This document shows positions 1 through 61,796 of a stretch of 61,796 nt of DNA, piece after piece; position 1 is the stretch's first letter, and each line of letters begins with the position of its first letter. Origin of the DNA: Candidatus Omnitrophota bacterium (GTDB lineage: Bacteria; Omnitrophota; Gorgyraeia; Duberdicusellales; 4484-171). The position numbers and the translations under genes are program-made. Where the stretch lies: positions 1 through 61,796 of the forward strand of contig PMCS01000015.1 of the NCBI GenBank assembly GCA_003154195.1. Reading direction: 5' to 3'. The notes under the pieces are model-generated. The model had not been told where the DNA came from. It worked only from the letters and a program-made list of their open reading frames with translations, and searched no databases.

Positions 1-3000
1 TGGCAGAAAGCCTATCAAGCCGCGGCTAAAGCCTTTGGTACAACCGATATCAAACTGGATACCTTCAACAAGATATGGATTGCTCCGGATAAGGCTGAGG
101 TATATGAATATAAGAATACGGCGGTAGTCAATCAGGCAACGTTAAAAGCCATGTTAGAACAAGACTTCCTGGCGCTGCAGAAAGGAACGAAGGATGAAGT
201 CCGAGGGACGAAGGATGAAAAAGCAGGACAAATCAACAAGGTGGCTTCGGACGTAATGCGTGAAGTCGTAGTACCTAAAATAACCGAAGATATCAATTCC
301 GGTAAGAACTTTGCTACTCTTCGACAGATCTACTACTCTCTGATCTTAGCTAAATGGTTTAAAGAGAAGTTTAAAGAATCTTTCTATAAACACTATATCA
401 ACCAGAAAAAGATCAAAGGTATCGATACTAATGACCCCCAGGCTAAAGAGAAGATCTATAACCTATATACGCAAGCCTTTAAGAAGGGTATCTATGACTA
501 TATTAAGAAAGAATCCGACCCGGCGACGCATAAACAAGTAAGGCGGAGATACTTTTCCGGAGGAGTAATTTCTAACTTTGAGCCGGGCAGATTTGTGGTA
601 AGCGGCCTAGCCGACAGCTTACCGTTGAATGCTGTGCAAGGAACGAATTTCATCAGCGCGGGGGCAGAACTTGCAACGGGAGCGGCGAATGATAACGCGT
701 TTGCGTTGGCGGCGAGCCCAATGGGCCAAAAAAGGCCCGGGCTTCGGGGTTGGAACACTATGTATGATCGCGTAATGGATAACGGAGGCCCGGGGCTCCG
801 GGGTTTGAATACTGCCTACGATAATAACCGGCGTTATTATGATGGTAACGGAAACCGGACATCACGGCCGGGAACAACCCCGAGCAGCAGGCCATCAAGC
901 AGTGATTCTTCCCGAAGGGGCGGAAGAAGCGGCAGTCCGGTAAGTTACGCGAAAATGTCGGAAGTTATCAAAAGCATTGCTGACCAAGTAACCGGCAAAG
1001 GGAAGTCTGAAAATGTGAAATACGAAGTCGATACAGCTAAAGGAACTGCCGTTATTTCATGGGCTAACGATCATGGTGACGAAGTGGCTTCCTTGACGAT
1101 TGAGAAAGAAGATAGTGGTAAAGGCTGCACGATGACCGTCAGGCAAAAGCACTGGGTAGGCAGCAGGGGGTACTTTTTAGGAGGTACGGACAATATCTAT
1201 CGCACAGCCAAATATGTTTTTGACTATATGGGTACAATATGGCCAGGTGCGATAATCGTCAATGACTGGGGAGTAAATTTTATCGTTGATCCAATGCTGC
1301 ATACACAAATAGAAAAGGATGAAGAGGTTAAGTATCTTGCCTATGGGTATGTAGGTGACGTAGGTAAGCCTGACCCTAACCACGCACTCCTGTTTGTGCC
1401 TGCGGGGAGTCAGAAAGCCAGAGATTTGATCGCGAATGCGCGCCAAAGTGCGGGCAATAAGAAAAAAGGCTTTGTCGAATACGACTTAAGACCGAAGATG
1501 GCCGCCAGCCCGACAGCACCGGTGACGAACCGCAGAATTGCGCCGGGTTTCGAAGAAAGAATAGATACGTTTGCTATCACGATGGGGCTGTTTAATACCG
1601 GAACTAAGTACCGGCCAATTAATTTAGACGGAGCGAAAAATGCTTTCAGGCAATATGCCGAATATGCAGCCGGCGACAGCACGACAACAGGCGTTGCCCG
1701 CTGGGAAGACCGTCATGATACCTATATTTGGGAGTTATCTTTTGAAGTGGATGATAGCAACCCCACCGGTATTCTTGTTACGGCAATGTATCATGACAAA
1801 AGCGGAAAGACCGCGGCAAAGCCTGAGCTAGCGACACGTTTCTGGGTTCTCGATGTGTTTGCCAACCCCAACCCGGTCAGCCCGATTAAGTTGGCAACAT
1901 TTTCGGTTGTATATCCTAAGGCGCGGTCATTTGTTTCCCAGGAAGAAGCGCTCAGAACGATGTTAAAGTCGGCAGGGAAAGATGTAATAAGAATTACTCT
2001 CAGCAATGATAACGGTTTACCCCTAGAAATTGCAGTCCCGGATTTCCGCGCTCAAAAACCGGATTTAATGGAGCAAATCTATGCTAAATATGTCGCGATG
2101 CTCTATGCCCAGGCCGAGGCATTACGGACCGGGCCTTCGCAGCATTTATACGTAGAAGCCCGCAACCGCAAGGGAAACCGCGATGCGGGAACTGAAAGCA
2201 AGATAGTAAGCGCGATTGAAAAATATTTCACGATCACCGGCGACCGCCTATTCGATAAAATCAACAGCGGGAATCCCGTAGAGATATTGAAGAAACCCGA
2301 TGATCTTGTTTTAAAAAGCCCCACAACTCTGGAAGAATGGGTGGCCAAACAATACGCCGGTAAAACAATAACCAGGCGCGAAAACCCGGTTGTAATCGCT
2401 TTGGATATCGGCGGACAGGGGATGAAGCCGTATATCTCGCGCAACGGCAAAGATGTCACTGCCGAGGTCTTAAAAGATTCCGGTAAGGATAGCACAAGAG
2501 ATGAGGACGTTGCCGCGGATAAAACACTTGCCTACCGCTTGTCTTATCCCGCCGGAAATGACCGTTCCGCCGGCAAGGTATTCGGGGATAGAGTGGTAGC
2601 TTATGTCATGGAATTAAGAGCGGCTGCAGAAAAGATGTATGGCCCGGATTCGGTTGTCAGTGTAGCTATCGATAGCGCCGGGACTCCGGATTACGCCAAG
2701 GGGCGGATGACAAGCTTAGGGTCTTTATCCGCAGGCTTTGTTGTGGATAAAGCCCAAGAAATAAGTGACGCCGGCATGTTTATTCCTGAATTAATCAAAC
2801 TTTTGCCTAATGCCGTAGTGCTATTCGGTAACGATATGCAATTGGGTTGGGGTAATGCCCTGATGCATTACGCGCTTGCTTCGCTAAGCGCCGCTGACGC
2901 GGAAAAATTTAAAACCGCTAACATTCTTTTCGACGGCGGCGGCATCGGCACTTGCCTGGTAATAGACGGCAAGGTCGTTATCGGTTTAGACGAGTGCGGA

Positions 3001-6000
3001 CATCTTATCTGGGATACTAAAACAGAAGAAGCAGTTGTCACCGGTCTAAATTCACCGATCGGTTCTTATGAAGAAAGCGGCGGCAGTGAAAGAGCGATAA
3101 TGCATAACGCTGAAGCGCTTGGCTTAGCCGACATGTTGAAAAAAGCCGGTTTTAAACGTGAGGTAACGCCCAAACAAATAGGATTGTTGGCTACCGGGAC
3201 CAACCCTGTTACCGGTAATCCGCTATCAGATTCTTCAGACGACAAGCGGATGAAAGAACTTGCCATAAAGGTCTGGGACAGGATTGCCCGGATCGACGCG
3301 GAACATATTATTTTTATGTATAAACTGACAAAGGTCCCTAATGTTATTTTCGGCGGCGGTACGACTTCCGGAGATACCGGAACGCTTAGAGTGCGATTAA
3401 TGAACAAATACCTGAAGCAATACCGCGAGAGATTAGGCATTGAAGAAAAAATCGAGATTATCCTCTCCAGAGGAAAGACCACCGCGGCTATGGGGGCGGC
3501 GCTTAAGGGCCAGGAGATGTATGAAGAGTTGCTAGCGGCGGCGAGCCCGGTCAGCGCGGAAAAAGTTAAAGAGATTGCGGGAATTCTAAAAACCCGAGGC
3601 GAAGTTTTTGATAGCGATGTCGAAACGGCATTAGATAAGTTAGGCAAGGCATACAGGAACACATTTGGCCATAATGGAAATAAGAAGGCGGATATAAGCG
3701 AAGTCAGCGTACCAATATGGCGCCTTCCCGGTATTACTTTGCGCCGCTCCCCCAGAAGCGCGGATGTGCGCATCGTATTCCAAGAATGGGGGTCTAAGCC
3801 GTCAACGATAGGTACTGTGGTGCAGGTTTTCCCTGCCGCAGAAAAAAAAGAAGGGAAAGAAAGAGTCCAGCCGGTGACGATTGTAAGATGGCCCGGTAAT
3901 ACGTTGAGCGCATCTTCAGAAAAAATTAATCTTAACGCCCGAGCCGGAAGCGATGAGGAAAGCGCCGCCGCGCGGGGAGAGACAAAAGAAGTTTCTCCCG
4001 GAATTTTAGCCGGAACAACGGAGTTAGTTCTTGTTGACGCTAATGAAAAGGTCTTGGGCCGTCTCCGTTTTGAGAGCATTGGCAATGGTAAAAATGAGCC
4101 GGTAGTTTTTGGCTTGGAGCATTGGAGCGATTCCGATGCCACCAAGCCGGTAGGCCTTAGCGAAGATAGCGAGACCGCTAAAAAGCATATTGTCCGCGGC
4201 AGTTGGGAATTGTTCAACCTTCAGGACATCGGGTTGGGAAAGATAACGTTGTCTTACGATAGTGAGACCGGAGAATTTTGGATTGACGCGAAACGAAGAT
4301 CTAATGAATATCGTCCGGTGATTAGCGTCAGGGAAGTAGAAAAGTCAAGCAGCCCCGCGTCCAGCCCTGCGAAAGTTGGCATGGGGATTACGAATAGGGA
4401 AGAGCTCAGTAGTGAGCTGATGCTGGCCTTGCCGGGTTCCTGGGTGCAAGGAAGAGGGCACGTCACCGAAGACATATACGCTTTATTTCCTGAGGATAAA
4501 CAGAAAATAATCGATCGGTGGATGGACAGTTTGGAGGCGTTTGCCCGCGCGCATGCCCAAAACGCTGACCATGCCCAGGAGATGATCCAGCGCGGTATTG
4601 CCCTTATCGGGTTAAATGCCCGTAAGGAAATCGTAGAATTTCGTTCCGGTTCCGGTTACCATGTTTATGCCGACACTATAGTGGGCTGGGCAAGAAATCG
4701 GAATAGGTTTTTTGATGCCCTTAGCCATATGGAGAAGATTATCGGATCAGCTGCTGCTGACCAGCGAAGCGCCGACCGTTCAAGCTTGGCAACGATACAA
4801 AAACATATCGATGTCCTGGAGGGGAAAGGCAAAGCGAACTCCAGAGAAGATATCGATGCGGGAATAAAAACCCTGGCCGATCTGGAAGGCGCTACCCCGC
4901 AAGTTTTGCGCATTGCCTACCGGGCCCTGTTTAATTACGGACAAAAGATTTTAAATGTGCGGAATGAATTCGCCGGGGCAATAATAGCCGAAGGGAGCGC
5001 AGACGATAGATATTATTCTGTTATCCTGATGCTTGATCGACAATTAGGTAAAGTTCAAGAAGCGTTTTTCAGTGTAAAGGAAAAATTAAGCAGTTCGGCG
5101 ACCATCAGTTCCAGCCCACTAAGCGCGAAACAGCTAAATGAATGCATTACTGCTTTGGGGTATCTGGGTAATCCTGATGCGCGCAGGCTGGCAAGGAACT
5201 TACTGGCTCTGCGCGATCCTAATAATACGCAAGGAATCAACCAAGGTGATATCGGGTGGGCCACCAAGAGCTTGACCAGTTATCGGAGTAGCCTCATTAG
5301 CACACTCCCAAGCACACTCATAACCCAAAGATCCTATGACGACGAGCTTACTCAAAATAAGATAGTGGTCATCAGTAATGCGCTTACCAATCTTGGAAGA
5401 CTGGGAAATGAATTAACTGCTCGCGCCGCGGCCAACCCGGCGGCGGCCAAGGAACGTGAGACGACGGCGGCGAGCCCGGCCAGGGAATTGAAGGCCCGGC
5501 AGAAATTGCTGGACGATATTAGAGCAGCCGCAAGAGAAGTGCGAGGTCTTAATAGCAAGGCCGCCACCGTCCAACATCAGGATCCCCAAGCCGTAATGAC
5601 CTTCGGTGAAGTGTTATCGGGAAAGGAAGCGGCGCTGAGGAGAAAATTAAGCGCCGCAGGGGTTGCTGATTCGAGTTTTATCGATTCCAAAAAAGAAGCC
5701 GATACCGTCGCAGTCGCTACCGCAATGGCCGGCGACGTTACGGATTTAAGGATACTGATTGATTCTCTTACCACGGAAGCACAGGTAAGGGAAAATTTAA
5801 ATTTACTTGAGGCGACGTTTAGCGCGCTCATACCAGAAACCGATGTGGCAGATATCTTATTGGTAAATGAAAGAGATATCGAGACGCTTCGAACAGAACT
5901 GCTTAGACTGCTTACGGTAGTTGAGGCTAACTACGGCAGAAATGGACAAGGCGAGGCCGCACGTATCACAAGCCAACCGGAAAGAGTGGTCGGGATCGAG

Positions 6001-9000
6001 GCAAAGGATAGCGCAAGCGCCAGCCCGCTGGATCCGAGACAGATAGGAAAATGCATTGACGCTACGCGTTCTTTGCGCAATCCCTGGGCGAGTAGAATAA
6101 TAGCGGGCTTAGAGGATATGCGCGCTACTGGTGATATAGGAAAATTCAGCTTGTCGGATGTCCAGTGGGCCATTAAAGAGTTAGGGGCTACCGGGGGACC
6201 GCTTTCGTCAATGCATACAACCCCGGGAAGTGAAGCCCAGCTGATTACGCTAAGAAGGGAGGAAAGGGATGCAGCGGCCCTTAATAACTTTAGAATATTA
6301 GAAAGGGAATTAAAACGCTCCGGACGCGGTATTGCCGGCAGCCCGCTTAACAATTCTGAAGTAGCGCGGAAAGTGGCTCAAGAGGTAAGTAAGGCGCTTT
6401 ATGGTAGCGATTTAGACCCTCTACACCATTATATCCCTAACGGTAGTGATGCTCTCCAACAAATAATCATGAGGCATTTGCAAGGCGAAACGCTGGAAAA
6501 AGAAGAAAACCGGCGCTTAAGCGATAAAGATTGGCAATTAGACATAAAATTCTTGCCGACTGATGACGGCTCGCTTGTTGTAGGTTATGACCTTAAGCTA
6601 AAAATTACCAGTGGCTGGGTTTCAGTTGTTTGGGGAAATACTAAGGGAATCGCTTTAACGCAAACCGGCACCGCCGCCAGCCCGATAGAAAACCTCCCCG
6701 CGCTCGATTCGCAGATTAAGAGCGCTACTGAGGGGCAGGGTAATATTGGGGCGATGAAGGATGTAGTTTCCCGATTACGCCAAACCCGTCTCTTTGATGT
6801 TTTAGGGACGCAGGGCCGGGAAGAAAACTATGCCGCTTATTTAGGAAGAATCGGAGAAGCGGCCCAATCAAGAGTAAGGGCCCACGCCTATGAAATATCT
6901 CAACAGCGCCACAATGACCAGGGGATAAGCCCGGATGAAGAGACGGCAGCGCGGGCTGACTGGATACAGGCGGAACACGAACTGCTGCAACCGGTTTCTG
7001 GTTATCTGAAGCAGGCGCAAACTGCGTTCGATTCCGCCGCGCAAGATGCCGCGGCATATATTGCGCATGCCATAATTAACCTTGTTTTTCGAAGCACAGG
7101 GGGCGCGGAAGGGAATCTAGATACAACTCACCGTTTAACGGAAGAAATCGCAAGGTCGTTTCGCGACCCGGCCGGAGTTACTTTTAGCCTCCAGCAAAGA
7201 GCACAAGAAAGAGCTGGACGCCGGGATCCAGGTATGACGGTAACATTTTCCTATCGAGATAGGGAAACCGGAAGGGAAATGAATTCTCTCCTGCACGGTT
7301 TCTTCCTAACATCCGAAAGGCTTGATAAAAGCGGTTATACCCTTGGCGACATGCTTACCAGGGTAGAACACACCCGCGCCGCGCGGGAACTGGCCGAATT
7401 CGCCGAAACCCGGCCGCTGATCAATTTGCCTAATCTCGAGGCGAGAATCGAAAAGGCAATCGAAGTTTTCAATGCGTATCAGGCAGAGCCCAGCCCGGCC
7501 GCCGATGGAATAGCGCAAATCATCGGTGGATTGAGCTTGACCATACTTGCCGCGCGCAATAAGCCCCTGTTAGAGCTCCTGCGCCAGTTTCATTACCACT
7601 ACGATGATCGCATAAAGGGAAACCGCATCGTCCTGACCCTATCGGGACATCCTACTACTATTGTCGGCGATAGGCTTATCCCGGCGCTGAGCGAATATTT
7701 AAGAGCAATACCGATAGAGATTAAAAAAACTGTGGCCGCAACCGCGCGTGAATTTCGCCAAAATTACCAAGGGCCGGAAGCTACCGATGATGAACATTGG
7801 CTGGCGGCGGAAGAGTACCTGTTCTCCCGCTTTGGTTCTTTGGCCGGCGGTGCGTCCAGCGCGGTGGAATTCGGCCAGTATTTAGAGAAACTGCTAAGCG
7901 CAGGAAAAACGAGAGTACATTTCAAAGACACCAAATTGGGTTATCTGAAGGTAACAGGTGAGGAGATAGTTGGGGACAGTTGGATGCGTACAGTTAATTC
8001 TGCCCAAGATTTAGACCTTACCGTTTCTTTGGACCTTGGTAGGAAAATGCTAATATTACAGAGGCGCCCTTCCAGTTCAGGCGACGTAAAAAGCGTGATG
8101 AGCGGGGAGTCGTCTCGCACAGAGAGTCCTTCCGGCACCTCCAGCGCGAGTGATGAAGAAATAACCAGCCAATTTACACAGGTAATCCGGAATTATTGGG
8201 AAAAACATACTCAAAAGGGCTTCCCTATGAAAAATGGGATAGAAGATAAAAAGGTATTATGGAAAGTCAATTTTGCGTTACGACAAAAAGGATTTCAGCC
8301 GATAGGGTTATCGGAATTAGATGTTCTCCAAAATGCCCTTGCGGCAGGCGGCATACAAATGCACAAAGTCGACCGCAGCTTATTTAAAGTAAAACGCAGG
8401 TATTATGTCATCTACAGCGTTAAGCCGGTATCTTCTTCTCCCAGCCCGGCTACCGCGGGGAGTCCGGCAGTAACAGCGGATGATCTAAGAGATACTGCCG
8501 ATAGGATTCTTAGAAACATCGGCATGCGTTCTATGCATGTGCATATTACCACGGTAATGGCCGATGTCACCGAGAGGCTTCATGGCGCAGAGGCAACACG
8601 TCAAAACGTCATGGATGCCGTAGCGGCGATAAACCATCGCCTAGGAGAGTTTCCGGGGGCATCGCTATATGAAGTCAGCAACGATGGGGTAATCAGTTTG
8701 CCTTCAGATAATGACCCTGACGGAAGACGCAGCCTTTCCGAAGAGTGGGGACGCATAAAAACACTCAATTATGAGAATATGCCGGTTACGGCTATTATGC
8801 AAAGACTAACCCTAACTCCGGAAGCAGTGTATACCGCCCTCAAGGCCATAAGCGCCAGCAGGGATTATCTATCGATGTTTTTTGTGCAAAATGGCCGTAT
8901 TGTAACAGAAGAAAAAAATCACATGACTGATTCGAGACAGTATCCCGATTTTAATAGAGCAGAGTTCACTCAAGTCGCGAGTTCTAATTTGGGTTTAACG

Positions 9001-9168
9001 ACTACTCCCGGCGGTATCAAAATGAGTAACATCCCGGTGATATCTTCAGCGGCGTCGCAGAAGATCGAATTCGCCGCCATCGGCCCGGATTTCTTCGACC
9101 GTTTGACGTTCCGAATTGTTTCGATGAAACACATCGTGTCGTTGGCGCAGTTTGCGTCATTGCCGTGA
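1..9168 (+). CDS. giant modular exported protein 1 (5' end outside the window)
   Basis: The reading frame is open from base 1, and the first 50 codons match residues of the second giant protein at 37709-37858, so the gene begins before the window. At least 3055 codons are present. In order: a conserved N-terminal module (to about 535) shared with giant 2; a Ser/Arg/Gly-rich linker with a tandem repeat (734-822); a ROK/glucokinase-like domain (about 2380-3530) with DIGGQG, FGND, FDGGGIGTCLVIDG and FGGGT motifs; long alpha-helical regions including two copies of one module (5110-5300 and 6016-6200); further unassigned modules; and a C-terminal tail (about 9010-9165) nearly identical to that of giant 2. 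Modules are separated about a dozen times by [AGS][AS]SP linkers. By analogy with giant 2 it should carry a signal peptide. Most modules are unrecognised, so substrate and function are unknown. Confidence is high for the gene and moderate for the kinase-like fold. Confidence 0.93.
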   Translation, partial: WQKAYQAAAKAFGTTDIKLDTFNKIWIAPDKAEVYEYKNTAVVNQATLKAMLEQDFLALQKGTKDEVRGTKDEKAGQINKVASDVMREVVVPKITEDINSGKNFATLRQIYYSLILAKWFKEKFKESFYKHYINQKKIKGIDTNDPQAKEKIYNLYTQAFKKGIYDYIKKESDPATHKQVRRRYFSGGVISNFEPGRFVVSGLADSLPLNAVQGTNFISAGAELATGAANDNAFALAASPMGQKRPGLRGWNTMYDRVMDNGGPGLRGLNTAYDNNRRYYDGNGNRTSRPGTTPSSRPSSSDSSRRGGRSGSPVSYAKMSEVIKSIADQVTGKGKSENVKYEVDTAKGTAVISWANDHGDEVASLTIEKEDSGKGCTMTVRQKHWVGSRGYFLGGTDNIYRTAKYVFDYMGTIWPGAIIVNDWGVNFIVDPMLHTQIEKDEEVKYLAYGYVGDVGKPDPNHALLFVPAGSQKARDLIANARQSAGNKKKGFVEYDLRPKMAASPTAPVTNRRIAPGFEERIDTFAITMGLFNTGTKYRPINLDGAKNAFRQYAEYAAGDSTTTGVARWEDRHDTYIWELSFEVDDSNPTGILVTAMYHDKSGKTAAKPELATRFWVLDVFANPNPVSPIKLATFSVVYPKARSFVSQEEALRTMLKSAGKDVIRITLSNDNGLPLEIAVPDFRAQKPDLMEQIYAKYVAMLYAQAEALRTGPSQHLYVEARNRKGNRDAGTESKIVSAIEKYFTITGDRLFDKINSGNPVEILKKPDDLVLKSPTTLEEWVAKQYAGKTITRRENPVVIALDIGGQGMKPYISRNGKDVTAEVLKDSGKDSTRDEDVAADKTLAYRLSYPAGNDRSAGKVFGDRVVAYVMELRAAAEKMYGPDSVVSVAIDSAGTPDYAKGRMTSLGSLSAGFVVDKAQEISDAGMFIPELIKLLPNAVVLFGNDMQLGWGNALMHYALASLSAADAEKFKTANILFDGGGIGTCLVIDGKVVIGLDECGHLIWDTKTEEAVVTGLNSPIGSYEESGGSERAIMHNAEALGLADMLKKAGFKREVTPKQIGLLATGTNPVTGNPLSDSSDDKRMKELAIKVWDRIARIDAEHIIFMYKLTKVPNVIFGGGTTSGDTGTLRVRLMNKYLKQYRERLGIEEKIEIILSRGKTTAAMGAALKGQEMYEELLAAASPVSAEKVKEIAGILKTRGEVFDSDVETALDKLGKAYRNTFGHNGNKKADISEVSVPIWRLPGITLRRSPRSADVRIVFQEWGSKPSTIGTVVQVFPAAEKKEGKERVQPVTIVRWPGNTLSASSEKINLNARAGSDEESAAARGETKEVSPGILAGTTELVLVDANEKVLGRLRFESIGNGKNEPVVFGLEHWSDSDATKPVGLSEDSETAKKHIVRGSWELFNLQDIGLGKITLSYDSETGEFWIDAKRRSNEYRPVISVREVEKSSSPASSPAKVGMGITNREELSSELMLALPGSWVQGRGHVTEDIYALFPEDKQKIIDRWMDSLEAFARAHAQNADHAQEMIQRGIALIGLNARKEIVEFRSGSGYHVYADTIVGWARNRNRFFDALSHMEKIIGSAAADQRSADRSSLATIQKHIDVLEGKGKANSREDIDAGIKTLADLEGATPQVLRIAYRALFNYGQKILNVRNEFAGAIIAEGSADDRYYSVILMLDRQLGKVQEAFFSVKEKLSSSATISSSPLSAKQLNECITALGYLGNPDARRLARNLLALRDPNNTQGINQGDIGWATKSLTSYRSSLISTLPSTLITQRSYDDELTQNKIVVISNALTNLGRLGNELTARAAANPAAAKERETTAASPARELKARQKLLDDIRAAAREVRGLNSKAATVQHQDPQAVMTFGEVLSGKEAALRRKLSAAGVADSSFIDSKKEADTVAVATAMAGDVTDLRILIDSLTTEAQVRENLNLLEATFSALIPETDVADILLVNERDIETLRTELLRLLTVVEANYGRNGQGEAARITSQPERVVGIEAKDSASASPLDPRQIGKCIDATRSLRNPWASRIIAGLEDMRATGDIGKFSLSDVQWAIKELGATGGPLSSMHTTPGSEAQLITLRREERDAAALNNFRILERELKRSGRGIAGSPLNNSEVARKVAQEVSKALYGSDLDPLHHYIPNGSDALQQIIMRHLQGETLEKEENRRLSDKDWQLDIKFLPTDDGSLVVGYDLKLKITSGWVSVVWGNTKGIALTQTGTAASPIENLPALDSQIKSATEGQGNIGAMKDVVSRLRQTRLFDVLGTQGREENYAAYLGRIGEAAQSRVRAHAYEISQQRHNDQGISPDEETAARADWIQAEHELLQPVSGYLKQAQTAFDSAAQDAAAYIAHAIINLVFRSTGGAEGNLDTTHRLTEEIARSFRDPAGVTFSLQQRAQERAGRRDPGMTVTFSYRDRETGREMNSLLHGFFLTSERLDKSGYTLGDMLTRVEHTRAARELAEFAETRPLINLPNLEARIEKAIEVFNAYQAEPSPAADGIAQIIGGLSLTILAARNKPLLELLRQFHYHYDDRIKGNRIVLTLSGHPTTIVGDRLIPALSEYLRAIPIEIKKTVAATAREFRQNYQGPEATDDEHWLAAEEYLFSRFGSLAGGASSAVEFGQYLEKLLSAGKTRVHFKDTKLGYLKVTGEEIVGDSWMRTVNSAQDLDLTVSLDLGRKMLILQRRPSSSGDVKSVMSGESSRTESPSGTSSASDEEITSQFTQVIRNYWEKHTQKGFPMKNGIEDKKVLWKVNFALRQKGFQPIGLSELDVLQNALAAGGIQMHKVDRSLFKVKRRYYVIYSVKPVSSSPSPATAGSPAVTADDLRDTADRILRNIGMRSMHVHITTVMADVTERLHGAEATRQNVMDAVAAINHRLGEFPGASLYEVSNDGVISLPSDNDPDGRRSLSEEWGRIKTLNYENMPVTAIMQRLTLTPEAVYTALKAISASRDYLSMFFVQNGRIVTEEKNHMTDSRQYPDFNRAEFTQVASSNLGLTTTPGGIKMSNIPVISSAASQKIEFAAIGPDFFDRLTFRIVSMKHIVSLAQFASLP
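734..822 (+). repeat. 54-nt tandem duplication inside giant gene 1
   Basis: Two copies encode RPGLRGWNTMYD and GPGLRGLNTAYD, 18 residues apart, in the low-complexity linker after the N-terminal module. Confidence 0.6.
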
Positions 9169-9338
9169 AAGCGAAAAGTACGCGAAGAAAAACTAGATTA
9201 AGGATTTCACATGTAGAGCATTTAGAACATGTAGGGGGTATTTTTAGAAATTATCTACATTAGCTACATGGCCCACATGTGTATATTGAATTATTTTTAT
9301 TGCGAACGATAGTAATTTTTTTGCGAAGCAAAAAAAAT

Positions 9339-9407
9339 AAAGGCTGGGATTGAGGAAAAACTACCCTCCAACTTATTGGAAACGACCTCGTCCCGGCCTT
9401 TAATTTT
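9339..9407 (+). terminator. probable terminator of giant gene 1
   Basis: AAAGGCTGGGA (9339-9349) pairs with TCCCGGCCTTT (9391-9401), one position being a G-U pair. AATTTTT follows. Inner GAGG/CCTC segments extend the structure. Confidence 0.45.
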
Positions 9408-9555
9408 TCCGCCCGACAGAATTTAATGAGGCTTGGCCGAAATCAAGTTCCGTCAGGACGCCGATTGAGGCCGTAGCCGAATTAGGAAGCGGAAAAATTA
9501 TCCCGAAGCGTTAATGATCATTGGCAAATGATCAATGTTCAATTTAAAATGACCG

Positions 9556-9690
9556 GTGTATTTTTGAAGCCCTTACCTTAACCCTAGCCCACCCCGGCAT
9601 CATGGCCCTTGCCCTAGCCAAGTCTTTAGCCCATACCGGCATCCTTACCATTACCCTGACCAAGTTTTTTACCCCTACCCAAACCCGCCG
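9556..9690 (+). repeat. telomere-like CCCTAACC array, copy 1
   Basis: Degenerate repeats of CCCTTACCCTAACC and two copies of a roughly 45-bp unit beginning AGCCCAYACCGGCATC and ending CCAAGTYTTTT. A closely related array follows giant gene 2, and parts recur upstream of giant gene 2 (37031-37101). Confidence 0.6.
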
Positions 9691-9693
9691 GTT

Positions 9694-9703
9694 TTGCTAT
9701 AAT
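9694..9703 (+). promoter_or_regulatory. extended -10 promoter element
   Basis: TTTTGCTATAAT gives a perfect TATAAT at 9698-9703 with an upstream TG one base away, 76 bp before the ankyrin gene. No convincing -35 is seen. The same box occurs at 16195-16206 and 46870-46879. Confidence 0.5.
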
Positions 9704-9779
9704 ACATTATTGGCAAGGGTATATTACCCGATGCAAACGTCCCTCCATTATACTTGCTTAAAAAAAGAGAGGTGGAAAA

Positions 9780-10340
9780 ATGGCGCGGATAACCAAAATA
9801 GGCAGTGGAATTGTATTGTTTATGTTATTTATTTCCGTTACCGTCTTCGCGCAGGATTTAAACAAGCGGTTGCTTGAGGTAACACGGACCGGAGATACTA
9901 ACGCCGTCATGGCCTTGCTGGCTAAAGGCGCTGACGCCAACGCGAAAGATAAAACTAAAAATACCCCCGCCTTAATGTTGGCGGCGCTGAATGGGCATAC
10001 TGAAACCGTCATGGCACTACTGGCCAAGGGCGCTAAGGTAAATGCCGGAAACAACGATGGCTGGACAGCCTTGATGACGGCGGCATTGGGAGAGCATCTT
10101 GAAACCGTTGCCGCCTTGATATCCCAAGGCGCTGACGTCAATGCGAAAGCTAACGATGGCACGACCGCCTTGATGATGGCGGCAGGAATAGGGCATAGGG
10201 GAATCGTCACGGCCTTACTGGCCAACGGCGCCGAGGTCAATGCGAAAGATAACGCCGGTTTAACCGCCCTGATGCAAGCAGAAGGTAATGAACGCACTGA
10301 TGTCGTCGATTTGCTGAAGCAGGCCGGGGCTGGAGAGTAG
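9780..10340 (+). CDS. exported ankyrin-repeat protein
   Basis: 186 residues. A signal peptide (about residues 1-25, ending VTVFAQ) is followed by roughly five ankyrin repeats with the usual DGxTALMxAA and ALLAxGADVNAK signatures, so the repeats should lie in the periplasm or outside the cell. The start is set by an AGAGGTGG ribosome site 5 bases upstream. The C-terminus LLKQAGAGE matches the other ankyrin proteins here (LLKQAGANR and LLKQAGAKE), so these are paralogs. Ankyrin repeats normally bind proteins; no partner can be inferred. The gene probably uses the extended -10 promoter at 9694-9703. Confidence 0.9.
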   Translation: MARITKIGSGIVLFMLFISVTVFAQDLNKRLLEVTRTGDTNAVMALLAKGADANAKDKTKNTPALMLAALNGHTETVMALLAKGAKVNAGNNDGWTALMTAALGEHLETVAALISQGADVNAKANDGTTALMMAAGIGHRGIVTALLANGAEVNAKDNAGLTALMQAEGNERTDVVDLLKQAGAGE

Positions 10341-10487
10341 CCGGAAGAAAGTAGAGGGCGAGACCGCTTGCCGGAGGCGGGCAGGCAGGGATAACAGAGT
10401 AATGAGAAAAAATACGCATTGCGCAGAAGTTCGAAAAACAGCTTAATCCTGGGAAACACCGGAAGCAGGGGATCGGGGATAGGTTCG

Positions 10488-12056
10488 ATGATGGACAAAG
10501 CATGGAAAACCGCGCGAGAAGTTTTAAAAAATAATTTTAGCTTATGCCTGGTGATATTTGTTTTTTTCGCTTCCCGAATTATCTATTTTTTTTATTTCGG
10601 TGTTCGTTTTGACTGCATTCCCTTAAGTTACTTTTGGCAATTTATCGACCCGGAGCTCTTAAAAAATAATTTGCTTCAAAGCGTCTATTATCTTCACAGC
10701 CAGCCCCCGCTGTTTAATCTCTTTTTGGGAATCGTATTGAAGTTATTCCCCAAAAACTATTCCGCGGCCTTTTGCCTGGTTTATATGGCTATCGGAGCCA
10801 TGTTTTGCGTCACATTGTTTATGGTGATGACGGAACTCGGCGTACGGCCTCCCTTAAGCGCCGGATTGGCATGTTTGTTCGCCGTAAACCCCCTGGTAGT
10901 AGATCATGAAAATTGGCTTTTTTATGAATATCCGACTGCCGCCCTTCTAACCGCGGCGGCGCTATTCCTGCATCGATTCAGCGTTAACAAAAAAACTTCT
11001 GATTGTTTTATTTTTTTTCTGATTCTAACCTTAGTCGTCTACATCAGAGGTTTACTCAGTTTGTATTGGTTTTTATCGATTCTAATGCTCCTGCTGGCAT
11101 TTAATTTGGGCCAATGGAAAAATATCGTTAAAGGATGCGCATTCCCGCTCATCCTGATTCTTGCTTTATACCTGAAACAATACGTGGTTTTCGGTACTTT
11201 TTCCATCAGCGACGCGCAAATCGGACAAAATTTAGCGATCAGCACAACCAGCTCGCTACCCAAGAAAACGTTGAATGCCTTAATCGCACAGAATAAAATA
11301 AGTGGATTAAGCCGAACTGATATATTTTCTTTAGATTTTCCACGGTATGCCTCTTACGGAATTCACCGAAAAAAGACCAACGTGCCCGTTCTGGACGAAA
11401 CTCAAAAATCAACCGGGATAGTCAATACTCACAGCTTAATCTATCTTGATGTCGGAAGGCGCGATTTAAAGGACGCGGCCTATCTTTTAAAGCGTTACCC
11501 TGTGATTGTTTTGCGCAAGCGTATAAAAAAGCTGGTTAAAAATTATTTTTTAACCACTGACCAGTGCGCGCCATATGTTGAGAACCGCTCACCGCGATGG
11601 AAAACATGGAGAAATATTTATAAAAGGTTTTTCCTGGGAGCAACCGCCAACGGCAAATCGGCATTTCTTACCGCGGTACTGCCGTTTTTGCTTATATACG
11701 GCTTTTTTTCGCTTTTCCGGCCTTTCACGACCGGGGCCCCACGGGGCGACGTCCCGTCCCGCTTTCATCCCTCACCTACCGGCGGGGGTATAATAAAACC
11801 AAGTCCCGCCGTTTACGGCAGGCCAGGTTTTATTACCGCTAACGGGATAAAAGGGGTAAGCCATTCTCCGGGAATGGTTATTATTTTTATGATTACTACA
11901 ATCTTTTTTTTAATTGTTTCTACCCCATTTTTGATGTCGGAGCAGACCAGGTATCGCTTCATGGTCGACCCATTTTATTTGATATTATTCGGATTATTTT
12001 TAAATGACGCCGGGAATATGTTGGCCGGCCGTCGAAGCACTCAGCTGTCTTCTTAA
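10488..12056 (+). CDS. GT39-like polytopic membrane glycosyltransferase, copy 1 (with in-frame insertion)
   Basis: 522 residues with many hydrophobic segments. The pattern fits GT-C fold lipid-linked sugar transferases (ArnT/PMT-like, GT39), with a HSQPPLFNLFLG motif in the first third and a C-terminal RYRFMVDPFYLILFGL segment. I chose ATG 10488 because the next gene, a clear paralog, begins at the matching position (MxxxxKTARE); an in-frame TTG at 10419 is less likely. Relative to the paralog it carries about 39 extra residues (nt about 11732-11848, GAPRGDVPSR...ANGIKG) containing a 45-nt palindrome also found between genes at 13952-13996. The insertion lies before the last transmembrane segments, so the protein may still fold. 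Donor and acceptor are unknown. Confidence 0.8.
   Translation: MMDKAWKTAREVLKNNFSLCLVIFVFFASRIIYFFYFGVRFDCIPLSYFWQFIDPELLKNNLLQSVYYLHSQPPLFNLFLGIVLKLFPKNYSAAFCLVYMAIGAMFCVTLFMVMTELGVRPPLSAGLACLFAVNPLVVDHENWLFYEYPTAALLTAAALFLHRFSVNKKTSDCFIFFLILTLVVYIRGLLSLYWFLSILMLLLAFNLGQWKNIVKGCAFPLILILALYLKQYVVFGTFSISDAQIGQNLAISTTSSLPKKTLNALIAQNKISGLSRTDIFSLDFPRYASYGIHRKKTNVPVLDETQKSTGIVNTHSLIYLDVGRRDLKDAAYLLKRYPVIVLRKRIKKLVKNYFLTTDQCAPYVENRSPRWKTWRNIYKRFFLGATANGKSAFLTAVLPFLLIYGFFSLFRPFTTGAPRGDVPSRFHPSPTGGGIIKPSPAVYGRPGFITANGIKGVSHSPGMVIIFMITTIFFLIVSTPFLMSEQTRYRFMVDPFYLILFGLFLNDAGNMLAGRRSTQLSS
11791..11835. repeat. 45-nt palindromic element inside a coding sequence
   Basis: A 10-bp outer stem (TAATAAAACC/GGTTTTATTA) surrounds an inner CCGCCG/CGGC stem with a TTTA loop. 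It differs from the intergenic copy at 13952-13996 at four of 45 positions; one pair of changes (A-T to G-C, positions 5 and 41) keeps base pairing. It is part of a 117-bp in-frame insertion absent from the neighbouring paralog. Confidence 0.85.
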
Positions 12057-12061
12057 TCCTC

Positions 12062-12090
12062 AAAAAATGCGATTTTAAATCGCATTTTTT
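12062..12090 (+). terminator. terminator hairpin
   Basis: AAAAAATGCGATTT and AAATCGCATTTTTT form a perfect inverted repeat ending in a T run, 6 bases after the stop codon. It should work in both directions. Confidence 0.8.
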
Positions 12091-12149
12091 GGGTTATGAT
12101 AACGTACCGACACTGGAGAAAAACACATAAGTTCACATTCCGGTAAACC

Positions 12150-12258
12150 CCGTTAGAGAACTTCGTTCTCTAACGGCATGGCGCGACGGCGGCATTAAAC
12201 CGCCGTCTGCTTCTGGATATATCCCACCGACTCCATCGGTGGCTTTCTCTAACGGGGT
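12150..12258. repeat. composite palindromic repeat of the CCCCGTTAGAGAA family
   Basis: A 12-bp perfect hairpin CCGTTAGAGAAC/GTTCTCTAACGG (12150-12176) is followed by GACGGCGG/CCGCCGTC and CCACCGA/TCGGTGG hairpins and a closing TTTCTCTAACGGGG. The same family occurs at 17121-17147, 18754-18802 and 26278-26296. Confidence 0.75.
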
Positions 12259-12332
12259 AAATTGCCTAAACCAAACGTATTATTTATACGCCGACGGCGT
12301 ACCGAAGTAGAAAATCAAGGATGCGTCCACCG

Positions 12333-13781
12333 ATGAACCAAGCAACAAAAACCGCGCGAGAGTTTTTAAAAAATCATTCCCCCTTATGCCTGGTGATATT
12401 TGTTTTTTTCGCCTCACGGGTAATTTATTTTTTTTATTTCGGCGTGCGTTTCGATTGCGTTCCTTTGTATTGCTTCTGGCAATTCATCGACCCGGAACTT
12501 CTAAAAAATAATTTACTTCAGAGCGTCTATTATCTTCACAGCCAGCCCCCGCTGTTTAATCTCTTTTTGGGAATCGTATTGAAGTTATTTCCTGCAAATT
12601 ACCCGACAGTGTTTTATCTGATATATATGGCCATCGGCGTTCTGTTTTGCGTCACGTTGTTTATACTAATGACCGAAATGGGCATGCGGCCATCCTTAAG
12701 CGCGGGATTAACATGTTTATTCACCGCAAGCCCCCTGGTCGTCGATTATGAAAATTGGCTTTTTTACGAATATCCCACCGCCGCCCTTTTAATTGCAGGG
12801 GCGCTATTCCTACATCGATTCAGCGTCAACAAAAAGACCTCGGATAGTTTTATTTTTTTTCTGATCCTGGCCCTGATTGTCTATATCCGAGGGTTGCTCA
12901 GTTTGTATTGGTTCTTATTGGTCCTGATAATTCTACTGGCATTTAATTCCGGCCAACGGAAAAAAATCATTAACGGATGCGCGATACCGCTTATCTTGAT
13001 TCTGGCTTTATACACTAAACAATACGTAATTTTTGACACTTTTTCCATCAGCGACGCGCTAATCGGACAAAATCTAATCGGTACCGCAACCGAAGCGCTG
13101 CCTAGAAACACGATAGGTGCTTTAACCGCACAGGGCAAAATCACCGGATTAAATCGCTGGGATATATTTTCCCTGGATTTTCCCCGGTATGAATCTTATG
13201 GGATTCACCGAAAAAAAACCGGCATACCGATTCTGGATGAAACTAAAAAATCAACCGGATTCGTCAATGCGCATAACTTGATCTACCTTGACGCCGGAAG
13301 ACGCGATCTTAAGGACGCAGCCTATCTTTTAGCCCATTATCCAATGCCGATCTTGCGCAATCGTATAGAAAATCTGGTTGAAAATTATTATTTAACCACC
13401 GACCAGATCAATCCGCCCGTCTATGACCGCACGCCACGATGGGAAGCATGGAGAGACTGGTACAAAAAGTTTTTCCTGGGAGCAACCAGCGACGGCAAAT
13501 CATTGTTACTTACCACGGGACTGCAGTTTTTGCTTATCTACGGATTTTTTTTGCTTTTTTGGCCCTTCGCGACAAAAGAAATAATCCATCCTCCGAAAAT
13601 GGTTATTACTTTCATGATCACCACGATATTTTTTTTAATGGTTCCTACGCAATTTGTAATAGATGGGCAGAACCGATATCGCTTCATGGTCGACCCATTT
13701 TATTTGATATTATTCGGATTATTTTTAAATGATGCGTGGAAGATATTGTCCGGCAGCAGAAGGCCTATAAATGATGGGTGA
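12333..13781 (+). CDS. GT39-like polytopic membrane glycosyltransferase, copy 2
   Basis: 482 residues, a tandem paralog of the preceding gene along nearly its whole length (shared segments such as FWQFIDPELLKNN, YYLHSQPPLFNLF and RYRFMVDPFYLIL). ATG 12333 gives the same N-terminus as copy 1 (KTARE) and an AAGG site about 9 bases away; an ATG at 12321 abuts the AAGG and is less likely. The region that in copy 1 carries 39 extra residues is here the short stretch FATKEIIHPPKMV, so this copy probably keeps the ancestral form. The likely role is transfer of sugar from a polyprenyl donor at the membrane; this is a family-level call without substrate. Confidence 0.8.
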   Translation: MNQATKTAREFLKNHSPLCLVIFVFFASRVIYFFYFGVRFDCVPLYCFWQFIDPELLKNNLLQSVYYLHSQPPLFNLFLGIVLKLFPANYPTVFYLIYMAIGVLFCVTLFILMTEMGMRPSLSAGLTCLFTASPLVVDYENWLFYEYPTAALLIAGALFLHRFSVNKKTSDSFIFFLILALIVYIRGLLSLYWFLLVLIILLAFNSGQRKKIINGCAIPLILILALYTKQYVIFDTFSISDALIGQNLIGTATEALPRNTIGALTAQGKITGLNRWDIFSLDFPRYESYGIHRKKTGIPILDETKKSTGFVNAHNLIYLDAGRRDLKDAAYLLAHYPMPILRNRIENLVENYYLTTDQINPPVYDRTPRWEAWRDWYKKFFLGATSDGKSLLLTTGLQFLLIYGFFLLFWPFATKEIIHPPKMVITFMITTIFFLMVPTQFVIDGQNRYRFMVDPFYLILFGLFLNDAWKILSGSRRPINDG

Positions 13782-14262
13782 AGGATGGGGGAATATTCCA
13801 TTGCCCAATATAATTTTCAGAGGTAGAATAATACCTGATTCGACTATCCCGTTACCCTAAAATAACTATAATTTAGGTGCGGGATGTCCCGAACCTAAAT
13901 TAATTTATTCAAGGAAACGGGACTACCGCCTCACTAAACGCGCTTCGCGCGTAATGAAACTAAGTCCCGCCGTTTACGGCGGGCCAGGTTTCATTAGTTT
14001 GGCAAAGTCTCATTAAAATTAAGAAAAAATGTCAATTTTGAATTACATAACACGCCATCGCTAATCAGAACAGCCGGGGAAGCAACACCCGGCTGTATTT
14101 ATGAAGCGGGGCAAGTCCAGTGTCCCCGGAATTCCCCCCGGCATTAAAACCTTCGACTGACCGCTGGATGCGTTGCGTAGAGATGGTAAAAATGATTTGC
14201 CTTTGATAATTTTTGTAAAAATTGTCAAAGGCAAGTCTTAGTAATAAAAAAGGTTGGAACTG
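13782..14262. other. gene-free region with palindromes
   Basis: No gene seen. It holds a hairpin at 13871-13900 (ATTTAGGT/ACCTAAAT around CGGGA/TCCCG), the 45-nt palindrome at 13952-13996, a CAGCCGGG/CCCGGCTG hairpin at 14071-14095, a GTGTCCCCGGAATTC box at 14120-14134 and a CAAGTCTTAGTAATAAAAA box (14232-14250) shared with 16299-16318 and 36469-36488. Confidence 0.7.
13952..13996. repeat. 45-nt palindromic element, intergenic copy
   Basis: Same length and architecture as the copy inside the GT39-like gene (11791-11835) and as the sequence-divergent palindrome at 36386-36430. The outer stem is TAATGAAAC/GTTTCATTA and the inner stem CCCGCCG/CGGCGGG with a TTTA loop. Confidence 0.85.
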
Positions 14263-16092
14263 ATGCCGAATCAAAAAAGAAGAAAAGATGTGCGCAACAT
14301 TGCGATCGTCGCGCACGTTGATCATGGAAAAACAACACTGGTCGACACGCTGCTTAAGTATACGGGCGCCTATAAGTTCGAAGAGGGCGAGGCAACGATC
14401 ATGGATTCAAACCCTATCGAGAAAGAGAGGGGGATTACGATTTTTTCAAAGAACGCCTCATTCAACTACAAAGGCGTGCAATGTAATATCGTGGATACGC
14501 CGGGGCATGCCGATTTCGGAAGCGAAGTGGAGCGCATCCTGGAAATGGTCGACGGGGTGCTCCTTCTGGTCGATGCCGTAGACGGGCCGATGCCCCAGAC
14601 AAAATTTGTGCTGAAAAAATCTCTTGAACTCCATTTAAGGCCGATCCTGGTGATCAATAAAATCGACCGGCCCAACGCGCGTCCGGATGAAGTCGCCAAT
14701 ATGACCTTTGACCTTTTCTGCGAGCTTAACGCCTCCGATGAACAGCTCGATTTTCCCATAGTTTATGCTTCCGGACGGGAAGGGTATGCCACTCTTGACC
14801 TTGATGAACCCAGCGATAACATCAAGCCCCTGTTGGATACTATTCTGCACCGGGTGTTGCCCCCCATTGCCAATCCCGACCTTCCCTTCCAGATGCTGGT
14901 GACGATGCTTGACCATAATTCATATTTTGGGCGCATTGCCATCGGGCGCATCTTTCATGGAACGATACGGGTTAACGATCCCGTTGCCCGCGTGAAATGC
15001 GATGGTAAGGTTATCACGACTAAAGTAACCAAAATTATGAAGTATAAAGGCCTGGTTCCCGTGGACGCCAATGAGGCGATGGCCGGCGATATTATCATGA
15101 TCACCGGCATCGAAGGCGTGTCGATCGGAGAAACTCTTGCCTGCGTTGATAACCCCAAGGCCCTGCCGGCGGTAAAGATCGACGAGCCGACGATATCGAT
15201 GAATTTTTCCCATAACACCAGCCCTCTTGCCGGTAAAGACGGGGGCGTATTCCTGACCTCGCGCCATATTCGCGAATACCTTGAACATGAAGCGATGGTG
15301 AATGTCGGCATAAAGGTCGAGGCAATCGACCGGGGCGAAAGATTTAAGGTTTCCGGCCGGGGGGAGCTTCATCTGGAAGTCCTCATCGAGACAATGCGCC
15401 GCAAGGGATATGAATTGGAAGTTTCAAGGCCCCAGGTAATTTTAAAGAAGGTGGGCGACCAGGTCTTAGAGCCGTTAGAAGTAGTGGTAATCGAAGTAGA
15501 CAGCATATACCAGGGCGCGGTGGTGCAGACGCTGGGAGAGCGCAAAGCGGAGATGAAAGACCTGAAGATTACCTCCTCTAACACCATACGGATGGAATTT
15601 AATATTACCTCAAGAGCGTTGATGGGATTCAGGAGCGAATTTTTGTTGATGACGCATGGCAGCGGCATTATGTGCCAGAATTTTCTCGAATACCAGGCCT
15701 ATAAGGGCGATATGCCGACGCGCCGAAAAGGTGTTTTGGTTTCCAAAGGCGATGGAAAAGTAGTTGCGTTCGCGCTTGAGAACCTGCAGGAACGGGGAGA
15801 GATTTTTGTCGAGCCGGGAGATGTGGCGTACGAAGGTATGATTGTAGGTGTGACCAATAAGGGTGGCGATATAATTGTAAATCCGCAGAAGGAGAAGAAA
15901 TTAACCAATATGCGCTCTTCAACTTGCGACATTGCGGTTCAATTGGTACCTTCGCGGAAAATCACTCTTGAATTCGCGCTGGTGTTCATCGATGATGATG
16001 AGCTGGTCGAGATCACCCCGCTTAATATACGGCTCAGAAAGGCGCAGTTAAGAACAGTAGACAGAACGCGCAGGTCCGGAAGGCACAATTAA
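14263..16092 (+). CDS. typA: ribosome-binding GTPase TypA/BipA
   Basis: 609 residues, the normal length for TypA/BipA, a translational GTPase related to EF-G that binds the 70S ribosome and supports growth under stress and 50S assembly. G motifs are intact: AHVDHGKTTL (about residues 17-26), RGITI, DTPGHADFG and NKIDR. The EF-Tu-like domain 2, the EF-G-like domains III and V and the TypA-specific C-terminus (RRKGVLVS, GEIFVEPGD, VEITPLNIRLRK) follow. I set the start at ATG 14263, with an AAGG site 9 bases upstream; a TTG three codons earlier is possible. It stands alone between intergenic repeats. It is the clearest housekeeping gene of the left half. Confidence 0.98.
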   Translation: MPNQKRRKDVRNIAIVAHVDHGKTTLVDTLLKYTGAYKFEEGEATIMDSNPIEKERGITIFSKNASFNYKGVQCNIVDTPGHADFGSEVERILEMVDGVLLLVDAVDGPMPQTKFVLKKSLELHLRPILVINKIDRPNARPDEVANMTFDLFCELNASDEQLDFPIVYASGREGYATLDLDEPSDNIKPLLDTILHRVLPPIANPDLPFQMLVTMLDHNSYFGRIAIGRIFHGTIRVNDPVARVKCDGKVITTKVTKIMKYKGLVPVDANEAMAGDIIMITGIEGVSIGETLACVDNPKALPAVKIDEPTISMNFSHNTSPLAGKDGGVFLTSRHIREYLEHEAMVNVGIKVEAIDRGERFKVSGRGELHLEVLIETMRRKGYELEVSRPQVILKKVGDQVLEPLEVVVIEVDSIYQGAVVQTLGERKAEMKDLKITSSNTIRMEFNITSRALMGFRSEFLLMTHGSGIMCQNFLEYQAYKGDMPTRRKGVLVSKGDGKVVAFALENLQERGEIFVEPGDVAYEGMIVGVTNKGGDIIVNPQKEKKLTNMRSSTCDIAVQLVPSRKITLEFALVFIDDDELVEITPLNIRLRKAQLRTVDRTRRSGRHN

Positions 16093-16176
16093 AAGCAGTA
16101 GGCAGAACGCGGAGGAGCAGAAAATCAAGCTCCCCAGCCTTGCTAAGGATAAAGGGGCCAGCGCCCTTTAAAATAG

Positions 16177-16206
16177 TTGCTTTCGCTAAACATATTTTGC
16201 TATAAT
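16177..16206 (+). promoter_or_regulatory. sigma70-type promoter with extended -10
   Basis: TTGCTT (16177-16182), an 18-bp spacer and TGCTATAAT with the -10 at 16201-16206. It would make a leader of about 170 nt containing the hairpins at 16234-16253 and 16331-16357. Confidence 0.6.
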
Positions 16207-16225
16207 ACCCTACCGATGGCAGAAA

Positions 16226-16318
16226 ATGAACCTCCCTGCGGCAAGCCGCAGGGTATAACTGCGACTAATCGTTTTTCTGCGCCTACGGCTTGAAAAACTC
16301 AAGTCTTAGTAATAAAAA
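16226..16318. repeat. GCGG-CAAG-CCGC palindromic element with conserved 3' half
   Basis: The hairpin CCCTGCGG/CCGCAGGG with CAAG loop (16234-16253) is followed by GCGACTAATCGTTTTTCTGC and AAACTCAAGTCTTAGTAATA. The same two-part unit occurs at 36300-36490. Confidence 0.75.
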
Positions 16319-16330
16319 ACGGAAAATTTA

Positions 16331-16357
16331 AATTAAGGGGACACTGTCCCCTTAATT
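16331..16357. repeat. complete GTCCCC palindrome
   Basis: AATTAAGGGGACA and TGTCCCCTTAATT form a perfect 27-nt palindrome, 25 bases before the next start codon. It is the most complete copy of a family that often sits just ahead of ribosome sites in this window. Confidence 0.75.
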
Positions 16358-16382
16358 CGAAATCAAATCCGGGAGGAAAAAT

Positions 16383-17111
16383 ATGCCAAAAAAACACCTG
16401 GTCGTTTTAATGCTCGGCCTCTTAGCCTTCATTCATGCCGATTTTGCCCTGGCGACGTCGCAAAAGCAGCAAGAGGCGGCAAAAAAGTGGCAAGAGCTTC
16501 CTTACGTGGGAAATTTTAGTTATACGCCCCCCGCCCAAGAAACACCTGCCGCGGCGGGAGTAACTTTTGCGATTGTAGACCTTTATCAAACCGAGGGCTT
16601 TGCGCCCTGGCTTGCCTGGCCGCAATTTGCCGATTTCAATGCGGCGTTAAAACGGGATTTAACCAAAATTTTTGAGGCAAAGGGCCTTAGCGTGCGCGGC
16701 TCTTTTGATTCTTACGAGTTAATTCCGTTCCAGGATAAAAAGATGAGCGACATGTACGTAATTCCCGTGTTGGAATTATGGGGCACCCCGGGAAAAGATT
16801 TTGAATATACGGTCAGTGGAAAATTCACTATCGTGTTGAAAGAGATCATCACCGGCGAGCTGATGTGGTCGAAAGTCATTCCCTTATCCGGCTTTAGCGC
16901 GCAACATCTGGGTACTTTTCGTCCTAAGGAAAAAGGCAACTTTGACACTATCTCGGATTTTCTGAACACCGGGAATAGAAATGATGTGGTTAAGGGGATT
17001 GAGAAACAGTATCCTGACTTCATGGCTACCATGGCCAAGTTAATCGACGCGGAGGAAATGGGGATAATCAAAAAGCAGTGCCGGGAGATCAGGAGTAAAA
17101 AGGGGTACTAG
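16383..17111 (+). CDS. exported protein, possibly HpaA/NLBH-like
   Basis: 242 residues with a signal peptide (residues 1-24, ending FALA). A GGGAGG ribosome site sits 5 bases upstream. The central part (FNAALKRDLTKIFEAKGLSV followed by ELIPFQDKKMSDMYVIP) recalls the HpaA/NLBH lipoprotein family of Helicobacter, in which a helix-strand pair precedes a SQKK-like motif. There is no lipobox here, so the protein would be soluble in the periplasm or secreted. The resemblance is weak and from memory. It starts a run of short exported proteins. Confidence 0.75.
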   Translation: MPKKHLVVLMLGLLAFIHADFALATSQKQQEAAKKWQELPYVGNFSYTPPAQETPAAAGVTFAIVDLYQTEGFAPWLAWPQFADFNAALKRDLTKIFEAKGLSVRGSFDSYELIPFQDKKMSDMYVIPVLELWGTPGKDFEYTVSGKFTIVLKEIITGELMWSKVIPLSGFSAQHLGTFRPKEKGNFDTISDFLNTGNRNDVVKGIEKQYPDFMATMAKLIDAEEMGIIKKQCREIRSKKGY

Positions 17112-17120
17112 TAAACCCTA

Positions 17121-17147
17121 GTTAGAGAACAAAGCTCTCTAACGGGG
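17121..17147. repeat. GTTAGAGA hairpin (CCCCGTTAGAGAA family)
   Basis: GTTAGAGA/TCTCTAAC with a 7-base loop, followed by GGGGTGAG. Confidence 0.65.
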
Positions 17148-17194
17148 TGAGAGGAAACCATGTTCCCGGAATTCCAAGAAAAGGGGAGAAAAAA

Positions 17195-17587
17195 ATGAAA
17201 AAAGCGTTAGTCATCGCGTTGGTCTGCCTGGCTGCATCGCCGCCATGGTTTATCTCCAAGGTTATGGCGCAGAATAAACCGGTTAATTCTCTTAAGGGCG
17301 GCGCGGCAACATCTTTAAACAACCCCGGCAATGGTTTAGACAAACTGCGGGCAGAAGACGCAAGGCTGATCGAGGAAATAAACAGCCTCAACCGGGAATT
17401 AACCCAGTTGATGGCCCAAAAGAAGCCTGACCAAAAAAAGATAAAGGTTTGCCAGGAAAAACTGATGGCTGACCAGATGAAGCTTCAGCAAAATATGCAG
17501 AACGAAAGTGAGTTGATGAAGACAATGCAAAAAATGATGAAGGCAGAGTCGGATACGCGGAATAAAATAATAAATAATATGCGGTAG
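17195..17587 (+). CDS. small exported coiled-coil protein
   Basis: 130 residues. The start is set by AAGGGGAG 5 bases before ATG 17195; an in-frame upstream codon lacks a site. A signal peptide (residues 1-24, ending KVMAQ) is followed by a Gln/Lys-rich helical region with heptads (LRAEDARLIEEINSLNRELT onward), ending in a Met/Lys-rich tail. It looks like a periplasmic coiled-coil protein of unknown function. A GTTCCCGGAATTCC repeat box lies directly upstream of its ribosome site. Confidence 0.75.
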   Translation: MKKALVIALVCLAASPPWFISKVMAQNKPVNSLKGGAATSLNNPGNGLDKLRAEDARLIEEINSLNRELTQLMAQKKPDQKKIKVCQEKLMADQMKLQQNMQNESELMKTMQKMMKAESDTRNKIINNMR

Positions 17588-17710
17588 GGGGAGGACGTGG
17601 AGCCTCCCCGAAGGGGACAGAGAAAAAAGTAAAGAGGGCGGAAATAATCAGGTACGCACCCCCGGAATTTTAACCGCCCAAAATACCGGGGATAAATCAA
17701 GGAGGTTAAG

Positions 17711-17848
17711 ATGCTCAAGTATCGATTTGCTTTCTCTTTAATCGCATTAGTTATGTTATTCGGCATTTTAAGCGGGTGCGACAATCGAACCGGCTTTGAA
17801 AAAGGCGTTGACAAGACTGCAGATAAGATTAAGGACATCGCTAAATAA
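17711..17848 (+). CDS. 45-residue lipoprotein, entericidin-like
   Basis: ATG 17711 follows a strong AAGGAGG site. The peptide has a hydrophobic signal, a clear lipobox (ILSGC, Cys at residue 24) and a short charged tail ending DKTADKIKDIAK. The size, lipobox and Gly/Lys/Asp amphipathic tail resemble the entericidin A/B family of small cell-envelope lipoproteins. It is too short for most gene callers. Function beyond the envelope is not inferable. Confidence 0.7.
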   Translation: MLKYRFAFSLIALVMLFGILSGCDNRTGFEKGVDKTADKIKDIAK

Positions 17849-17967
17849 TTCAGGTTTTTTATCACGAAGCGAAAGTCACTTTGCGTTCCCGGAATTGCCT
17901 TGTCACAAAAAGTATATATTTGTTGTGGCAAAGCAATTCCGGGCTTATATCTTTCAGGCAGGCAAAT

Positions 17968-18618
17968 ATGAAAAAATTAATTGCGGCAGGAATTTTGATT
18001 TTGTTTTGCGCGGGGGTTGCGGCCGGCCTTTCATGCTCGCAGGGCACCAGCGCCAAAACGACCAATGCGATGACGGCCGGCAAGCCGGAACTAAATTTAA
18101 AATTGGCCATGCGAAAACTCTGGGAAGAGCACATCGCGTATACGCGAAACTATATTACCAGTGCCCTGGCAAATACCGAAGACACCGCCACGATTGCCCA
18201 AAGGCTGCTCAGCAACCAGAATGATATCGGAAATGCCCTGAAAACATATTATGGAGACGCGGCAGGAAAGAGATTAACCGCGTTACTGCGCCAGCACGTC
18301 TCGATTATCATCGAAATAATGAAAGTAGCCAGTATAAACAATAACGAAAGCCTAAACAAAGCCAACAAAAGATGGCACGCGAATGCGCAGGAAATTGCTG
18401 TTTTCTTAAACGAAGTCAACCCGAACTGGCCCACAAAAAACATGGCTGAAATCCTGCATGAACACCTTAACCTTACCGCGGGACAAATTGTATCAAGGCT
18501 CAAAAAAGACTGGATAGCCGATATCGGCTGTTACGACCGGGGCCATGACCATATTATCATGCTTGCCGACACCCTCACTGACGGCATCATAAAACAATTC
18601 CCCGATAAATTTAAATAA
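17968..18618 (+). CDS. exported helical-bundle protein of unknown function
   Basis: 216 residues from ATG 17968. The N-terminus is a signal sequence with LSCS near residue 23, so it may be a lipoprotein, though the lipobox is imperfect. The body (RKLWEEHIAYTRNYI, LLSNQNDIGNALKTYYG, NPNWPTKNMAEILHEHL, IVSRLKKDWIADIGCYD, ADTLTDGIIKQFPDKF) matches a conserved helical family I have seen in bacteria and archaea as an uncharacterised protein. No catalytic motif is evident. The upstream ribosome site is weak (AGGCAGGCAA). Confidence 0.8.
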   Translation: MKKLIAAGILILFCAGVAAGLSCSQGTSAKTTNAMTAGKPELNLKLAMRKLWEEHIAYTRNYITSALANTEDTATIAQRLLSNQNDIGNALKTYYGDAAGKRLTALLRQHVSIIIEIMKVASINNNESLNKANKRWHANAQEIAVFLNEVNPNWPTKNMAEILHEHLNLTAGQIVSRLKKDWIADIGCYDRGHDHIIMLADTLTDGIIKQFPDKFK

Positions 18619-18753
18619 TGAACCGCTCAAAAACCGGGGATTCAGGTGCGATTTTGGCGGCGCGAACGCATAAGACCAATAATCCCGCAGATTTTGGCCA
18701 AAAACCCAAAAAATACCCCTTTTTTCCGCCATTCTGCACCATTTGGTGTATTT

Positions 18754-18802
18754 ACCCCGTTAGAAATTACGGTTATTCAAGATAACCTATTTCTAACGGG
18801 GT
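18754..18802. repeat. ACCCCGTTAGAAAT palindrome
   Basis: A perfect 14-bp inverted repeat (18754-18767 and 18789-18802) encloses an inner GGTTAT/ATAACC hairpin; the loop region is 21 nt. A T-rich stretch follows, so it might also act as a terminator. Confidence 0.75.
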
Positions 18803-18902
18803 TTACTTTTCCTCAAAATGTGATATAAGGGAAGCTCCGGCAATAAAAGGTAGGATAAAGCCTATAAATTGAGGGAAAAGATCAATAGGGGAGGTGTAAG
18901 AT

Positions 18903-19542
18903 ATGAAAAAGATACTTCGCGCATTGGTTGCTGTAGCGTTTTCCAGTTCTTTGTGTTTCATGCCGCATGTCTTAGCAGAAACTTCACCCCAAGCAACAGC
19001 CCAAAAAGCTTCCGGGACCATAGGAGAAAAACGCGAACACCATGGGCGCTATTCTCAAGGACAGGATGGAGGCGATGAATTACGCAAGGAAATCGAATCA
19101 TTAGAGCAAAAACTTAAAATGTTATATTCGCAAATCGAACCGATTGAAGCTCAAACTAAACCATTGCGTTTACAGATTAAAGAACAGCTTGAACCCCAGA
19201 TTAAACCCTTACGGCAAAAGATCGAAGAAATCGAGGCCCAGGCTAAACCAATACGCTTACAGATCGCGCAAATCGAGGCCCAGGCTAAACCGATACGTTT
19301 ACAGATCGAACAGATCGAGGCGCAGGCTAAACCGCTTAGAGACCAGGTTCGCTTGATAAATGACGAAATAAAAGTAAAAAGAGACAAGCTCAGGCTTTTA
19401 CGCGATAAATCCGAGGGGCATCGCGAACAACCTCAGGGGCAACGTCAATAAGCGTTGGTATGAAAATAACGATGACGCAGCAGCCAACGGCTATATCGAA
19501 ACTGCCAATTTGTTAAAGCAAGCTGCGGCTAAAACGAAATGA
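18903..19542 (+). CDS. exported 14-residue repeat protein with probable C-terminal frameshift
   Basis: The uninterrupted frame is 18903-19451 (182 residues) with signal peptide (ending HVLAE) and a GGGGAGG ribosome site. Residues about 75-150 hold five 14-residue units of the form IEEIEAQAKPIRLQ, with a proline in every unit. After nt 19400 the current frame gives a low-complexity end (SEGHREQPQGQRQ), while the +1 frame continues as a plausible protein end: INPRGIANNLRGNVNKRWYE, then DDAAANGYIETANLLKQAAA and a stop at 19540-19542. I infer a recent frameshift or sequence error around 19400-19445, so the true product may run to 19542. The repeats suggest a stiff or kinked helix of unknown role. 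Confidence 0.7.
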
Positions 19543-19577
19543 TTAAATATTTCTGACCCTGTTAAACGGAGGAAAAA

Positions 19578-20045
19578 ATGAAGAAAATATTTATTGTTGC
19601 AGTGGTGGTTGGTTTTGTTGTTCTTACCTTCGGGCCGGCCAAGCGCGCGATGGCGCAGCTTAGCGCTGGAGTGTCGAGGGTAGACTTTTGGGCCATGCTG
19701 GGCGGTGCGGACGATCCCGTGGCAAAAAAAGCATTCACGGAATTGATAAATAACGGCGTCAACTCCCAGGAAGCAAAAAGTATCGTCGACCAGGCCATAA
19801 AAGAAGCGAAAGCCCAGAAGCTGACCGGTAAAGCCCTGGAAGCAAAGCTTGATGGTGTAGTCAAGGCACGATTGGCGATAGTTAATAACCAAGCTATGGC
19901 GGTGCAAAATGCTAAAATGAGCGAGGCTAATTTTAAAAAACTGCAGGACAAGATACAGATGAATCAGCAAGCGATGCAGAAAAATAAAATAGAAACGGCA
20001 AAAAGAATCAATGCGAATATCACAGCGGCAGTAACGGGCAATTGA
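19578..20045 (+). CDS. small exported helical protein
   Basis: 155 residues. An ACGGAGG site lies 5 bases upstream. The signal peptide ends KRAMAQ. The mature part is Ala/Lys/Gln-rich and probably all helical (EAKSIVDQAIKEAKAQKLTG), with no recognised domain. It is one of several unrelated small exported proteins between 16383 and 20045. Confidence 0.75.
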   Translation: MKKIFIVAVVVGFVVLTFGPAKRAMAQLSAGVSRVDFWAMLGGADDPVAKKAFTELINNGVNSQEAKSIVDQAIKEAKAQKLTGKALEAKLDGVVKARLAIVNNQAMAVQNAKMSEANFKKLQDKIQMNQQAMQKNKIETAKRINANITAAVTGN

Positions 20046-20339
20046 CAAGAAGTATAAAACAGCTAAAAAAATTGAAGCTCCACCGGCTTACACCGGTGGA
20101 ATCTTGTTGTTAGCTTCGGCGAAGCGCCCGCAGCGGCGAGGTCTTGTCTCGGCGCCGCCAGGGCGGCGCTGGACGGAAAAACCTCGCCGAAGCGAAATTA
20201 CCCACCCTCACAAGTGGGGAATTCCGCGAAGGCGGGTTAAGAATAAAAGATGATGATTCATGGCTGTTGGTTTTGCCTGTGACTTTGCGATATGCTGTCT
20301 TTGTGACTTTTAAAGACCTGCAAAAAAAGGAGAAGACTT
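20046..20339. other. gene-free region of nested hairpins
   Basis: CTCCACCGG/CCGGTGGA (20079-20100), AGCTTCGGCGAAGC, and a long GCGAGGT...ACCTCGC structure enclosing CGCCGCC/GGCGGCG (about 20138-20190), then CCCACC/GTGGGG. No coding sequence is supported. Confidence 0.6.
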
Positions 20340-21068
20340 ATGTTACGTTCAGGAAATCCCGCACTGCGCAACGATGCTTTTATCAGTACGCGCGCCGCTT
20401 CCGGCGAAAACGCGATGACCATCCAGGGCACGGCCAATAAAGCCCTGATCCTTTTAGGGGTGGCCGCGATTGCCTTTGCCTGGGCATGGAGCCGGCCGTC
20501 AATGGGGCTGACCCTGCTTTTACCGGCATTGATCTTAGGTTTCATCGCTTCGCTGGTAACGATTTTTAAAAAAGAATGGGCTCCGGTAAGCGCGCCGATA
20601 TACGCGATACTGGAAGGAGTGGTCTTAGGCGCAATATCGATGGTTTTCGAACGAAGCTATCCGGGGATAGCCAAACAAGCCATTTTGCTTACCTTTGGAG
20701 TATTATTCAGCCTGTTAGCCGTCTATAAATCCGGCCTGATAAAACCCACGCAAAATTTTAAACTCGGCGTTTTTGCCGCTACCGGCGGTATCGGTATTTT
20801 TTACCTGGTCAGCATGATTGCCGGGTTCTTCGGCGTACATTTTTCCATTCTTTACGGCAACGGCCCGCTGGCAATCGGCTTCAGCGTAGTCGTCGTCATC
20901 ATCGCCGCACTCAACCTGGTGATGGATTTTGATTTCATCGAACAGGGAGCCGAACAGGGCGCGCCGAAATATATGGAATGGTACGGCGCCTTCAGCCTCA
21001 TGGTCACCCTGGTATGGCTGTATATGGAAATATTGCGGCTGTTGAGCAAGTTGCAATCCAGGCGTTAA
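20340..21068 (+). CDS. Bax inhibitor-1/YccA family membrane protein
   Basis: 242 residues with about seven transmembrane segments. The N-terminus (RSGNPALRNDAF, MTIQGTANKALILLG) and the acidic pair in the last part (LNLVMDFDFIEQGAEQGAPK) match bacterial BI-1/YccA (TMBIM) proteins, a family of pH-gated calcium leak channels; in bacteria the exact role is unsettled. The start follows AAGGAG 8 bases upstream. It stands alone between repeats. Confidence 0.93.
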   Translation: MLRSGNPALRNDAFISTRAASGENAMTIQGTANKALILLGVAAIAFAWAWSRPSMGLTLLLPALILGFIASLVTIFKKEWAPVSAPIYAILEGVVLGAISMVFERSYPGIAKQAILLTFGVLFSLLAVYKSGLIKPTQNFKLGVFAATGGIGIFYLVSMIAGFFGVHFSILYGNGPLAIGFSVVVVIIAALNLVMDFDFIEQGAEQGAPKYMEWYGAFSLMVTLVWLYMEILRLLSKLQSRR

Positions 21069-21079
21069 AAGAAGTATAA

Positions 21080-21206
21080 AGTAGCGAGTAGCTAGTAGCC
21101 AGTAAAGATATAAAAAAAGCAGGAGGCAGCGAGTAGAAAGTAGCTAGTAGAAGATGGAAAATAATTTTCACCACAGAGAACACAGAGCCCACGGAGAAAA
21201 ACAAGA
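21080..21206. repeat. AGTAGC-type simple repeat and CACCACAGAGAACACAGAG element
   Basis: Degenerate GAGTAGCTAGTAGCCAGTA repeats (21080-21155) are followed by TTTTCACCACAGAGAACACA...CCCACGGAGAAAAACA (21166-21202), the reverse complement of repeats at 33236-33360 and 34175-34470. Such elements are common intergenic repeats in environmental bacterial genomes. Confidence 0.6.
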
Positions 21207-21273
21207 TAAGAAAGGGGCGGGGATATAAGTTGAGTGTCCCCGGAAATTCCGGAAATTCAAAGGAGGTGTAGCA

Positions 21274-21627
21274 ATGGTTATCTGGTTAATCAATTATTGG
21301 CTTTGGCTGGCAATTCCGTTAAGCATGTTTTGGGGAATTTATGGGTGTAAAACAATAAGAGAAGATATTGAAGTAGAAAAAGAGGCCGAAAAGAAAACAA
21401 GAAAGATGTATTTTACAAAACGAATCGGAATTTTTATCTCTGAGTTTATAGGTTCGTTCGCCGGGTGGTGCTGTTTATATATTCTTGTCGTCCGGTTATT
21501 CAGGTTTCCTAAGCTCGACTTTTCGGCGTTTGGCGGCACGGAAATATTTTTGACAATCGCAGCGGTTATAGGGATAGCGGGATATTCGTACGAGTTAACC
21601 AGGTTGACAAAGGAGTGGAAAAAATAA
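21274..21627 (+). CDS. small membrane protein
   Basis: 117 residues with an AAAGGAGG site 6 bases upstream. An N-terminal hydrophobic segment (INYWLWLAIPLSMFWGIYG), a charged cytoplasmic-type stretch rich in Glu/Lys, and two further hydrophobic segments (IGIFISEFIGSFAGWCCLYI and FLTIAAVIGIAGYSYEL) are visible. No family recognised. A GTGTCCCCGG repeat lies immediately before the ribosome site. Confidence 0.7.
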   Translation: MVIWLINYWLWLAIPLSMFWGIYGCKTIREDIEVEKEAEKKTRKMYFTKRIGIFISEFIGSFAGWCCLYILVVRLFRFPKLDFSAFGGTEIFLTIAAVIGIAGYSYELTRLTKEWKK

Positions 21628-21795
21628 TTAAATTAGACTGCGAGAGCAACAATCCAAAAAAGAAACATAAAAAGATAAAGGGGCGGGGATGATCAGGTCC
21701 CCGTAATTCAGAGCGTAAAAATTTTAAAGAAAAATAACATATAAATAAGTTACTGAAAAAGAGGCGGGGGATTAAGTATCATACCCCCCATTTGA
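21628..21795. repeat. two G-rich/GTCCCC repeat copies before rhuM
   Basis: AAAGGGGCGGGGATGATCAG then GTCCCCGTAATTC at 21676-21708, and GGCGGGGGATT...CATACCCCCC at 21763-21790, the last directly before the RhuM start codon, which lacks a normal ribosome site. Confidence 0.55.
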
Positions 21796-22833
21796 ATGAA
21801 AAATTTTCCATCGCAGATAATTATCTACAAAACCGATGACGGACAGACAAGACTGGAAGTCCGTCTTGAACACGAAAGCCTTTGGCTGACCCAGGCGGCA
21901 ATGGCTGAATTATTTCAGACTACCATAGCGAATATCAATATTCACATCAAAAGTATTTACGCCGAAGGCGAATTGGGATCAAAGGGAACTATTAAGGAAA
22001 ACTTAATAGTTCGAAAAGAAGGCGCGCGCGAAGTTAAGCGTTCAGTTTTGTTCTATAGCTTGCCGGTTATAATCGCAGTCGGCTACAGGGTTAATTCAAA
22101 ACGCGGTACGCAATTCCGGCAGTGGGCTACCCAGCGGCTCAACGAATATCTGGTCAAAGGCTTTGCTATCGACGATGAACGCCTTAAGCAAGGCGCTAAT
22201 GTCGGTTCCGACTATTTTGACGAGATGCTGGAGCGGGTACGGGACATTCGCTCCAGTGAAAAAAGATTCTATCAAAAAATAAGAGATATTTATAAACTTG
22301 CCGTAGACTACGACCCCGAAGCCGAAGAAACTCTGGAATTTTTTAAGATTGTCCAGAATAAACTGCACTTTGCCGTATCCGGGAAGACCGCGGCAGAGCT
22401 GATCGCCCAACGCGCCGACGCTTCCCAACCCAACATGGGGCTTACTTCATGGAAAGGCGGTAAGGTCCGGCCGCCGGACGTGACCGTAGCGAAAAATTAC
22501 CTCAACAAGGATGAATTGGATCAACTAAACCGGATTGTAGCGATGTACCTTGATTACGCCGAAGACCAGGCGCGGCGGCATCGGCAGATTTTTATGCGCG
22601 GTTGGCGCGAGAAACTCGACGCGTTTTTAAAATTCAACCAGCGGGATATCCTGAAAAACGCCGGAAAAGTAGAAAAAGAAGTAGCGGATAGGATTGCCAT
22701 GGAACAATATGATATTCTCAACCAACACCGCCTGCAAAAAGAAGCCGAAGCGGAAGCAATCGACGATGACCGGGCATTAAAACAACTTGAACAAAAAACC
22801 GCCAAATTATCCGGTAAAAAAAAGAAAAAATGA
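21796..22833 (+). CDS. RhuM family protein
   Basis: 345 residues, the usual size for RhuM (named from Salmonella pathogenicity island 3). The N-terminal signature is clear: VRLEHESLWLTQAAMAELFQ, then IYAEGELG, and YSLPVIIAVGYRVNSKRGTQ followed by FRQWATQRLNEYLVKGF. The family occurs in mobile or defence-associated islands; the molecular function is not established, though the N-terminus recalls DNA-binding KilA-N/Fic-associated modules. The C-terminus is a charged Lys tail. There is no Shine-Dalgarno site, only a C-rich repeat arm just upstream. Confidence 0.93.
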   Translation: MKNFPSQIIIYKTDDGQTRLEVRLEHESLWLTQAAMAELFQTTIANINIHIKSIYAEGELGSKGTIKENLIVRKEGAREVKRSVLFYSLPVIIAVGYRVNSKRGTQFRQWATQRLNEYLVKGFAIDDERLKQGANVGSDYFDEMLERVRDIRSSEKRFYQKIRDIYKLAVDYDPEAEETLEFFKIVQNKLHFAVSGKTAAELIAQRADASQPNMGLTSWKGGKVRPPDVTVAKNYLNKDELDQLNRIVAMYLDYAEDQARRHRQIFMRGWREKLDAFLKFNQRDILKNAGKVEKEVADRIAMEQYDILNQHRLQKEAEAEAIDDDRALKQLEQKTAKLSGKKKKK

Positions 22834-22847
22834 AGCACCAATGTTCT

Positions 22848-22933
22848 CCCCGCGGCAAAACCGCGGGGTATCTAGCTTCATTTCTCCGAAGCCAAAGATT
22901 ATAGCCTTCAATCCCTGTGGCAAGACCACAGGG
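22848..22933. repeat. two GCGG-CAAG-CCGC palindromes
   Basis: CCCCGCGG/CCGCGGGG (22848-22868) and CCCTGTGG/CCACAGGG (22913-22933), each followed by GTAT. Stem bases differ in matched pairs from the copies at 16234 and 36309, so pairing is kept. Confidence 0.75.
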
Positions 22934-22967
22934 TATTCGGCGAAGGAGAATAGTAAAATTGTTTGAC

Positions 22968-22991
22968 CGTTTTGTTGGCGTCAACAAAACG
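22968..22991. repeat. 10-bp perfect hairpin
   Basis: CGTTTTGTTG/CAACAAAACG with a GCGT loop; no T run follows. Confidence 0.6.
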
Positions 22992-23047
22992 ATACCTAAA
23001 TATTGACCGTAACAAATTCAGAGAGATTGGGTAAGATAGAAGTGAAG

Positions 23048-23227
23048 ATGACAAAATACAGTCCGAAATCCCAGAAAATTATCGGAGAAGCCATGCGCAA
23101 ATATAAACATGGCAAATTAAAAAGTGGCAGCAGCGGAAAAACTGTGAAGAGCAGGAAACAGGCCATCGCCATCGGGATATCCGAGGCCCGGCAAGAAGGG
23201 AATAAAACCCCCGGGAAAGAGCAATAA
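23048..23227 (+). CDS. small basic DUF6496-like protein
   Basis: 59 residues from ATG 23048 (MTKYSPKSQKIIGEAMRKYK, then HGKLKSGSSGKTVKSRKQAI and AIGISEARQEGN). This Lys/Ser-rich pattern matches a widespread small protein family (DUF6496-type) of unknown function. The in-frame codons before it spell LGKIEVK, which is the end of an unrelated small protein family found at 25990-26154, so a gene remnant appears to be fused to its 5' side. The ribosome site is weak (GAAGTGAAG). Confidence 0.7.
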   Translation: MTKYSPKSQKIIGEAMRKYKHGKLKSGSSGKTVKSRKQAIAIGISEARQEGNKTPGKEQ

Positions 23228-23304
23228 TAAAGAAATATTCTCACCAGTGCGTAGCCTCCCCGAAGGGGACAGAGGGCACGGAGAAATACCGAAAGATGAA
23301 GTCC

Positions 23305-23367
23305 GCCAATTTGGTAAACAAATTGGCGAGACCCCGCCATTTGCCGTTTTATCGCAAATGGCGGGGA
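23305..23367. repeat. two-hairpin element, intergenic copy
   Basis: GCCAATTTG/CAAATTGGC followed by CCCCGCCATTTG/CAAATGGCGGGG. It shares its first hairpin and flanks (GATGAAGTCC before) with the in-frame copies in giant gene 2 at 37911-37964 and 43455-43508; the second hairpin differs. Confidence 0.75.
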
Positions 23368-23427
23368 TGATGGATGCGGGAAGAGAGAAGAGGGACGTTG
23401 TATGTCCCGGAACTCCAGGGAAAAAAT

Positions 23428-23808
23428 ATGTTTAGCGTAGAAATAAGCGATAACGGGAATAAATTAGTTATTATTTTTGGAGGCCTTGTTGATCTCCCAC
23501 AAGCGGAACAATTTTATGCAAAAATCCAGGAGGCCGCTCCCAGGCTGAAGAAAGGTTTTATTTTATTAACCGACCTGTCTTCGTTAGAGCGGATGGACGT
23601 AAACGCAAAATCCTTTATTGAAAAAGTAATGGATTTATTAAACCAGAGCGGAATCTCGAGGGTTGTAAGAATTATTCCCGACCCGGAAAAGGATATAGGA
23701 TTTAATATAATGAGCCTGTTCCATTATTCCGCCCGGGTAACCGTACATACTTATGAGTCTTATCCGGAAGCAGAAAAATATTCACAGTTGCAGGGGTACC
23801 GATTATAA
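23428..23808 (+). CDS. STAS-like (SpoIIAA-like) small protein
   Basis: 126 residues from ATG 23428. The alternating strand/helix pattern (NKLVIIFGGLVDLPQAEQFY, GFILLTDLSSLERMD, RVVRIIPDPEKDIGF) suggests a STAS/SpoIIAA-like fold, used elsewhere for anti-sigma antagonism or lipid/nucleotide sensing. There is no signal peptide, so it is cytoplasmic, in contrast to its neighbours. A GTCCCGGAACTCC repeat box lies just before the start; no clear ribosome site. Confidence 0.7.
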   Translation: MFSVEISDNGNKLVIIFGGLVDLPQAEQFYAKIQEAAPRLKKGFILLTDLSSLERMDVNAKSFIEKVMDLLNQSGISRVVRIIPDPEKDIGFNIMSLFHYSARVTVHTYESYPEAEKYSQLQGYRL

Positions 23809-23919
23809 TTAATTATTCCGCAAGGTGCCGCATTAGAAGCTTTAGATCTACCGTCTACTGTAGTAGTGTAAAGGGGAAATGGCGTTGATCCCTTTTCTCC
23901 GATGCGAGTTTAAGTAACC

Positions 23920-24429
23920 ATGAAAACAGTAAAGTATTTCACAGGAATAATGCTTCTGGTGATTTTAGGCATGAGCCTTTGTTCCTGCTTAGCCCCAGTT
24001 CCTGTTGATGTGGTGATGATGGGCGATGAATTGTTCTTTGTGCTGGAAGAGCCGCATGAGATCAGCGGTATATGGGTGACTGCGTTCAATCCCAATACAA
24101 GGAAAAAGCCTAAGCCAATGTGGGGCCTTGGCCACGACCTTACAACCGCGGTAAAAGACAGGAAATATCCGAGGCTGAAACAGATAAAATATGGGCAGAA
24201 GTTTGAGGAGTTTACCGAGGCAACAGGGCCACTTAAATTGCAGAGAAATATGGAATATTTAGTAGGAATCGACATGGGGGGTAAATTCGCAAGAGAAACA
24301 TTTATTATTACAAATGACAATAAAGCGGTTATGCCTAAGCCTGGGTTTCTACGCCAGAATGGCCGCGTTTATTCAGTTTCGGTTGATAAGAATGGCAATG
24401 AAACACTTATTCTTAAGCCAAAAACATAA
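23920..24429 (+). CDS. lipoprotein of unknown function
   Basis: 169 residues; signal peptide and lipobox-like end (GMSLCSCLAP, Cys near residue 25) point to a lipoprotein. The body has strand-rich segments (DELFFVLEEPHEISGIWVTA, METLILKPK-type end) and no recognised domain. It precedes three more lipoprotein genes. Confidence 0.75.
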   Translation: MKTVKYFTGIMLLVILGMSLCSCLAPVPVDVVMMGDELFFVLEEPHEISGIWVTAFNPNTRKKPKPMWGLGHDLTTAVKDRKYPRLKQIKYGQKFEEFTEATGPLKLQRNMEYLVGIDMGGKFARETFIITNDNKAVMPKPGFLRQNGRVYSVSVDKNGNETLILKPKT

Positions 24430-24549
24430 GTGACATAATAACATACTAAGCAGATAGGCGAAGATTAAAAAATGGGTAAGCGGGGAAGCCGAAAGAGAAG
24501 GGACAGGATAATCAAGTACGTGTCCCCGGAATTCTAAAAAGGAGGATTT

Positions 24550-24945
24550 ATGCAACAAACAATTTGCTTGCTTTTGAGTCTTTTGTTTTTTTCTGGTTGC
24601 GCATCAGCAAGCTATCAAAGACAACAAGTGCAAGATGACAAAGGCGACAGAATAACCGTAGGCACAGTTCAGCGCAAAATTAATGTAGGGATGAGCTCCG
24701 CAGAAGTAGCTCAAACGTTGGGATCGCCCAATATCGTATCAACGGACGAAGAGCGCAGGGAAGTTTGGATTTACGACAAAATAGCAACAGACACAGTATA
24801 TTCAAATAGCGATGCAGGTATAAAGTTTTTAACAGTTGGCAGTTCAGGCGCCAAATCAACCAATCAGAGAACGTTAACTATTATCATCAAATTTGATAAA
24901 GATGGTAAAGTGCGCGATTTCGCATACCATACTTCCAGTTTTTAA
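24550..24945 (+). CDS. BamE/SmpA-like outer-membrane lipoprotein
   Basis: 131 residues with AAAAAGGAGG upstream. The lipobox FFSGC gives a Cys at about residue 17. The segment INVGMSSAEVAQTLGSPNIV followed by REVWIYD is the SmpA/OmlA (BamE) signature, a fold found in outer-membrane lipoproteins that bind the BAM complex or peptidoglycan-associated partners. Family known; partner unknown here. It probably forms an operon with the next two lipoprotein genes (spacing 13 bp, then a 4-bp overlap). Confidence 0.85.
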   Translation: MQQTICLLLSLLFFSGCASASYQRQQVQDDKGDRITVGTVQRKINVGMSSAEVAQTLGSPNIVSTDEERREVWIYDKIATDTVYSNSDAGIKFLTVGSSGAKSTNQRTLTIIIKFDKDGKVRDFAYHTSSF

Positions 24946-24958
24946 AGGAGATATTAGT

Positions 24959-25516
24959 ATGAGAAAAAGACATCGATTTTTAAAACTATTTCTTGCGGTT
25001 TTATGCCTATGCATAATGGGCTGCGTTACCATGCCAAAAGGTTTTTTAAAACTCAGCGAAACATCTTTAGAGAAAAGACAATTGCAGATGAGGCAATATG
25101 ACACAACAAATGAAGAACAAATTCTAACCGCAATTGCTGGTGTTTTGCAAGACTTGGGCTTTACCTTGGATAGCAGCGAAACTAAGCTAGGATTTGTAGC
25201 CGCCTCCAAAAAGGCTGACGCAACGAACGGAGGCCAAGTAGCAGGCGCAGCGGTTCTTGACATTCTGGCTGCCTTAAGCGGCAGCTATAGTAACGCTATG
25301 GCTAATTGCGATAGGTCACAAGTAGTCAAGGCATCGATAATCACAAGGTTAGGCCTTGATGGGAAAAAAATAACCGTCAGGGTCACGTTTCAGCGAATTG
25401 TTTGGAACATGGATAACCAAATCAGTAAAGTTGAAAGCATTAATGATCCGAAAATATATCAGAAATTTTACGATGGTTTATCGAAGGCAATATTTTTGGA
25501 GGCACAGAAAATATGA
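24959..25516 (+). CDS. lipoprotein, first of a tandem paralog pair
   Basis: 185 residues; AAAGGAG site 8 bases before ATG 24959. Lipobox IMGC with Cys about residue 22. It shares with the next gene RxMQTR/RQMRQYDTT, TAIAGVLQDLGFTLDSSETK, VASKK and DPKIYQKFYDGLSKAIFLEA, so the two arose by duplication. This copy has an extra Ala/Gly-rich stretch (GGQVAGAAVLDILAALSG) that looks membrane-active. Unknown function; likely co-expressed with the BamE-like gene. Confidence 0.8.
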   Translation: MRKRHRFLKLFLAVLCLCIMGCVTMPKGFLKLSETSLEKRQLQMRQYDTTNEEQILTAIAGVLQDLGFTLDSSETKLGFVAASKKADATNGGQVAGAAVLDILAALSGSYSNAMANCDRSQVVKASIITRLGLDGKKITVRVTFQRIVWNMDNQISKVESINDPKIYQKFYDGLSKAIFLEAQKI

Positions 25517-25947
25517 AAAAAATAATGAAACGTTGTGGTATTTATATGATTTTATTTCCCTTTGTTGCATTGTCCGGATGCGCAAGCACAGCCAGTAAGG
25601 CTTTTGAGACCAGCGAAAGCCAAGTTAAATTAAGAAGCATGCAGACAAGAGCTTTTGACACAACAGATAAGCAAAAAATGATGCAGACCGTAATTAGCAC
25701 AATGCAAGACTTAGAGTTTGTGATTGATAAGGCTGATTTGATATTGGGTTCTGTTAGCGGTTCCAAGTTTCTTGGAAATGCAGTTGTTGTAATGACTGTA
25801 ACCGTTAGGTCTAGAGGTGAAAAACAATTGCTAGTAAGAGCAAATGCCCAATACGGAATTAAATCGGTAGAGGACCCGGAAACGTATCAAGATTTTTTTA
25901 CCGCACTAGAAAAAGCTATATTTTTAACAGCACAACAAGTAGATTAA
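25513..25947 (+). CDS. lipoprotein, second of a tandem paralog pair
   Basis: 144 residues overlapping the previous gene by 4 bases (ATGA), which indicates translational coupling. Lipobox ALSGC with Cys near residue 23. Its body (MQTVISTMQDLEFVIDKADL, TVTVRSRGEKQLLVRANAQY, DPETYQDFFTALEKAIFLTA) matches the preceding protein minus its Ala/Gly-rich insert. Unknown function. Confidence 0.82.
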   Translation: MKKIMKRCGIYMILFPFVALSGCASTASKAFETSESQVKLRSMQTRAFDTTDKQKMMQTVISTMQDLEFVIDKADLILGSVSGSKFLGNAVVVMTVTVRSRGEKQLLVRANAQYGIKSVEDPETYQDFFTALEKAIFLTAQQVD

Positions 25948-25989
25948 AAAAGGCGTCCCCTTTTTAGACCATGAAAATGGAGGTTTGCC

Positions 25990-26154
25990 ATGGCTGACGG
26001 CGGATTTGTGGTAAAATTTGATGGAAAAGAAGTAGTGCGTTGCTACGCAGTTTCTTTCGATTATGACGAATGGCAATACAGGGTCAATAACGGCGAAGCT
26101 AAAGGTTTGCCGGAGGGGTTGGGAAAGATAGAAGTTAAGACGGAAGAAGATTAG
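25990..26154 (+). CDS. 54-residue hypothetical protein, source of recurring C-terminal fragments
   Basis: ATG 25990 follows a good TGGAGG site. The product is acidic with no signal or membrane segment (start MADGGFVVKFDGKEVVR, end GLPEGLGKIEVKTEED). The last 16 or so codons recur as fragments without the front part at 29351-29404, before 23048, and at 26287-26311, each followed by a G-rich AAAGGGGCGGGG-type repeat. This intact copy suggests a small multicopy gene whose other copies have decayed. Function unknown. Confidence 0.65.
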   Translation: MADGGFVVKFDGKEVVRCYAVSFDYDEWQYRVNNGEAKGLPEGLGKIEVKTEED

Positions 26155-26629
26155 AAAGGCGGGGATGATTGAGGAAGATTGTAGTTTTAGGGTCTGACCC
26201 CTTGGTTTTCATCCCCAAGGATAAAAGGGGCGGGGAGTTATGGTAGCTGTCCCCCGAATTCCCTATCTTGTTTGTGGCATTCTCTAACGGGGTAAAGACG
26301 GAAGAAGAATAAAGGGAGCGGGGGATTAGACAGGCTGTTCCAAAATTTTCAGCTTTCAGTGCCTGACCCCGCAGTTTTCGCGGAGAAAAACAAGATAATA
26401 AAGGGGCGGGGATGATTCGGTACGTGTCCCCGGAATTTTTTTTATCTTTTTTACGATAAAAGTGCTAAAATGATGGGTGTTGATGTTTGTTGCGGGCATT
26501 GGTTGAGGAAAATGGAATAATCGGGTACGCGTGGACTTGCGTAGCGCGAGAGGGACTTGGTGATATCGTTTCCCTTGTATAATGGAAGAGTCTGAAGCCT
26601 TGGGTTTTTATTATTAGGAGGGAAGTCAT
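26155..26629. other. repeat-filled intergenic region
   Basis: Four G-rich/GTCCCC units in a row (26155, 26224, 26310, 26400), a TTCTCTAACGGGGT half repeat (26279) followed by an in-frame VKTEEE fragment, and a possible promoter before the next gene. No gene supported. Confidence 0.6.
26557..26583 (+). promoter_or_regulatory. possible promoter
   Basis: A perfect TATAAT at 26578-26583 with a weak TTGGTG (26557-26562) 15 bp upstream, 47 bp before the PDZ lipoprotein gene. Confidence 0.35.
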
Positions 26630-27784
26630 ATGAGTATTTTTTGTGAAACCAAAACACAGAACAATTCACGGAGCATTATAGGCTTCTTGTTGTTTACCTG
26701 TCTTGTACTAAGCTTTGCGGGGTGCGTAACAGCGCCGTATAGTGGAACTGATGTTACCTCCCAATTGATAACCGAGGCTGACATTGTAAACAAGATGGGG
26801 TGGAGTGCTAAGGATGGCTTCAGTGATCAAGCCTTTCCCGGATCTGCCTCATCCGCAGAAGAAATCAGTGTTCGGGTCTACAGGGATGTCGATGAATCCC
26901 TCGCTGCCTATAAGACTTTTGATTTTGACTACACCAGTAAGATGAACCCGCTTCTGGAAAAAGAGCTCTTTCGGCAGTTGGAAAAAGTGCTGCAGGCACA
27001 TGGGTTGACACGCGTAAAAGAGAATCCGCAGATTACGATTAGTATGGACTTTTTTGTCGGTAAGAAGGAACAGTATGCGCCGCCAACCACGGTCACTAGC
27101 ACAGAAATAAAGTCTGTCTGGAACACCGCCGCAATCGGTTGGAATATAGTAGGGTTTTCTTCAGCGGTGCCTATCACAAGCTCCAGAACCGATCCCGGAT
27201 ATACCATAACTAGTTATTACACTAATATCCGGCTCAATTTTCTAAACCACGCCAAATTGGTAGGAGGCGTAAAGCCGGAAATTCCGCCATTGATCTGGCT
27301 CGGCGAAGCGGAACATGGAGGGTTTGATCCGGATATCCGTGGTTTTGCGCCGGTCATGTTTGATGAGCTTATGAAGCACTTTTCGGATCAATCCGCCAAT
27401 TCTTCGAACTGTTATGTGCGCCTTTTTCGTTACGGTAGATTAGGGCTTGGGTTTGATCCTTCGGACTGGCGCGTCATCCGTTATGTAGAGATCTCTTCAG
27501 TGGCGGCCGAACACGGTATAAAACCAGGGGATGTTCTAATAAAAGTCAATGGTAAGGATCCCAAGGGGTCTTCTACTTTTTCGGATTTTCCGTATAATTC
27601 CCAGGATCCCTATTTTCGGTATGTCTTGTCTAATCGGGGCGATTCGGATGTGGAACTGGTAATCAGGTCGGCTGAAACAGGAAAAAGCGCTACGTTTCGG
27701 ATGAGGCCTCGCAGTGAGGATCGCTATCTGTATGTTGATCTAGACGGTCGCATACTTCAAAAAATTGCGGAGTCACCCAAGTAA
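26630..27784 (+). CDS. lipoprotein with DUF4136-like and PDZ domains
   Basis: 384 residues after a TAGGAGGG site. Signal and lipobox (LSFAGC, Cys near residue 32). Residues about 80-230 (VYRDVDESLAAYKTFDFDYT, ELFRQLEKVLQAHGLTRVKE, ITISMDFFVG) resemble the DUF4136 envelope fold. The C-terminal part is a PDZ-like domain (IRYVEISSVAAEHGIKPGDV, LIKVNGKDPKG), which binds peptide ends or strands. It should sit on the periplasmic face of a membrane. Unlike HtrA proteins it has no protease domain. Confidence 0.85.
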   Translation: MSIFCETKTQNNSRSIIGFLLFTCLVLSFAGCVTAPYSGTDVTSQLITEADIVNKMGWSAKDGFSDQAFPGSASSAEEISVRVYRDVDESLAAYKTFDFDYTSKMNPLLEKELFRQLEKVLQAHGLTRVKENPQITISMDFFVGKKEQYAPPTTVTSTEIKSVWNTAAIGWNIVGFSSAVPITSSRTDPGYTITSYYTNIRLNFLNHAKLVGGVKPEIPPLIWLGEAEHGGFDPDIRGFAPVMFDELMKHFSDQSANSSNCYVRLFRYGRLGLGFDPSDWRVIRYVEISSVAAEHGIKPGDVLIKVNGKDPKGSSTFSDFPYNSQDPYFRYVLSNRGDSDVELVIRSAETGKSATFRMRPRSEDRYLYVDLDGRILQKIAESPK

Positions 27785-28102
27785 GAAAAGGAATCCCGGA
27801 ATTCTGGGGACACAATCGACTGGTACAAAAATTATACACGTTTTTTAGATGGTAAGAAAATAGGCACTTTCTAGGGCGGCAAGCGTTAAGGTACTATTAA
27901 ACAGGTTCTAACCTCGTCTACCCAGCGACCCGGACAATCCCAAAACCGCTCCGCAAGGGGCAGTTTTTTATTCCTCTTCGCCGAATACCCCGTGGCTTGC
28001 AGATTGGGTCAAATCAATCTGCGCCGGGTTCTGTTCTTTGACAATATAGCGTAAAACAACACCAATATATACGGTAAAAATCTCCATACATAAAGGAGGT
28101 AA
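27785..28102. other. intergenic region with decayed sequence
   Basis: A reversed GTCCCC box (GGAATTCTGGGGACAC at 27796) is followed by a short open stretch ending FLDGKKIGTF with a stop near 27874, a GCTCCGCAAGGGGC hairpin followed by T residues near 27950-27972, a reversed half of the GCGG-CAAG-CCGC element (27977-27997) and a TTGACA box at 28038-28043. No intact gene. Confidence 0.5.
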
Positions 28103-28351
28103 TTGCCATGGCATTTAGTCAATAACGATGAAGACGGTAAAACAATTTGGGGTAGCAAAACGCCCATATCTCTTCATGGTTATCTGCTGTTAACACATAA
28201 AAAAGTTCAAAAAGCATGCTGGTGCATACAAAATAAATGTTCGGAAGAAGAAAAGAGAAACATTATCAACCAAGCAGAAAAAGTAATATTAGACTTAGGA
28301 AAATATCATTATGATTTCATTGAACTTTCGAAGCACAAACTCAAAGAATAA
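28103..28351 (+). CDS. small hypothetical protein with disturbed 5' end
   Basis: 82 codons from TTG 28103. A strong AAAGGAGG site (28092-28099) is best spaced for ATG 28108, but that ATG is out of frame and meets a stop after five codons. Either TTG 28103 is used at very short spacing or a single-base indel has broken the start. The body is a Lys/Glu-rich helical sequence with three Cys (KACWCIQNKCSEEEKRN). No family recognised. Confidence 0.45.
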   Translation: MPWHLVNNDEDGKTIWGSKTPISLHGYLLLTHKKVQKACWCIQNKCSEEEKRNIINQAEKVILDLGKYHYDFIELSKHKLKE

Positions 28352-28505
28352 CGGGGTCACCTATGGAAATAAAAGTCAACAGAGAAAATACCCCCCCCTG
28401 ACGGTTCCTCGTTGTAAAAGAATCAAATAAAAACATTTAGTAAAAATCCGACCGCTCTTTAAATATCTTTAGAAGCGCTGGACAAGCCCAGTCTTCAGTC
28501 ACCTA

Positions 28506-28700
28506 TTGGCGGCGCTTTTATTGTTGCTTGCCGCTATGGTTTTATATTTATTCGGGATTGCCTGGTTTCTGCGCCAAGCCTTTCGGATGTTACGGGCCAA
28601 AAAGTATTTTCACGCTTTACTTTGTATTTTAGCGGCGGTTTTGGTATTTATGGCCGGCAGATTCGCGCCGGCGCTTTTTAGGATCCACCCCCAAGGGTAA
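28506..28700 (+). pseudogene. small two-helix membrane ORF, probably truncated
   Basis: 64 codons from TTG 28506 with no ribosome site. Two hydrophobic segments (LLLLLAAMVLYLFGIAWFL and ALLCILAAVLVFMAG) flank a basic loop. The open frame starts at 28473 without a usable start codon, so it may be the 3' end of a broken gene. Confidence 0.35.
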
Positions 28701-28703
28701 AAA

Positions 28704-28738
28704 AGGCGGGGAGTTATGGTAGCTGTCCCCCGAATTCC
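28704..28738. repeat. G-rich/GTCCCCC repeat copy
   Basis: AAAAGGCGGGGAGTTATGGT then AGCTGTCCCCCGAATTCC, nearly identical to 26224-26263 over its whole length. It abuts the 5' end of an open frame that lacks a start. Confidence 0.65.
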
Positions 28739-29014
28739 TTGTCAGGAGTCCTGCTGCAATATTTTGGAGTATTAAAAAGCTATTTGCGGGATAACGATAG
28801 CGAATTTAAAAATAATGTTATCAAATGCGTTAATGGGTTTGCTATAGGAAAAAGCAAAAGAATGAATTGGGTTTTTGATGATGCGTTGTTATTTTTAAGC
28901 TCAGAAAAAAACACTATCAGGAAAAATATATTACAAGAATTTATTAGTTTTCTTAATGGGGAAAAAGATAGAAATGAATGTGTGGAAAAGATAACAGGGT
29001 CAATTGCTTATTAA
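28739..29014 (+). pseudogene. hypothetical ORF truncated at its 5' end by a repeat
   Basis: 91 codons read from TTG 28739, which is directly against the preceding repeat, with no ribosome site. The sequence (VLKSYLRDNDSEFKNNVIKC, ECVEKITGSIAY) looks like genuine helical protein. I infer that the repeat inserted into or replaced the 5' end. No family recognised. Confidence 0.4.
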
Positions 29015-29097
29015 TCAAATGCAACAAGAAAAGCTGAGCAGTATCTTTTATATTTGTTGCGCAACTAATTATATTGCAAATAGTTAAATAGAACGTC

Positions 29098-29349
29098 TTG
29101 TGTCCTTTTTCGATAAACACAATAAAGGCTGTTTTTGGAGCTCAGATTTCAAAAGATATTACCGAGATAAAACCCGATCAAAAAGTTGAATCCCAAATCA
29201 AGGTAAATGTGAAAAATAATTCCAGAAAAATAGCCAAACAAATGACTCTTGAAGAGATAAAAAATACGGACTTATATGACTTTCTGATTAAGATAAAAAC
29301 GGTCTTGGATAATTCTGGCAAGCTAAAAAGCCCAAGCATCAAATCTTGA
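29098..29349 (+). pseudogene. hypothetical ORF without a credible start
   Basis: 83 codons from TTG 29098, no ribosome site. The sequence is Lys/Ile-rich (EIKPDQKVESQIKVNVKNNS, LYDFLIKIKTVLDNSG). It is followed without a gap by a fragment of the 54-residue protein family. AT-rich compared with the genes on either side of the 24-30 kb strip. Confidence 0.35.
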
Positions 29350-29350
29350 T

Positions 29351-29404
29351 CAGGCTTTGCCGAAGGGATTGGGTAAGATAGAAGTGAAGACGGAAGAAGA
29401 ATAA
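29351..29404 (+). pseudogene. C-terminal fragment of the 25990-26154 gene family
   Basis: Seventeen codons, QALPKGLGKIEVKTEEE, then a stop. The intact copy ends GLPEGLGKIEVKTEED. No upstream part of the gene is present. Confidence 0.75.
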
Positions 29405-29462
29405 AAGGAGCGGGGAAAGAAAAAGGTGTTCCCTTTTTCCTTTTTACAAGAAGGAAGACGAT

Positions 29463-30257
29463 ATGATGAGATACGTTCTGTTTATTATTCTTTTATTATT
29501 GACAATCGCTAGTGTGTACTTTATTTGGGTAATGGCAAAAGATTTCTCTAGTAGAGTTCAATTTATTATTTCTTTTTTAACCCTTGTTTCTGTATTTTCT
29601 GCTGGTATTTTCACTTATTTTAAATATGAAGATTATAGAAGAGAAGGTAATTATCAAAAGGTCATTGTTCGTTATTTAGATAACAATATTGATGTTTCAA
29701 ATTCTGAAATGTCTCATTATATTATGAAGGTATGTACAATTTTAATGCTATATTGCGACGATAAATGTAATATCGGGGATATAGGACAAAGAGAAAAAAC
29801 TTATACCTCATGCGTTCAAGATGCACAAGATCTCACCGCCTCTTTAATTAGATTATCTGTTTTTGACGCATCCATCCATTTGAGTTATTCAAATGTATTT
29901 ACTACGGCAAGAGCTGTGTTGCGACTTATGCTTGATGAAAGTATGACCAAAAAATTTGTTGAAAATAAATGGAACCTAATCGAGCCTTTTTACCAATTTG
30001 CAACGTATAATTTACAAGATATCGGTGAATTAATTAGAAGAGACACGGCAATATATGATTCTCCAAATATAGAAGTTATAAAAAAGAGTAAAGAATTTAA
30101 AAAGATAATAGAGAGATTCAAAAAATTTAATAATTTATTCGATGAAGGGAAAGCCTTAAATGATAACGACAAACTCGCCAAACTTTTATATTATGTCAGA
30201 GATTATTTGAAAGATAAAGGCCTGCCCACTGAGGTAAAAGAAGTAAGCGCTCAATAG
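29463..30257 (+). CDS. membrane protein of unknown function, AT-rich
   Basis: 264 residues; GAAGGAAG site 5 bases upstream. Two N-terminal transmembrane helices (VLFIILLLLTIASVYFIWVM and VQFIISFLTLVSVFSAGIF) are followed by a large, mostly helical cytoplasmic-type domain with several Cys (KVCTILMLYCDDKCNIGD). The base composition is visibly more AT-rich than giant genes or typA, which may indicate recent acquisition. No family recognised. Confidence 0.8.
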   Translation: MMRYVLFIILLLLTIASVYFIWVMAKDFSSRVQFIISFLTLVSVFSAGIFTYFKYEDYRREGNYQKVIVRYLDNNIDVSNSEMSHYIMKVCTILMLYCDDKCNIGDIGQREKTYTSCVQDAQDLTASLIRLSVFDASIHLSYSNVFTTARAVLRLMLDESMTKKFVENKWNLIEPFYQFATYNLQDIGELIRRDTAIYDSPNIEVIKKSKEFKKIIERFKKFNNLFDEGKALNDNDKLAKLLYYVRDYLKDKGLPTEVKEVSAQ

Positions 30258-30326
30258 GGGCAAATTGATTTATAAAATATTAGTAATACATAAGTTAGAT
30301 AGGGCGTATTGTCATTTGAGGGAAAA

Positions 30327-31274
30327 ATGAGCAAGCATAGGAATCGATTATTATTCTCGCTATTGCTGGCAGCGCAGGTTTTTATAGCCGGTTTTCTATG
30401 TTATGTCTTCAAGCAGGTTTTTGATAACCTGCGGCATGCAAACTTGGCGATGGAAATGATTTTGTTCTTAAATTGCGATCGGTTGCCCCCGGGCATGGCT
30501 AGTTATAAAGCAGACCGAGGGAAAAAACTGGTTCAATATTTTGATGAGCAAGGTTTATTGCGCCAGGAACGATTTTTAGATAAAAACAATACTTTAGTTT
30601 TCAGGACTTATGATGGAAAAAAGAACATCACGGAAGAAAAAAGAATCCCTCTAAAACTATTGATTAATAACTTCGGTCCAGATTCCCAATATGCCAAAAA
30701 ATTAAAAGCGGAGGAGAAAAAACGAGATGAAGAATTGATACAGAATATCAATAACAGGATAAAAGAAGGGAAAGACCTTAATACCATAACTGCAGATAGT
30801 GCTACGCTTTTAGATTCGGCGGCGCGTACCAACAATATCGAAGCCGCAAAGCTTCTGATTGGGGCCGGAGCCGATGTTGACGCGCGCATTAATAACGGGC
30901 CGACTCCGCTAATGAATGCTTTGGGGCATGATGATATGGTTAAGTTTCTGATTGACGCTAAAGCCGACGTAAATTTTAAATCTTTTTATACCGACATTAC
31001 CCCTTTAATGGAAGCCGCCGCGCGCGACAAGGCCAATGAAGTTAAGATGCTGCTTGATGCCGGAGCCGATGTAAACACCAAAGCTTACGATGGAGGCACG
31101 GCTTTAATCCGCGCCTGTTATATGGGAAAAACCGACACAATAAAGTTTTTAATTGATGCCGGAGCCGATGCCAGCGCTGCATATAATGATGGCCAAACTG
31201 CGTTAATGGTCGCGATTGGTAATAAAAACACCGTTGCTATAAAATTATTAAAGCAAGCCGGCGCTAATCGATAA
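30327..31274 (+). CDS. membrane-anchored ankyrin-repeat protein
   Basis: 315 residues from ATG 30327 with GAGGG upstream; a TTG six codons earlier is unlikely. One N-terminal transmembrane helix (LLFSLLLAAQVFIAGFLCYV), a linker domain of about 100 residues, then four or five ankyrin repeats (residues about 155-315) with AAKLLIGAGADVDARINNGP, EVKMLLDAGADVNTKAYDGG and a final AIKLLKQAGANR. The shared C-terminus links it to the other ankyrin genes in the window, but it differs by having a membrane anchor rather than a cleaved signal. Confidence 0.88.
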   Translation: MSKHRNRLLFSLLLAAQVFIAGFLCYVFKQVFDNLRHANLAMEMILFLNCDRLPPGMASYKADRGKKLVQYFDEQGLLRQERFLDKNNTLVFRTYDGKKNITEEKRIPLKLLINNFGPDSQYAKKLKAEEKKRDEELIQNINNRIKEGKDLNTITADSATLLDSAARTNNIEAAKLLIGAGADVDARINNGPTPLMNALGHDDMVKFLIDAKADVNFKSFYTDITPLMEAAARDKANEVKMLLDAGADVNTKAYDGGTALIRACYMGKTDTIKFLIDAGADASAAYNDGQTALMVAIGNKNTVAIKLLKQAGANR

Positions 31275-31359
31275 CCGCGGTATTACTTAGAATGTTTGGG
31301 CCAGGCCTTAAAAAGACAAAGGGGTCAGCGCCCTTTGATCTTTAAAACAGGAGATAAAA

Positions 31360-31851
31360 ATGACCAGGCTGCTTAAACTAATTTTACCATTCTTGTTTTT
31401 GGTTATATGCATACCTTTTACCCGCGCCGAAAATCAAAAGGATAACGTCTGGATAGCGTATTCGCATAACAGCGTCGGCTGGAGCTGGGAGCAGACTGAA
31501 ATAACCATAACAACCGGAGGGTGGTATCAATATAGCTTAGGCTATCCCAAAGAAATAAAACAAGAGGAATATAGAATAATCCCCCGCGAATTTTCCCGGC
31601 AGCTTAGCCCGGAAGAAATCACTAAAATCAAAGAATATTTAGGGAAACTTAACATGAATATTACCAGCAAAGATGTAAACATGGACTGCATGGATGGCTC
31701 AACGTCATCTCTCAGGTTTACCTTAAATGGGGTGGAAAAAAGTATTGGCGGAAGCTGTTGCGCCTGGCCGAAAGAATATGGCGAGCTTATAAGTTTTATC
31801 GATCGGCTAGGCTCTGATTGGAGAATAATGGGGTCAGCCCTTGAAACTTGA
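31360..31851 (+). CDS. exported protein of unknown function
   Basis: 163 residues with AGGAG 7 bases upstream. Signal peptide ends FTRAE. The mature part has a Trp-rich start (NVWIAYSHNSVGWSWEQTEI), a SPEEITKIKEYLGKLNM helix and a pair of Cys (NMDCMDGS, GSCCAWP). No family recognised. It follows an AAAGGGGTCAGCGCCCTTT palindrome like that at 16151. Confidence 0.72.
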   Translation: MTRLLKLILPFLFLVICIPFTRAENQKDNVWIAYSHNSVGWSWEQTEITITTGGWYQYSLGYPKEIKQEEYRIIPREFSRQLSPEEITKIKEYLGKLNMNITSKDVNMDCMDGSTSSLRFTLNGVEKSIGGSCCAWPKEYGELISFIDRLGSDWRIMGSALET

Positions 31852-31878
31852 GTTAGTTATTTTTTCTCCGTGCCCTCT

Positions 31879-31905
31879 GGAAGTTCCGGGGACACGATAC
31901 CTAAC
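31879..31905 (-). repeat. reversed GTCCCC/GAATTC repeat copy
   Basis: GGAAGTTCCGGGGACACGAT on the + strand, i.e. the family in opposite orientation to most copies here. Confidence 0.5.
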
Positions 31906-32014
31906 TATTTTATATTAAATTTTCCATTCGTGTTATTCGTCCCCAAGGGGAGGCTACGCTTCACTTCGCACTGTGATTCGTTGTTAAAGATATTTTGCTT
32001 CTCTTCGTGCCCTG

Positions 32015-32065
32015 GGCTATACCGAAATCGCCCGCTTGCTGAAGCAGGCGGGGGCCAAGGAATGA
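32015..32065 (+). pseudogene. ankyrin gene 3' remnant
   Basis: GYTEIARLLKQAGAKE and a stop, identical in protein sequence to the end of the ankyrin gene 35206-36213, but nothing of the ankyrin gene remains upstream. As in the intact copy, a GTI-domain gene follows. Confidence 0.85.
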
Positions 32066-32118
32066 ACGCTTAGGCACGAAACTAAGCATAAAGGAAACAA
32101 CACCGGGAGGATCTGGCC

Positions 32119-33195
32119 ATGAAAAAAATACTTTTTGCCTTAATTGCTATAGCCGCTATCGGTCTTTTTTATTCTTTTCAACTGCCGTCAGTGAGAGCCG
32201 ATGAAGCCAGGACATTTATCGGCACGATCAAATCTTTCCGGCCGGTTATGGGCCGGCCGTCAAAGTGGTATTGCGCCAGGTTTACCGCGGTTGCCGATAA
32301 CGGCGAGAAAAAAGAAATCTGGATATTAGGCGCTTCCGGAGCCGCTCCGACTTCGGTCACGAATTTTGACGGTAAGCCGGTGGACAAACTGGGATACAAT
32401 CACCGGCCACAAGTAGGTAAAAAAGTCGAAGTTAAATACACAATTGCAGAAAACGGCCGCAATGACGCGGTTTCAATTCGTTATGTCACCGCGGATTATG
32501 TCCCGGCGCCAGCAGCACCAGCCGGCAGCCAGGCCGCTGACGTCCCCTCCGAGCCGAAAAATCTTATTACCGGCCGGATCAACGAGGTTTGGCCGGGCGT
32601 GCCGCGCTCGCTGAAAGTCAAAGATTGCAAGATCCGGGTCATCCCGGACAGCGGTAAAGACGCCTATTTCGAAACCAAAGATGCCCTGATCAGCGATACA
32701 AACGGCACTGCCCTTGCCTGCGATTCGTCAAACCTCAAAAATGAAAGAGTAGAGGTGATCTATTCGGAAGCCGACGGTTCGATTTACGATCCCTATAAAC
32801 CGGCTAAAGCGGTTGCCATACATTATCTTGCCGGGAACAGCGTAAGCAGCCCGACGTCTTCGACGACTGCCGCTCCCGCGGCCGCGAATAATATCTTTGT
32901 AGGGAAAGTCGTAAAAGGCGGGATCACGTTCAACCCGCGCTGTCCTTACTGGTTCGTGATCATGACCGACAACGGCGAGAAGAAAGATCTCTGGATACCC
33001 AGGGATAATATGCGCGTTACCGGTCTTAACGGCAGCCAGGTATACGGCGCGCCTCCCCGGGAAGGTAAAAAAATTGAAGTCCAGTATTCCGTCGGCGACC
33101 ATGGCCAATATGAGACGGTTTCGATGCGTTATGTCCCCGAGAACTACGTATCCCAGCCCGGCGCGGCCCCGGCAAAGAAGATAGAGAGAAGATAG
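32119..33195 (+). CDS. exported protein with three GTI-type beta domains
   Basis: 358 residues, GGGAGG upstream. Signal peptide ends SVRADE. Three tandem domains of about 90 residues: TFIGTIKSFRPVMGR...VSIRYV, LITGRINEVWPGV...AVAIHYL and IFVGKVVKGGITF...VSMRYV. Each begins with a GTI/GRI/GKV strand and ends with GKKVEVKY (or similar) then a V/I-x-I/M-RY strand, which suggests an OB-like small beta barrel. Domains are joined by Pro/Ala-rich linkers. The first domain is nearly identical to the single-domain protein at 36545-36988. Role unknown, probably periplasmic. Confidence 0.85.
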   Translation: MKKILFALIAIAAIGLFYSFQLPSVRADEARTFIGTIKSFRPVMGRPSKWYCARFTAVADNGEKKEIWILGASGAAPTSVTNFDGKPVDKLGYNHRPQVGKKVEVKYTIAENGRNDAVSIRYVTADYVPAPAAPAGSQAADVPSEPKNLITGRINEVWPGVPRSLKVKDCKIRVIPDSGKDAYFETKDALISDTNGTALACDSSNLKNERVEVIYSEADGSIYDPYKPAKAVAIHYLAGNSVSSPTSSTTAAPAAANNIFVGKVVKGGITFNPRCPYWFVIMTDNGEKKDLWIPRDNMRVTGLNGSQVYGAPPREGKKIEVQYSVGDHGQYETVSMRYVPENYVSQPGAAPAKKIERR

Positions 33196-33229
33196 AGGGG
33201 TCAGGCCTCAAGAATCAAGATTGATCATC

Positions 33230-33360
33230 TCTCATCTGTGAAAATCTGTGTAATCTGTGGACAATATTTTTTCGTTGTTTTCTCCGTACCCTCCGTCCTT
33301 CCAGGAGGCTCCGCCCGGCTTTGCCAGGCTCCGCACTGTCCTCTGTGGTGAAAATTTTTC
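33230..33360. repeat. CTGTGGACAATATTTTTT / CTCTGTGGTGAAAATTT intergenic repeat
   Basis: GTGAAAATCTGTGTAATCTG through CCTCTGTGGTGAAAATTTTT, with an AGGCTCCG hairpin in the middle. The same words recur in 34175-34470 and, reversed, at 21166-21202. Confidence 0.6.
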
Positions 33361-33379
33361 CTTCGTAGTCCAGCCAGCC

Positions 33380-33408
33380 TTGATTTTTACCCCCCGGAAT
33401 GATATACT
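33380..33408 (+). promoter_or_regulatory. promoter giving a probable leaderless transcript
   Basis: TTGATT (33380-33385), a 17-bp spacer and TATACT (33403-33408). The start codon at 33415 is 7 bases after the -10 box, at the expected transcription start, and no ribosome site is present. Confidence 0.55.
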
Positions 33409-33414
33409 TTGTTC

Positions 33415-33591
33415 ATGAAAGAGTCAAAAATAATGAATGCGATCAAAGAAGAGATGCGGGATGACCAGAGGAAGATGACTCCCCAGGAACGTCTCCGGGC
33501 TTTCGTGAACCATTCCCGCTTGATGGTGCAGTTGTCGGAAGCCGGGGAAAGATACCGCCGGCGCTTTAAACCCCGCAGGAACGCAAAATGA
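33415..33591 (+). CDS. small charged protein, partner of nucleotidyltransferase
   Basis: 58 residues from ATG 33415, highly charged and helical (MKESKIMNAIKEEMRDDQRK, then PQERLRAFVNHSRLM), with a basic tail. It overlaps the nucleotidyltransferase gene by 4 bases, so the two are translated together. The order small protein then nucleotidyltransferase resembles type II/IV toxin-antitoxin or minimal nucleotidyltransferase pairs. It is a candidate antitoxin or targeting subunit, by context only. Confidence 0.75.
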   Translation: MKESKIMNAIKEEMRDDQRKMTPQERLRAFVNHSRLMVQLSEAGERYRRRFKPRRNAK

Positions 33592-34148
33592 GAGCTAAAA
33601 ACAGCGGCCAATCGGCGTTACTCCTTCTCGATGTTATCGACTTACTCTCGGAAAAGAAAATACCTTACGCGATCATCGGAGCGCTTGCCGCTTCTTTTTA
33701 CGGCACGGTCAGGGCCAGCGTTGATGCCGACGCGATTATTTCTCTTGCAACATCGCCTCTTAGCGCCGGGGATTTAGCCCATCTTTTATCCCAAAGCGGC
33801 ATGCCGGCAGGATACCGCCGGGGCGACGGCGACGATCCCCTTCAGGGCGTAATCAGCGTTAAGGACAAATACGGCAACCGGGTAGATTTAATAACCGGCA
33901 TCAAAGGCATGGATGATAACGCCTTTAATCGTACCGCCGTAACTTCTTTCCTGAAACATAAAATCTGCCTCATCGGCGTAGAAGATTTTATCGCAATGAA
34001 GCTATTCGCCGGCAGTACCAAGGACATTGCCGATGCCCGCGCCGCCATAGATATTTCCCGCCCGCGCATTAATACAAGCCTGTTGAGAGAAATAGTTCAA
34101 AAATACGGGAAAAGGACTTCCCATCTGCTTGATTCCTTGCTTAAGTGA
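33588..34148 (+). CDS. nucleotidyltransferase (AbiEii/MNT-like fold)
   Basis: 186 residues. The segment IPYAIIGALAASFYGTVRAS followed by VDADAII is a nucleotidyltransferase motif with a DxD metal site (here DAD after a Gly-rich turn and Arg). KYGNRVDLITGIKG supplies the third acidic residue, and VEDFIAMKLFAGSTKDIADA is the usual helix of DUF6036/AbiEii-type enzymes. Such enzymes modify RNA or protein as toxins, or act as cognate antitoxins. With the small overlapping gene it forms a two-gene module. A second nucleotidyltransferase pair lies at 59356-60352. Confidence 0.85.
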   Translation: MRAKNSGQSALLLLDVIDLLSEKKIPYAIIGALAASFYGTVRASVDADAIISLATSPLSAGDLAHLLSQSGMPAGYRRGDGDDPLQGVISVKDKYGNRVDLITGIKGMDDNAFNRTAVTSFLKHKICLIGVEDFIAMKLFAGSTKDIADARAAIDISRPRINTSLLREIVQKYGKRTSHLLDSLLK

Positions 34149-34518
34149 AATGTTAAAAAACCAGAAAGGGAAACACATTTATTTTTTCTCCGTGCCTTCT
34201 GGTAAAAATATTTTCCCTTTCTTGTTTTCTTCGTAGACTTCGTCCCCTGCGATGAGGCTACGCTTCGCTCCGCACTGTTCTTCGTGGTAGGCATAGGTTT
34301 TATTTTTATATCATTCTCTGTAAAAATCTGTGAAATCTGTGGACAATATTTTTTTATTTTTCCTTTGCGTCCTTCGCGGGAAAATCTCCCTCCCAAAATA
34401 CCCCCCGACATTTATTCATATTCTTCGTGAACTTCCTACCCTTCGTGGTAAAATATTCCTGTTTTTCTCTGCGGTGAATTTTTTTATAAAAAGGGAGAAG
34501 GAGCCTTTTTAAAAATAT
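34149..34518. other. gene-free region made of degenerate 'ccttcgtggtaaaa' repeats
   Basis: AT-rich sequence with repeated TTCTTCGTGGTA, TCTCCGTGCCTTCTGG, AAATCTGTGGACAATATTTT and CCTTTGCGTCCTTCGCGG words. No coding frame supported. Confidence 0.6.
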
Positions 34519-35106
34519 ATGACCGAAAAACTAAAAGAAATATCCATAATCATCGATGTCTGGGATGATGTTTTTTCCGATTTTGACCCCCGGCCGCTGG
34601 ATGAAAGAGCCTTATCGGAAGATTTTATCAGCGAGCTCAAAAAACGATACCGGGAGACTCCCCGGGGAGACCTTTTGATATCTTTTTATGCTCCCAGAAC
34701 CCTGAAGCATGAAGACTCGGAACGAATGGTTACCCAAAGGCTTAAGCAATATTTTGGCGACCGGGCATTACAAAAGAAACAGGAATTATTCCGCACCAGG
34801 AAAAAGGGCGGCGGGTTTGTCCTGGGAGGAATATTTTTCTTAACTTCCATCACGCTTCTGGCTTATTTTAATATTTTCCCGGTACTCATGATTAAGATCC
34901 TGGAAATAGTACTGGTGCCGCTGGGCTGGTTCGGCATCTGGGAAGGTTTTTCGAAAATCGTCAACGCGTCTCCCGGCAGTTCCCAGGAAGGAATACTTTT
35001 CCGCAAGCTTTCAAAAGCAGAATACCGGTTTAATTATGCGAAGAACCCCGGCGGCGGAGTGAGAGGAAACAGCGAGCAGCCAGAAAGACCGATGGATGAA
35101 GGATGA
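34519..35106 (+). CDS. two-helix membrane protein of unknown function
   Basis: 195 residues. A soluble N-terminal part (ISIIIDVWDDVFSDFDPRPL, then DERALSEDFISELKKRY) precedes two transmembrane helices (FVLGGIFFLTSITLLAYFNI and IKILEIVLVPLGWFGIWEGF) and a C-terminal amphipathic segment. I have seen this arrangement in an uncharacterised bacterial family. The final residues (ERPMDEG) and stop fall inside a GATGAAGGATGAAGGACGA tract, so the natural C-terminus seems to have been replaced by repeat sequence. Confidence 0.8.
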   Translation: MTEKLKEISIIIDVWDDVFSDFDPRPLDERALSEDFISELKKRYRETPRGDLLISFYAPRTLKHEDSERMVTQRLKQYFGDRALQKKQELFRTRKKGGGFVLGGIFFLTSITLLAYFNIFPVLMIKILEIVLVPLGWFGIWEGFSKIVNASPGSSQEGILFRKLSKAEYRFNYAKNPGGGVRGNSEQPERPMDEG

Positions 35107-35205
35107 AGGACGAGAGATGAGGGGTAAGGGAAGTCGAAAGCAGCGAAAAATACCGAAAGATGAGGGAAGATAGATGAGAAATGAAGTTGAAAATAAAGAT
35201 TAAAA

Positions 35206-36213
35206 ATGAAAAACAAAAAAATAAAAGGTGGGATTGTGTTATTCATGATGTTGGTTCCGGCGGTCGCTTTCGCGCAGGATTTGAACCGGGAACCGGCTGA
35301 GACAGGAAAAAAAGGCCATACGGAAACCGTATCGGCCATGAAGGCTAAAGGCACCGATGCTAACGCGAAAAATAACGGCGGCGTAACCGCGCTGATGATG
35401 GCCGCATTTACCGGAACTGTCGAAAACGTAAAGACTTTACTGGCCCGGGGCGAGGAAATCAATAAAAAAGATAACTACGGCCGGACTGCCCTGATGTGGG
35501 CAGCAAAGACCGGATATACCCCAATCGTCACGCTCTTGCTGGCCCGGGACGCCGATGCCAACGCCAGGACTATCGCCGGGCGGAGCGCTTTAGTCGAGGC
35601 CGCGGAGAACGGGTATACCGAGATCGTCACCGCCCTGGCGGCCAAAGGCGGCGACGCCAATGAAAAAACCGACAGCGGCGTAACAATCCTGATGAGAGCG
35701 GCGCAGGGAGGACACACGAAAACAGTCAGCGCCTTATTATCCCTGGGCGCTGATGCCAACGCGAAAGATATCAACGATACAACCGCCTTGATGCGGGCAG
35801 CAAGAAGCCGGCACGCCGATACCGTCGCCGCCTTACTGGCCCATGGCGCCGATGCCAACGCGAAAGATAAAACCGGCAAGACCGCCCTTATCTGGGCGGC
35901 AAACGAACCGGGGCAATGCTTCCCGGGAGCGAAAAAAAACGGCGTGGTTACCGATGACAGTGTTACGGCCGCCTCAACCGTCAGGGCCTTGTTGGACAAA
36001 GGCGCCGATGTCAACGCGAAAGATAACCATGGATTGACCGCCTTGATGTCAGCAACGCGGGCACGGAACACCCTGATGATCAATGCTTTGCTATCCCGGG
36101 AAGCGGAAGTCAACGCTAAAACTAAAGACGGCAAAACCGCCTTGAAGCTGGCAATACATAAGGGATATACCGAAATCGCCCGTTTGCTGAAGCAGGCGGG
36201 AGCGAAGGAGTGA
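35206..36213 (+). CDS. exported ankyrin-repeat protein, long form
   Basis: 335 residues with a signal peptide (ending AVAFAQ, like the 9780 gene). About nine ankyrin repeats follow, most with GxTALMxAAxxGHxxTVxALLAxGADANAKD. One repeat is interrupted near residues 240-260 by an insert (PGQCFPGAKKNGVVTDDSVT). The C-terminus GYTEIARLLKQAGAKE is identical to the remnant at 32015-32065. A GTI-domain gene follows in both places, so the pair was duplicated. Partner unknown. Confidence 0.92.
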   Translation: MKNKKIKGGIVLFMMLVPAVAFAQDLNREPAETGKKGHTETVSAMKAKGTDANAKNNGGVTALMMAAFTGTVENVKTLLARGEEINKKDNYGRTALMWAAKTGYTPIVTLLLARDADANARTIAGRSALVEAAENGYTEIVTALAAKGGDANEKTDSGVTILMRAAQGGHTKTVSALLSLGADANAKDINDTTALMRAARSRHADTVAALLAHGADANAKDKTGKTALIWAANEPGQCFPGAKKNGVVTDDSVTAASTVRALLDKGADVNAKDNHGLTALMSATRARNTLMINALLSREAEVNAKTKDGKTALKLAIHKGYTEIARLLKQAGAKE

Positions 36214-36544
36214 GGGACGAGGGATGAAAGATGATGGGCGAAGGATGAGAGAAACGGTAAAGAGTGAAAACATCGGTTGTATTTGTAACGATAGAAGATA
36301 ATGAACCTCCCTGCAGCAAGCTGCAGGGTATCAAATATCTATAAGGTAACCCTGGATAAGGTACAACCCTGCGGCAAGCCGCAGGTAATAAAATCTGGTT
36401 CGCCGTAACCGGCGAAACTTGATTTTATTATGCGGCTAATCGTTTTTCTGCGCCTACGGCTTGAAAAACTCAAGCCTTAGTAATAAAAACCCGTAAAGAC
36501 GGTAAGCAGGATAAAAGAGGATAATTAAAAACGAGGGTGGGACG
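36214..36544. other. gene-free region of stacked palindromic elements
   Basis: A GACGAGGGATGAAAGATGATG tract joins the ankyrin stop codon. Then follow CCCTGCAG/CTGCAGGG (36309-36328), CCTGCGG/CCGCAGG (36368-36385), the 45-nt palindrome (36386-36430) and the CTAATCGTTTTTCTGCGCC...CTTAGTAATAAAAA unit (36435-36488) shared with 16263-16318. No gene. Confidence 0.75.
36386..36430. repeat. 45-nt palindrome, sequence-divergent copy
   Basis: Perfect 10-bp outer stem TAATAAAATC/GATTTTATTA and inner TTCGCCG/CGGCGAA with a TAAC loop. It has the same length and double-stem layout as 11791-11835 and 13952-13996 although most inner bases differ. Confidence 0.7.
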
Positions 36545-36988
36545 ATGAAAAAAATACTTTTTGCCTTAATTGCTGTAGCCGCTATCGGTCTTTTTTGTTC
36601 TTTTCAACTGCCGTCAGCGAAAGCCGATGAAGCCAGGACATTTATCGGCACGATCAAATCTTTCCGGCCGGTTATGAGCCGTCCGCCCAAGTGGCCATGC
36701 GCGCGGTTTACCGCGGTTTCTGATAGCGGAGAGGAAATAGAGATTTATGTATTAGGCGGCTCCAGTACCTCTCCGACTTCGGCCACGGATTTCGACGGCA
36801 AGCCGATGGATAAACCGGGGTATTGTCACCGTCCCCAGGTAGGCAAAAAAGTAGAAGTCACCTATTCTACCGGAGAACATGAGATTTACGGAGGCCAGCG
36901 CGCGCAGGTGCAATATCCGACGATCACCAACGGCAACATCATCACCAATGGACAGCTGGGGGCGGATTCGATACGGCTGTTGGATTAG
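36545..36988 (+). CDS. exported single GTI-domain protein
   Basis: 147 residues. Its first 45 residues are almost identical to the protein at 32119-33195 (signal peptide, then EARTFIGTIKSFRPVM). It carries only the first domain and then diverges into a short Asn/Gly-rich end (GQRAQVQYPTITNGNIITNG, finishing ADSIRLLD). It is either a short paralog or a truncated copy. It follows the long ankyrin gene, as in the duplicated pair upstream. Confidence 0.82.
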   Translation: MKKILFALIAVAAIGLFCSFQLPSAKADEARTFIGTIKSFRPVMSRPPKWPCARFTAVSDSGEEIEIYVLGGSSTSPTSATDFDGKPMDKPGYCHRPQVGKKVEVTYSTGEHEIYGGQRAQVQYPTITNGNIITNGQLGADSIRLLD

Positions 36989-37231
36989 ACTCTGGCGGAT
37001 ACATAAAACCTAACATTATGGGGTTAAAATCCTACCCAAACTAGCGGTTTTGCTACTCCCACCCACACGGCCGTTGTTGGGCAAAAACCGGCGGTATTAT
37101 CAAAAAATTCCCCAAAAAACCTTCGGAATCCCCCCTTGTTTTTCCCTAAAAAATATGTTATATCTTCCTACTATAATATAATCGTTTCTGCCAGCAAAAA
37201 ACTATATAAAACAATATTTTTTAACGGAGGA
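36989..37231. other. leader region of giant gene 2
   Basis: Holds CTACCCAAACTAGCGGTTTTG (37031-37051), matching the box before the promoters at 9676 and 46852, and its near inverse TTGGGCAAAAACCGGCGGTA (37077-37096). A TATAAT at 37172-37177 may be the -10 of giant gene 2; no -35 is evident. Confidence 0.45.
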
Positions 37232-40200
37232 ATGATGCTTTCGTTTCTCGCTCAACCCAAACGCAAACTCTTCTCTAAGTTAACTCTTATACTGGTACTA
37301 TTCTCTTTTTTAGGTACCAGCCTGGGCACCAACTACGCCCACGCCGCTTTAGCCCTCCCTGAGCCTACCCAGTTGCTAGGCCTGTCTCCAAGCTACTCCT
37401 TTCCGATATTAAAGGGATTAAAACTCAACCCGGCTAACCCGCTACAGATAGAATTCATTATCGATAGCGCTAACCAGGATACGGTAAGTAAAGAAGAAGC
37501 ATCAAAACTGATAAGATACTTCTTAGCCGGATTGACTATCCCGGAAGACGATCTCTGGGTAAACCTATCCGTATATGAAAAAGACCATATAATCAATGAA
37601 TCTGCCGCTGCTACCGACGTAGGCCGGGATATGTTAGCCCAGGACTATGTCTTAAAGCAATTAGTCTCCTCTTTGACCTATCCGGAGAGTGAAGTGGGTA
37701 AAAGCTACTGGCAGAAAGCCTATCAAGCCGCGGCCAAGGCCTTTGGTACTACTGATATCAAACTAGATACCTTCAATAAGATATGGATCGCTCCGGATAA
37801 AGCCGAAGTCTATGAATATAAGAATACCGCCGTAGTCAACCAGGCTACTCTTAAGGCAATGCTCGAACAAGACTTTCTCGCATTGCAGAAAGGAACGAAG
37901 GACGAAGTCCGCCAATTTGTAAAACAAATTGGCGAGACCTCGCCATCCGCAGGATGGCGGGAACGAGGGATGAAGGACGAAAAAGCAGGACAAATCAACA
38001 AGGTGGCTTCGGATGTAATGCGTGAAGTCGTAGTACCTAAAATAACCGAAGATATCAATTCCGGCAAGAACTTTGCCACTTTAAGACAGATATACTACTC
38101 TCTGATCTTAGCTAAATGGTTTAAAGAGAAGTTTAAAGAATCCTTCTATAAACACTATATCAACCAGAAGAAGATCAAAGGCATCGATATCCATGACCCT
38201 ACGGCTAAAGAGCAGATCTATAACCTCTATACCCAGGCCTTTAAGAAGGGTATCTATGACTATATAAAAAAAGAAGTTGTACCGGTTGAGCCGGTTATGC
38301 CGGTTGCAGGGTTAAAATCTTCTAACGGACTCAACCGGCCTAACAGTTTTAAAACCGTTAGACGTAGGTACTTCTCCGGAGGAATAAACTTTCTGATCGG
38401 AGTTGTCTCCTCAGTCGTACCCTCGGCCACGTTTGATGCGACCCAGAGAATGGGTAAGTTTAACGCCGTGGGGACGCTTTTGACCAATGAGGTAGCTAAT
38501 GATAACTCGATAGGGGTGGCGGGAAGCCCGGCGGGGATGGAAACCGATGGACGAGGAATGAGGGATGAAGGAAGAGGGGAAGATACCGTAGGACGTGAGG
38601 ACGTGGGACGTGGGACGAAAGGAGCAAGCGCCAGTCCGGCTTCCGCCAGCCCCGTTAAGGATTTTGACGTTTTCTTAGGAGTTATCTTAAACGATGAAAG
38701 CCTCCAGCACGCGCATCCCGCGATTTACCAAAAAATTAAAGCCCGGGGCTCGGCAAACAAAGTAAGAGGAGATATCGTCAAGGAGTTGGATCTTATCAGA
38801 ACCCAATTAGGTGATGCGCAGGGGCCGGTGGATTTAGAGGCATTGCACCAATATTTGCTCGCTAAGGCCCAGGATTTTCGCGACAAAGGTGATTATAAAT
38901 CCGAGGCGATAGCCTATTTCCATGCGTTAAGAGTGTTGGCCGGGCCGATAAGCTCGTTGACTGAATTGATGGTGCACGACATTGCGTCCAAAGACCATTA
39001 CTCTTCTGTCCAGAAGTCATTGTTAGACGCGATATCCCGGTCGTACCGGGCTATCCCCCAGCATGAGATAGATTATTTTAATACTTTATGGAAATCCCGG
39101 AATACATCAATCCGGGAGCTATGGCAGTGGGTACAGAGAAACACCATTGTCGGGTGTTTAGATTATGTGGTTGACAGCGGCGATGGTTTCTGGGCAGGCC
39201 GCAGCCGCTGGGATAAGATTGACCAATCCTGTAAGTTTTTTGAAGCTTTGGAATCTCACCGGACGGGAGAAAGCAATGACCATTGGTATGATTATCTAAA
39301 CAGCAGAAGAGCGGCGGGAGAGGAGCCGTTGGATAGAGAACTATTAGAAGCAATGCAGGAAGGATACGACCGGATAGAGCAGGGAGGAAAAGACGAGACA
39401 ATAAAAAAAATAATATTCTTATCCAACCTTACTATGGATTATCCCAAGATTCTTTTAGGTAATGATGACGCCAGCGTAAGGCCGGTGCTGTGGCCTTTTT
39501 ACAAAATGCTTCCGATTGAAAAGGAAGATACGGAGCTGCTGCTTGTTCTTGCCGAAGAACACCGTGATTACCGGACCCTGGGGCTTGGCGATAGCCGCGG
39601 CCCCGAGGCATTTGTTAAAAAGCTTTCAGTTGAACCTCCCCAGCAGGAAGAAGAACGGCTGCCCGAGCCGGCTTACGACGCGCCGGCGGCAGCTAAATTA
39701 AAAGAAGCATTCAACGGAAACGGCGCGGATGTCGCAGGAAAATTAGAGGCGTTATACCAAAGCGGAGATTTAGCCAGAGCGATATCTTATCTTGCCCTGC
39801 TGGACCGGCCCAAGACAAAAGGGGTCACTATTTTACAGCATTGCGTACAAGTCGTCCGGTGGATGGCCGCAGTCGATGAGGGCGATTTTGCCGGATTCTC
39901 TGCTTTGAGAAAAGGTAAACCTTACATCCCTGAAAGTCACTTCCGCAGTTTAAGCCGGGCGTTGCGCCAGGCGCGGGATTATATCGCCGGATTATACGAC
40001 GAGCAAACGGCGAATCGGCTTATCTACCTGGCCGCGTTTATGCATGATATCGGGGATATCTTCAATTACGGCGACCACACCACCAGGGGAGCGGCGATGA
40101 TCGAGCCTGTGCTGGCGATCCTGGGCATTAATGACCGGCGCATTGCCAACTGGTTCCGGTTTATCATCAGGTACCATTCTGAATTCGGCGGTATGAATAT

Positions 40201-43200
40201 CGCGGAAAAGACCAACGCCCCGATTTTAGAGGCGCTGAAACAGGAATTTGATTTGCAAAGCGCGGGAGAAGCGGCCGAGGCGGATATGCTTTTGAAACTT
40301 ACGGTAGCAATCAATTCCGCGGACGTTATGTCTTATCAGGACGGAGTATTTTTTACCGCAGACGACGCCGAGCTAATGGCGGGTTACTTAAGCCTGGAGA
40401 AACTGGTAAGGTTCGACGCCGCAGAGTTCCGCCGGTTAAGATACGCCTGCAACGAGCGTGGAGTAGTAAACGAATTCAGGCTTGATGTTTTAGGCAAGAC
40501 AATGCGATTACTGCAGAAGCGTTACCGGGGATTCGCGCCGTTTCTGGGGTCAGCTGAAATGGGCCATTCTAAGGAAATATTTGCTAATCTTTCCGAGACC
40601 GACGTCGGGAGATTATTGAGGCTATCCTATATTATATCCCGCGCGCCGGGCCAAAACGCCGAAGCTCGCACTTTTGATTTTACCGCTTCCCGCCGGCTGG
40701 CCCCGTTAAGTTTCCAGCCGCTTCATGAAAGGCTGGCCGAGGTAGATTTTGAAAGATTAGCCGAGCTTCCCATTCATGATGCCGTCCGCTATCTGACCGA
40801 AATGGGATTGATTACCTATCTGAGCGGCGATGAAGGGACGGTGTATTACAATAATAAGTATTTAACCCATATTATACGTTATTTCAGCGCCGCGGCGATA
40901 AATACCCTGGCTTATTACGCTTCGCGCGGCGTCGGCACGCTTACCGACGACCATCTGGGCAACTTTTTAGTTATGTATAATTTGTCCGAAATCCACCGCT
41001 TAAGGATGTTTGCAAAGCACTGGCCGGTAATCCGTTTGTTATATGCCCTTTTAAACGGCGTGGTCAGAGGCGAAAAGATGTTTAATTTAAAGAGCATGGC
41101 GCCTAAGTTTGAAAACAGGAACGAAGAGCCTAAGGACCTGCTCTTAAGTATTGCCCGGGATTTAATCACGGAAGACCAGCAATACAGCCGCCAGCATCAG
41201 GAGGTTTATGACGCGCTTCGCGAGATCGACCAAGCCGGCCATATGCAGATTCTGATCGATTGGTTGAGCCGCGCCAATACGGTACGCTTGAACTATACCG
41301 CCCGCTGGGTTGATTTTGGGGCGGCGGGGTTTGTAAAATTTATTTATACCCTGGCTCTTTTATGGAGTAGAAGAACCGCCCAGGAAAAAGACAGGCCATA
41401 TTTATTTGCCGGAAAGTATATCGGAAAGCTGGAGAGAGAAAAAGTCGCGATTGTGGCTAAGACAGTGCCGGATATCGCAGGGCAATTCCAGAAACTTTGC
41501 GCGGGAGATATTTCCGAAGCAAAGTTCATCAGCGAAACTTTTGGTTTAACTGCCGAGGGATATTACGAAGATGCCGAAAAGACGATTGTTACTTTAACCC
41601 AGGCGGCGGCCGCGGCGAGCCCGATGGAAATGAAAACCGAAAGACGAGGGATGAAGGATGAAGGACGAAAAGATGATATTGCCGCGGAACGCGGGACGAA
41701 GGCGGGGAGCCCGGCAATTCCCGGGAACGCGCCAAGAATTCCCGTGACGTTTATTGCTTCTTCCGATCCTTATACGGTGAAGGGTGAAATTATAGTGCCC
41801 GAGGACGCGAAAAATGGTAAAGCAAAAATCTGCATACTGTCGATGGGCATGTTCATAGCATTATGGTCGAATATCTGGATTGAAAACGGCCGGATGATGC
41901 AAATAACCAATAGTGCTCAAACTAATGGGCTTACGCATAGCATTGCTTATGATGCCGTCAGGGATGTGTTGACAGTCGAAGCGCGTAACCTCAGCAATAC
42001 CCGTCAATTAGAGGCGTATCTTATCTCCGCCGCCAGCCCGGCCGAAGGCAAGACGAAAGTCGGATTGGTTTCAAGCGCGGTACCTCAAAGGATTCGGCGT
42101 CATGTAATAAAAAAGAAGGACGGCGTCGATCCTGAATATCTCGCAGGAATAAATGCCAAAGAAAAAAAGACGATAGTCATATACGGCGGGCTGGGTTCGT
42201 TAGGCGAGAGATTTCTGGGGCCCGGCATCCGCGAGCTGAACGATACATTTAACGTAGATTTCATCGCGGTGGACACCAAAGATCCTTCCCGGGAAGCCGA
42301 CAGGCGTTTTATAAAAAAACGTAAACAAGTGCTTAAAGATGCGGGTTTGCCGGTTAGCGCTTATTTTTCTATCGGAAATTTTGGTAAAGCGCTGGATAAG
42401 GCACGGGGAACGATTCGCATAAAAGGAAGAGATATTAAAGTCGACGGAGTTATCACTGCGGTACCTACTAAGTATCACCTCAAGTACGCGCAAACATGGG
42501 TCAGGAGAAACATACCGGTATGGATGGAAAAACCCATTACGATGGTTGACGAAATTCCCGGTTTAAAACGACTGAATACCCAGCATCCCGGAAAAATATT
42601 CGCGGTAGATTTTTTTATGGACAGCGATGCGTTGATGTCGGTCTTAAAAGATAAAGATATTTTAGGCGGCATAGGAAAAATTAAGCGTATCGACGGCCGC
42701 TGCGTTGAGACATGGGGGGTTGAGCGCGAACCCAGGAAGTGGCTCCTTGATCCCGCGATAAGCGGAGGCGGATTGATGATAGACACTGCGGTCCACCCCC
42801 TCGCGATGATCGAGTCGGTCTTAACAACAAAAGGGATGACGCTTGGGCAAGCGGAGGTTGAGGATTGCCGGCTTGCCCGGTATGTAAATAACCCTGCCGA
42901 TAAGATTGTTCCCAGCCAAACCGAGACGTATGGTTGGATTAAAGGGCGAGTAGGCGATATTGAATTTTATGTAGACAGCGGTAAAGGTGTAGGCCGGGTA
43001 TATTATGGAATCACCATAACCGGCGACAAGGGAAGCGTAGAGGTATTTGTAGGAACAGAAACCCTGGATCCTTATATTAAGGTAACGCATAAAGACAGCA
43101 GCGTCGATATGTATCGTTTTTCAAAAGGAAGCCTGGGGTATAAGAGGACATTTTTGGATTTCATGTTATTCTTGCACGGTTCTAAGAAACACGACGGAGT

Positions 43201-46200
43201 TGGGCTGGATACACGTATGTCGGCGGCCATGCATAGCTTAGAAGTGGTTGGCAAGGCATATAAAAAGTCCGAGGGGATAGGAACATATTTGCTAGGGAAT
43301 GATCCTACGGTACCGACTGAAGTTCAAGGAATGCCGTTTAAAGGGCTTCGTCCCAAAGGTAAGGCACTTTGGGGTAACGGTGAAGTTCTAACTAAATCGA
43401 AAAGTACTGTTGGTTCCAGCCCGGCAAGTGCGGAAAGACCGAGGGATGAAGTCCGCCAATTTACAAAACAAATTGGCGAGACCTCGCCATCCACCGGATG
43501 GCGGGGACGAGGGATGAGGGATGAAGGACGAAATGACGATACTGCCGTGGGCCGTGGAACGTCCGCGGCTTCGCCGCTGGGACGTGGGAAGAGGGAAAAA
43601 GGTAGTGCCAGCCCCTTGTGGTGGAATCTGCGCAAGCTAAAAAGCTATAAACTGGAGACACGAATTGAGGCAGCCAACCAGTTAGCCCTTCGTGGCGGCC
43701 GAGATATAATGGATATATTATTTGCAGCCTATCGCGGTGAACGGTCCTCTGGTGTCAGGAGTGCGATCATTAGAGCCCTTAAGCACAACAACAATTACGC
43801 AGGCCCTATGCTTGTCGACGCTCTCAGGGGCAGCGATCCGGATATCCGCGTTTCTGCCGTTATGGTTCTTGGGGAAATGAGAGACTCATCGTATGAAGAC
43901 GCCGTCTATGCCGCTTTTTCTAATACCAATCCCGTAGCAGTATATAACGCGCTTGTTAATATTAATGGGAAAATGCGAAGATCTGTCGAAGATATCTACG
44001 CTGAATTAAAAAGACAAGACGGTGATTTTAGTTTATTGCCCGAAGCCATTCGATTAGCGGCAGCAGGGTATGGATTCAAAGTTGAGGTAAAACGGGAAGT
44101 TGTGATTGACAAGGTAGGCCATGAAGGTGTAGTCGATGAGCAGATTAAGTCTTTTCCTACTGATAATAATGATAATGTTCAGGAGTATTTAGATCAAGGT
44201 TATCGTATAACAGATATTTCGGCGGATGGTTCATACATAGGATCGGGCAGCGCCGTTGGGTATTATTTTTATTTGGAAAAAAGAGGTTTGGTGTATAATT
44301 CGCCAACCGAGAAGGTTACTCGCACGCTTGTCCCTGTGAAAATTGGTTCCAGCCCGACATCAACCGCTATGAAGACAGCAGGGTCGCCGGTATCTTTGCC
44401 GATCGGCCTTTTAGATAAGACGATTGAGATTTTTAGCCAAGCCGATACCGAAAAATTAGATACGATAAAAGATTCTTTTAACTCTTTTGCCGACGGCCTT
44501 CTGCGTAGTTATAAACCTGAACCGGATGAGGCTGACTTGGCCAGAATAAAGCAGTTAACCGAGCATACCGTAGAATTTTTAAAAGCGATGAAATCAAGGG
44601 ACACCCGGATAAGAGGAGTAAAAGAAAAGTTGCTTCCAATCATCGGGTTGTTGCACGATATCGGTAAGGTAATTACTTATGTCGGCCATGAAGAGTCAGG
44701 GGTAAAGGTTTTAACCGACCATAATATTATCGGCCAATTGGTAGACAGTGGTTACATAAGTAAAGACGAAGGAGCGTTGGTTGAGACCGCGGTGCGCTAC
44801 CATACCTTTGTCGGCTTAAACTGGATTGGTGAAAAAGGTTATGTGACGTGGAAGGAATTTTTTGAAGACAGCGCGGTAGCAGCGTGGCGCGCCGGTAACG
44901 ATTTATCCACTTTACTTGAGCTCATCGCAAAAATGGGCATATTTGATCTTCTGGCCTATAAAAATTCCCTGCAGTCGTCGAGGGAAAAAGGATACATTGA
45001 TTTGGCCGAAACAGTAGCCGCTGCGGTTTCCCGCGGCGGAAACTTGGAAGAAAATCTTGCCGCTTTAGACCGGGAAAAATCCCCCGAGCGCGTTGAGCAC
45101 CTGATTTCCTGGAGAGATAATAATATGGATAGTTCTCGGCGCGTCGGTTATATGGGCGAATGGGGAAAAGCGGCAGAAGCCGTCCAGGCCCAGGAAGCGT
45201 TTATGAAAATTTTAGAAACCGTTACCGGCCACAGAGATATCCAGTCATTTATCAATGAAGCTTTAGGGAAAGAGGCAAATATTGAGCGATTCGGCGTTAT
45301 ATTTCCGGCACTGGCCTGGTCCGATGCTGCCGCCGCCGGGAGCGAAGAAGATTTCGCGAAGACTTTATATTTCTGGCAGGAAATAACGGCAGGACATTCC
45401 GTTAACCCCGGCGCGGTTAAATTCCTGGCTCTCTTGTTGCTGGCCGGTCGTATTTTTCCCGGGCATTCAAGCATTGTCACGCTCGGCAAGGACAATGTAG
45501 AAATAGCCAAATTGATAGGCAAACCGGGATTTTCCCGCTATCTTTATGCTTTAAACCAGGCAATGGCTTCTTTGACGGGGATAAAAGTATCGGAAGATAA
45601 GATTACTTTGCTGGGGGAAGGCGGCGCGCCACTCGGCTCATTTATGCAATTCGACCAAAGCAAAGGAACTATAACATTTTTTGCCGAACCGGCCGACGCT
45701 TCCAGCCCCGCTTTTCTGGATGATAACGCTAAAGCAGCGGGACGGAAAGCTTCGCTTTCCAGCCCGCTGGAACAGGGAAAGGTTGTCGATATTCCCAGCC
45801 GTCAAAACAGTAATTGGGTCTGGTTTCCCATGACTGAGCCGGAAAGGGCAGATTTTAAAGCAGGGAGAAAAGTTTTGCATATTTACGGTGAAAACAGCAA
45901 TGAGGCCCTGGCAGTAGTGCGTTATTTTTTGCCCGGAGAGCCGGACCCCCGGGCGCAAAAAATAAAAGTTGAGGCGCCAAAGGCCTCCGTAACCGGTCAA
46001 AATCCGTGGGAGGTAAATATCCAAAAAACGGGTTTAGTGGCCAAGATAATAGTTTCCTATGACCCTTCCGGGGAAAGAATACTGGTTAAGGGAAAAAATT
46101 TTGATTTGCGAGGAATCCCTAAACCATTCCATATGATGTTAGCCACACCAAGGGAGGGAGATGCCGGCCTGGTAGCAAAAGGGTTGGCAGGTGTCAGGTT

Positions 46201-46675
46201 GGCGTCACGGGACGCCGGCACTTATTCTCATGACTACGCGGCAGGGAAGATAATCACTCCTCGCTCCGGATATAGGGTACCGGTGGAGAAAGGTAGGCCT
46301 ATTTTATCCCAGGTTAAGAGCATCGCGGCTGCGCTTAACAATGTCCCTGAGGAGCAGATTGAAGTTGACTTCATATCGCGCGATAAAGAGAACAGTATCA
46401 GGGGGTTTCGCGTAACGATTTTACCACCGGCCGGGGGAATCGCGGGGAACGGAGCTGCGGGAAGCGGAACGAATGCTAATCCCCGTTCCTCATCTTCCGT
46501 TAATGCAGATGCGCCCGGCGGTATCAAAATGTCCAACATCCCGGTGATATCTTCGGCGGCGTCGCAGAAGATTGAATTCGCGGCGATCGGCCCGGACTTT
46601 TTCGATAGACTAACATTTCGGATCGTTTCGATGAGACACATTGCATCGTTGGCGCAGTTTGCGTCGATACCATAA
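37232..46675 (+). CDS. giant modular exported protein 2
   Basis: 3147 residues from ATG 37232 (or the adjacent ATG 37235), directly after ACGGAGG. A signal peptide ends NYAHA at about residue 38. Then: conserved N-terminal module (to about residue 390); unassigned region; HD domain 1 (about 860-1010; TILQHC, FMHDIGD, RYHSEFGG); helical region; Gfo/Idh/MocA-like oxidoreductase (about 1647-2030; IVIYGGLGSLGE, EKPI, GGGLMIDTAVHP); HEAT-like repeats (about 2128-2255); HD domain 2 (about 2385-2600; GLLHDIGK, RYHTF); unassigned C-terminal modules; and the tail GGIKMSNIPVISS...LAQFASIP shared with giant 1. About eleven [AGS][AS]SP linkers separate modules. Two linkers hold 54-bp palindromic insertions. 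Cytosolic-type enzyme folds behind a signal peptide are unexpected; function unknown. Confidence 0.95.
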   Translation: MMLSFLAQPKRKLFSKLTLILVLFSFLGTSLGTNYAHAALALPEPTQLLGLSPSYSFPILKGLKLNPANPLQIEFIIDSANQDTVSKEEASKLIRYFLAGLTIPEDDLWVNLSVYEKDHIINESAAATDVGRDMLAQDYVLKQLVSSLTYPESEVGKSYWQKAYQAAAKAFGTTDIKLDTFNKIWIAPDKAEVYEYKNTAVVNQATLKAMLEQDFLALQKGTKDEVRQFVKQIGETSPSAGWRERGMKDEKAGQINKVASDVMREVVVPKITEDINSGKNFATLRQIYYSLILAKWFKEKFKESFYKHYINQKKIKGIDIHDPTAKEQIYNLYTQAFKKGIYDYIKKEVVPVEPVMPVAGLKSSNGLNRPNSFKTVRRRYFSGGINFLIGVVSSVVPSATFDATQRMGKFNAVGTLLTNEVANDNSIGVAGSPAGMETDGRGMRDEGRGEDTVGREDVGRGTKGASASPASASPVKDFDVFLGVILNDESLQHAHPAIYQKIKARGSANKVRGDIVKELDLIRTQLGDAQGPVDLEALHQYLLAKAQDFRDKGDYKSEAIAYFHALRVLAGPISSLTELMVHDIASKDHYSSVQKSLLDAISRSYRAIPQHEIDYFNTLWKSRNTSIRELWQWVQRNTIVGCLDYVVDSGDGFWAGRSRWDKIDQSCKFFEALESHRTGESNDHWYDYLNSRRAAGEEPLDRELLEAMQEGYDRIEQGGKDETIKKIIFLSNLTMDYPKILLGNDDASVRPVLWPFYKMLPIEKEDTELLLVLAEEHRDYRTLGLGDSRGPEAFVKKLSVEPPQQEEERLPEPAYDAPAAAKLKEAFNGNGADVAGKLEALYQSGDLARAISYLALLDRPKTKGVTILQHCVQVVRWMAAVDEGDFAGFSALRKGKPYIPESHFRSLSRALRQARDYIAGLYDEQTANRLIYLAAFMHDIGDIFNYGDHTTRGAAMIEPVLAILGINDRRIANWFRFIIRYHSEFGGMNIAEKTNAPILEALKQEFDLQSAGEAAEADMLLKLTVAINSADVMSYQDGVFFTADDAELMAGYLSLEKLVRFDAAEFRRLRYACNERGVVNEFRLDVLGKTMRLLQKRYRGFAPFLGSAEMGHSKEIFANLSETDVGRLLRLSYIISRAPGQNAEARTFDFTASRRLAPLSFQPLHERLAEVDFERLAELPIHDAVRYLTEMGLITYLSGDEGTVYYNNKYLTHIIRYFSAAAINTLAYYASRGVGTLTDDHLGNFLVMYNLSEIHRLRMFAKHWPVIRLLYALLNGVVRGEKMFNLKSMAPKFENRNEEPKDLLLSIARDLITEDQQYSRQHQEVYDALREIDQAGHMQILIDWLSRANTVRLNYTARWVDFGAAGFVKFIYTLALLWSRRTAQEKDRPYLFAGKYIGKLEREKVAIVAKTVPDIAGQFQKLCAGDISEAKFISETFGLTAEGYYEDAEKTIVTLTQAAAAASPMEMKTERRGMKDEGRKDDIAAERGTKAGSPAIPGNAPRIPVTFIASSDPYTVKGEIIVPEDAKNGKAKICILSMGMFIALWSNIWIENGRMMQITNSAQTNGLTHSIAYDAVRDVLTVEARNLSNTRQLEAYLISAASPAEGKTKVGLVSSAVPQRIRRHVIKKKDGVDPEYLAGINAKEKKTIVIYGGLGSLGERFLGPGIRELNDTFNVDFIAVDTKDPSREADRRFIKKRKQVLKDAGLPVSAYFSIGNFGKALDKARGTIRIKGRDIKVDGVITAVPTKYHLKYAQTWVRRNIPVWMEKPITMVDEIPGLKRLNTQHPGKIFAVDFFMDSDALMSVLKDKDILGGIGKIKRIDGRCVETWGVEREPRKWLLDPAISGGGLMIDTAVHPLAMIESVLTTKGMTLGQAEVEDCRLARYVNNPADKIVPSQTETYGWIKGRVGDIEFYVDSGKGVGRVYYGITITGDKGSVEVFVGTETLDPYIKVTHKDSSVDMYRFSKGSLGYKRTFLDFMLFLHGSKKHDGVGLDTRMSAAMHSLEVVGKAYKKSEGIGTYLLGNDPTVPTEVQGMPFKGLRPKGKALWGNGEVLTKSKSTVGSSPASAERPRDEVRQFTKQIGETSPSTGWRGRGMRDEGRNDDTAVGRGTSAASPLGRGKREKGSASPLWWNLRKLKSYKLETRIEAANQLALRGGRDIMDILFAAYRGERSSGVRSAIIRALKHNNNYAGPMLVDALRGSDPDIRVSAVMVLGEMRDSSYEDAVYAAFSNTNPVAVYNALVNINGKMRRSVEDIYAELKRQDGDFSLLPEAIRLAAAGYGFKVEVKREVVIDKVGHEGVVDEQIKSFPTDNNDNVQEYLDQGYRITDISADGSYIGSGSAVGYYFYLEKRGLVYNSPTEKVTRTLVPVKIGSSPTSTAMKTAGSPVSLPIGLLDKTIEIFSQADTEKLDTIKDSFNSFADGLLRSYKPEPDEADLARIKQLTEHTVEFLKAMKSRDTRIRGVKEKLLPIIGLLHDIGKVITYVGHEESGVKVLTDHNIIGQLVDSGYISKDEGALVETAVRYHTFVGLNWIGEKGYVTWKEFFEDSAVAAWRAGNDLSTLLELIAKMGIFDLLAYKNSLQSSREKGYIDLAETVAAAVSRGGNLEENLAALDREKSPERVEHLISWRDNNMDSSRRVGYMGEWGKAAEAVQAQEAFMKILETVTGHRDIQSFINEALGKEANIERFGVIFPALAWSDAAAAGSEEDFAKTLYFWQEITAGHSVNPGAVKFLALLLLAGRIFPGHSSIVTLGKDNVEIAKLIGKPGFSRYLYALNQAMASLTGIKVSEDKITLLGEGGAPLGSFMQFDQSKGTITFFAEPADASSPAFLDDNAKAAGRKASLSSPLEQGKVVDIPSRQNSNWVWFPMTEPERADFKAGRKVLHIYGENSNEALAVVRYFLPGEPDPRAQKIKVEAPKASVTGQNPWEVNIQKTGLVAKIIVSYDPSGERILVKGKNFDLRGIPKPFHMMLATPREGDAGLVAKGLAGVRLASRDAGTYSHDYAAGKIITPRSGYRVPVEKGRPILSQVKSIAAALNNVPEEQIEVDFISRDKENSIRGFRVTILPPAGGIAGNGAAGSGTNANPRSSSSVNADAPGGIKMSNIPVISSAASQKIEFAAIGPDFFDRLTFRIVSMRHIASLAQFASIP
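37911..37964. repeat. 54-bp two-hairpin element inserted in frame
   Basis: GCCAATTTG/CAAATTGGC and CGCCATCC/GGATGGCG. Giant gene 1 lacks exactly this stretch at the matching position (202-203), while both flanks agree. It adds 18 residues (QFVKQIGETSPSAGWRER). Confidence 0.9.
43455..43508. repeat. 54-bp two-hairpin element, second in-frame copy
   Basis: Same length and design as 37911-37964, in the linker between the Gfo/Idh/MocA-like and HEAT-like modules. Encodes QFTKQIGETSPSTGWRGR. Flanked by GAGGGATGAAGTCC and GAGGGATGAGGGATGAAGG. Confidence 0.9.
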
Positions 46676-46976
46676 AAAAGATAGGTTAAGGTTAGGGCTA
46701 AGAAGCCGGTTTGGGTAAAGGTGAGGGTTAAGGCTGATACGAATTTTAAGCCCTAACCTTTACCCTGACCCACACTGGCATCTTTACCCTTACCCTAACC
46801 GAGTTTTTTTAGCCCATACCGGCATCCTTACCCTAAACAAGTTTTTGCCCCTACCCAAACCCGCCGGTTTTGTTATAATAGTCCTCACCATAACTTCTCC
46901 GGGAGCGAATGGAGCCTATACGAAAACAGTTAAGGCAGGCAGGTAAGAACCCGGCGCATACGTAAGAGTATTCCCT
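46676..46976. other. intergenic region with telomere-like array, copy 2
   Basis: GGTTAAGGTTAGGGCTAAG (46683) and TGAGGGTTAAGG face CCCTAACCTTTACCCTGACC and CCCTTACCCTAACC (46750-46800), giving inverted telomere-like tracts. The rest matches 9571-9703 up to the extended -10 box. No gene. Confidence 0.6.
46870..46879 (+). promoter_or_regulatory. extended -10 promoter element
   Basis: TTTTGTTATAAT with the -10 at 46874-46879, 97 bp before the PaaK-like gene. Same box as 9694-9703 and 16195-16206. Confidence 0.5.
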
Positions 46977-48287
46977 ATGCAATTGCCGACAAATAATTTT
47001 TCATCGGCCTATCACGCATCTTCGCTGGAAGTCCTTGAGCGGTCATTGAAAGACATCCCCTTTTACCGCGCGTGGCGCGCGCTTGACCCGGGCGCCGGCC
47101 GGCCGGTCGATGAGCGGTTCCAGGCGTTGCCGGTTTTAGGCAAAGCGGATATCCGGCAGTATTTTCCCGGCGGGTTTATACCGCAAGGCGCCGACTTTGA
47201 CACGGCGTTGGCGCGCGGGATTATCGAATATGTCGCGACCAGCGGCACGACCAGCGAACAGGTCACCAATATCTGGAACCAGCAATGGTGGGATGCCAGC
47301 GAGCGCGCCTCGTGGCAGTTGAATCGCGTATTATCTGACGCTACCAAGAGTGAACATCGCGAGGCATTGTTAGGCAGCGCGTTAAGTATCGGCGATATCG
47401 ATGATACCGGTGATATCGCATACGAAGACCGGCTATGGAAAAATTATCTTTTCCTTAACGAAAAAAGCTCGCCCCTGTTGTGGCAGGAAAAGCATTACCG
47501 TCGCATGATCGAAGAGCTGGCCAGATTTCAACCGGATATCCTTGAGGCGAATCCTTCATATTTATGGCACTTATGCCGGTATGCGTCGCAGCATAACGTA
47601 AGCTTGCATCAGCCGCGCGCGATCATATACACCTATGAATTGCCGTTCGCCTGGCAAAAGCGCTGGATACAGCGCGTATTCGATTGCCCGTGCGCGAGTT
47701 CCTATGGCTCAACGGAATTGGGATATGTATTTATGGAATGCCCTTACGGCAGGCTGCATCAAAATACGCGGTTTGTCCGGGTCGATTTCCAGCCCTTGGC
47801 ACCTGAGCATGGCGGCCATGATATGGGAAGGATATTAGTAACTACGTTTGGTAATCCCTGGTACCAGATCGTACGCTTTGACCCAGGAGATATTGTCCGA
47901 TTATCGGAAGCCCCTTGCGCGTGCGGCGGCCGGGAAGGTTTTGTGCTTGAGGCGATAGAGGGGAGATTTGCCTACTGTACGCAGGATTACCGGGGCAGGC
48001 TTATTACGCCTCGCCGCCTTGACGCCGCAATGCAGGGCGTTGACGGTATTTCAGGATACAGCTTAGTCCAGGAAGCACCCGGAGAGTACGCTATACGCGT
48101 ATGCGCCGACAAGCCGCTTTCCCAGGCTCGAGAGGAGATCGTTACCGCTCTACAGCGAGTATATGGTATTGAGGCTAAGTTTTTTGTTGAGTTTTGCGAT
48201 GCGATACAACCGGAGCCTTCAGGAAAGTTTTGTTACAGCCGGTCAAAGTGTTTGCCGGATATCAATCATTTTATACGCACACGATAA
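46977..48287 (+). CDS. PaaK-like adenylate-forming enzyme (phenylacetate-CoA ligase family)
   Basis: 436 residues, the usual length of phenylacetate-CoA ligase/coenzyme F390 synthetase relatives. These activate a carboxylate with ATP. The phosphate loop is YVATSGTTSEQ (Thr near residue 88), the adenine motif SYGSTELG (near 243), and GDIVRLSEAPCACGGREGFV holds the PaaK-type Cys cluster. The Trp-rich N-terminal half differs from canonical PaaK, so the substrate cannot be named. No clear ribosome site. The S51 peptidase gene follows after 24 bp, so the two are probably one operon. Confidence 0.88.
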   Translation: MQLPTNNFSSAYHASSLEVLERSLKDIPFYRAWRALDPGAGRPVDERFQALPVLGKADIRQYFPGGFIPQGADFDTALARGIIEYVATSGTTSEQVTNIWNQQWWDASERASWQLNRVLSDATKSEHREALLGSALSIGDIDDTGDIAYEDRLWKNYLFLNEKSSPLLWQEKHYRRMIEELARFQPDILEANPSYLWHLCRYASQHNVSLHQPRAIIYTYELPFAWQKRWIQRVFDCPCASSYGSTELGYVFMECPYGRLHQNTRFVRVDFQPLAPEHGGHDMGRILVTTFGNPWYQIVRFDPGDIVRLSEAPCACGGREGFVLEAIEGRFAYCTQDYRGRLITPRRLDAAMQGVDGISGYSLVQEAPGEYAIRVCADKPLSQAREEIVTALQRVYGIEAKFFVEFCDAIQPEPSGKFCYSRSKCLPDINHFIRTR

Positions 48288-48311
48288 GGGCTGTTATCAG
48301 AGGCTAAAACT

Positions 48312-48962
48312 ATGCAGGAAAACGTATATCTTATTGCCGGAGGCAAGGGGAATTCCTTTTGCCCCCTTTTGCGGCAGATATACCGCCGGGCAGGCGCGCG
48401 CAACCCGGTTATCGCGTATTCCGGCGCGGCCAATAATGAGCGCGCTGATTTTTTTACCTGGGCCCGTACCAGTTTGATAAAAGCCGGGGCGCGGGACGTG
48501 CGGCATGCCGACAGCCGCAAGCCCCAAAGCGCTGTCCTCGCCTGCCGGTCGGCGGATATGGTTTTTGTATCCGGCGGAGATGTTGACGCCGGTATGCGCC
48601 GGTTGGCCAAAAGCGGGTTGGCTATCGAATTTAAAAAAATACATCAAGCCGGAAAAGTTTTTATCGGCGTATCGGCCGGCAGCATCATACTGGCAAGAGC
48701 GTGGGTTCGCTGGACCGGTAAGAATGAAGATGCACCGGTTATGTTCGATTGCCTCGGCATAGCGCCGGTATATTGCGATACACACGATGAACCAGAGTGG
48801 GAAGAATTGAAAGCACTGCTAGAGTTATCGAAAAAGCCTGCGCGCGGGTATGGCCTTCGCAGCGGAGCGGCGGCATATGTTAAAAACCGGCGGCTGATAA
48901 GATTGGCCGGCGATATCGATATTGTAGAAAAAAAGAGGACGCGGGCACCTTTTTGTACTTGA
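48312..48962 (+). CDS. peptidase S51 / cyanophycinase-like protein
   Basis: 216 residues with a class-I glutamine-amidotransferase-like fold. Key motifs: NVYLIAGGKG start, VIAYSGAANN, MVFVSGGDVDAG, and the nucleophile elbow GVSAGSII with Ser near residue 121. The S51 family includes dipeptidase E (Asp-X) and cyanophycinase. It lacks a signal peptide, so it is cytoplasmic. The pairing with an adenylate-forming enzyme suggests amide or peptide turnover linked to carboxylate activation; this is inference. Confidence 0.87.
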   Translation: MQENVYLIAGGKGNSFCPLLRQIYRRAGARNPVIAYSGAANNERADFFTWARTSLIKAGARDVRHADSRKPQSAVLACRSADMVFVSGGDVDAGMRRLAKSGLAIEFKKIHQAGKVFIGVSAGSIILARAWVRWTGKNEDAPVMFDCLGIAPVYCDTHDEPEWEELKALLELSKKPARGYGLRSGAAAYVKNRRLIRLAGDIDIVEKKRTRAPFCT

Positions 48963-49018
48963 CTAGCCAACGGGTTAAGCGCGGAACCTCTCCGAGCGGT
49001 TGTTTTTTGGGATTTTTA

Positions 49019-49047
49019 TTGACACCGCTTAGGCGTTGTTATAACAT
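49019..49047 (+). promoter_or_regulatory. promoter of the envelope cluster, near-leaderless
   Basis: TTGACA at 49019-49024 with TAACAT (49042-49047, 17-bp spacer) or TATAAC (49040-49045, 15-bp spacer). The start codon at 49056 lies 9-11 bases after the -10 and no ribosome site is present. Confidence 0.55.
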
Positions 49048-49055
49048 ACAACAAT

Positions 49056-50621
49056 ATGGAAAATATTAAATTTTTAATCGGTCTTTTATTTATTGTAATA
49101 GGTTGCCCACCAGTTTTTGCCGAGGTTACGAGCACGCAGGATTTCAGCGTTACTTCTTATCACGTTTCCGGCAATACCGCCAATTCATTTTATCCCCGCG
49201 ATAAGGCTACTTTTCTTTACGACGGCAAGGTTAATTTCGATGGCCAGCTAAAAGACAAAGAATTATTTGGGTCAATTTCTTACCGCGCCACTAACGACCG
49301 TTTGGTTGATGTCCAAAATGCCAGTATCGAAAATATGTTTATCGGGCTCAAGAAGCCTGGCTGGGAAATTCTTGCCGGTGATTTTTATTCAAACTTTTCT
49401 GATTATACTTTCGGCAACGCGCTTAAGGGCCTGAAGCTGGAAAGCGGTACAGAGGATAGCCTGCACTTTAAGATTGCCGGAGGCGTGGATACTGCGAAAT
49501 GGGAAGATTTCTGGGAAAAGCATGCGGAAAATTCAGGAACCCGCCGGCATGTCTGGGGGGCGCAGGCCGGTGATTCTTTTCTGGACAAAAAATTAAAACT
49601 GAATATTAACTACGCCGGGTATAGCGATGATAAGGCATTTTTAAGTTCTTCCGGAACTCCGGCGCTGGTAAATGTGGGGAGTTTAAGCGGCAGCTATAAA
49701 ATTAACAGTATTTTAAATTCGACATTCGAAGCAGCCTCAAGTTTTACCGATACCGACCGGGAAAATAACAAAAACAAAACTAAAAATGACAGCGCATATA
49801 AAGCCGCGCTCGATTTAAACACTACCGATTACACTTTAACCAGCGCCTATTCGCGGGCGGGGTATAACTTTAACAGCGCCGGCGGTTTTAGTTCCAAGGA
49901 TTTAGAAGCTGTTAATTTTGACGGAATATGGTTTTTACCGAAACGCGTAAAGTTTACCCATTATCTTCATCTTGACCGGGATAACCTCAGCAATCGAAAA
50001 ACTACGACGACAAAACAGACCAACCCCGGTTGCCGGTTTAATTTTAATCTCCCCTGGGAAATAACCGGCGATGCCGGTTTTGATTTGCGCAAGCGCTTTG
50101 CTACCGACCGGGAAACTAAACAAAAAACTTATACCTATTCGACTAATTTAAGCCGCGACCTGCGTATTTTTTACCTGACTAGCGGTTATACCCGGACAAT
50201 CGTTTCCGATATGATCAGTCCTTCTCAGGAAAGAGTGACCGATACCTATTCTGTCGGTTTTGACGGTGATTTCACCATTAAAAAAATTAAAATTAACTGG
50301 GGGCTGACTCAGGATTTCAACCATGACCAATATGGCGAAAACCAGGGGGTTGATTTTACTATCGCGCGTTCCGCTCGCCTGCGCTTCAGTAATCTTCCCG
50401 GAAAAGTTTCCGCCGAAGCCAAGGTAACGATTGGCGATAACAACTATTACACTAACTCTTCCGACAGCAACACCGACGGTTATCTTATTGCTTTATCGAA
50501 ACCGATACGGGATAATTTAAATTGTGGAATAAGCTGGGAACATAAGGGTTATCGCTATGCCGATCAATCAAAGGATTATGGCGAAACTCTCATCAAGGGA
50601 AAGCTAAGCTGTACTTTCTAG
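49056..50621 (+). CDS. outer-membrane beta-barrel protein
   Basis: 521 residues. Signal peptide (ending PPVFAE). The rest is made of alternating amphipathic strands rich in Tyr, Asn, Ser and Thr (for example FGSISYRATNDRLVDVQNAS, YTLTSAYSRAGYNFNSAGGF) and ends in a strand finishing LIKGKLSCTF, with the terminal Phe expected for BAM-inserted barrels. No plug or TonB box is seen, so a porin-like or autonomous barrel is more likely than a TonB receptor. It heads a cluster with two CARDB-containing proteins. Confidence 0.88.
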   Translation: MENIKFLIGLLFIVIGCPPVFAEVTSTQDFSVTSYHVSGNTANSFYPRDKATFLYDGKVNFDGQLKDKELFGSISYRATNDRLVDVQNASIENMFIGLKKPGWEILAGDFYSNFSDYTFGNALKGLKLESGTEDSLHFKIAGGVDTAKWEDFWEKHAENSGTRRHVWGAQAGDSFLDKKLKLNINYAGYSDDKAFLSSSGTPALVNVGSLSGSYKINSILNSTFEAASSFTDTDRENNKNKTKNDSAYKAALDLNTTDYTLTSAYSRAGYNFNSAGGFSSKDLEAVNFDGIWFLPKRVKFTHYLHLDRDNLSNRKTTTTKQTNPGCRFNFNLPWEITGDAGFDLRKRFATDRETKQKTYTYSTNLSRDLRIFYLTSGYTRTIVSDMISPSQERVTDTYSVGFDGDFTIKKIKINWGLTQDFNHDQYGENQGVDFTIARSARLRFSNLPGKVSAEAKVTIGDNNYYTNSSDSNTDGYLIALSKPIRDNLNCGISWEHKGYRYADQSKDYGETLIKGKLSCTF

Positions 50622-50630
50622 GAGATACTA

Positions 50631-52109
50631 ATGAAAAAGCGATTATTTTTTTTATGTCTGGCGTTTATCGTTTTACCTGCTGCCGGTTTTTGCGAAAGCA
50701 TTTTTAAGGTTAACGGCCAGAAGCTGGAAGAAGGCGGTTCAGCAACGCTGTTTAAAAGTGACTTGGAGGCCAGTAAGATCGAATTTGAATTTCATGGCGA
50801 TAACCTTTCCGCGGTAGAGATCAGCCTTGACGGCGGCAGAAGTTGGGAGACAGCAAAAAAGGAAGATGATGCGTTCATATTAAGATATCGGCCGCTACGC
50901 GACGATAAATTTAATCCGGTTTTACTTTTAACTACCACCGACAACGTCAAGAAGATCTATAAAACCAACGCGGAAATCGTTTATTGCGTAAATAAGCCGG
51001 ATGAGGCGATAGCGTTGTGTTTAGAAAAGCTGGAGACGTATTACGAAAATCAAAAAATCGATAATTTTATCAACCTGTTTTCTTCGCAATTTCCCGATCG
51101 GGTAAAGTTTAAAGAGTCGATTCAGAATGATTTTTATAATTATCGTAACATCCGTTTTAGCTATCGCGTTGACCGTAAAGTATTCGATAATGATTATGGC
51201 GGAGCGGTTTGCGACGTCTATTTTGAGCGAAAATACGAGAATCGTGACGGTGCTTCCGGCAGCGATAACGCGACAATTAATATTCGTTTCGACAAGGAAG
51301 ACTCGGGATGGTTGATTACCGGGTTTAGGAATAATACTATTTTTGGCTCTTCCCTTTTGACAGCAAACAGCACATCCGCAGGTGACGCGTCAGCTTCCAA
51401 TCCCGATTTGAAAATATCTTCCAGCGACATATCGGTTACCAATACCGGAACGGGAATCCTTACCGCTTCGATTTCGGTAAACGTGCATAATGACGGTAAT
51501 TCAGTGGCCAACAGCGTTAAATTGAAGTATTATAAAAAAGTTACTTCCGCGAGCGGTATCGCTACTGACAGCGATTTCGTGGAAATTGCCACAAAAACTA
51601 TCTCGTCTATATTGCCGGGATCCCAGGAATCAGCGCAAACGGTTACTTATAACTTTTCTGGGGCTACCAGCGTTACTGCCGACTATAAGGTGGTTGTTGA
51701 TTATGATAATTTGATTGCCGAATCCGACGAGACCAACAACAGCGCCGTTAAAACAGTTTCCCTCACGGCAACAGTCGACTTGAGCGTTTCCGCGTCCGAT
51801 ATAATCATAACCAGCCCTTACGGAACGCATACGGTTAAGGTAACGGTGCATAATCCCGGTACGCTGAATCTTACCAATGTCAGCGTGAAGATTCTTTTCA
51901 AATACGGCTCGGCGCCGGCCGACAGCGATGTCTTAACAACAACGACAGTTTCTTCGATTTCCGCCGGCTCAACCGCAGACACCGGAGAATTCAGCTACAC
52001 CAACAGCGGCCCGGGCACCTATTACTTTAAGGCAATAATCGATCCGAGTAACACGATTACCGAAAGCGATGAGACAAATAACCAGGCATCAAATACCTAC
52101 TCGATTTAA
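50631..52109 (+). CDS. exported CARDB-domain protein
   Basis: 492 residues, 9 bp after the barrel gene with CTAGGAG as ribosome site. Signal peptide ends AGFCES. An N-terminal beta domain (KVNGQKLEEGGSATLFKSDL, VEISLDGGRSWETAKKED) is followed by an NTF2-like region (ALCLEKLETYYENQKIDNFI...GWLITGFRNN) and two CARDB adhesion modules (about residues 258-380 and 384-490), each with VxVHNxG near the middle and AESDETNNSA/TESDETNNQA at the end. The protein is probably bound at the cell surface or to the barrel. Confidence 0.9.
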   Translation: MKKRLFFLCLAFIVLPAAGFCESIFKVNGQKLEEGGSATLFKSDLEASKIEFEFHGDNLSAVEISLDGGRSWETAKKEDDAFILRYRPLRDDKFNPVLLLTTTDNVKKIYKTNAEIVYCVNKPDEAIALCLEKLETYYENQKIDNFINLFSSQFPDRVKFKESIQNDFYNYRNIRFSYRVDRKVFDNDYGGAVCDVYFERKYENRDGASGSDNATINIRFDKEDSGWLITGFRNNTIFGSSLLTANSTSAGDASASNPDLKISSSDISVTNTGTGILTASISVNVHNDGNSVANSVKLKYYKKVTSASGIATDSDFVEIATKTISSILPGSQESAQTVTYNFSGATSVTADYKVVVDYDNLIAESDETNNSAVKTVSLTATVDLSVSASDIIITSPYGTHTVKVTVHNPGTLNLTNVSVKILFKYGSAPADSDVLTTTTVSSISAGSTADTGEFSYTNSGPGTYYFKAIIDPSNTITESDETNNQASNTYSI

Positions 52110-52539
52110 CAAGCCGGGCTTAACAGTCGCAGGCTTGTTCCTGGTAGCCCTTTGCGTTTTAGGTATGGCAAAAGCGCCTAAAACCGTGGATGACGCCCGA
52201 GGCGTGGTTGAGAAGTCTTTATCCCAAGTTGAAACGGCTTATGAAGCGCGTAACCTTCAAGAGATGCTTGATTGCTTTGATTCCGGATACCCGGCATTAC
52301 TTTCTCTCCAGGACTATCTCCAGAAACAATTTGCTGCTTACAAAACACTGGGTATTAATTTTATTATCGATTCATACCTCATTGCCCCGGATAAAACTGA
52401 AGTCAAGCTCCATTGGCTTAAAAAAACGACCGATTCTTCCGGGACGATTTTAAAGACAAAAGGCTCGGCAGAATTTATTTTTTCGACTAAATCCGGCAGG
52501 TATTTACTTTCGCAGATAAACGGCGATAACCCGCTTTAG
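52069..52539 (+). CDS. small exported NTF2-like protein
   Basis: Open from ATG 52069, which overlaps the previous gene by 41 bases; a later start (GTG/TTG around 52125-52135) is also possible, and no ribosome site decides. A hydrophobic segment (LTVAGLFLVALCVLGMAKA) acts as signal. The mature part (VEKSLSQVETAYEARNLQEM, LDCFDSGYPALLSLQDYLQK, ending FIFSTKSGRYLLSQING) resembles the NTF2-like region of the preceding protein, so it is a domain-level paralog. Role unknown, cluster member. Confidence 0.75.
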   Translation: MRQITRHQIPTRFNKPGLTVAGLFLVALCVLGMAKAPKTVDDARGVVEKSLSQVETAYEARNLQEMLDCFDSGYPALLSLQDYLQKQFAAYKTLGINFIIDSYLIAPDKTEVKLHWLKKTTDSSGTILKTKGSAEFIFSTKSGRYLLSQINGDNPL

Positions 52540-52968
52540 TGAGACTTAGCCGAGTAAGCATGTACGCATGTGCAGCGAGGCCGTAAGCGAACTATCTAAA
52601 ATCGTGGAAGCGTACTCGCGACCTCAGATTTTAGACAATGAGACACAAATTGCCACTAATTGGAAGATACGAATTGCCACGAATAATACCGGGAGGCAAC
52701 TAGAATTCGTGGAAATTCGTGCGTAAAATTCGTGGTCATTCGTGACTGAAACATGAAATGCTAAATCCAGCCGCTTCATAAAAAAGAGGTATTTAAAACC
52801 GAAATTTCTTGAAAACAAGAGGTTTCGGTTTTTTTGCGGAAAGAACAACAAGAGTATTTCAGGTAGCATAGAAAAAGACAGAAAAATTATCATGACGGGT
52901 TAAGGCTGCCTTGTATGCAAAAAGATAACCGGTTCCTATAAGGTTGATAAAAACCAGGAGGTGGGCTT
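52540..52968. other. gene-free region with repeats and terminator
   Basis: TCTAAAATC/GATTTTAGA hairpin (52595-52635), degenerate ATTCGTGGAAATTCGTG-type repeats (52640-52750), the terminator at 52795-52837, then an AT-rich leader. No gene. Confidence 0.65.
52795..52837 (+). terminator. rho-independent terminator
   Basis: AAAACCGAAA pairs with GTTTCGGTTT, followed by a run of T residues and GCGG. It separates the first three envelope genes from the large surface protein. Confidence 0.75.
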
Positions 52969-55900
52969 ATGAACTGTTGGAAGAAATATTTCATCACGTT
53001 TTTTGCTGTTTTATTCTTTCCCGTCTCTCATCTCTGGGCGCAAACCAGTACTATAAAGACCGAATTGATACCTTTTAGCGAAGGCGGCACCAACCTGACT
53101 AAAGAACCCAGCCAACATAGCCGTTTAGGCGGTTCGTTTGGCTTAGGCGATGTAGGCGATGTGATTGGCTTGCACAGGATCGGCGTAGGCGTTGCCTTGG
53201 ATACCCTTTGGGCTCCCGGCAACGGGCGGCTCACAACCGATATTACCATGAAGCTGGATTGGGATTTTACCAAAGACGACCTTAATGGCTATAACCAGCA
53301 TATAGCATTAAAAGAACTCTACCCTCATGTGCCTTTAGGAAAGATTAAGATATCAACCAAGGAATTTCATTTTTGCCGGCAGTTGGGTTTTAGCGCTGAC
53401 GTGGGGCTGGATATTAATATCCAGGGCAATTGGCACAATAATGTCAGTAGTGTCACAGTTGCGGACCTGGGCGTAAATATCAACGATACAGCGAATGAAA
53501 AAATCGGTCCGCATACCGGCGCCGGGCAGGATCCGGGAGATTATTCCGATAAGTATGTTCACAGCGATACGGTGAATATTACTGACCTGGCGGGTTTGGT
53601 CAGCGATGGGGCGGAGGTGGTCGTGGATTTCGTAGAAAAAGGCAGCAGCGTTTTGAAAGGCGCTGCGGGATCGCTTGCAAAATCGGCGCTGCAGGATACC
53701 CTGCAGAGTGCCTTAAAAATTTCTTTAGGCGTGCAAGTGACGCAAACTACCTATGACCGACGCATGGAGTTTGACCTGCGAGTATCCGCCAAGGATATGG
53801 ACGGTAAGCCCGTGCTGATTACCCTTGATGATGTCAGTAAGCATATTGTGATTAAGGATGAGAAGGAAGAAGTTATTGTTTATGCTGATTTGCCTGCCAA
53901 TTGCCCGCCGATTAAAGAGTTGACCCTGGAGGCAACCAATCCTACGTATTATTACAGTGAAAAGGGTAATTTTGAGGTAGGTTTGCGTACGCCATTGTTT
54001 AGCGCAACTTCCGGAGTCTTGACTGCGGGCCTTATGGATCCTAGATATCATACCCTTAAAGCGACTTATGAGCCGCAGATGAAGATCAAGGGCGATACGT
54101 TAGTCTATGTGCCGTTTCATGGCACAGTCGAAACGGGCAACCCGCGCAGCGGTTTAGGCGGGGTGGATGTCGGTATCCGCGGGAGAGACGGAACGTTTTC
54201 GACGCAAGTCGGCGTTCACCCTTCCGGGATGTTTTGGGATGATCTCTATGTCCCTTCACCCAGCGGCAGCAAAGATATTCCGCCTTATGATATTTTTGTG
54301 ATTAAACCGGGCGGTTCGCCGGTTACTTTAGCGCCTTCGTTGATCACAAAAAATGCCGATGGTTCGATGATCGTATATTGCCCGACGGATGCGGCCGAGT
54401 CGGTAAAAATATCGGGTATCGTTTCTGACTTAAGTAATAAACCTATTGAAGGCGTAGCGGTTTCAGCTTGGGGCAAAGGCCAGCAGATGGTTGTGACCAA
54501 CGCCCAGGGGCATTATGAATTCCCCCAGGCGGTCAAGAGTGATACGATTACTTTGTTCGCGCAAAAAAATGGCTACATGTTTGAAACAAAAAATGTATCA
54601 ATCGGCCCTGCCGACAAAAATGTTACCGCTAATATTAAAGCTACGACCGCGCAATTGGCCGGTTCGATAAAACTTACCCTTGCCGCCGGCCCGGGAGAAA
54701 CCCTGCCCGGATTTGTGCATATTACACGCCAGGGCGGCCAGCCGTTCATCAGCTTCGTGCAATCCGACAAAACGGTAAATATTCCGGTTGTGGATAAGCT
54801 CCAGGAAGCAATAACTATCGCGGAAGATGGTTATTCTTTTAATCCCGACAGCGCTTCCGCGACTTTTAGCGGCGCGGGTATGGAAACGAAATCGTTCAAT
54901 ATCGCGGTCATGCCGACCAGCGCCCATTCGGTCAGTCTTGCCGCGGATAAAACATCCCTGGAAGCAGGCGGAGTAAACTTTAATGACCAACGCGCGCAGG
55001 AAGAACTTACGTTGACTTCAGAGGTTAAAGATATCCGCGGCAATCCGGTTCCCGGAATGAACGTCCGCTTTGATATTACCCCCAAAGAAGGAAATATCGG
55101 CGGTTTTGCCTTCTCCAGTTACGATCGTGCCGGCGCCGGAGCAGGGGTCGGTTATGCGGCAACCGACAGCCAGGGCAAAGCAGTGATAAAGCTGAAAGCC
55201 GGTTCCGGGATAGGCAGCGTAGCGATTAAAGCGAAGGCTTTTGAAGCCGGTAAGCCTTCGGAAAATTCCTCACTTTTAAGCAGCGAGGCCATCGTCAATA
55301 TTATAAAGAGTACGCGTGTCGCGGCGCCGAAAAAGCCGCAGGCGACGGCCACTGTTTATACTAACCGCAGCGCGATAGGCGGCCGCTCGGTGCCGTCAGT
55401 GGAAGTCGGCGGAGAATTCGTTTTCCATTTTTCCGCTACGGTGGGCAATCCGCAGAACGAGCCCCTGGTTCCCGCCGGGACGATCACTGCGTATAAGATT
55501 TTGTTCTCTAAAAATAACGGGGCATGGACTGAAGAATCTTTTCCGGGTGTACCCCCGGCTACGCTGACTAAGGATTATAACGAAAAAGGAAATTACAAGA
55601 TCGGGCTTCAGGTCAAAGAACAATGCGGCCCGGACATAGAGGTTTGGTCTGATTTGGTTCAGGCACCTTTTAATGTGATCGCTTTTACGCCGCCGGAAGT
55701 AACGCTGAACGTGCCCAATGCGACAAGCGTAGCCAATATTCCCGTGGATTATTCGTTTGACGTTACCGGTTCGGATTACTTAAAGCGCATCCTGCTTGAG
55801 TTTGGCGATAATGTTTTAGACCTGGATATTGATAGCGGGATTTTAAGCGGTAAGACCCATTGGCCCGGCAGCTATTTTCATACTTACACACAGACCGGAA

Positions 55901-58137
55901 CATATACCATGAAGCTTACAGGAACAGATGTGAATAATCGTTCAACGCAGGTAACAAAACAGATTGTGGTCCAGCCGGTATCGGCGCTTAACGATACAAC
56001 GGCGCCTACCGGAACTTTAACGATCGGCAGCGGAGCGGCGACAACCGCAGTGAAGGAAACCGGCCTTACGATCAGCTCCAGTGACTCAAACAGCGGCTCG
56101 GGAGTTTATCAGGTAAGATTTTCTAATGACGGTAACAATTGGGACAGTTGGCGGTTTGCATCCTTAGATGAGCGGCCGCAACCAAGCGCCGTAAGGACAA
56201 TAGCCTGGATGCTGTCTGACGGCGCGGGTACCAAGACCGTTTATGCCCAGGTCAAAGATGCGGCAAATAACATTTCAGCACCGATTACCGCGACGGTCCA
56301 GTTGACTGCCACCGCAATCAACGCCGCGGGCAGCCTGCCCCCGCCACCGGTATTAAACAGCGCCTACCATAATGCGCCAATGCCGCATGGATCGATCACG
56401 ATCGCCCAGCGCGACGGCAACAATCTTTCCTTGAACTTATCGGCGTCCAATGATTGGGCGATTTTTATCAACCAGATGGCGTTTTCGTTTGACGGACAAA
56501 ATTGGGCGGGATGGATACCTTTTGAAACCAGCAAACAGATATCGCTGGAAGGCCATTCCGGCGCGACAAAAATCTATGTGACTTTTTCCGACCAGGCCGG
56601 CGGTCAAAGCCCGATCTATTCAGCCGATATTCCGGCGCAAACAGCGCAATCGCAGCAATCTGCTCAGCCAGCGCAATCGGCTCTACCGGGACAACCGGCG
56701 CAAACCCCTGCGCAACAACAAGGACAGGCGGGGCAACCGCCATCGGGGCAATCGGCACAGCCGGCGCAAGGCAATCCCGCGGCCAACCAGCCGGTAAGTA
56801 ATAACAATGCTTTCGTGAAAGCTATTGAGCGCGTTAAGATTAGGGAGGGGGAAGCGTTACGGCATGAAGCGCTGCGCCAACAAAACCAGGAATCCGACAA
56901 GGCGCAGCGTGAAGCTGAACGCCAGAAACGTGAAGAGGAACGTCTTGCGCGGGCAAAAGAGCGTGAATCCGCCGCCGCCGCGGCATTGCCGACAGTGGCC
57001 GTGTCTTTGCCGTCAGCGTCAGCGGCCTTGCCGTCAGTATCAGCAGCTTTACCGGCAGCGGCAGGCCCAGCGGTTGCTTCGCAAGCGGCGCAAAAGAAGA
57101 TCGACGTCAGCGTGGAAAATATTGATGTTGGACGTCAGGCCGGCTTAGGCGATAAGGTACCGGTAAAAGTTTTCCTGAAAAATAATTCTCCGGTGCGCGT
57201 TGAAGGGTGCGCGGTAAGGCTGGAAAACGAAGATGGCCTTGTCGACAAACAGCTGATCGCGTTGCAGGCTAATGAGCGTAAGACGGTTGAATTTATCTGG
57301 CTGCCTAAACGCGAAGGCCGGCAAAAATTAACCGCAGTCATTGAGCTGTCTGACGACGGTAATCTTCGCAATAATAAAATGGCGCAATCTATCGAAGTCC
57401 GGAAGAAAGAAGAAACCGGCGCGGCAGTTCAGAATGCCGTGATTTCCCGGCCAACCGAGGTATCACAAGAAACGCTGCCGGATGCGAGCGTGGAAAACGT
57501 AGATGTTCCCCGGCGAGTGGAAAAGGACAGCCGGGTCAATATAATTGTAACCGTGCGTAATAACGGGACGGCCGCTGCTCAAGGCTGTGTTGTTTTCGTG
57601 GAAAGCGAAGACGGTTTGGCGGAAAAGAAAGATATTTCTTTGGCGGCGAATGAACGAGGCCGGGAAACCTTTACCTGGACGCCAAAGGCTGAAGGCCGGC
57701 AAAAGATACACTGCCGTATAGAATGCAAGGGGGATTCTAACGAGCGTAACAACGAATCATCCGCGATGGTTTTAGTCGCGTCGGCCGCCGACGGCATAGA
57801 AAAAATGCGCGCGGCAAGGGAAGCGGAACGGGAACTTGAGCGTTCGCAGCACCAGGAAGAATCGCGCAAGGAAGCAGGCAAAAAAGAAGAGCCGGCGGCG
57901 GTTAGCCCGACGATCAGCCCGGCGGCTGTCAGCGCCGAGGCGGATGCCGGAAAGCAAAAAGAGGCCGAGCTTCGGCAGCAGGAAGAGGCACAGCAACAGG
58001 CGGCAGAGGCGCAGCGACAGGCGGCAGAGGCGCAACGGCAAAAAGAGGAAGCGCAAAAGAAGCGAGAGCTGGAAAAAAGGCTCGACAAAAGAGGCATATC
58101 CGGCATTCTTTCCGACGAGTCACAAAAGGAAAGATAG
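52969..58137 (+). CDS. 1722-residue multidomain surface protein
   Basis: AGGAGGTGGG ribosome site. Signal peptide ends HLWAQ. Recognisable parts: a carboxypeptidase-regulatory-like domain (about residues 478-560; GIVSDLSNKPIEGVAVSAWG, NAQGHYEFP); a Big_1-like domain (about 653-755; DIRGNPVPGMNVRFDI); two PKD-like domains (about 805-1005; the second with LEFGDN and SYFHTYTQTGTYTMKLTGTD); two OmpL47-like beta domains (about 1010-1220; RFSNDGNNWDSW and FSFDGQNWAGW); a Gln/Pro/Ala linker; two CARDB-like domains (about 1375-1480 and 1500-1600; RNNKMAQSIEV, NERNNESSAMV); and charged KER-rich coiled coils before each CARDB block and at the C-terminus. It has no sortase or membrane anchor, so it may attach through the barrel 49056 or its coils. 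Likely adhesin or surface scaffold. Confidence 0.9.
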   Translation: MNCWKKYFITFFAVLFFPVSHLWAQTSTIKTELIPFSEGGTNLTKEPSQHSRLGGSFGLGDVGDVIGLHRIGVGVALDTLWAPGNGRLTTDITMKLDWDFTKDDLNGYNQHIALKELYPHVPLGKIKISTKEFHFCRQLGFSADVGLDINIQGNWHNNVSSVTVADLGVNINDTANEKIGPHTGAGQDPGDYSDKYVHSDTVNITDLAGLVSDGAEVVVDFVEKGSSVLKGAAGSLAKSALQDTLQSALKISLGVQVTQTTYDRRMEFDLRVSAKDMDGKPVLITLDDVSKHIVIKDEKEEVIVYADLPANCPPIKELTLEATNPTYYYSEKGNFEVGLRTPLFSATSGVLTAGLMDPRYHTLKATYEPQMKIKGDTLVYVPFHGTVETGNPRSGLGGVDVGIRGRDGTFSTQVGVHPSGMFWDDLYVPSPSGSKDIPPYDIFVIKPGGSPVTLAPSLITKNADGSMIVYCPTDAAESVKISGIVSDLSNKPIEGVAVSAWGKGQQMVVTNAQGHYEFPQAVKSDTITLFAQKNGYMFETKNVSIGPADKNVTANIKATTAQLAGSIKLTLAAGPGETLPGFVHITRQGGQPFISFVQSDKTVNIPVVDKLQEAITIAEDGYSFNPDSASATFSGAGMETKSFNIAVMPTSAHSVSLAADKTSLEAGGVNFNDQRAQEELTLTSEVKDIRGNPVPGMNVRFDITPKEGNIGGFAFSSYDRAGAGAGVGYAATDSQGKAVIKLKAGSGIGSVAIKAKAFEAGKPSENSSLLSSEAIVNIIKSTRVAAPKKPQATATVYTNRSAIGGRSVPSVEVGGEFVFHFSATVGNPQNEPLVPAGTITAYKILFSKNNGAWTEESFPGVPPATLTKDYNEKGNYKIGLQVKEQCGPDIEVWSDLVQAPFNVIAFTPPEVTLNVPNATSVANIPVDYSFDVTGSDYLKRILLEFGDNVLDLDIDSGILSGKTHWPGSYFHTYTQTGTYTMKLTGTDVNNRSTQVTKQIVVQPVSALNDTTAPTGTLTIGSGAATTAVKETGLTISSSDSNSGSGVYQVRFSNDGNNWDSWRFASLDERPQPSAVRTIAWMLSDGAGTKTVYAQVKDAANNISAPITATVQLTATAINAAGSLPPPPVLNSAYHNAPMPHGSITIAQRDGNNLSLNLSASNDWAIFINQMAFSFDGQNWAGWIPFETSKQISLEGHSGATKIYVTFSDQAGGQSPIYSADIPAQTAQSQQSAQPAQSALPGQPAQTPAQQQGQAGQPPSGQSAQPAQGNPAANQPVSNNNAFVKAIERVKIREGEALRHEALRQQNQESDKAQREAERQKREEERLARAKERESAAAAALPTVAVSLPSASAALPSVSAALPAAAGPAVASQAAQKKIDVSVENIDVGRQAGLGDKVPVKVFLKNNSPVRVEGCAVRLENEDGLVDKQLIALQANERKTVEFIWLPKREGRQKLTAVIELSDDGNLRNNKMAQSIEVRKKEETGAAVQNAVISRPTEVSQETLPDASVENVDVPRRVEKDSRVNIIVTVRNNGTAAAQGCVVFVESEDGLAEKKDISLAANERGRETFTWTPKAEGRQKIHCRIECKGDSNERNNESSAMVLVASAADGIEKMRAAREAERELERSQHQEESRKEAGKKEEPAAVSPTISPAAVSAEADAGKQKEAELRQQEEAQQQAAEAQRQAAEAQRQKEEAQKKRELEKRLDKRGISGILSDESQKER

Positions 58138-58160
58138 GCAAACCGGTTAAGGCAATTTCG

Positions 58161-58208
58161 GCATAAAATAAAAAACTCGCTGTTAAAGCGTGTTTTTTAT
58201 TTTATGCG
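58161..58208. terminator. bidirectional terminator
   Basis: GCATAAAATAAAAAACTCGC and GCGTGTTTTTTATTTTATGC form a near-perfect inverted repeat with a T-rich second arm, just after the surface-protein gene. Confidence 0.8.
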
Positions 58209-58229
58209 GCGATTGGTTTATTTTACGAT

Positions 58230-58340
58230 ATGGTGAAAATAGGAAAGATATTGGGAGCTTCTTTTCCTGATAACTACAACACAGTTGCAGAACAGGCAAG
58301 AATGGAAAAAATAGCTAACGCATTAATGGTACTAGAATAA
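58230..58340 (+). pseudogene. 36-residue ORF, possible gene remnant
   Basis: Reads MVKIGKILGASFPDNYN, then TVAEQARMEKIANALMVLE and a stop. No ribosome site. The sequence looks protein-like rather than random but I cannot place it. It precedes the flavodoxin gene by 19 bp. Confidence 0.35.
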
Positions 58341-58359
58341 GGTTGATATGGAGGCTGAT

Positions 58360-58989
58360 ATGAAAAAGATAATTTTTGCTTTTCCGCTAACCGCTGCGTT
58401 TCTTGTATTTATGGGAGCGTTGGCTCAAATGAATTTTGCCGCAGAAGAGCTTAATTCATCAAATACAGTAAATAAAAACAAGGAGGAAGCCATGGCACCT
58501 TCAGGAACCAAAAAAATTTTGGTGGCTTATTTTTCCTACAGTGGCAACACTCGTGAGATCGCCGATCAAATTCACAAAATCGTAGGCGGCGATATATTTG
58601 AAATTCAGGCCGTAAATCCATACCCCGATGATTACAATGCGGTTGTAAAACAGGCAAGGCACGAACTCAGTTCCGGTTACAAGCCGGCATTGAAAACAAA
58701 AGTTGAGGATATCAAGTCATATGATTTAATATTCATAGGTTACCCTAATTGGTGCAGCACGATTCCCGCTCCGGTCAAAACCTTTTTGTCGGAATGCGAT
58801 TTATCGGGGAAAACCATTATCCCATTTTGCACGCATGGTGGAGGCGGCTTAGGAAGAAGCGTTTCGGATATCTCAAAGCTTTGCCCACAATCGACATTGC
58901 TGGATAGTTTTGCAATTCCGGGAAGTGACGTAAAGACTGCACAAAGCGAAGTATCCGAGTGGTTGCGAAAAATTAAAATCACGAAATAA
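58360..58989 (+). CDS. exported flavodoxin-like protein
   Basis: 209 residues from ATG 58360 with GGAGG 5 bases upstream. Signal peptide (about residues 1-28, MNFAAEE end). The flavodoxin fold is clear: ILVAYFSYSGNTREIADQIH is the FMN phosphate-binding loop, DDYNAVVKQARHEL and YDLIFIGYPNWCSTIPAPVK the isoalloxazine loop, then PFCTHGGGGLGRSVSDI. This set matches the flavodoxin_4/FldA-related family seen as exported proteins in anaerobes. An exported FMN protein suggests electron transfer outside the cytoplasm. Confidence 0.9.
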   Translation: MKKIIFAFPLTAAFLVFMGALAQMNFAAEELNSSNTVNKNKEEAMAPSGTKKILVAYFSYSGNTREIADQIHKIVGGDIFEIQAVNPYPDDYNAVVKQARHELSSGYKPALKTKVEDIKSYDLIFIGYPNWCSTIPAPVKTFLSECDLSGKTIIPFCTHGGGGLGRSVSDISKLCPQSTLLDSFAIPGSDVKTAQSEVSEWLRKIKITK

Positions 58990-59012
58990 TTTAGGCGCGC
59001 AGGGAATTAGCC

Positions 59013-59239
59013 ATGCAAAAGCGCAAACCTGGAAATATAACGAATGTTATCGTCGTAATAGGGGCCGGATCGATCGGCCAAGCGATTGCGCGGCGGGACG
59101 AGCCGGCACTCCGGACGAAGTAGGAAGCGTCGGCGCACTCCTCATGGGGCCTGACGGAGCGTTTATCACCGGCGGCGATTTCCTCATGGATGGCGGAGTA
59201 ACGGCGGCTTATTGGTTCGGCGAACTCGCCCCAAAGTGA
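59013..59239 (+). pseudogene. SDR short-chain dehydrogenase with internal deletion
   Basis: The front codes for MQKRKPGNITNVIVVIGAGS and IGQAIARR (NAD-binding start) and then runs into a stop. One frame over, from about 59103, GTPDEVGSVGALLMGPDGAF, ITGGDFLMDGGVTAAYWFGE and LAPK give the normal SDR C-terminus. The middle of the enzyme, including the catalytic Tyr-x-x-x-Lys, is gone. I infer one deletion of several hundred bases with a frameshift at about 59098-59105. Confidence 0.88.
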
Positions 59240-59299
59240 AGGAATGGGCACGGTAAGCCATGCGACCGTTATGGTATACCATATATGCTGGGTAAAATA

Positions 59300-59343
59300 T
59301 TTTACACTACATTTTTAATTTTATGATATAATGTAGTGTAAAA
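59300..59343 (+). promoter_or_regulatory. promoter overlapped by a 13-bp inverted repeat (operator or element end)
   Basis: TTTTACACTACAT (59300-59312) and ATGTAGTGTAAAA (59331-59343) are perfect inverted copies. Between and over them lie a TTTACA -35-like box (59301-59306) and an extended -10 TGATATAAT (TATAAT at 59327-59332; spacer 20). Related half sites recur at the end of the module (60318-60359). Confidence 0.7.
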
Positions 59344-59355
59344 GGAGAACTGGCA

Positions 59356-59661
59356 ATGAAGATATTAAAAGGAATATTATCGGAAAGCAAAGAATATTAT
59401 CTCGACACTGGACAGAAGATAGAAAAAAAAATATCAAGCCTCCCCCAAGGTAGTGTTAAAGAACGGCAAATAGCCGGTAAAAAATATTATTATCTCCAAT
59501 CAAGAGCGGGTAAAAAAATAGTGCACAAATATTTAGGCAAGAATAAGCCGGAAAGCCTTATGAAGCAGCTCGAGCAGCGGAAAGTTTTAAAAGTAGAACT
59601 CAAGAAAGTTAATGAAGCATTACTAATGTTAAAGAGAGCTGAAGGTAAAAAACGTGGTTAA
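59356..59661 (+). CDS. small basic protein, partner of nucleotidyltransferase 2
   Basis: 101 residues; AAAGGAG 9 bases upstream. A Lys-rich protein (KEYYLDTGQKIEKKISSLPQ, GSVKERQIAGKKYYYLQSRA, then KYLGKNKPESLMKQLEQRKV) of the kind found before nucleotidyltransferase-fold toxins; the KYYYLQSR...HKYLG motif resembles a family annotated only as hypothetical or DUF6788-like. It overlaps the next gene by 8 bases. It is a candidate antitoxin and perhaps binds the inverted repeat at its promoter; both are inference. Confidence 0.82.
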   Translation: MKILKGILSESKEYYLDTGQKIEKKISSLPQGSVKERQIAGKKYYYLQSRAGKKIVHKYLGKNKPESLMKQLEQRKVLKVELKKVNEALLMLKRAEGKKRG

Positions 59662-60352
59662 GCTTATTGACCAAATCCTGAAAGTCTTTTCCGACAATCA
59701 CCTTTTCGATGAAGGCGTCGAGCTCATCGGCAGTTGGTGTTTTCAGTTATATCAAAAGCATTTAGGCGCCAAAAGTTTCCCACTAAGAACTCAAGATATC
59801 GATTTTCTTATACCCAACCCGTTTCGCGGCAAAGAACATTCGGATTTTATCGAACAGCTTGAAAAACTCGGATTCAGCCATGATTTTAAACGAGATGGCT
59901 CGATTTACCTCTGGAACGCAGAGCTGAAGATTGAATTCATCACTCCGGAAAAAGGGCGCGGGGTTGATGGTTCGACAAAAATCAGCAAGCTTGGTATAAA
60001 CGCAATACCTTTAAGATTTGTTGCTTTTTTGCTGGATAATCCGATTACGATTGTTGATGGTGGAGTTAAAATCCGGGTCCCCAATCCTGCCAATTTTTGT
60101 CTTCACAAACTGATCATTGCCTCACGAAGACGCAAAATTGATAAAAGCATAAAAGACTTGCAACAGGCAATTTGCACATCGGTGGTATTAGATAAACAAG
60201 AATTATTGAAATTATTCAATTCTTTGCCCAGGAAATGGAAAGCGGCAATAATGCGAATGATCGATAAATCAAAAACAGAATTACCTTTATTAAATGAAGA
60301 AATAGAGAAGCTCGATCTTACACTACAAGGCGCAGATAGAAAAACGATGTAG
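59654..60352 (+). CDS. nucleotidyltransferase-fold protein 2
   Basis: 232 residues. ELIGSWCFQLYQ followed by LRTQDIDFLIP is a nucleotidyltransferase G-S/DxD motif, and ELKIEFITPEKGRG supplies the third acidic position. The rest is helical (FCLHKLIIASRRRKIDKSIK). The pattern matches NTase-domain proteins that pair with a small upstream gene in toxin-antitoxin-like modules. The sequence differs greatly from the pair at 33415-34148. Its stop codon lies within a copy of the inverted repeat found at its promoter. Confidence 0.85.
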   Translation: MVKLIDQILKVFSDNHLFDEGVELIGSWCFQLYQKHLGAKSFPLRTQDIDFLIPNPFRGKEHSDFIEQLEKLGFSHDFKRDGSIYLWNAELKIEFITPEKGRGVDGSTKISKLGINAIPLRFVAFLLDNPITIVDGGVKIRVPNPANFCLHKLIIASRRRKIDKSIKDLQQAICTSVVLDKQELLKLFNSLPRKWKAAIMRMIDKSKTELPLLNEEIEKLDLTLQGADRKTM

Positions 60353-60359
60353 TGCAAAA
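60318..60359. repeat. 3' copy of the TTTACACTACAT inverted repeat
   Basis: TTACACTACA (60318-60327) and ATGTAGTGCAAAA (60347-60359), one mismatch from the promoter copy, at the end of the nucleotidyltransferase gene and 14 bp before miaB. Confidence 0.75.
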
Positions 60360-60372
60360 TTTCCATAACAAT

Positions 60373-61572
60373 ATGAACAATAAAGAGGTAGTGAAAAAGA
60401 AGGTTTTTGTCCGCACGTTCGGTTGTCAGATGAACGACCGCGACTCGGAGGCAATTACCGGTCTTTTCAGGCAGAATGGTTATACTTTAACCGACGACCC
60501 CAAAACCGCCGACGTGATCCTGGTCAATACCTGTTCGGTGCGAGAACACGCGGAGGAGCGTGAGATATCTTTTTTAGGTTCACTAAAAAAGATATCCCGT
60601 GAAGGACGAAGGATGAAGGACGAAGGACGAGAAAAACTCATCCCTCATCCATCATCCCTCATCCCTCGGGTCATCGGCTTAATCGGCTGTATGGCCAAAG
60701 CGCGGGGGCAAGAAATCGCCAAACAGATGCCCCATGTTAACCTGATTTGTTCGCCGGCAAGCGAAGACAGGATTTTAGAATATGTGGAAAAAATCCAAAA
60801 AGACGGCGGAAGAATCATCGATTTAGAAGACCGGCAGAGAGATGAAGAATTCTACCAAGCGCCGTTCAACATCGACGCAAACCACGCCCAGGTAGTCATT
60901 TCCACGGGATGCTCTAACCACTGTACTTATTGTATTGTGCCCTCGGTCCGGGGAGAATTGCGCCTGCGTAAACCGGAAGATATTGTTGACGAAGTCAAAC
61001 GCAATATGGATTTAGGAATTACACGCATCACGCTTTTGGGGCAAAATGTTAACGACTATTGTTTTCATCCATCAAACGTAAACTTTATAGATTTGCTAAA
61101 AATGGCGGCAGACATCAATGAGATAGAAGAGGTGGACTTCATGACCAGCCATCCCAAAAATACTTCGTCGGAACTTTTTAATTTTATGGCGGGAAGCCAT
61201 AAAATTAAAAAGCAATTACACCTTCCAATTCAGTCCGGCTCTGATAAAATATTAAAAGCGATGAATCGCGGCTACCGCCGGGAGCAATACTTAAAACTGG
61301 CGGCGGATTACCGGCACATCGTTGAGGGCATCTTAGGCACGGATATTATTATCGGTTTTCCGGGGGAATCCGAACGGGATTTTTTAGATACAGTAGATAT
61401 AGTTAAAACCGTAGGTTTTAACTATGCGTATATCTTCATGTATTCACCCCGGCCGGGAACTGCCGCGGCAAAATTAGCCGACGACGTGCCGCTGGCCGAA
61501 AAAAAACGCCGCCACGCGGAGTTGCTGGCTTTACAGAAGAAAATATCTAAGGGGAATATCACTAAATATTGA
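60373..61572 (+). CDS. miaB: MiaB tRNA methylthiotransferase, with in-frame insertion and no TRAM domain
   Basis: 399 residues from ATG 60373 (a GTG at 60352 overlaps the previous stop and is less likely). MiaB adds the methylthio group to i6A37 in tRNA. The UPF0004 domain Cys residues are present (FGCQMND, VNTCSVRE, GCMAKARG: about residues 18, 52, 106). The radical-SAM cluster CSNHCTYC is at about 180-187. LGTDIIIGFPGES and YSPRPGTAA motifs are intact. Between the second and third Cys, 23 residues (EGRRMKDEGR...SLIPR, 60601-60669) are encoded by an imperfect inverted GGATGAAGGACGA repeat and are not part of the family. The protein ends about 60 residues early, at LALQKKISKGNITKY, so the TRAM tRNA-binding domain is missing. 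Catalytic activity may remain. Confidence 0.93.
   Translation: MNNKEVVKKKVFVRTFGCQMNDRDSEAITGLFRQNGYTLTDDPKTADVILVNTCSVREHAEEREISFLGSLKKISREGRRMKDEGREKLIPHPSSLIPRVIGLIGCMAKARGQEIAKQMPHVNLICSPASEDRILEYVEKIQKDGGRIIDLEDRQRDEEFYQAPFNIDANHAQVVISTGCSNHCTYCIVPSVRGELRLRKPEDIVDEVKRNMDLGITRITLLGQNVNDYCFHPSNVNFIDLLKMAADINEIEEVDFMTSHPKNTSSELFNFMAGSHKIKKQLHLPIQSGSDKILKAMNRGYRREQYLKLAADYRHIVEGILGTDIIIGFPGESERDFLDTVDIVKTVGFNYAYIFMYSPRPGTAAAKLADDVPLAEKKRRHAELLALQKKISKGNITKY
60601..60669. repeat. 69-bp palindromic GGATGAAGGACGA element inside miaB
   Basis: GAAGGACGAAGGATGAAGGA on the left arm is answered by CATCCCTCATCCATCATCCC on the right, units of GGAYGAR on both strands. Length is a multiple of three and the frame stays open. 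One-armed tracts of the same unit occur at 35090-35125, 36212-36260, 38553-38600, 41640-41680 and 43500-43530. Confidence 0.85.
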
Positions 61573-61796
61573 CACATTAAAATATATGATACAGAACCAA
61601 AAAATTTACCACGAAGGCACTAAGGACACAAAAAAATAAAGCAATTGTCGCCGTCAAGACACAAGATTACCAGAAAGACAATTAATTTTTTCTTAGTGCC
61701 TTGGTGAATTGTTTTCGAGAGCCCCGTAGGGATTTTTATTTCGTAATATTTATATATTCTTGGCACCTTTGTGCCTGTTATGTAGTGTGTCAATCT
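61573..61796. other. intergenic repeat after miaB
   Basis: TTTACCACGAAGGCACTAAGG (61599-61619) and CTTAGTGCCTTGGTGAATTG (61694-61713) are inverted partners of a common intergenic repeat type. Nothing coding seen before the window ends. Confidence 0.6.

Follow-up and report, generated by a model that had tools for sequence, protein, structure and literature searches.

Cyanobacterial small dispersed repeats (SDRs), reportedly described by Elhai et al. in 2008, are said to be hairpin elements of very small size that show compensatory changes, commonly reside within 7-bp tandem repeats and are nested, possibly with RNA intermediates, their single units reportedly measuring 21–27 nt. The heptanucleotide tandem repeats of cyanobacteria (STRR) form 7-bp arrays which host small elements, and selfish palindromes in conserved proteins have been described mainly in Rickettsiales. 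REPINs or BIMEs (REP doublets) are composed of an inverted pair of imperfect hairpins which apparently moves as one unit (PMC3116915). In the sections of the sources cited here, Rickettsia palindromic elements (RPEs) are palindromes placed in frame in conserved proteins, in RNA genes and also between genes (PMC2229807, PMC3733652), with a length of 105–146 bp (PMC2229807), and the GTAG- and CGTC-tagged REPs are short stem-loop repeats, some within ORFs and some inside other palindromes (PMC3733652).

We have analysed a stretch of 61,796 nucleotides (the window; contig PMCS01000015.1 of a Candidatus Omnitrophota bacterium) in which a giant gene carries a two-hairpin element of 54 bp. As in the SDRs, this element is found between heptameric tandem units (in two genomes), is nested in other small repeats and has compensatory stem changes, but it is set apart from them, as they are described, by its length (53–67 bp), its two inverted hairpins, its Omnitrophota host and its copies in frame in conserved enzymes and in tRNA gene fragments. 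The 7-bp arrays hosting it recall the STRR, with the difference that in Omnitrophota they also extend, in frame, into the linkers of proteins (giants, PurQ). With REPINs it shares two inverted REP-like imperfect hairpins forming one unit, but it has neither GTAG nor another fixed tag, the flanks being different in genomes G125, G006, G049, G185 and G285; moreover, no RAYT is linked to it in this genome, its copies are far fewer, and it occupies coding and tRNA locations. The likeness to RPEs lies in the in-frame copies in conserved proteins, in one frame (purQ and three giant sites), together with RNA-gene and intergenic copies, whereas RPEs measure 105–146 bp and the cited sections describe for them neither a heptamer-repeat host nor nesting (PMC2229807, PMC3733652); by description the element is also set apart from RPEs by a host outside Rickettsiales. 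Tagged REPs are likewise short stem-loops in ORFs and in palindromes, but the element lacks GTAG and CGTC tags and ends in YCCGCC/GGCGGR. As to the hallmarks of MITEs, no target duplication was seen at nested or tRNA sites and no parent IS was found. We have thus not filed the element under SDRs, REPINs or RPEs, given the missing tag and linked RAYT, the different size from SDRs and the host outside Rickettsiales, the comparison with SDRs and RPEs being one of descriptions. A limited literature search, which does not prove absence, found no paper on such repeats in Omnitrophota. From sequence comparison, the best reading (probability of about 0.7) is that of a non-autonomous, mobile-like palindromic family of Omnitrophota, akin to REPINs, SDRs and RPEs and tolerated in frame in flexible linkers, a loss from the other giant gene of the window being part of this reading.

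The element in giant 2 and its linker

Giant 2 occupies positions 37136–46675 of the forward strand (3179 aa when read from TTG, a later ATG ahead of a signal-like segment being the more likely start) and matches the domains HD, HEAT_2 and GFO_IDH_MocA_C; giant 1 (1–9168, forward strand, 3055 aa), which is cut by the contig start, gave no Pfam match. Homology between the two is limited to an N-terminal module (about 510 nt, 87–92%) and about 150 nt at the 3′ end, so that what the pair has in common is a module with about 22 paralogous versions, and the two are not copies of a single gene. Their alignment contains a single gap of 54 bp with clean homology on either side, the extra bases being present in giant 2 and missing from giant 1. 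The placement of this gap is ambiguous by 2 bp (CG), with 37909–37962, 37910–37963 and 37911–37964 scoring about equally, and therefore the start of the element is not fixable from this alignment alone; the biological ends, TCCGCC...GGCGGG at 37908–37961 of the forward strand, were set by other filled and empty sites, namely the nested and tRNA copies.

The element so delimited by alignment, fold and end comparison is flanked on the left by 7-bp repeat units (GAYGARG) ending in GAAG (37892–37907, forward strand) and on the right by further 7-bp units (AACGAGG GATGAAG GACGAA; 37962–37981, forward strand). Its strand folds into two hairpins, with stems at 37910–37919/37925–37934 and 37939–37948/37952–37961 (forward strand), the energy being -36.2 kcal/mol (z = -5.4; none of 200 shuffled sequences folding as well), and the pattern of hairpin 1 has 2 matches in the window against a chance expectation of 0.00. 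In frame, it is translated as (E)VRQFVKQIGETSPSAGWR, adding 18 residues. A second in-frame copy of 54 bp lies in giant 2 between GAYGARG units (43452–43505, forward strand), and an intergenic copy of 64 bp with a longer hairpin 2 is found at 23302–23365 (forward strand), with GATGAAG to its left and GATGATG to its right. The preliminary description had reported the 54 extra bases with matching sides, the two hairpins with 18 in-frame residues and two related copies placed at 43455–43508 and 23305–23367; each of these proved real, the frame being open, and the coordinates of the two copies are now those given above. Further small palindromes were observed beside the element in coding sequence, at 43555–43590 of the window and at 20039–20065 of contig C5 (CGTCCGCGGCTTCGCCGCTGGGACG; CCTGCCTGACGGCAAGGCAGG).

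The giant linkers which carry the element are heptamer tracts running in frame, and in the 22 paralogous modules the linker holds several unrelated short repeats, which indicates a permissive site. In an AlphaFold model of the giant 2 module fragment the pLDDT falls below 50 at residues 185–210, between helices which are otherwise mostly confident, and the linker is accordingly modelled as disordered or flexible. Among the N-terminal-module linkers of the 22 giant paralogs (L036–L065) we have also noted at least five unrelated in-frame repeats (GTKDE, VEPVEPV..NRLNRLN, KTKKPKNQKTFTT, VGAGSPRP.. and KGQGAGVKGQ), some of the in-frame repeats of these linkers being palindromic at the DNA level.

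Copies, structure and distribution

The initial DNA search for the element returned 39 matches, and 29 strong copies were then detected in the genome (2.48 Mb) with a covariance model (R1), for which 24 sequences, 22 of this genome and 2 of relatives, had served as input. Twelve of these copies are nested in a larger hairpin repeat, 4 are in frame in genes, 11 are intergenic in purine-rich 7-bp tracts and 2 lie elsewhere; GAAG stands immediately to the left in 26 of the 29. Each of the 11 intergenic copies within tracts shares its strand with the nearest gene, a stop or start being mostly at 60 nt or less, and the nested copies are found in both orientations relative to genes. The coding copies reside in giant 2 (twice), in a giant on contig C5 and in purQ of a purL-purQ-purF-purM cluster, the identity of PurQ being confirmed by NCBIfam. 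All four measure 54 bp and are read in one common frame as the near-identical peptide EVRQFxKQIGETSPSxGWR, whereas 11 of the 12 tract or other intergenic copies are 64–67 bp long, not a multiple of 3, and most have stops in the frame of the coding copies (Fisher p 0.003 versus coding). The keeping of the frame is explained either by selection against frame-breaking copies or by spread from copies already compatible; either suffices, and thus a frame-sensing mechanism is not needed.

Compensated double changes are observed at 9 of the 19 predicted base pairs. Relatives have a common plan, YCCGCC-stem1-GGCGAGAYCTCGCC-stem2-GGCGGR, in which conservation is confined to the ends and the junction and the stems change freely; the element is thus made of two inverted imperfect hairpins joined by GGCGAGAYCTCGCC. 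The covariance model matches in 47 of 292 genomes of the same class, many of the weaker matches sharing the plan rather than the sequence, and the exact motif is found in 30 of 384 genomes of the phylum, the reversed-pattern control giving 0. Probably all of these genomes are metagenome assemblies. Among the named PurQ relatives in GTDB contigs, the best match belongs to Candidatus Omnitrophota, and exact-pattern scans of GTDB contigs and viral contigs gave no match. Rfam searches returned nothing credible, either at the gathering threshold for the window and 19 loci or at E≤5 for the outer repeat in which copies are nested.

The location between genome-specific 7-bp tandem units is evident in this genome and in one relative, such permissive tracts being found in protein linkers as well. 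In G125 the element stands between repeat units such as CTGGTCA on the left and CTAGTCA on the right, and the left and right heptamers agree at 5.9 of 7 positions within a locus versus 4.25 between loci, a value reached in 4 of 10,000 permutations. In this genome (G000), whose heptamer unit is GAYGARG, the flanks agree at 5.07 of 7 positions when compared at offset 0, and the agreement peaks again at offset 7. Between genomes the left flank varies (GAAG, TCA/TTA, CGTC, GGTG, AGCT, GGTT), which indicates that there is no fixed target motif. A 7-bp target-site duplication as the general origin of the flanking repeats was rejected, because no such duplication is seen at the tRNA and nested sites and because several arrays exceed 2 units.

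Filled and empty sites and the direction of change

Several independent kinds of site show that gain and loss of the element involve the exact unit and leave no target duplication. An outer hairpin repeat of about 60 bp (examples at 1501–1560 of locus L118 and at 9423–9440, 13999–14016 and 52536–52553 of the window) is found with and without the 54-bp core: the genome has 12 composites with it and at least 8 outer copies lacking exactly 54 bp between GAAG and GGC. The 18-base arm of this repeat, TCGGCGAAGTCTCATTAA, occurs 100 times with up to 2 mismatches, the reversed control giving 0. A single insertion, after which the composite was copied, may account for all 12 nested copies. The roughly 100 outer hairpin repeats (TTAATGAGACTTCGCCGA...GAGGCGGTAGTCGAATTA) are followed by strings of variable hairpins, forming an intergenic mosaic with no Rfam match.

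In G006, G049, G185 and G285 the element lies inside a truncated tRNA copy directly upstream of the adjoining intact, empty tRNA (L067 1446–1571; L068 1489–1559; L197 near 1490–1570; L203 1489–1566; locus coordinates). The tRNA sequence resumes at the next nucleotide without duplication, the junctions being between nucleotides 55 and 56 (Ala) and between 12 and 13 (Val, Glu and Gln); in the three latter copies the tRNA match past the element continues for only 5–10 nt. Of the 51 loci checked, some of which are redundant, 22 have a tRNA at 150 bp or less from the element, and many tRNA-Ser 3′ ends have TCCGCC in common with the edge of the element. In many Omnitrophota genomes the element overlaps a tRNA 3′ end, mostly that of tRNA-Ser (...TCCGCCA), by 4–7 nt (L193, L205, L206, L211, L212, L220, L221, L341, L348 and L354). 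In purQ the element is contained within one loop; the aligned orthologs all lack it, most having a short loop at this place and several no insert whatever. PurQ orthologs of G002, G025 and G018, from three other genera (L223, L224, L225), carry other in-frame repeat-like inserts in the same loop, those of G025 and G018 being in-frame 7-bp tandem repeats (ACAGAAG, AAATCAG). An AlphaFold model of PurQ reached a mean pLDDT of 53 with 11 sequences and was not used.

For the pair of giant genes the direction of change has been judged from the footprint at the empty site instead of from a paralog tree, as the tree of the N-terminal module, computed to polarise the gap, has weak supports and the modules are mosaic: to the left of the linker giant 1 is nearest to L038, and to the right it is nearly identical to both L041 and L038. 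The site of giant 1 (183–219, forward strand) reads GAAG-TC-CGAGGG, whereas 16 of 19 comparable tract sites in the fetched sequence read GAAG-GA-CGAGGG, TC being found at giant 1 only; in a genome-wide pattern search, giant 1 alone has GAYGAAGTCCG in a repeat tract without the element. As TC(CG) are the element's own first bases, the TC at positions 200–201 matching its left edge, the simplest explanation is a loss of the element from giant 1, either through recombination with a CGAGGG or through a deletion reaching one. Its empty site is probably a secondary loss, or a recombinant keeping the left edge of the element, a case built on two bases. That the element entered giant 2 after the split, with giant 1 keeping the ancestral empty site, is improbable. 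The exact 54-bp gap between homologous sides would agree with such an insertion, and the paralogs L037 and L039 are likewise without the element, but these have fewer repeat units and do not represent the pre-insertion site. In addition, the TC of giant 1 stands where the tract has GA, and a clean insertion directly after GAAG in its sequence predicts TCCGAGGG on the right, where giant 2 has AACGAGGG; under insertion, an element-free ortholog of giant 2 would read GAAGGACGAGGG.

The preliminary description had taken the pair as direct evidence of movement into giant 2, a view which is not supported, as giant 1 keeps the first two bases of the element and its empty state is probably a deletion, which counts against insertion there. 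Its wider claim of a mobile element entering coding sequence with the frame kept fared better, excepting the direction of change in this pair: exact 54-bp differences between filled and empty sites are clearly seen at other loci, and the element is dispersed and mobile-like, with its coding copies in frame.

Routes of spread and alternative readings

Two inverted imperfect hairpins and the absence of target duplication would also be expected of a true REPIN, an IS200/IS605-type (Y1/RAYT) non-autonomous derivative moved by a resident tyrosine transposase, and the conserved left tetranucleotide GAAG of this genome, its five Y1_Tnp genes and, in G125, a genome rich in copies, a Y1_Tnp gene separated from one of them by about 130 bp (G125:C37:1570-2158, L392) point the same way. 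We regard this origin as rather doubtful: the fetched flanks of this genome's five Y1 genes are all free of the element, no junction motif was found near the scanned Y1 loci, the tetranucleotide to the left differs from GTAG and changes from genome to genome, and Y1_Tnp occurs in 18 of 20 genomes having the element and in 17 of 20 lacking it. Y1/RAYT was rejected as the resident mobiliser, there being no linkage in this genome and no association over 40 genomes. At L086 a Y1 transposase gene is flanked by repeats of its own (GGGGACAGCTACCATAATTA, upstream of the Y1_Tnp ORF), unrelated to the 54-bp element. A functional RNA element, whose hairpins act in mRNA (stability, attenuation or processing) and are kept by selection, with the coding copies as by-products, is not a likely explanation either. 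The strong covariation, the common strand of the 11 intergenic heptamer-tract copies and their nearest genes, most of these copies having a stop or start no more than 60 nt away, and the many copies in relatives touching tRNA 3′ ends would suit it, but there is no Rfam match, the distribution among relatives is patchy, nested copies take both orientations relative to genes, and the element is also located within another repeat, in truncated copies of tRNAs and in coding sequence. Local co-option of the element may nonetheless occur.

Selection of the 18-residue peptide for a function in the host proteins is very unlikely. Four coding copies in the same frame with nearly the same peptide would be in its favour, but 25 further copies of this DNA are intergenic or nested, paralogs have unrelated repeat peptides in the corresponding linker, the same loop of three PurQ orthologs has other repeat-like inserts, and the giant 2 linker is modelled as disordered. 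As the assembly has 34 contigs and is probably of metagenomic origin, and repeats are prone to misassembly, an artefact may be considered, yet it is hardly credible for an element shorter than a typical short read, with unique contexts such as the purL-purQ-purF-purM cluster and with the same architecture in dozens of independent genomes and control counts of zero.

The reading as a tolerated mobile-like family remains the preferred one. Coding copies would persist because they are 54 bp long, free of stops in one frame and located in flexible linkers, the length and frame being observed, the giant 2 linker modelled and the fitness effect presumed. The element would once have been present in giant 1, a recombination or deletion event at a CG having removed all but its first two bases. 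Mobility is likely to be in trans, as judged from the sequences; by analogy with the proposals for REPINs and cyanobacterial SDRs, copying would most likely follow a hairpin-processing route acting in trans on ssDNA or RNA, and the tRNA fragments suggest an RNA route. More tentatively, and with somewhat less than even confidence, the element could define a new Omnitrophota-wide mobile family of about 54 bp with two hairpins, exact ends and no target duplication, whose sites are between genome-specific heptamers, between nucleotides 12 and 13 of tRNA gene copies, at tRNA-Ser 3′ ends, in the loop of another palindromic repeat and in frame in essential proteins, and whose machinery may use an RNA intermediate.

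Palindromes within proteins are here seen in an uncultured phylum, together with natural pairs of filled and empty sites which fix the ends of the element to the base. The element accounts for part of the repeat-rich linkers in giant Omnitrophota proteins. Its host sites fall into three classes, namely heptamer arrays, tRNA copies and another palindrome, which constrain how it moves, and the tRNA and heptamer sites make testable the long-standing question of how tiny elements without genes spread.
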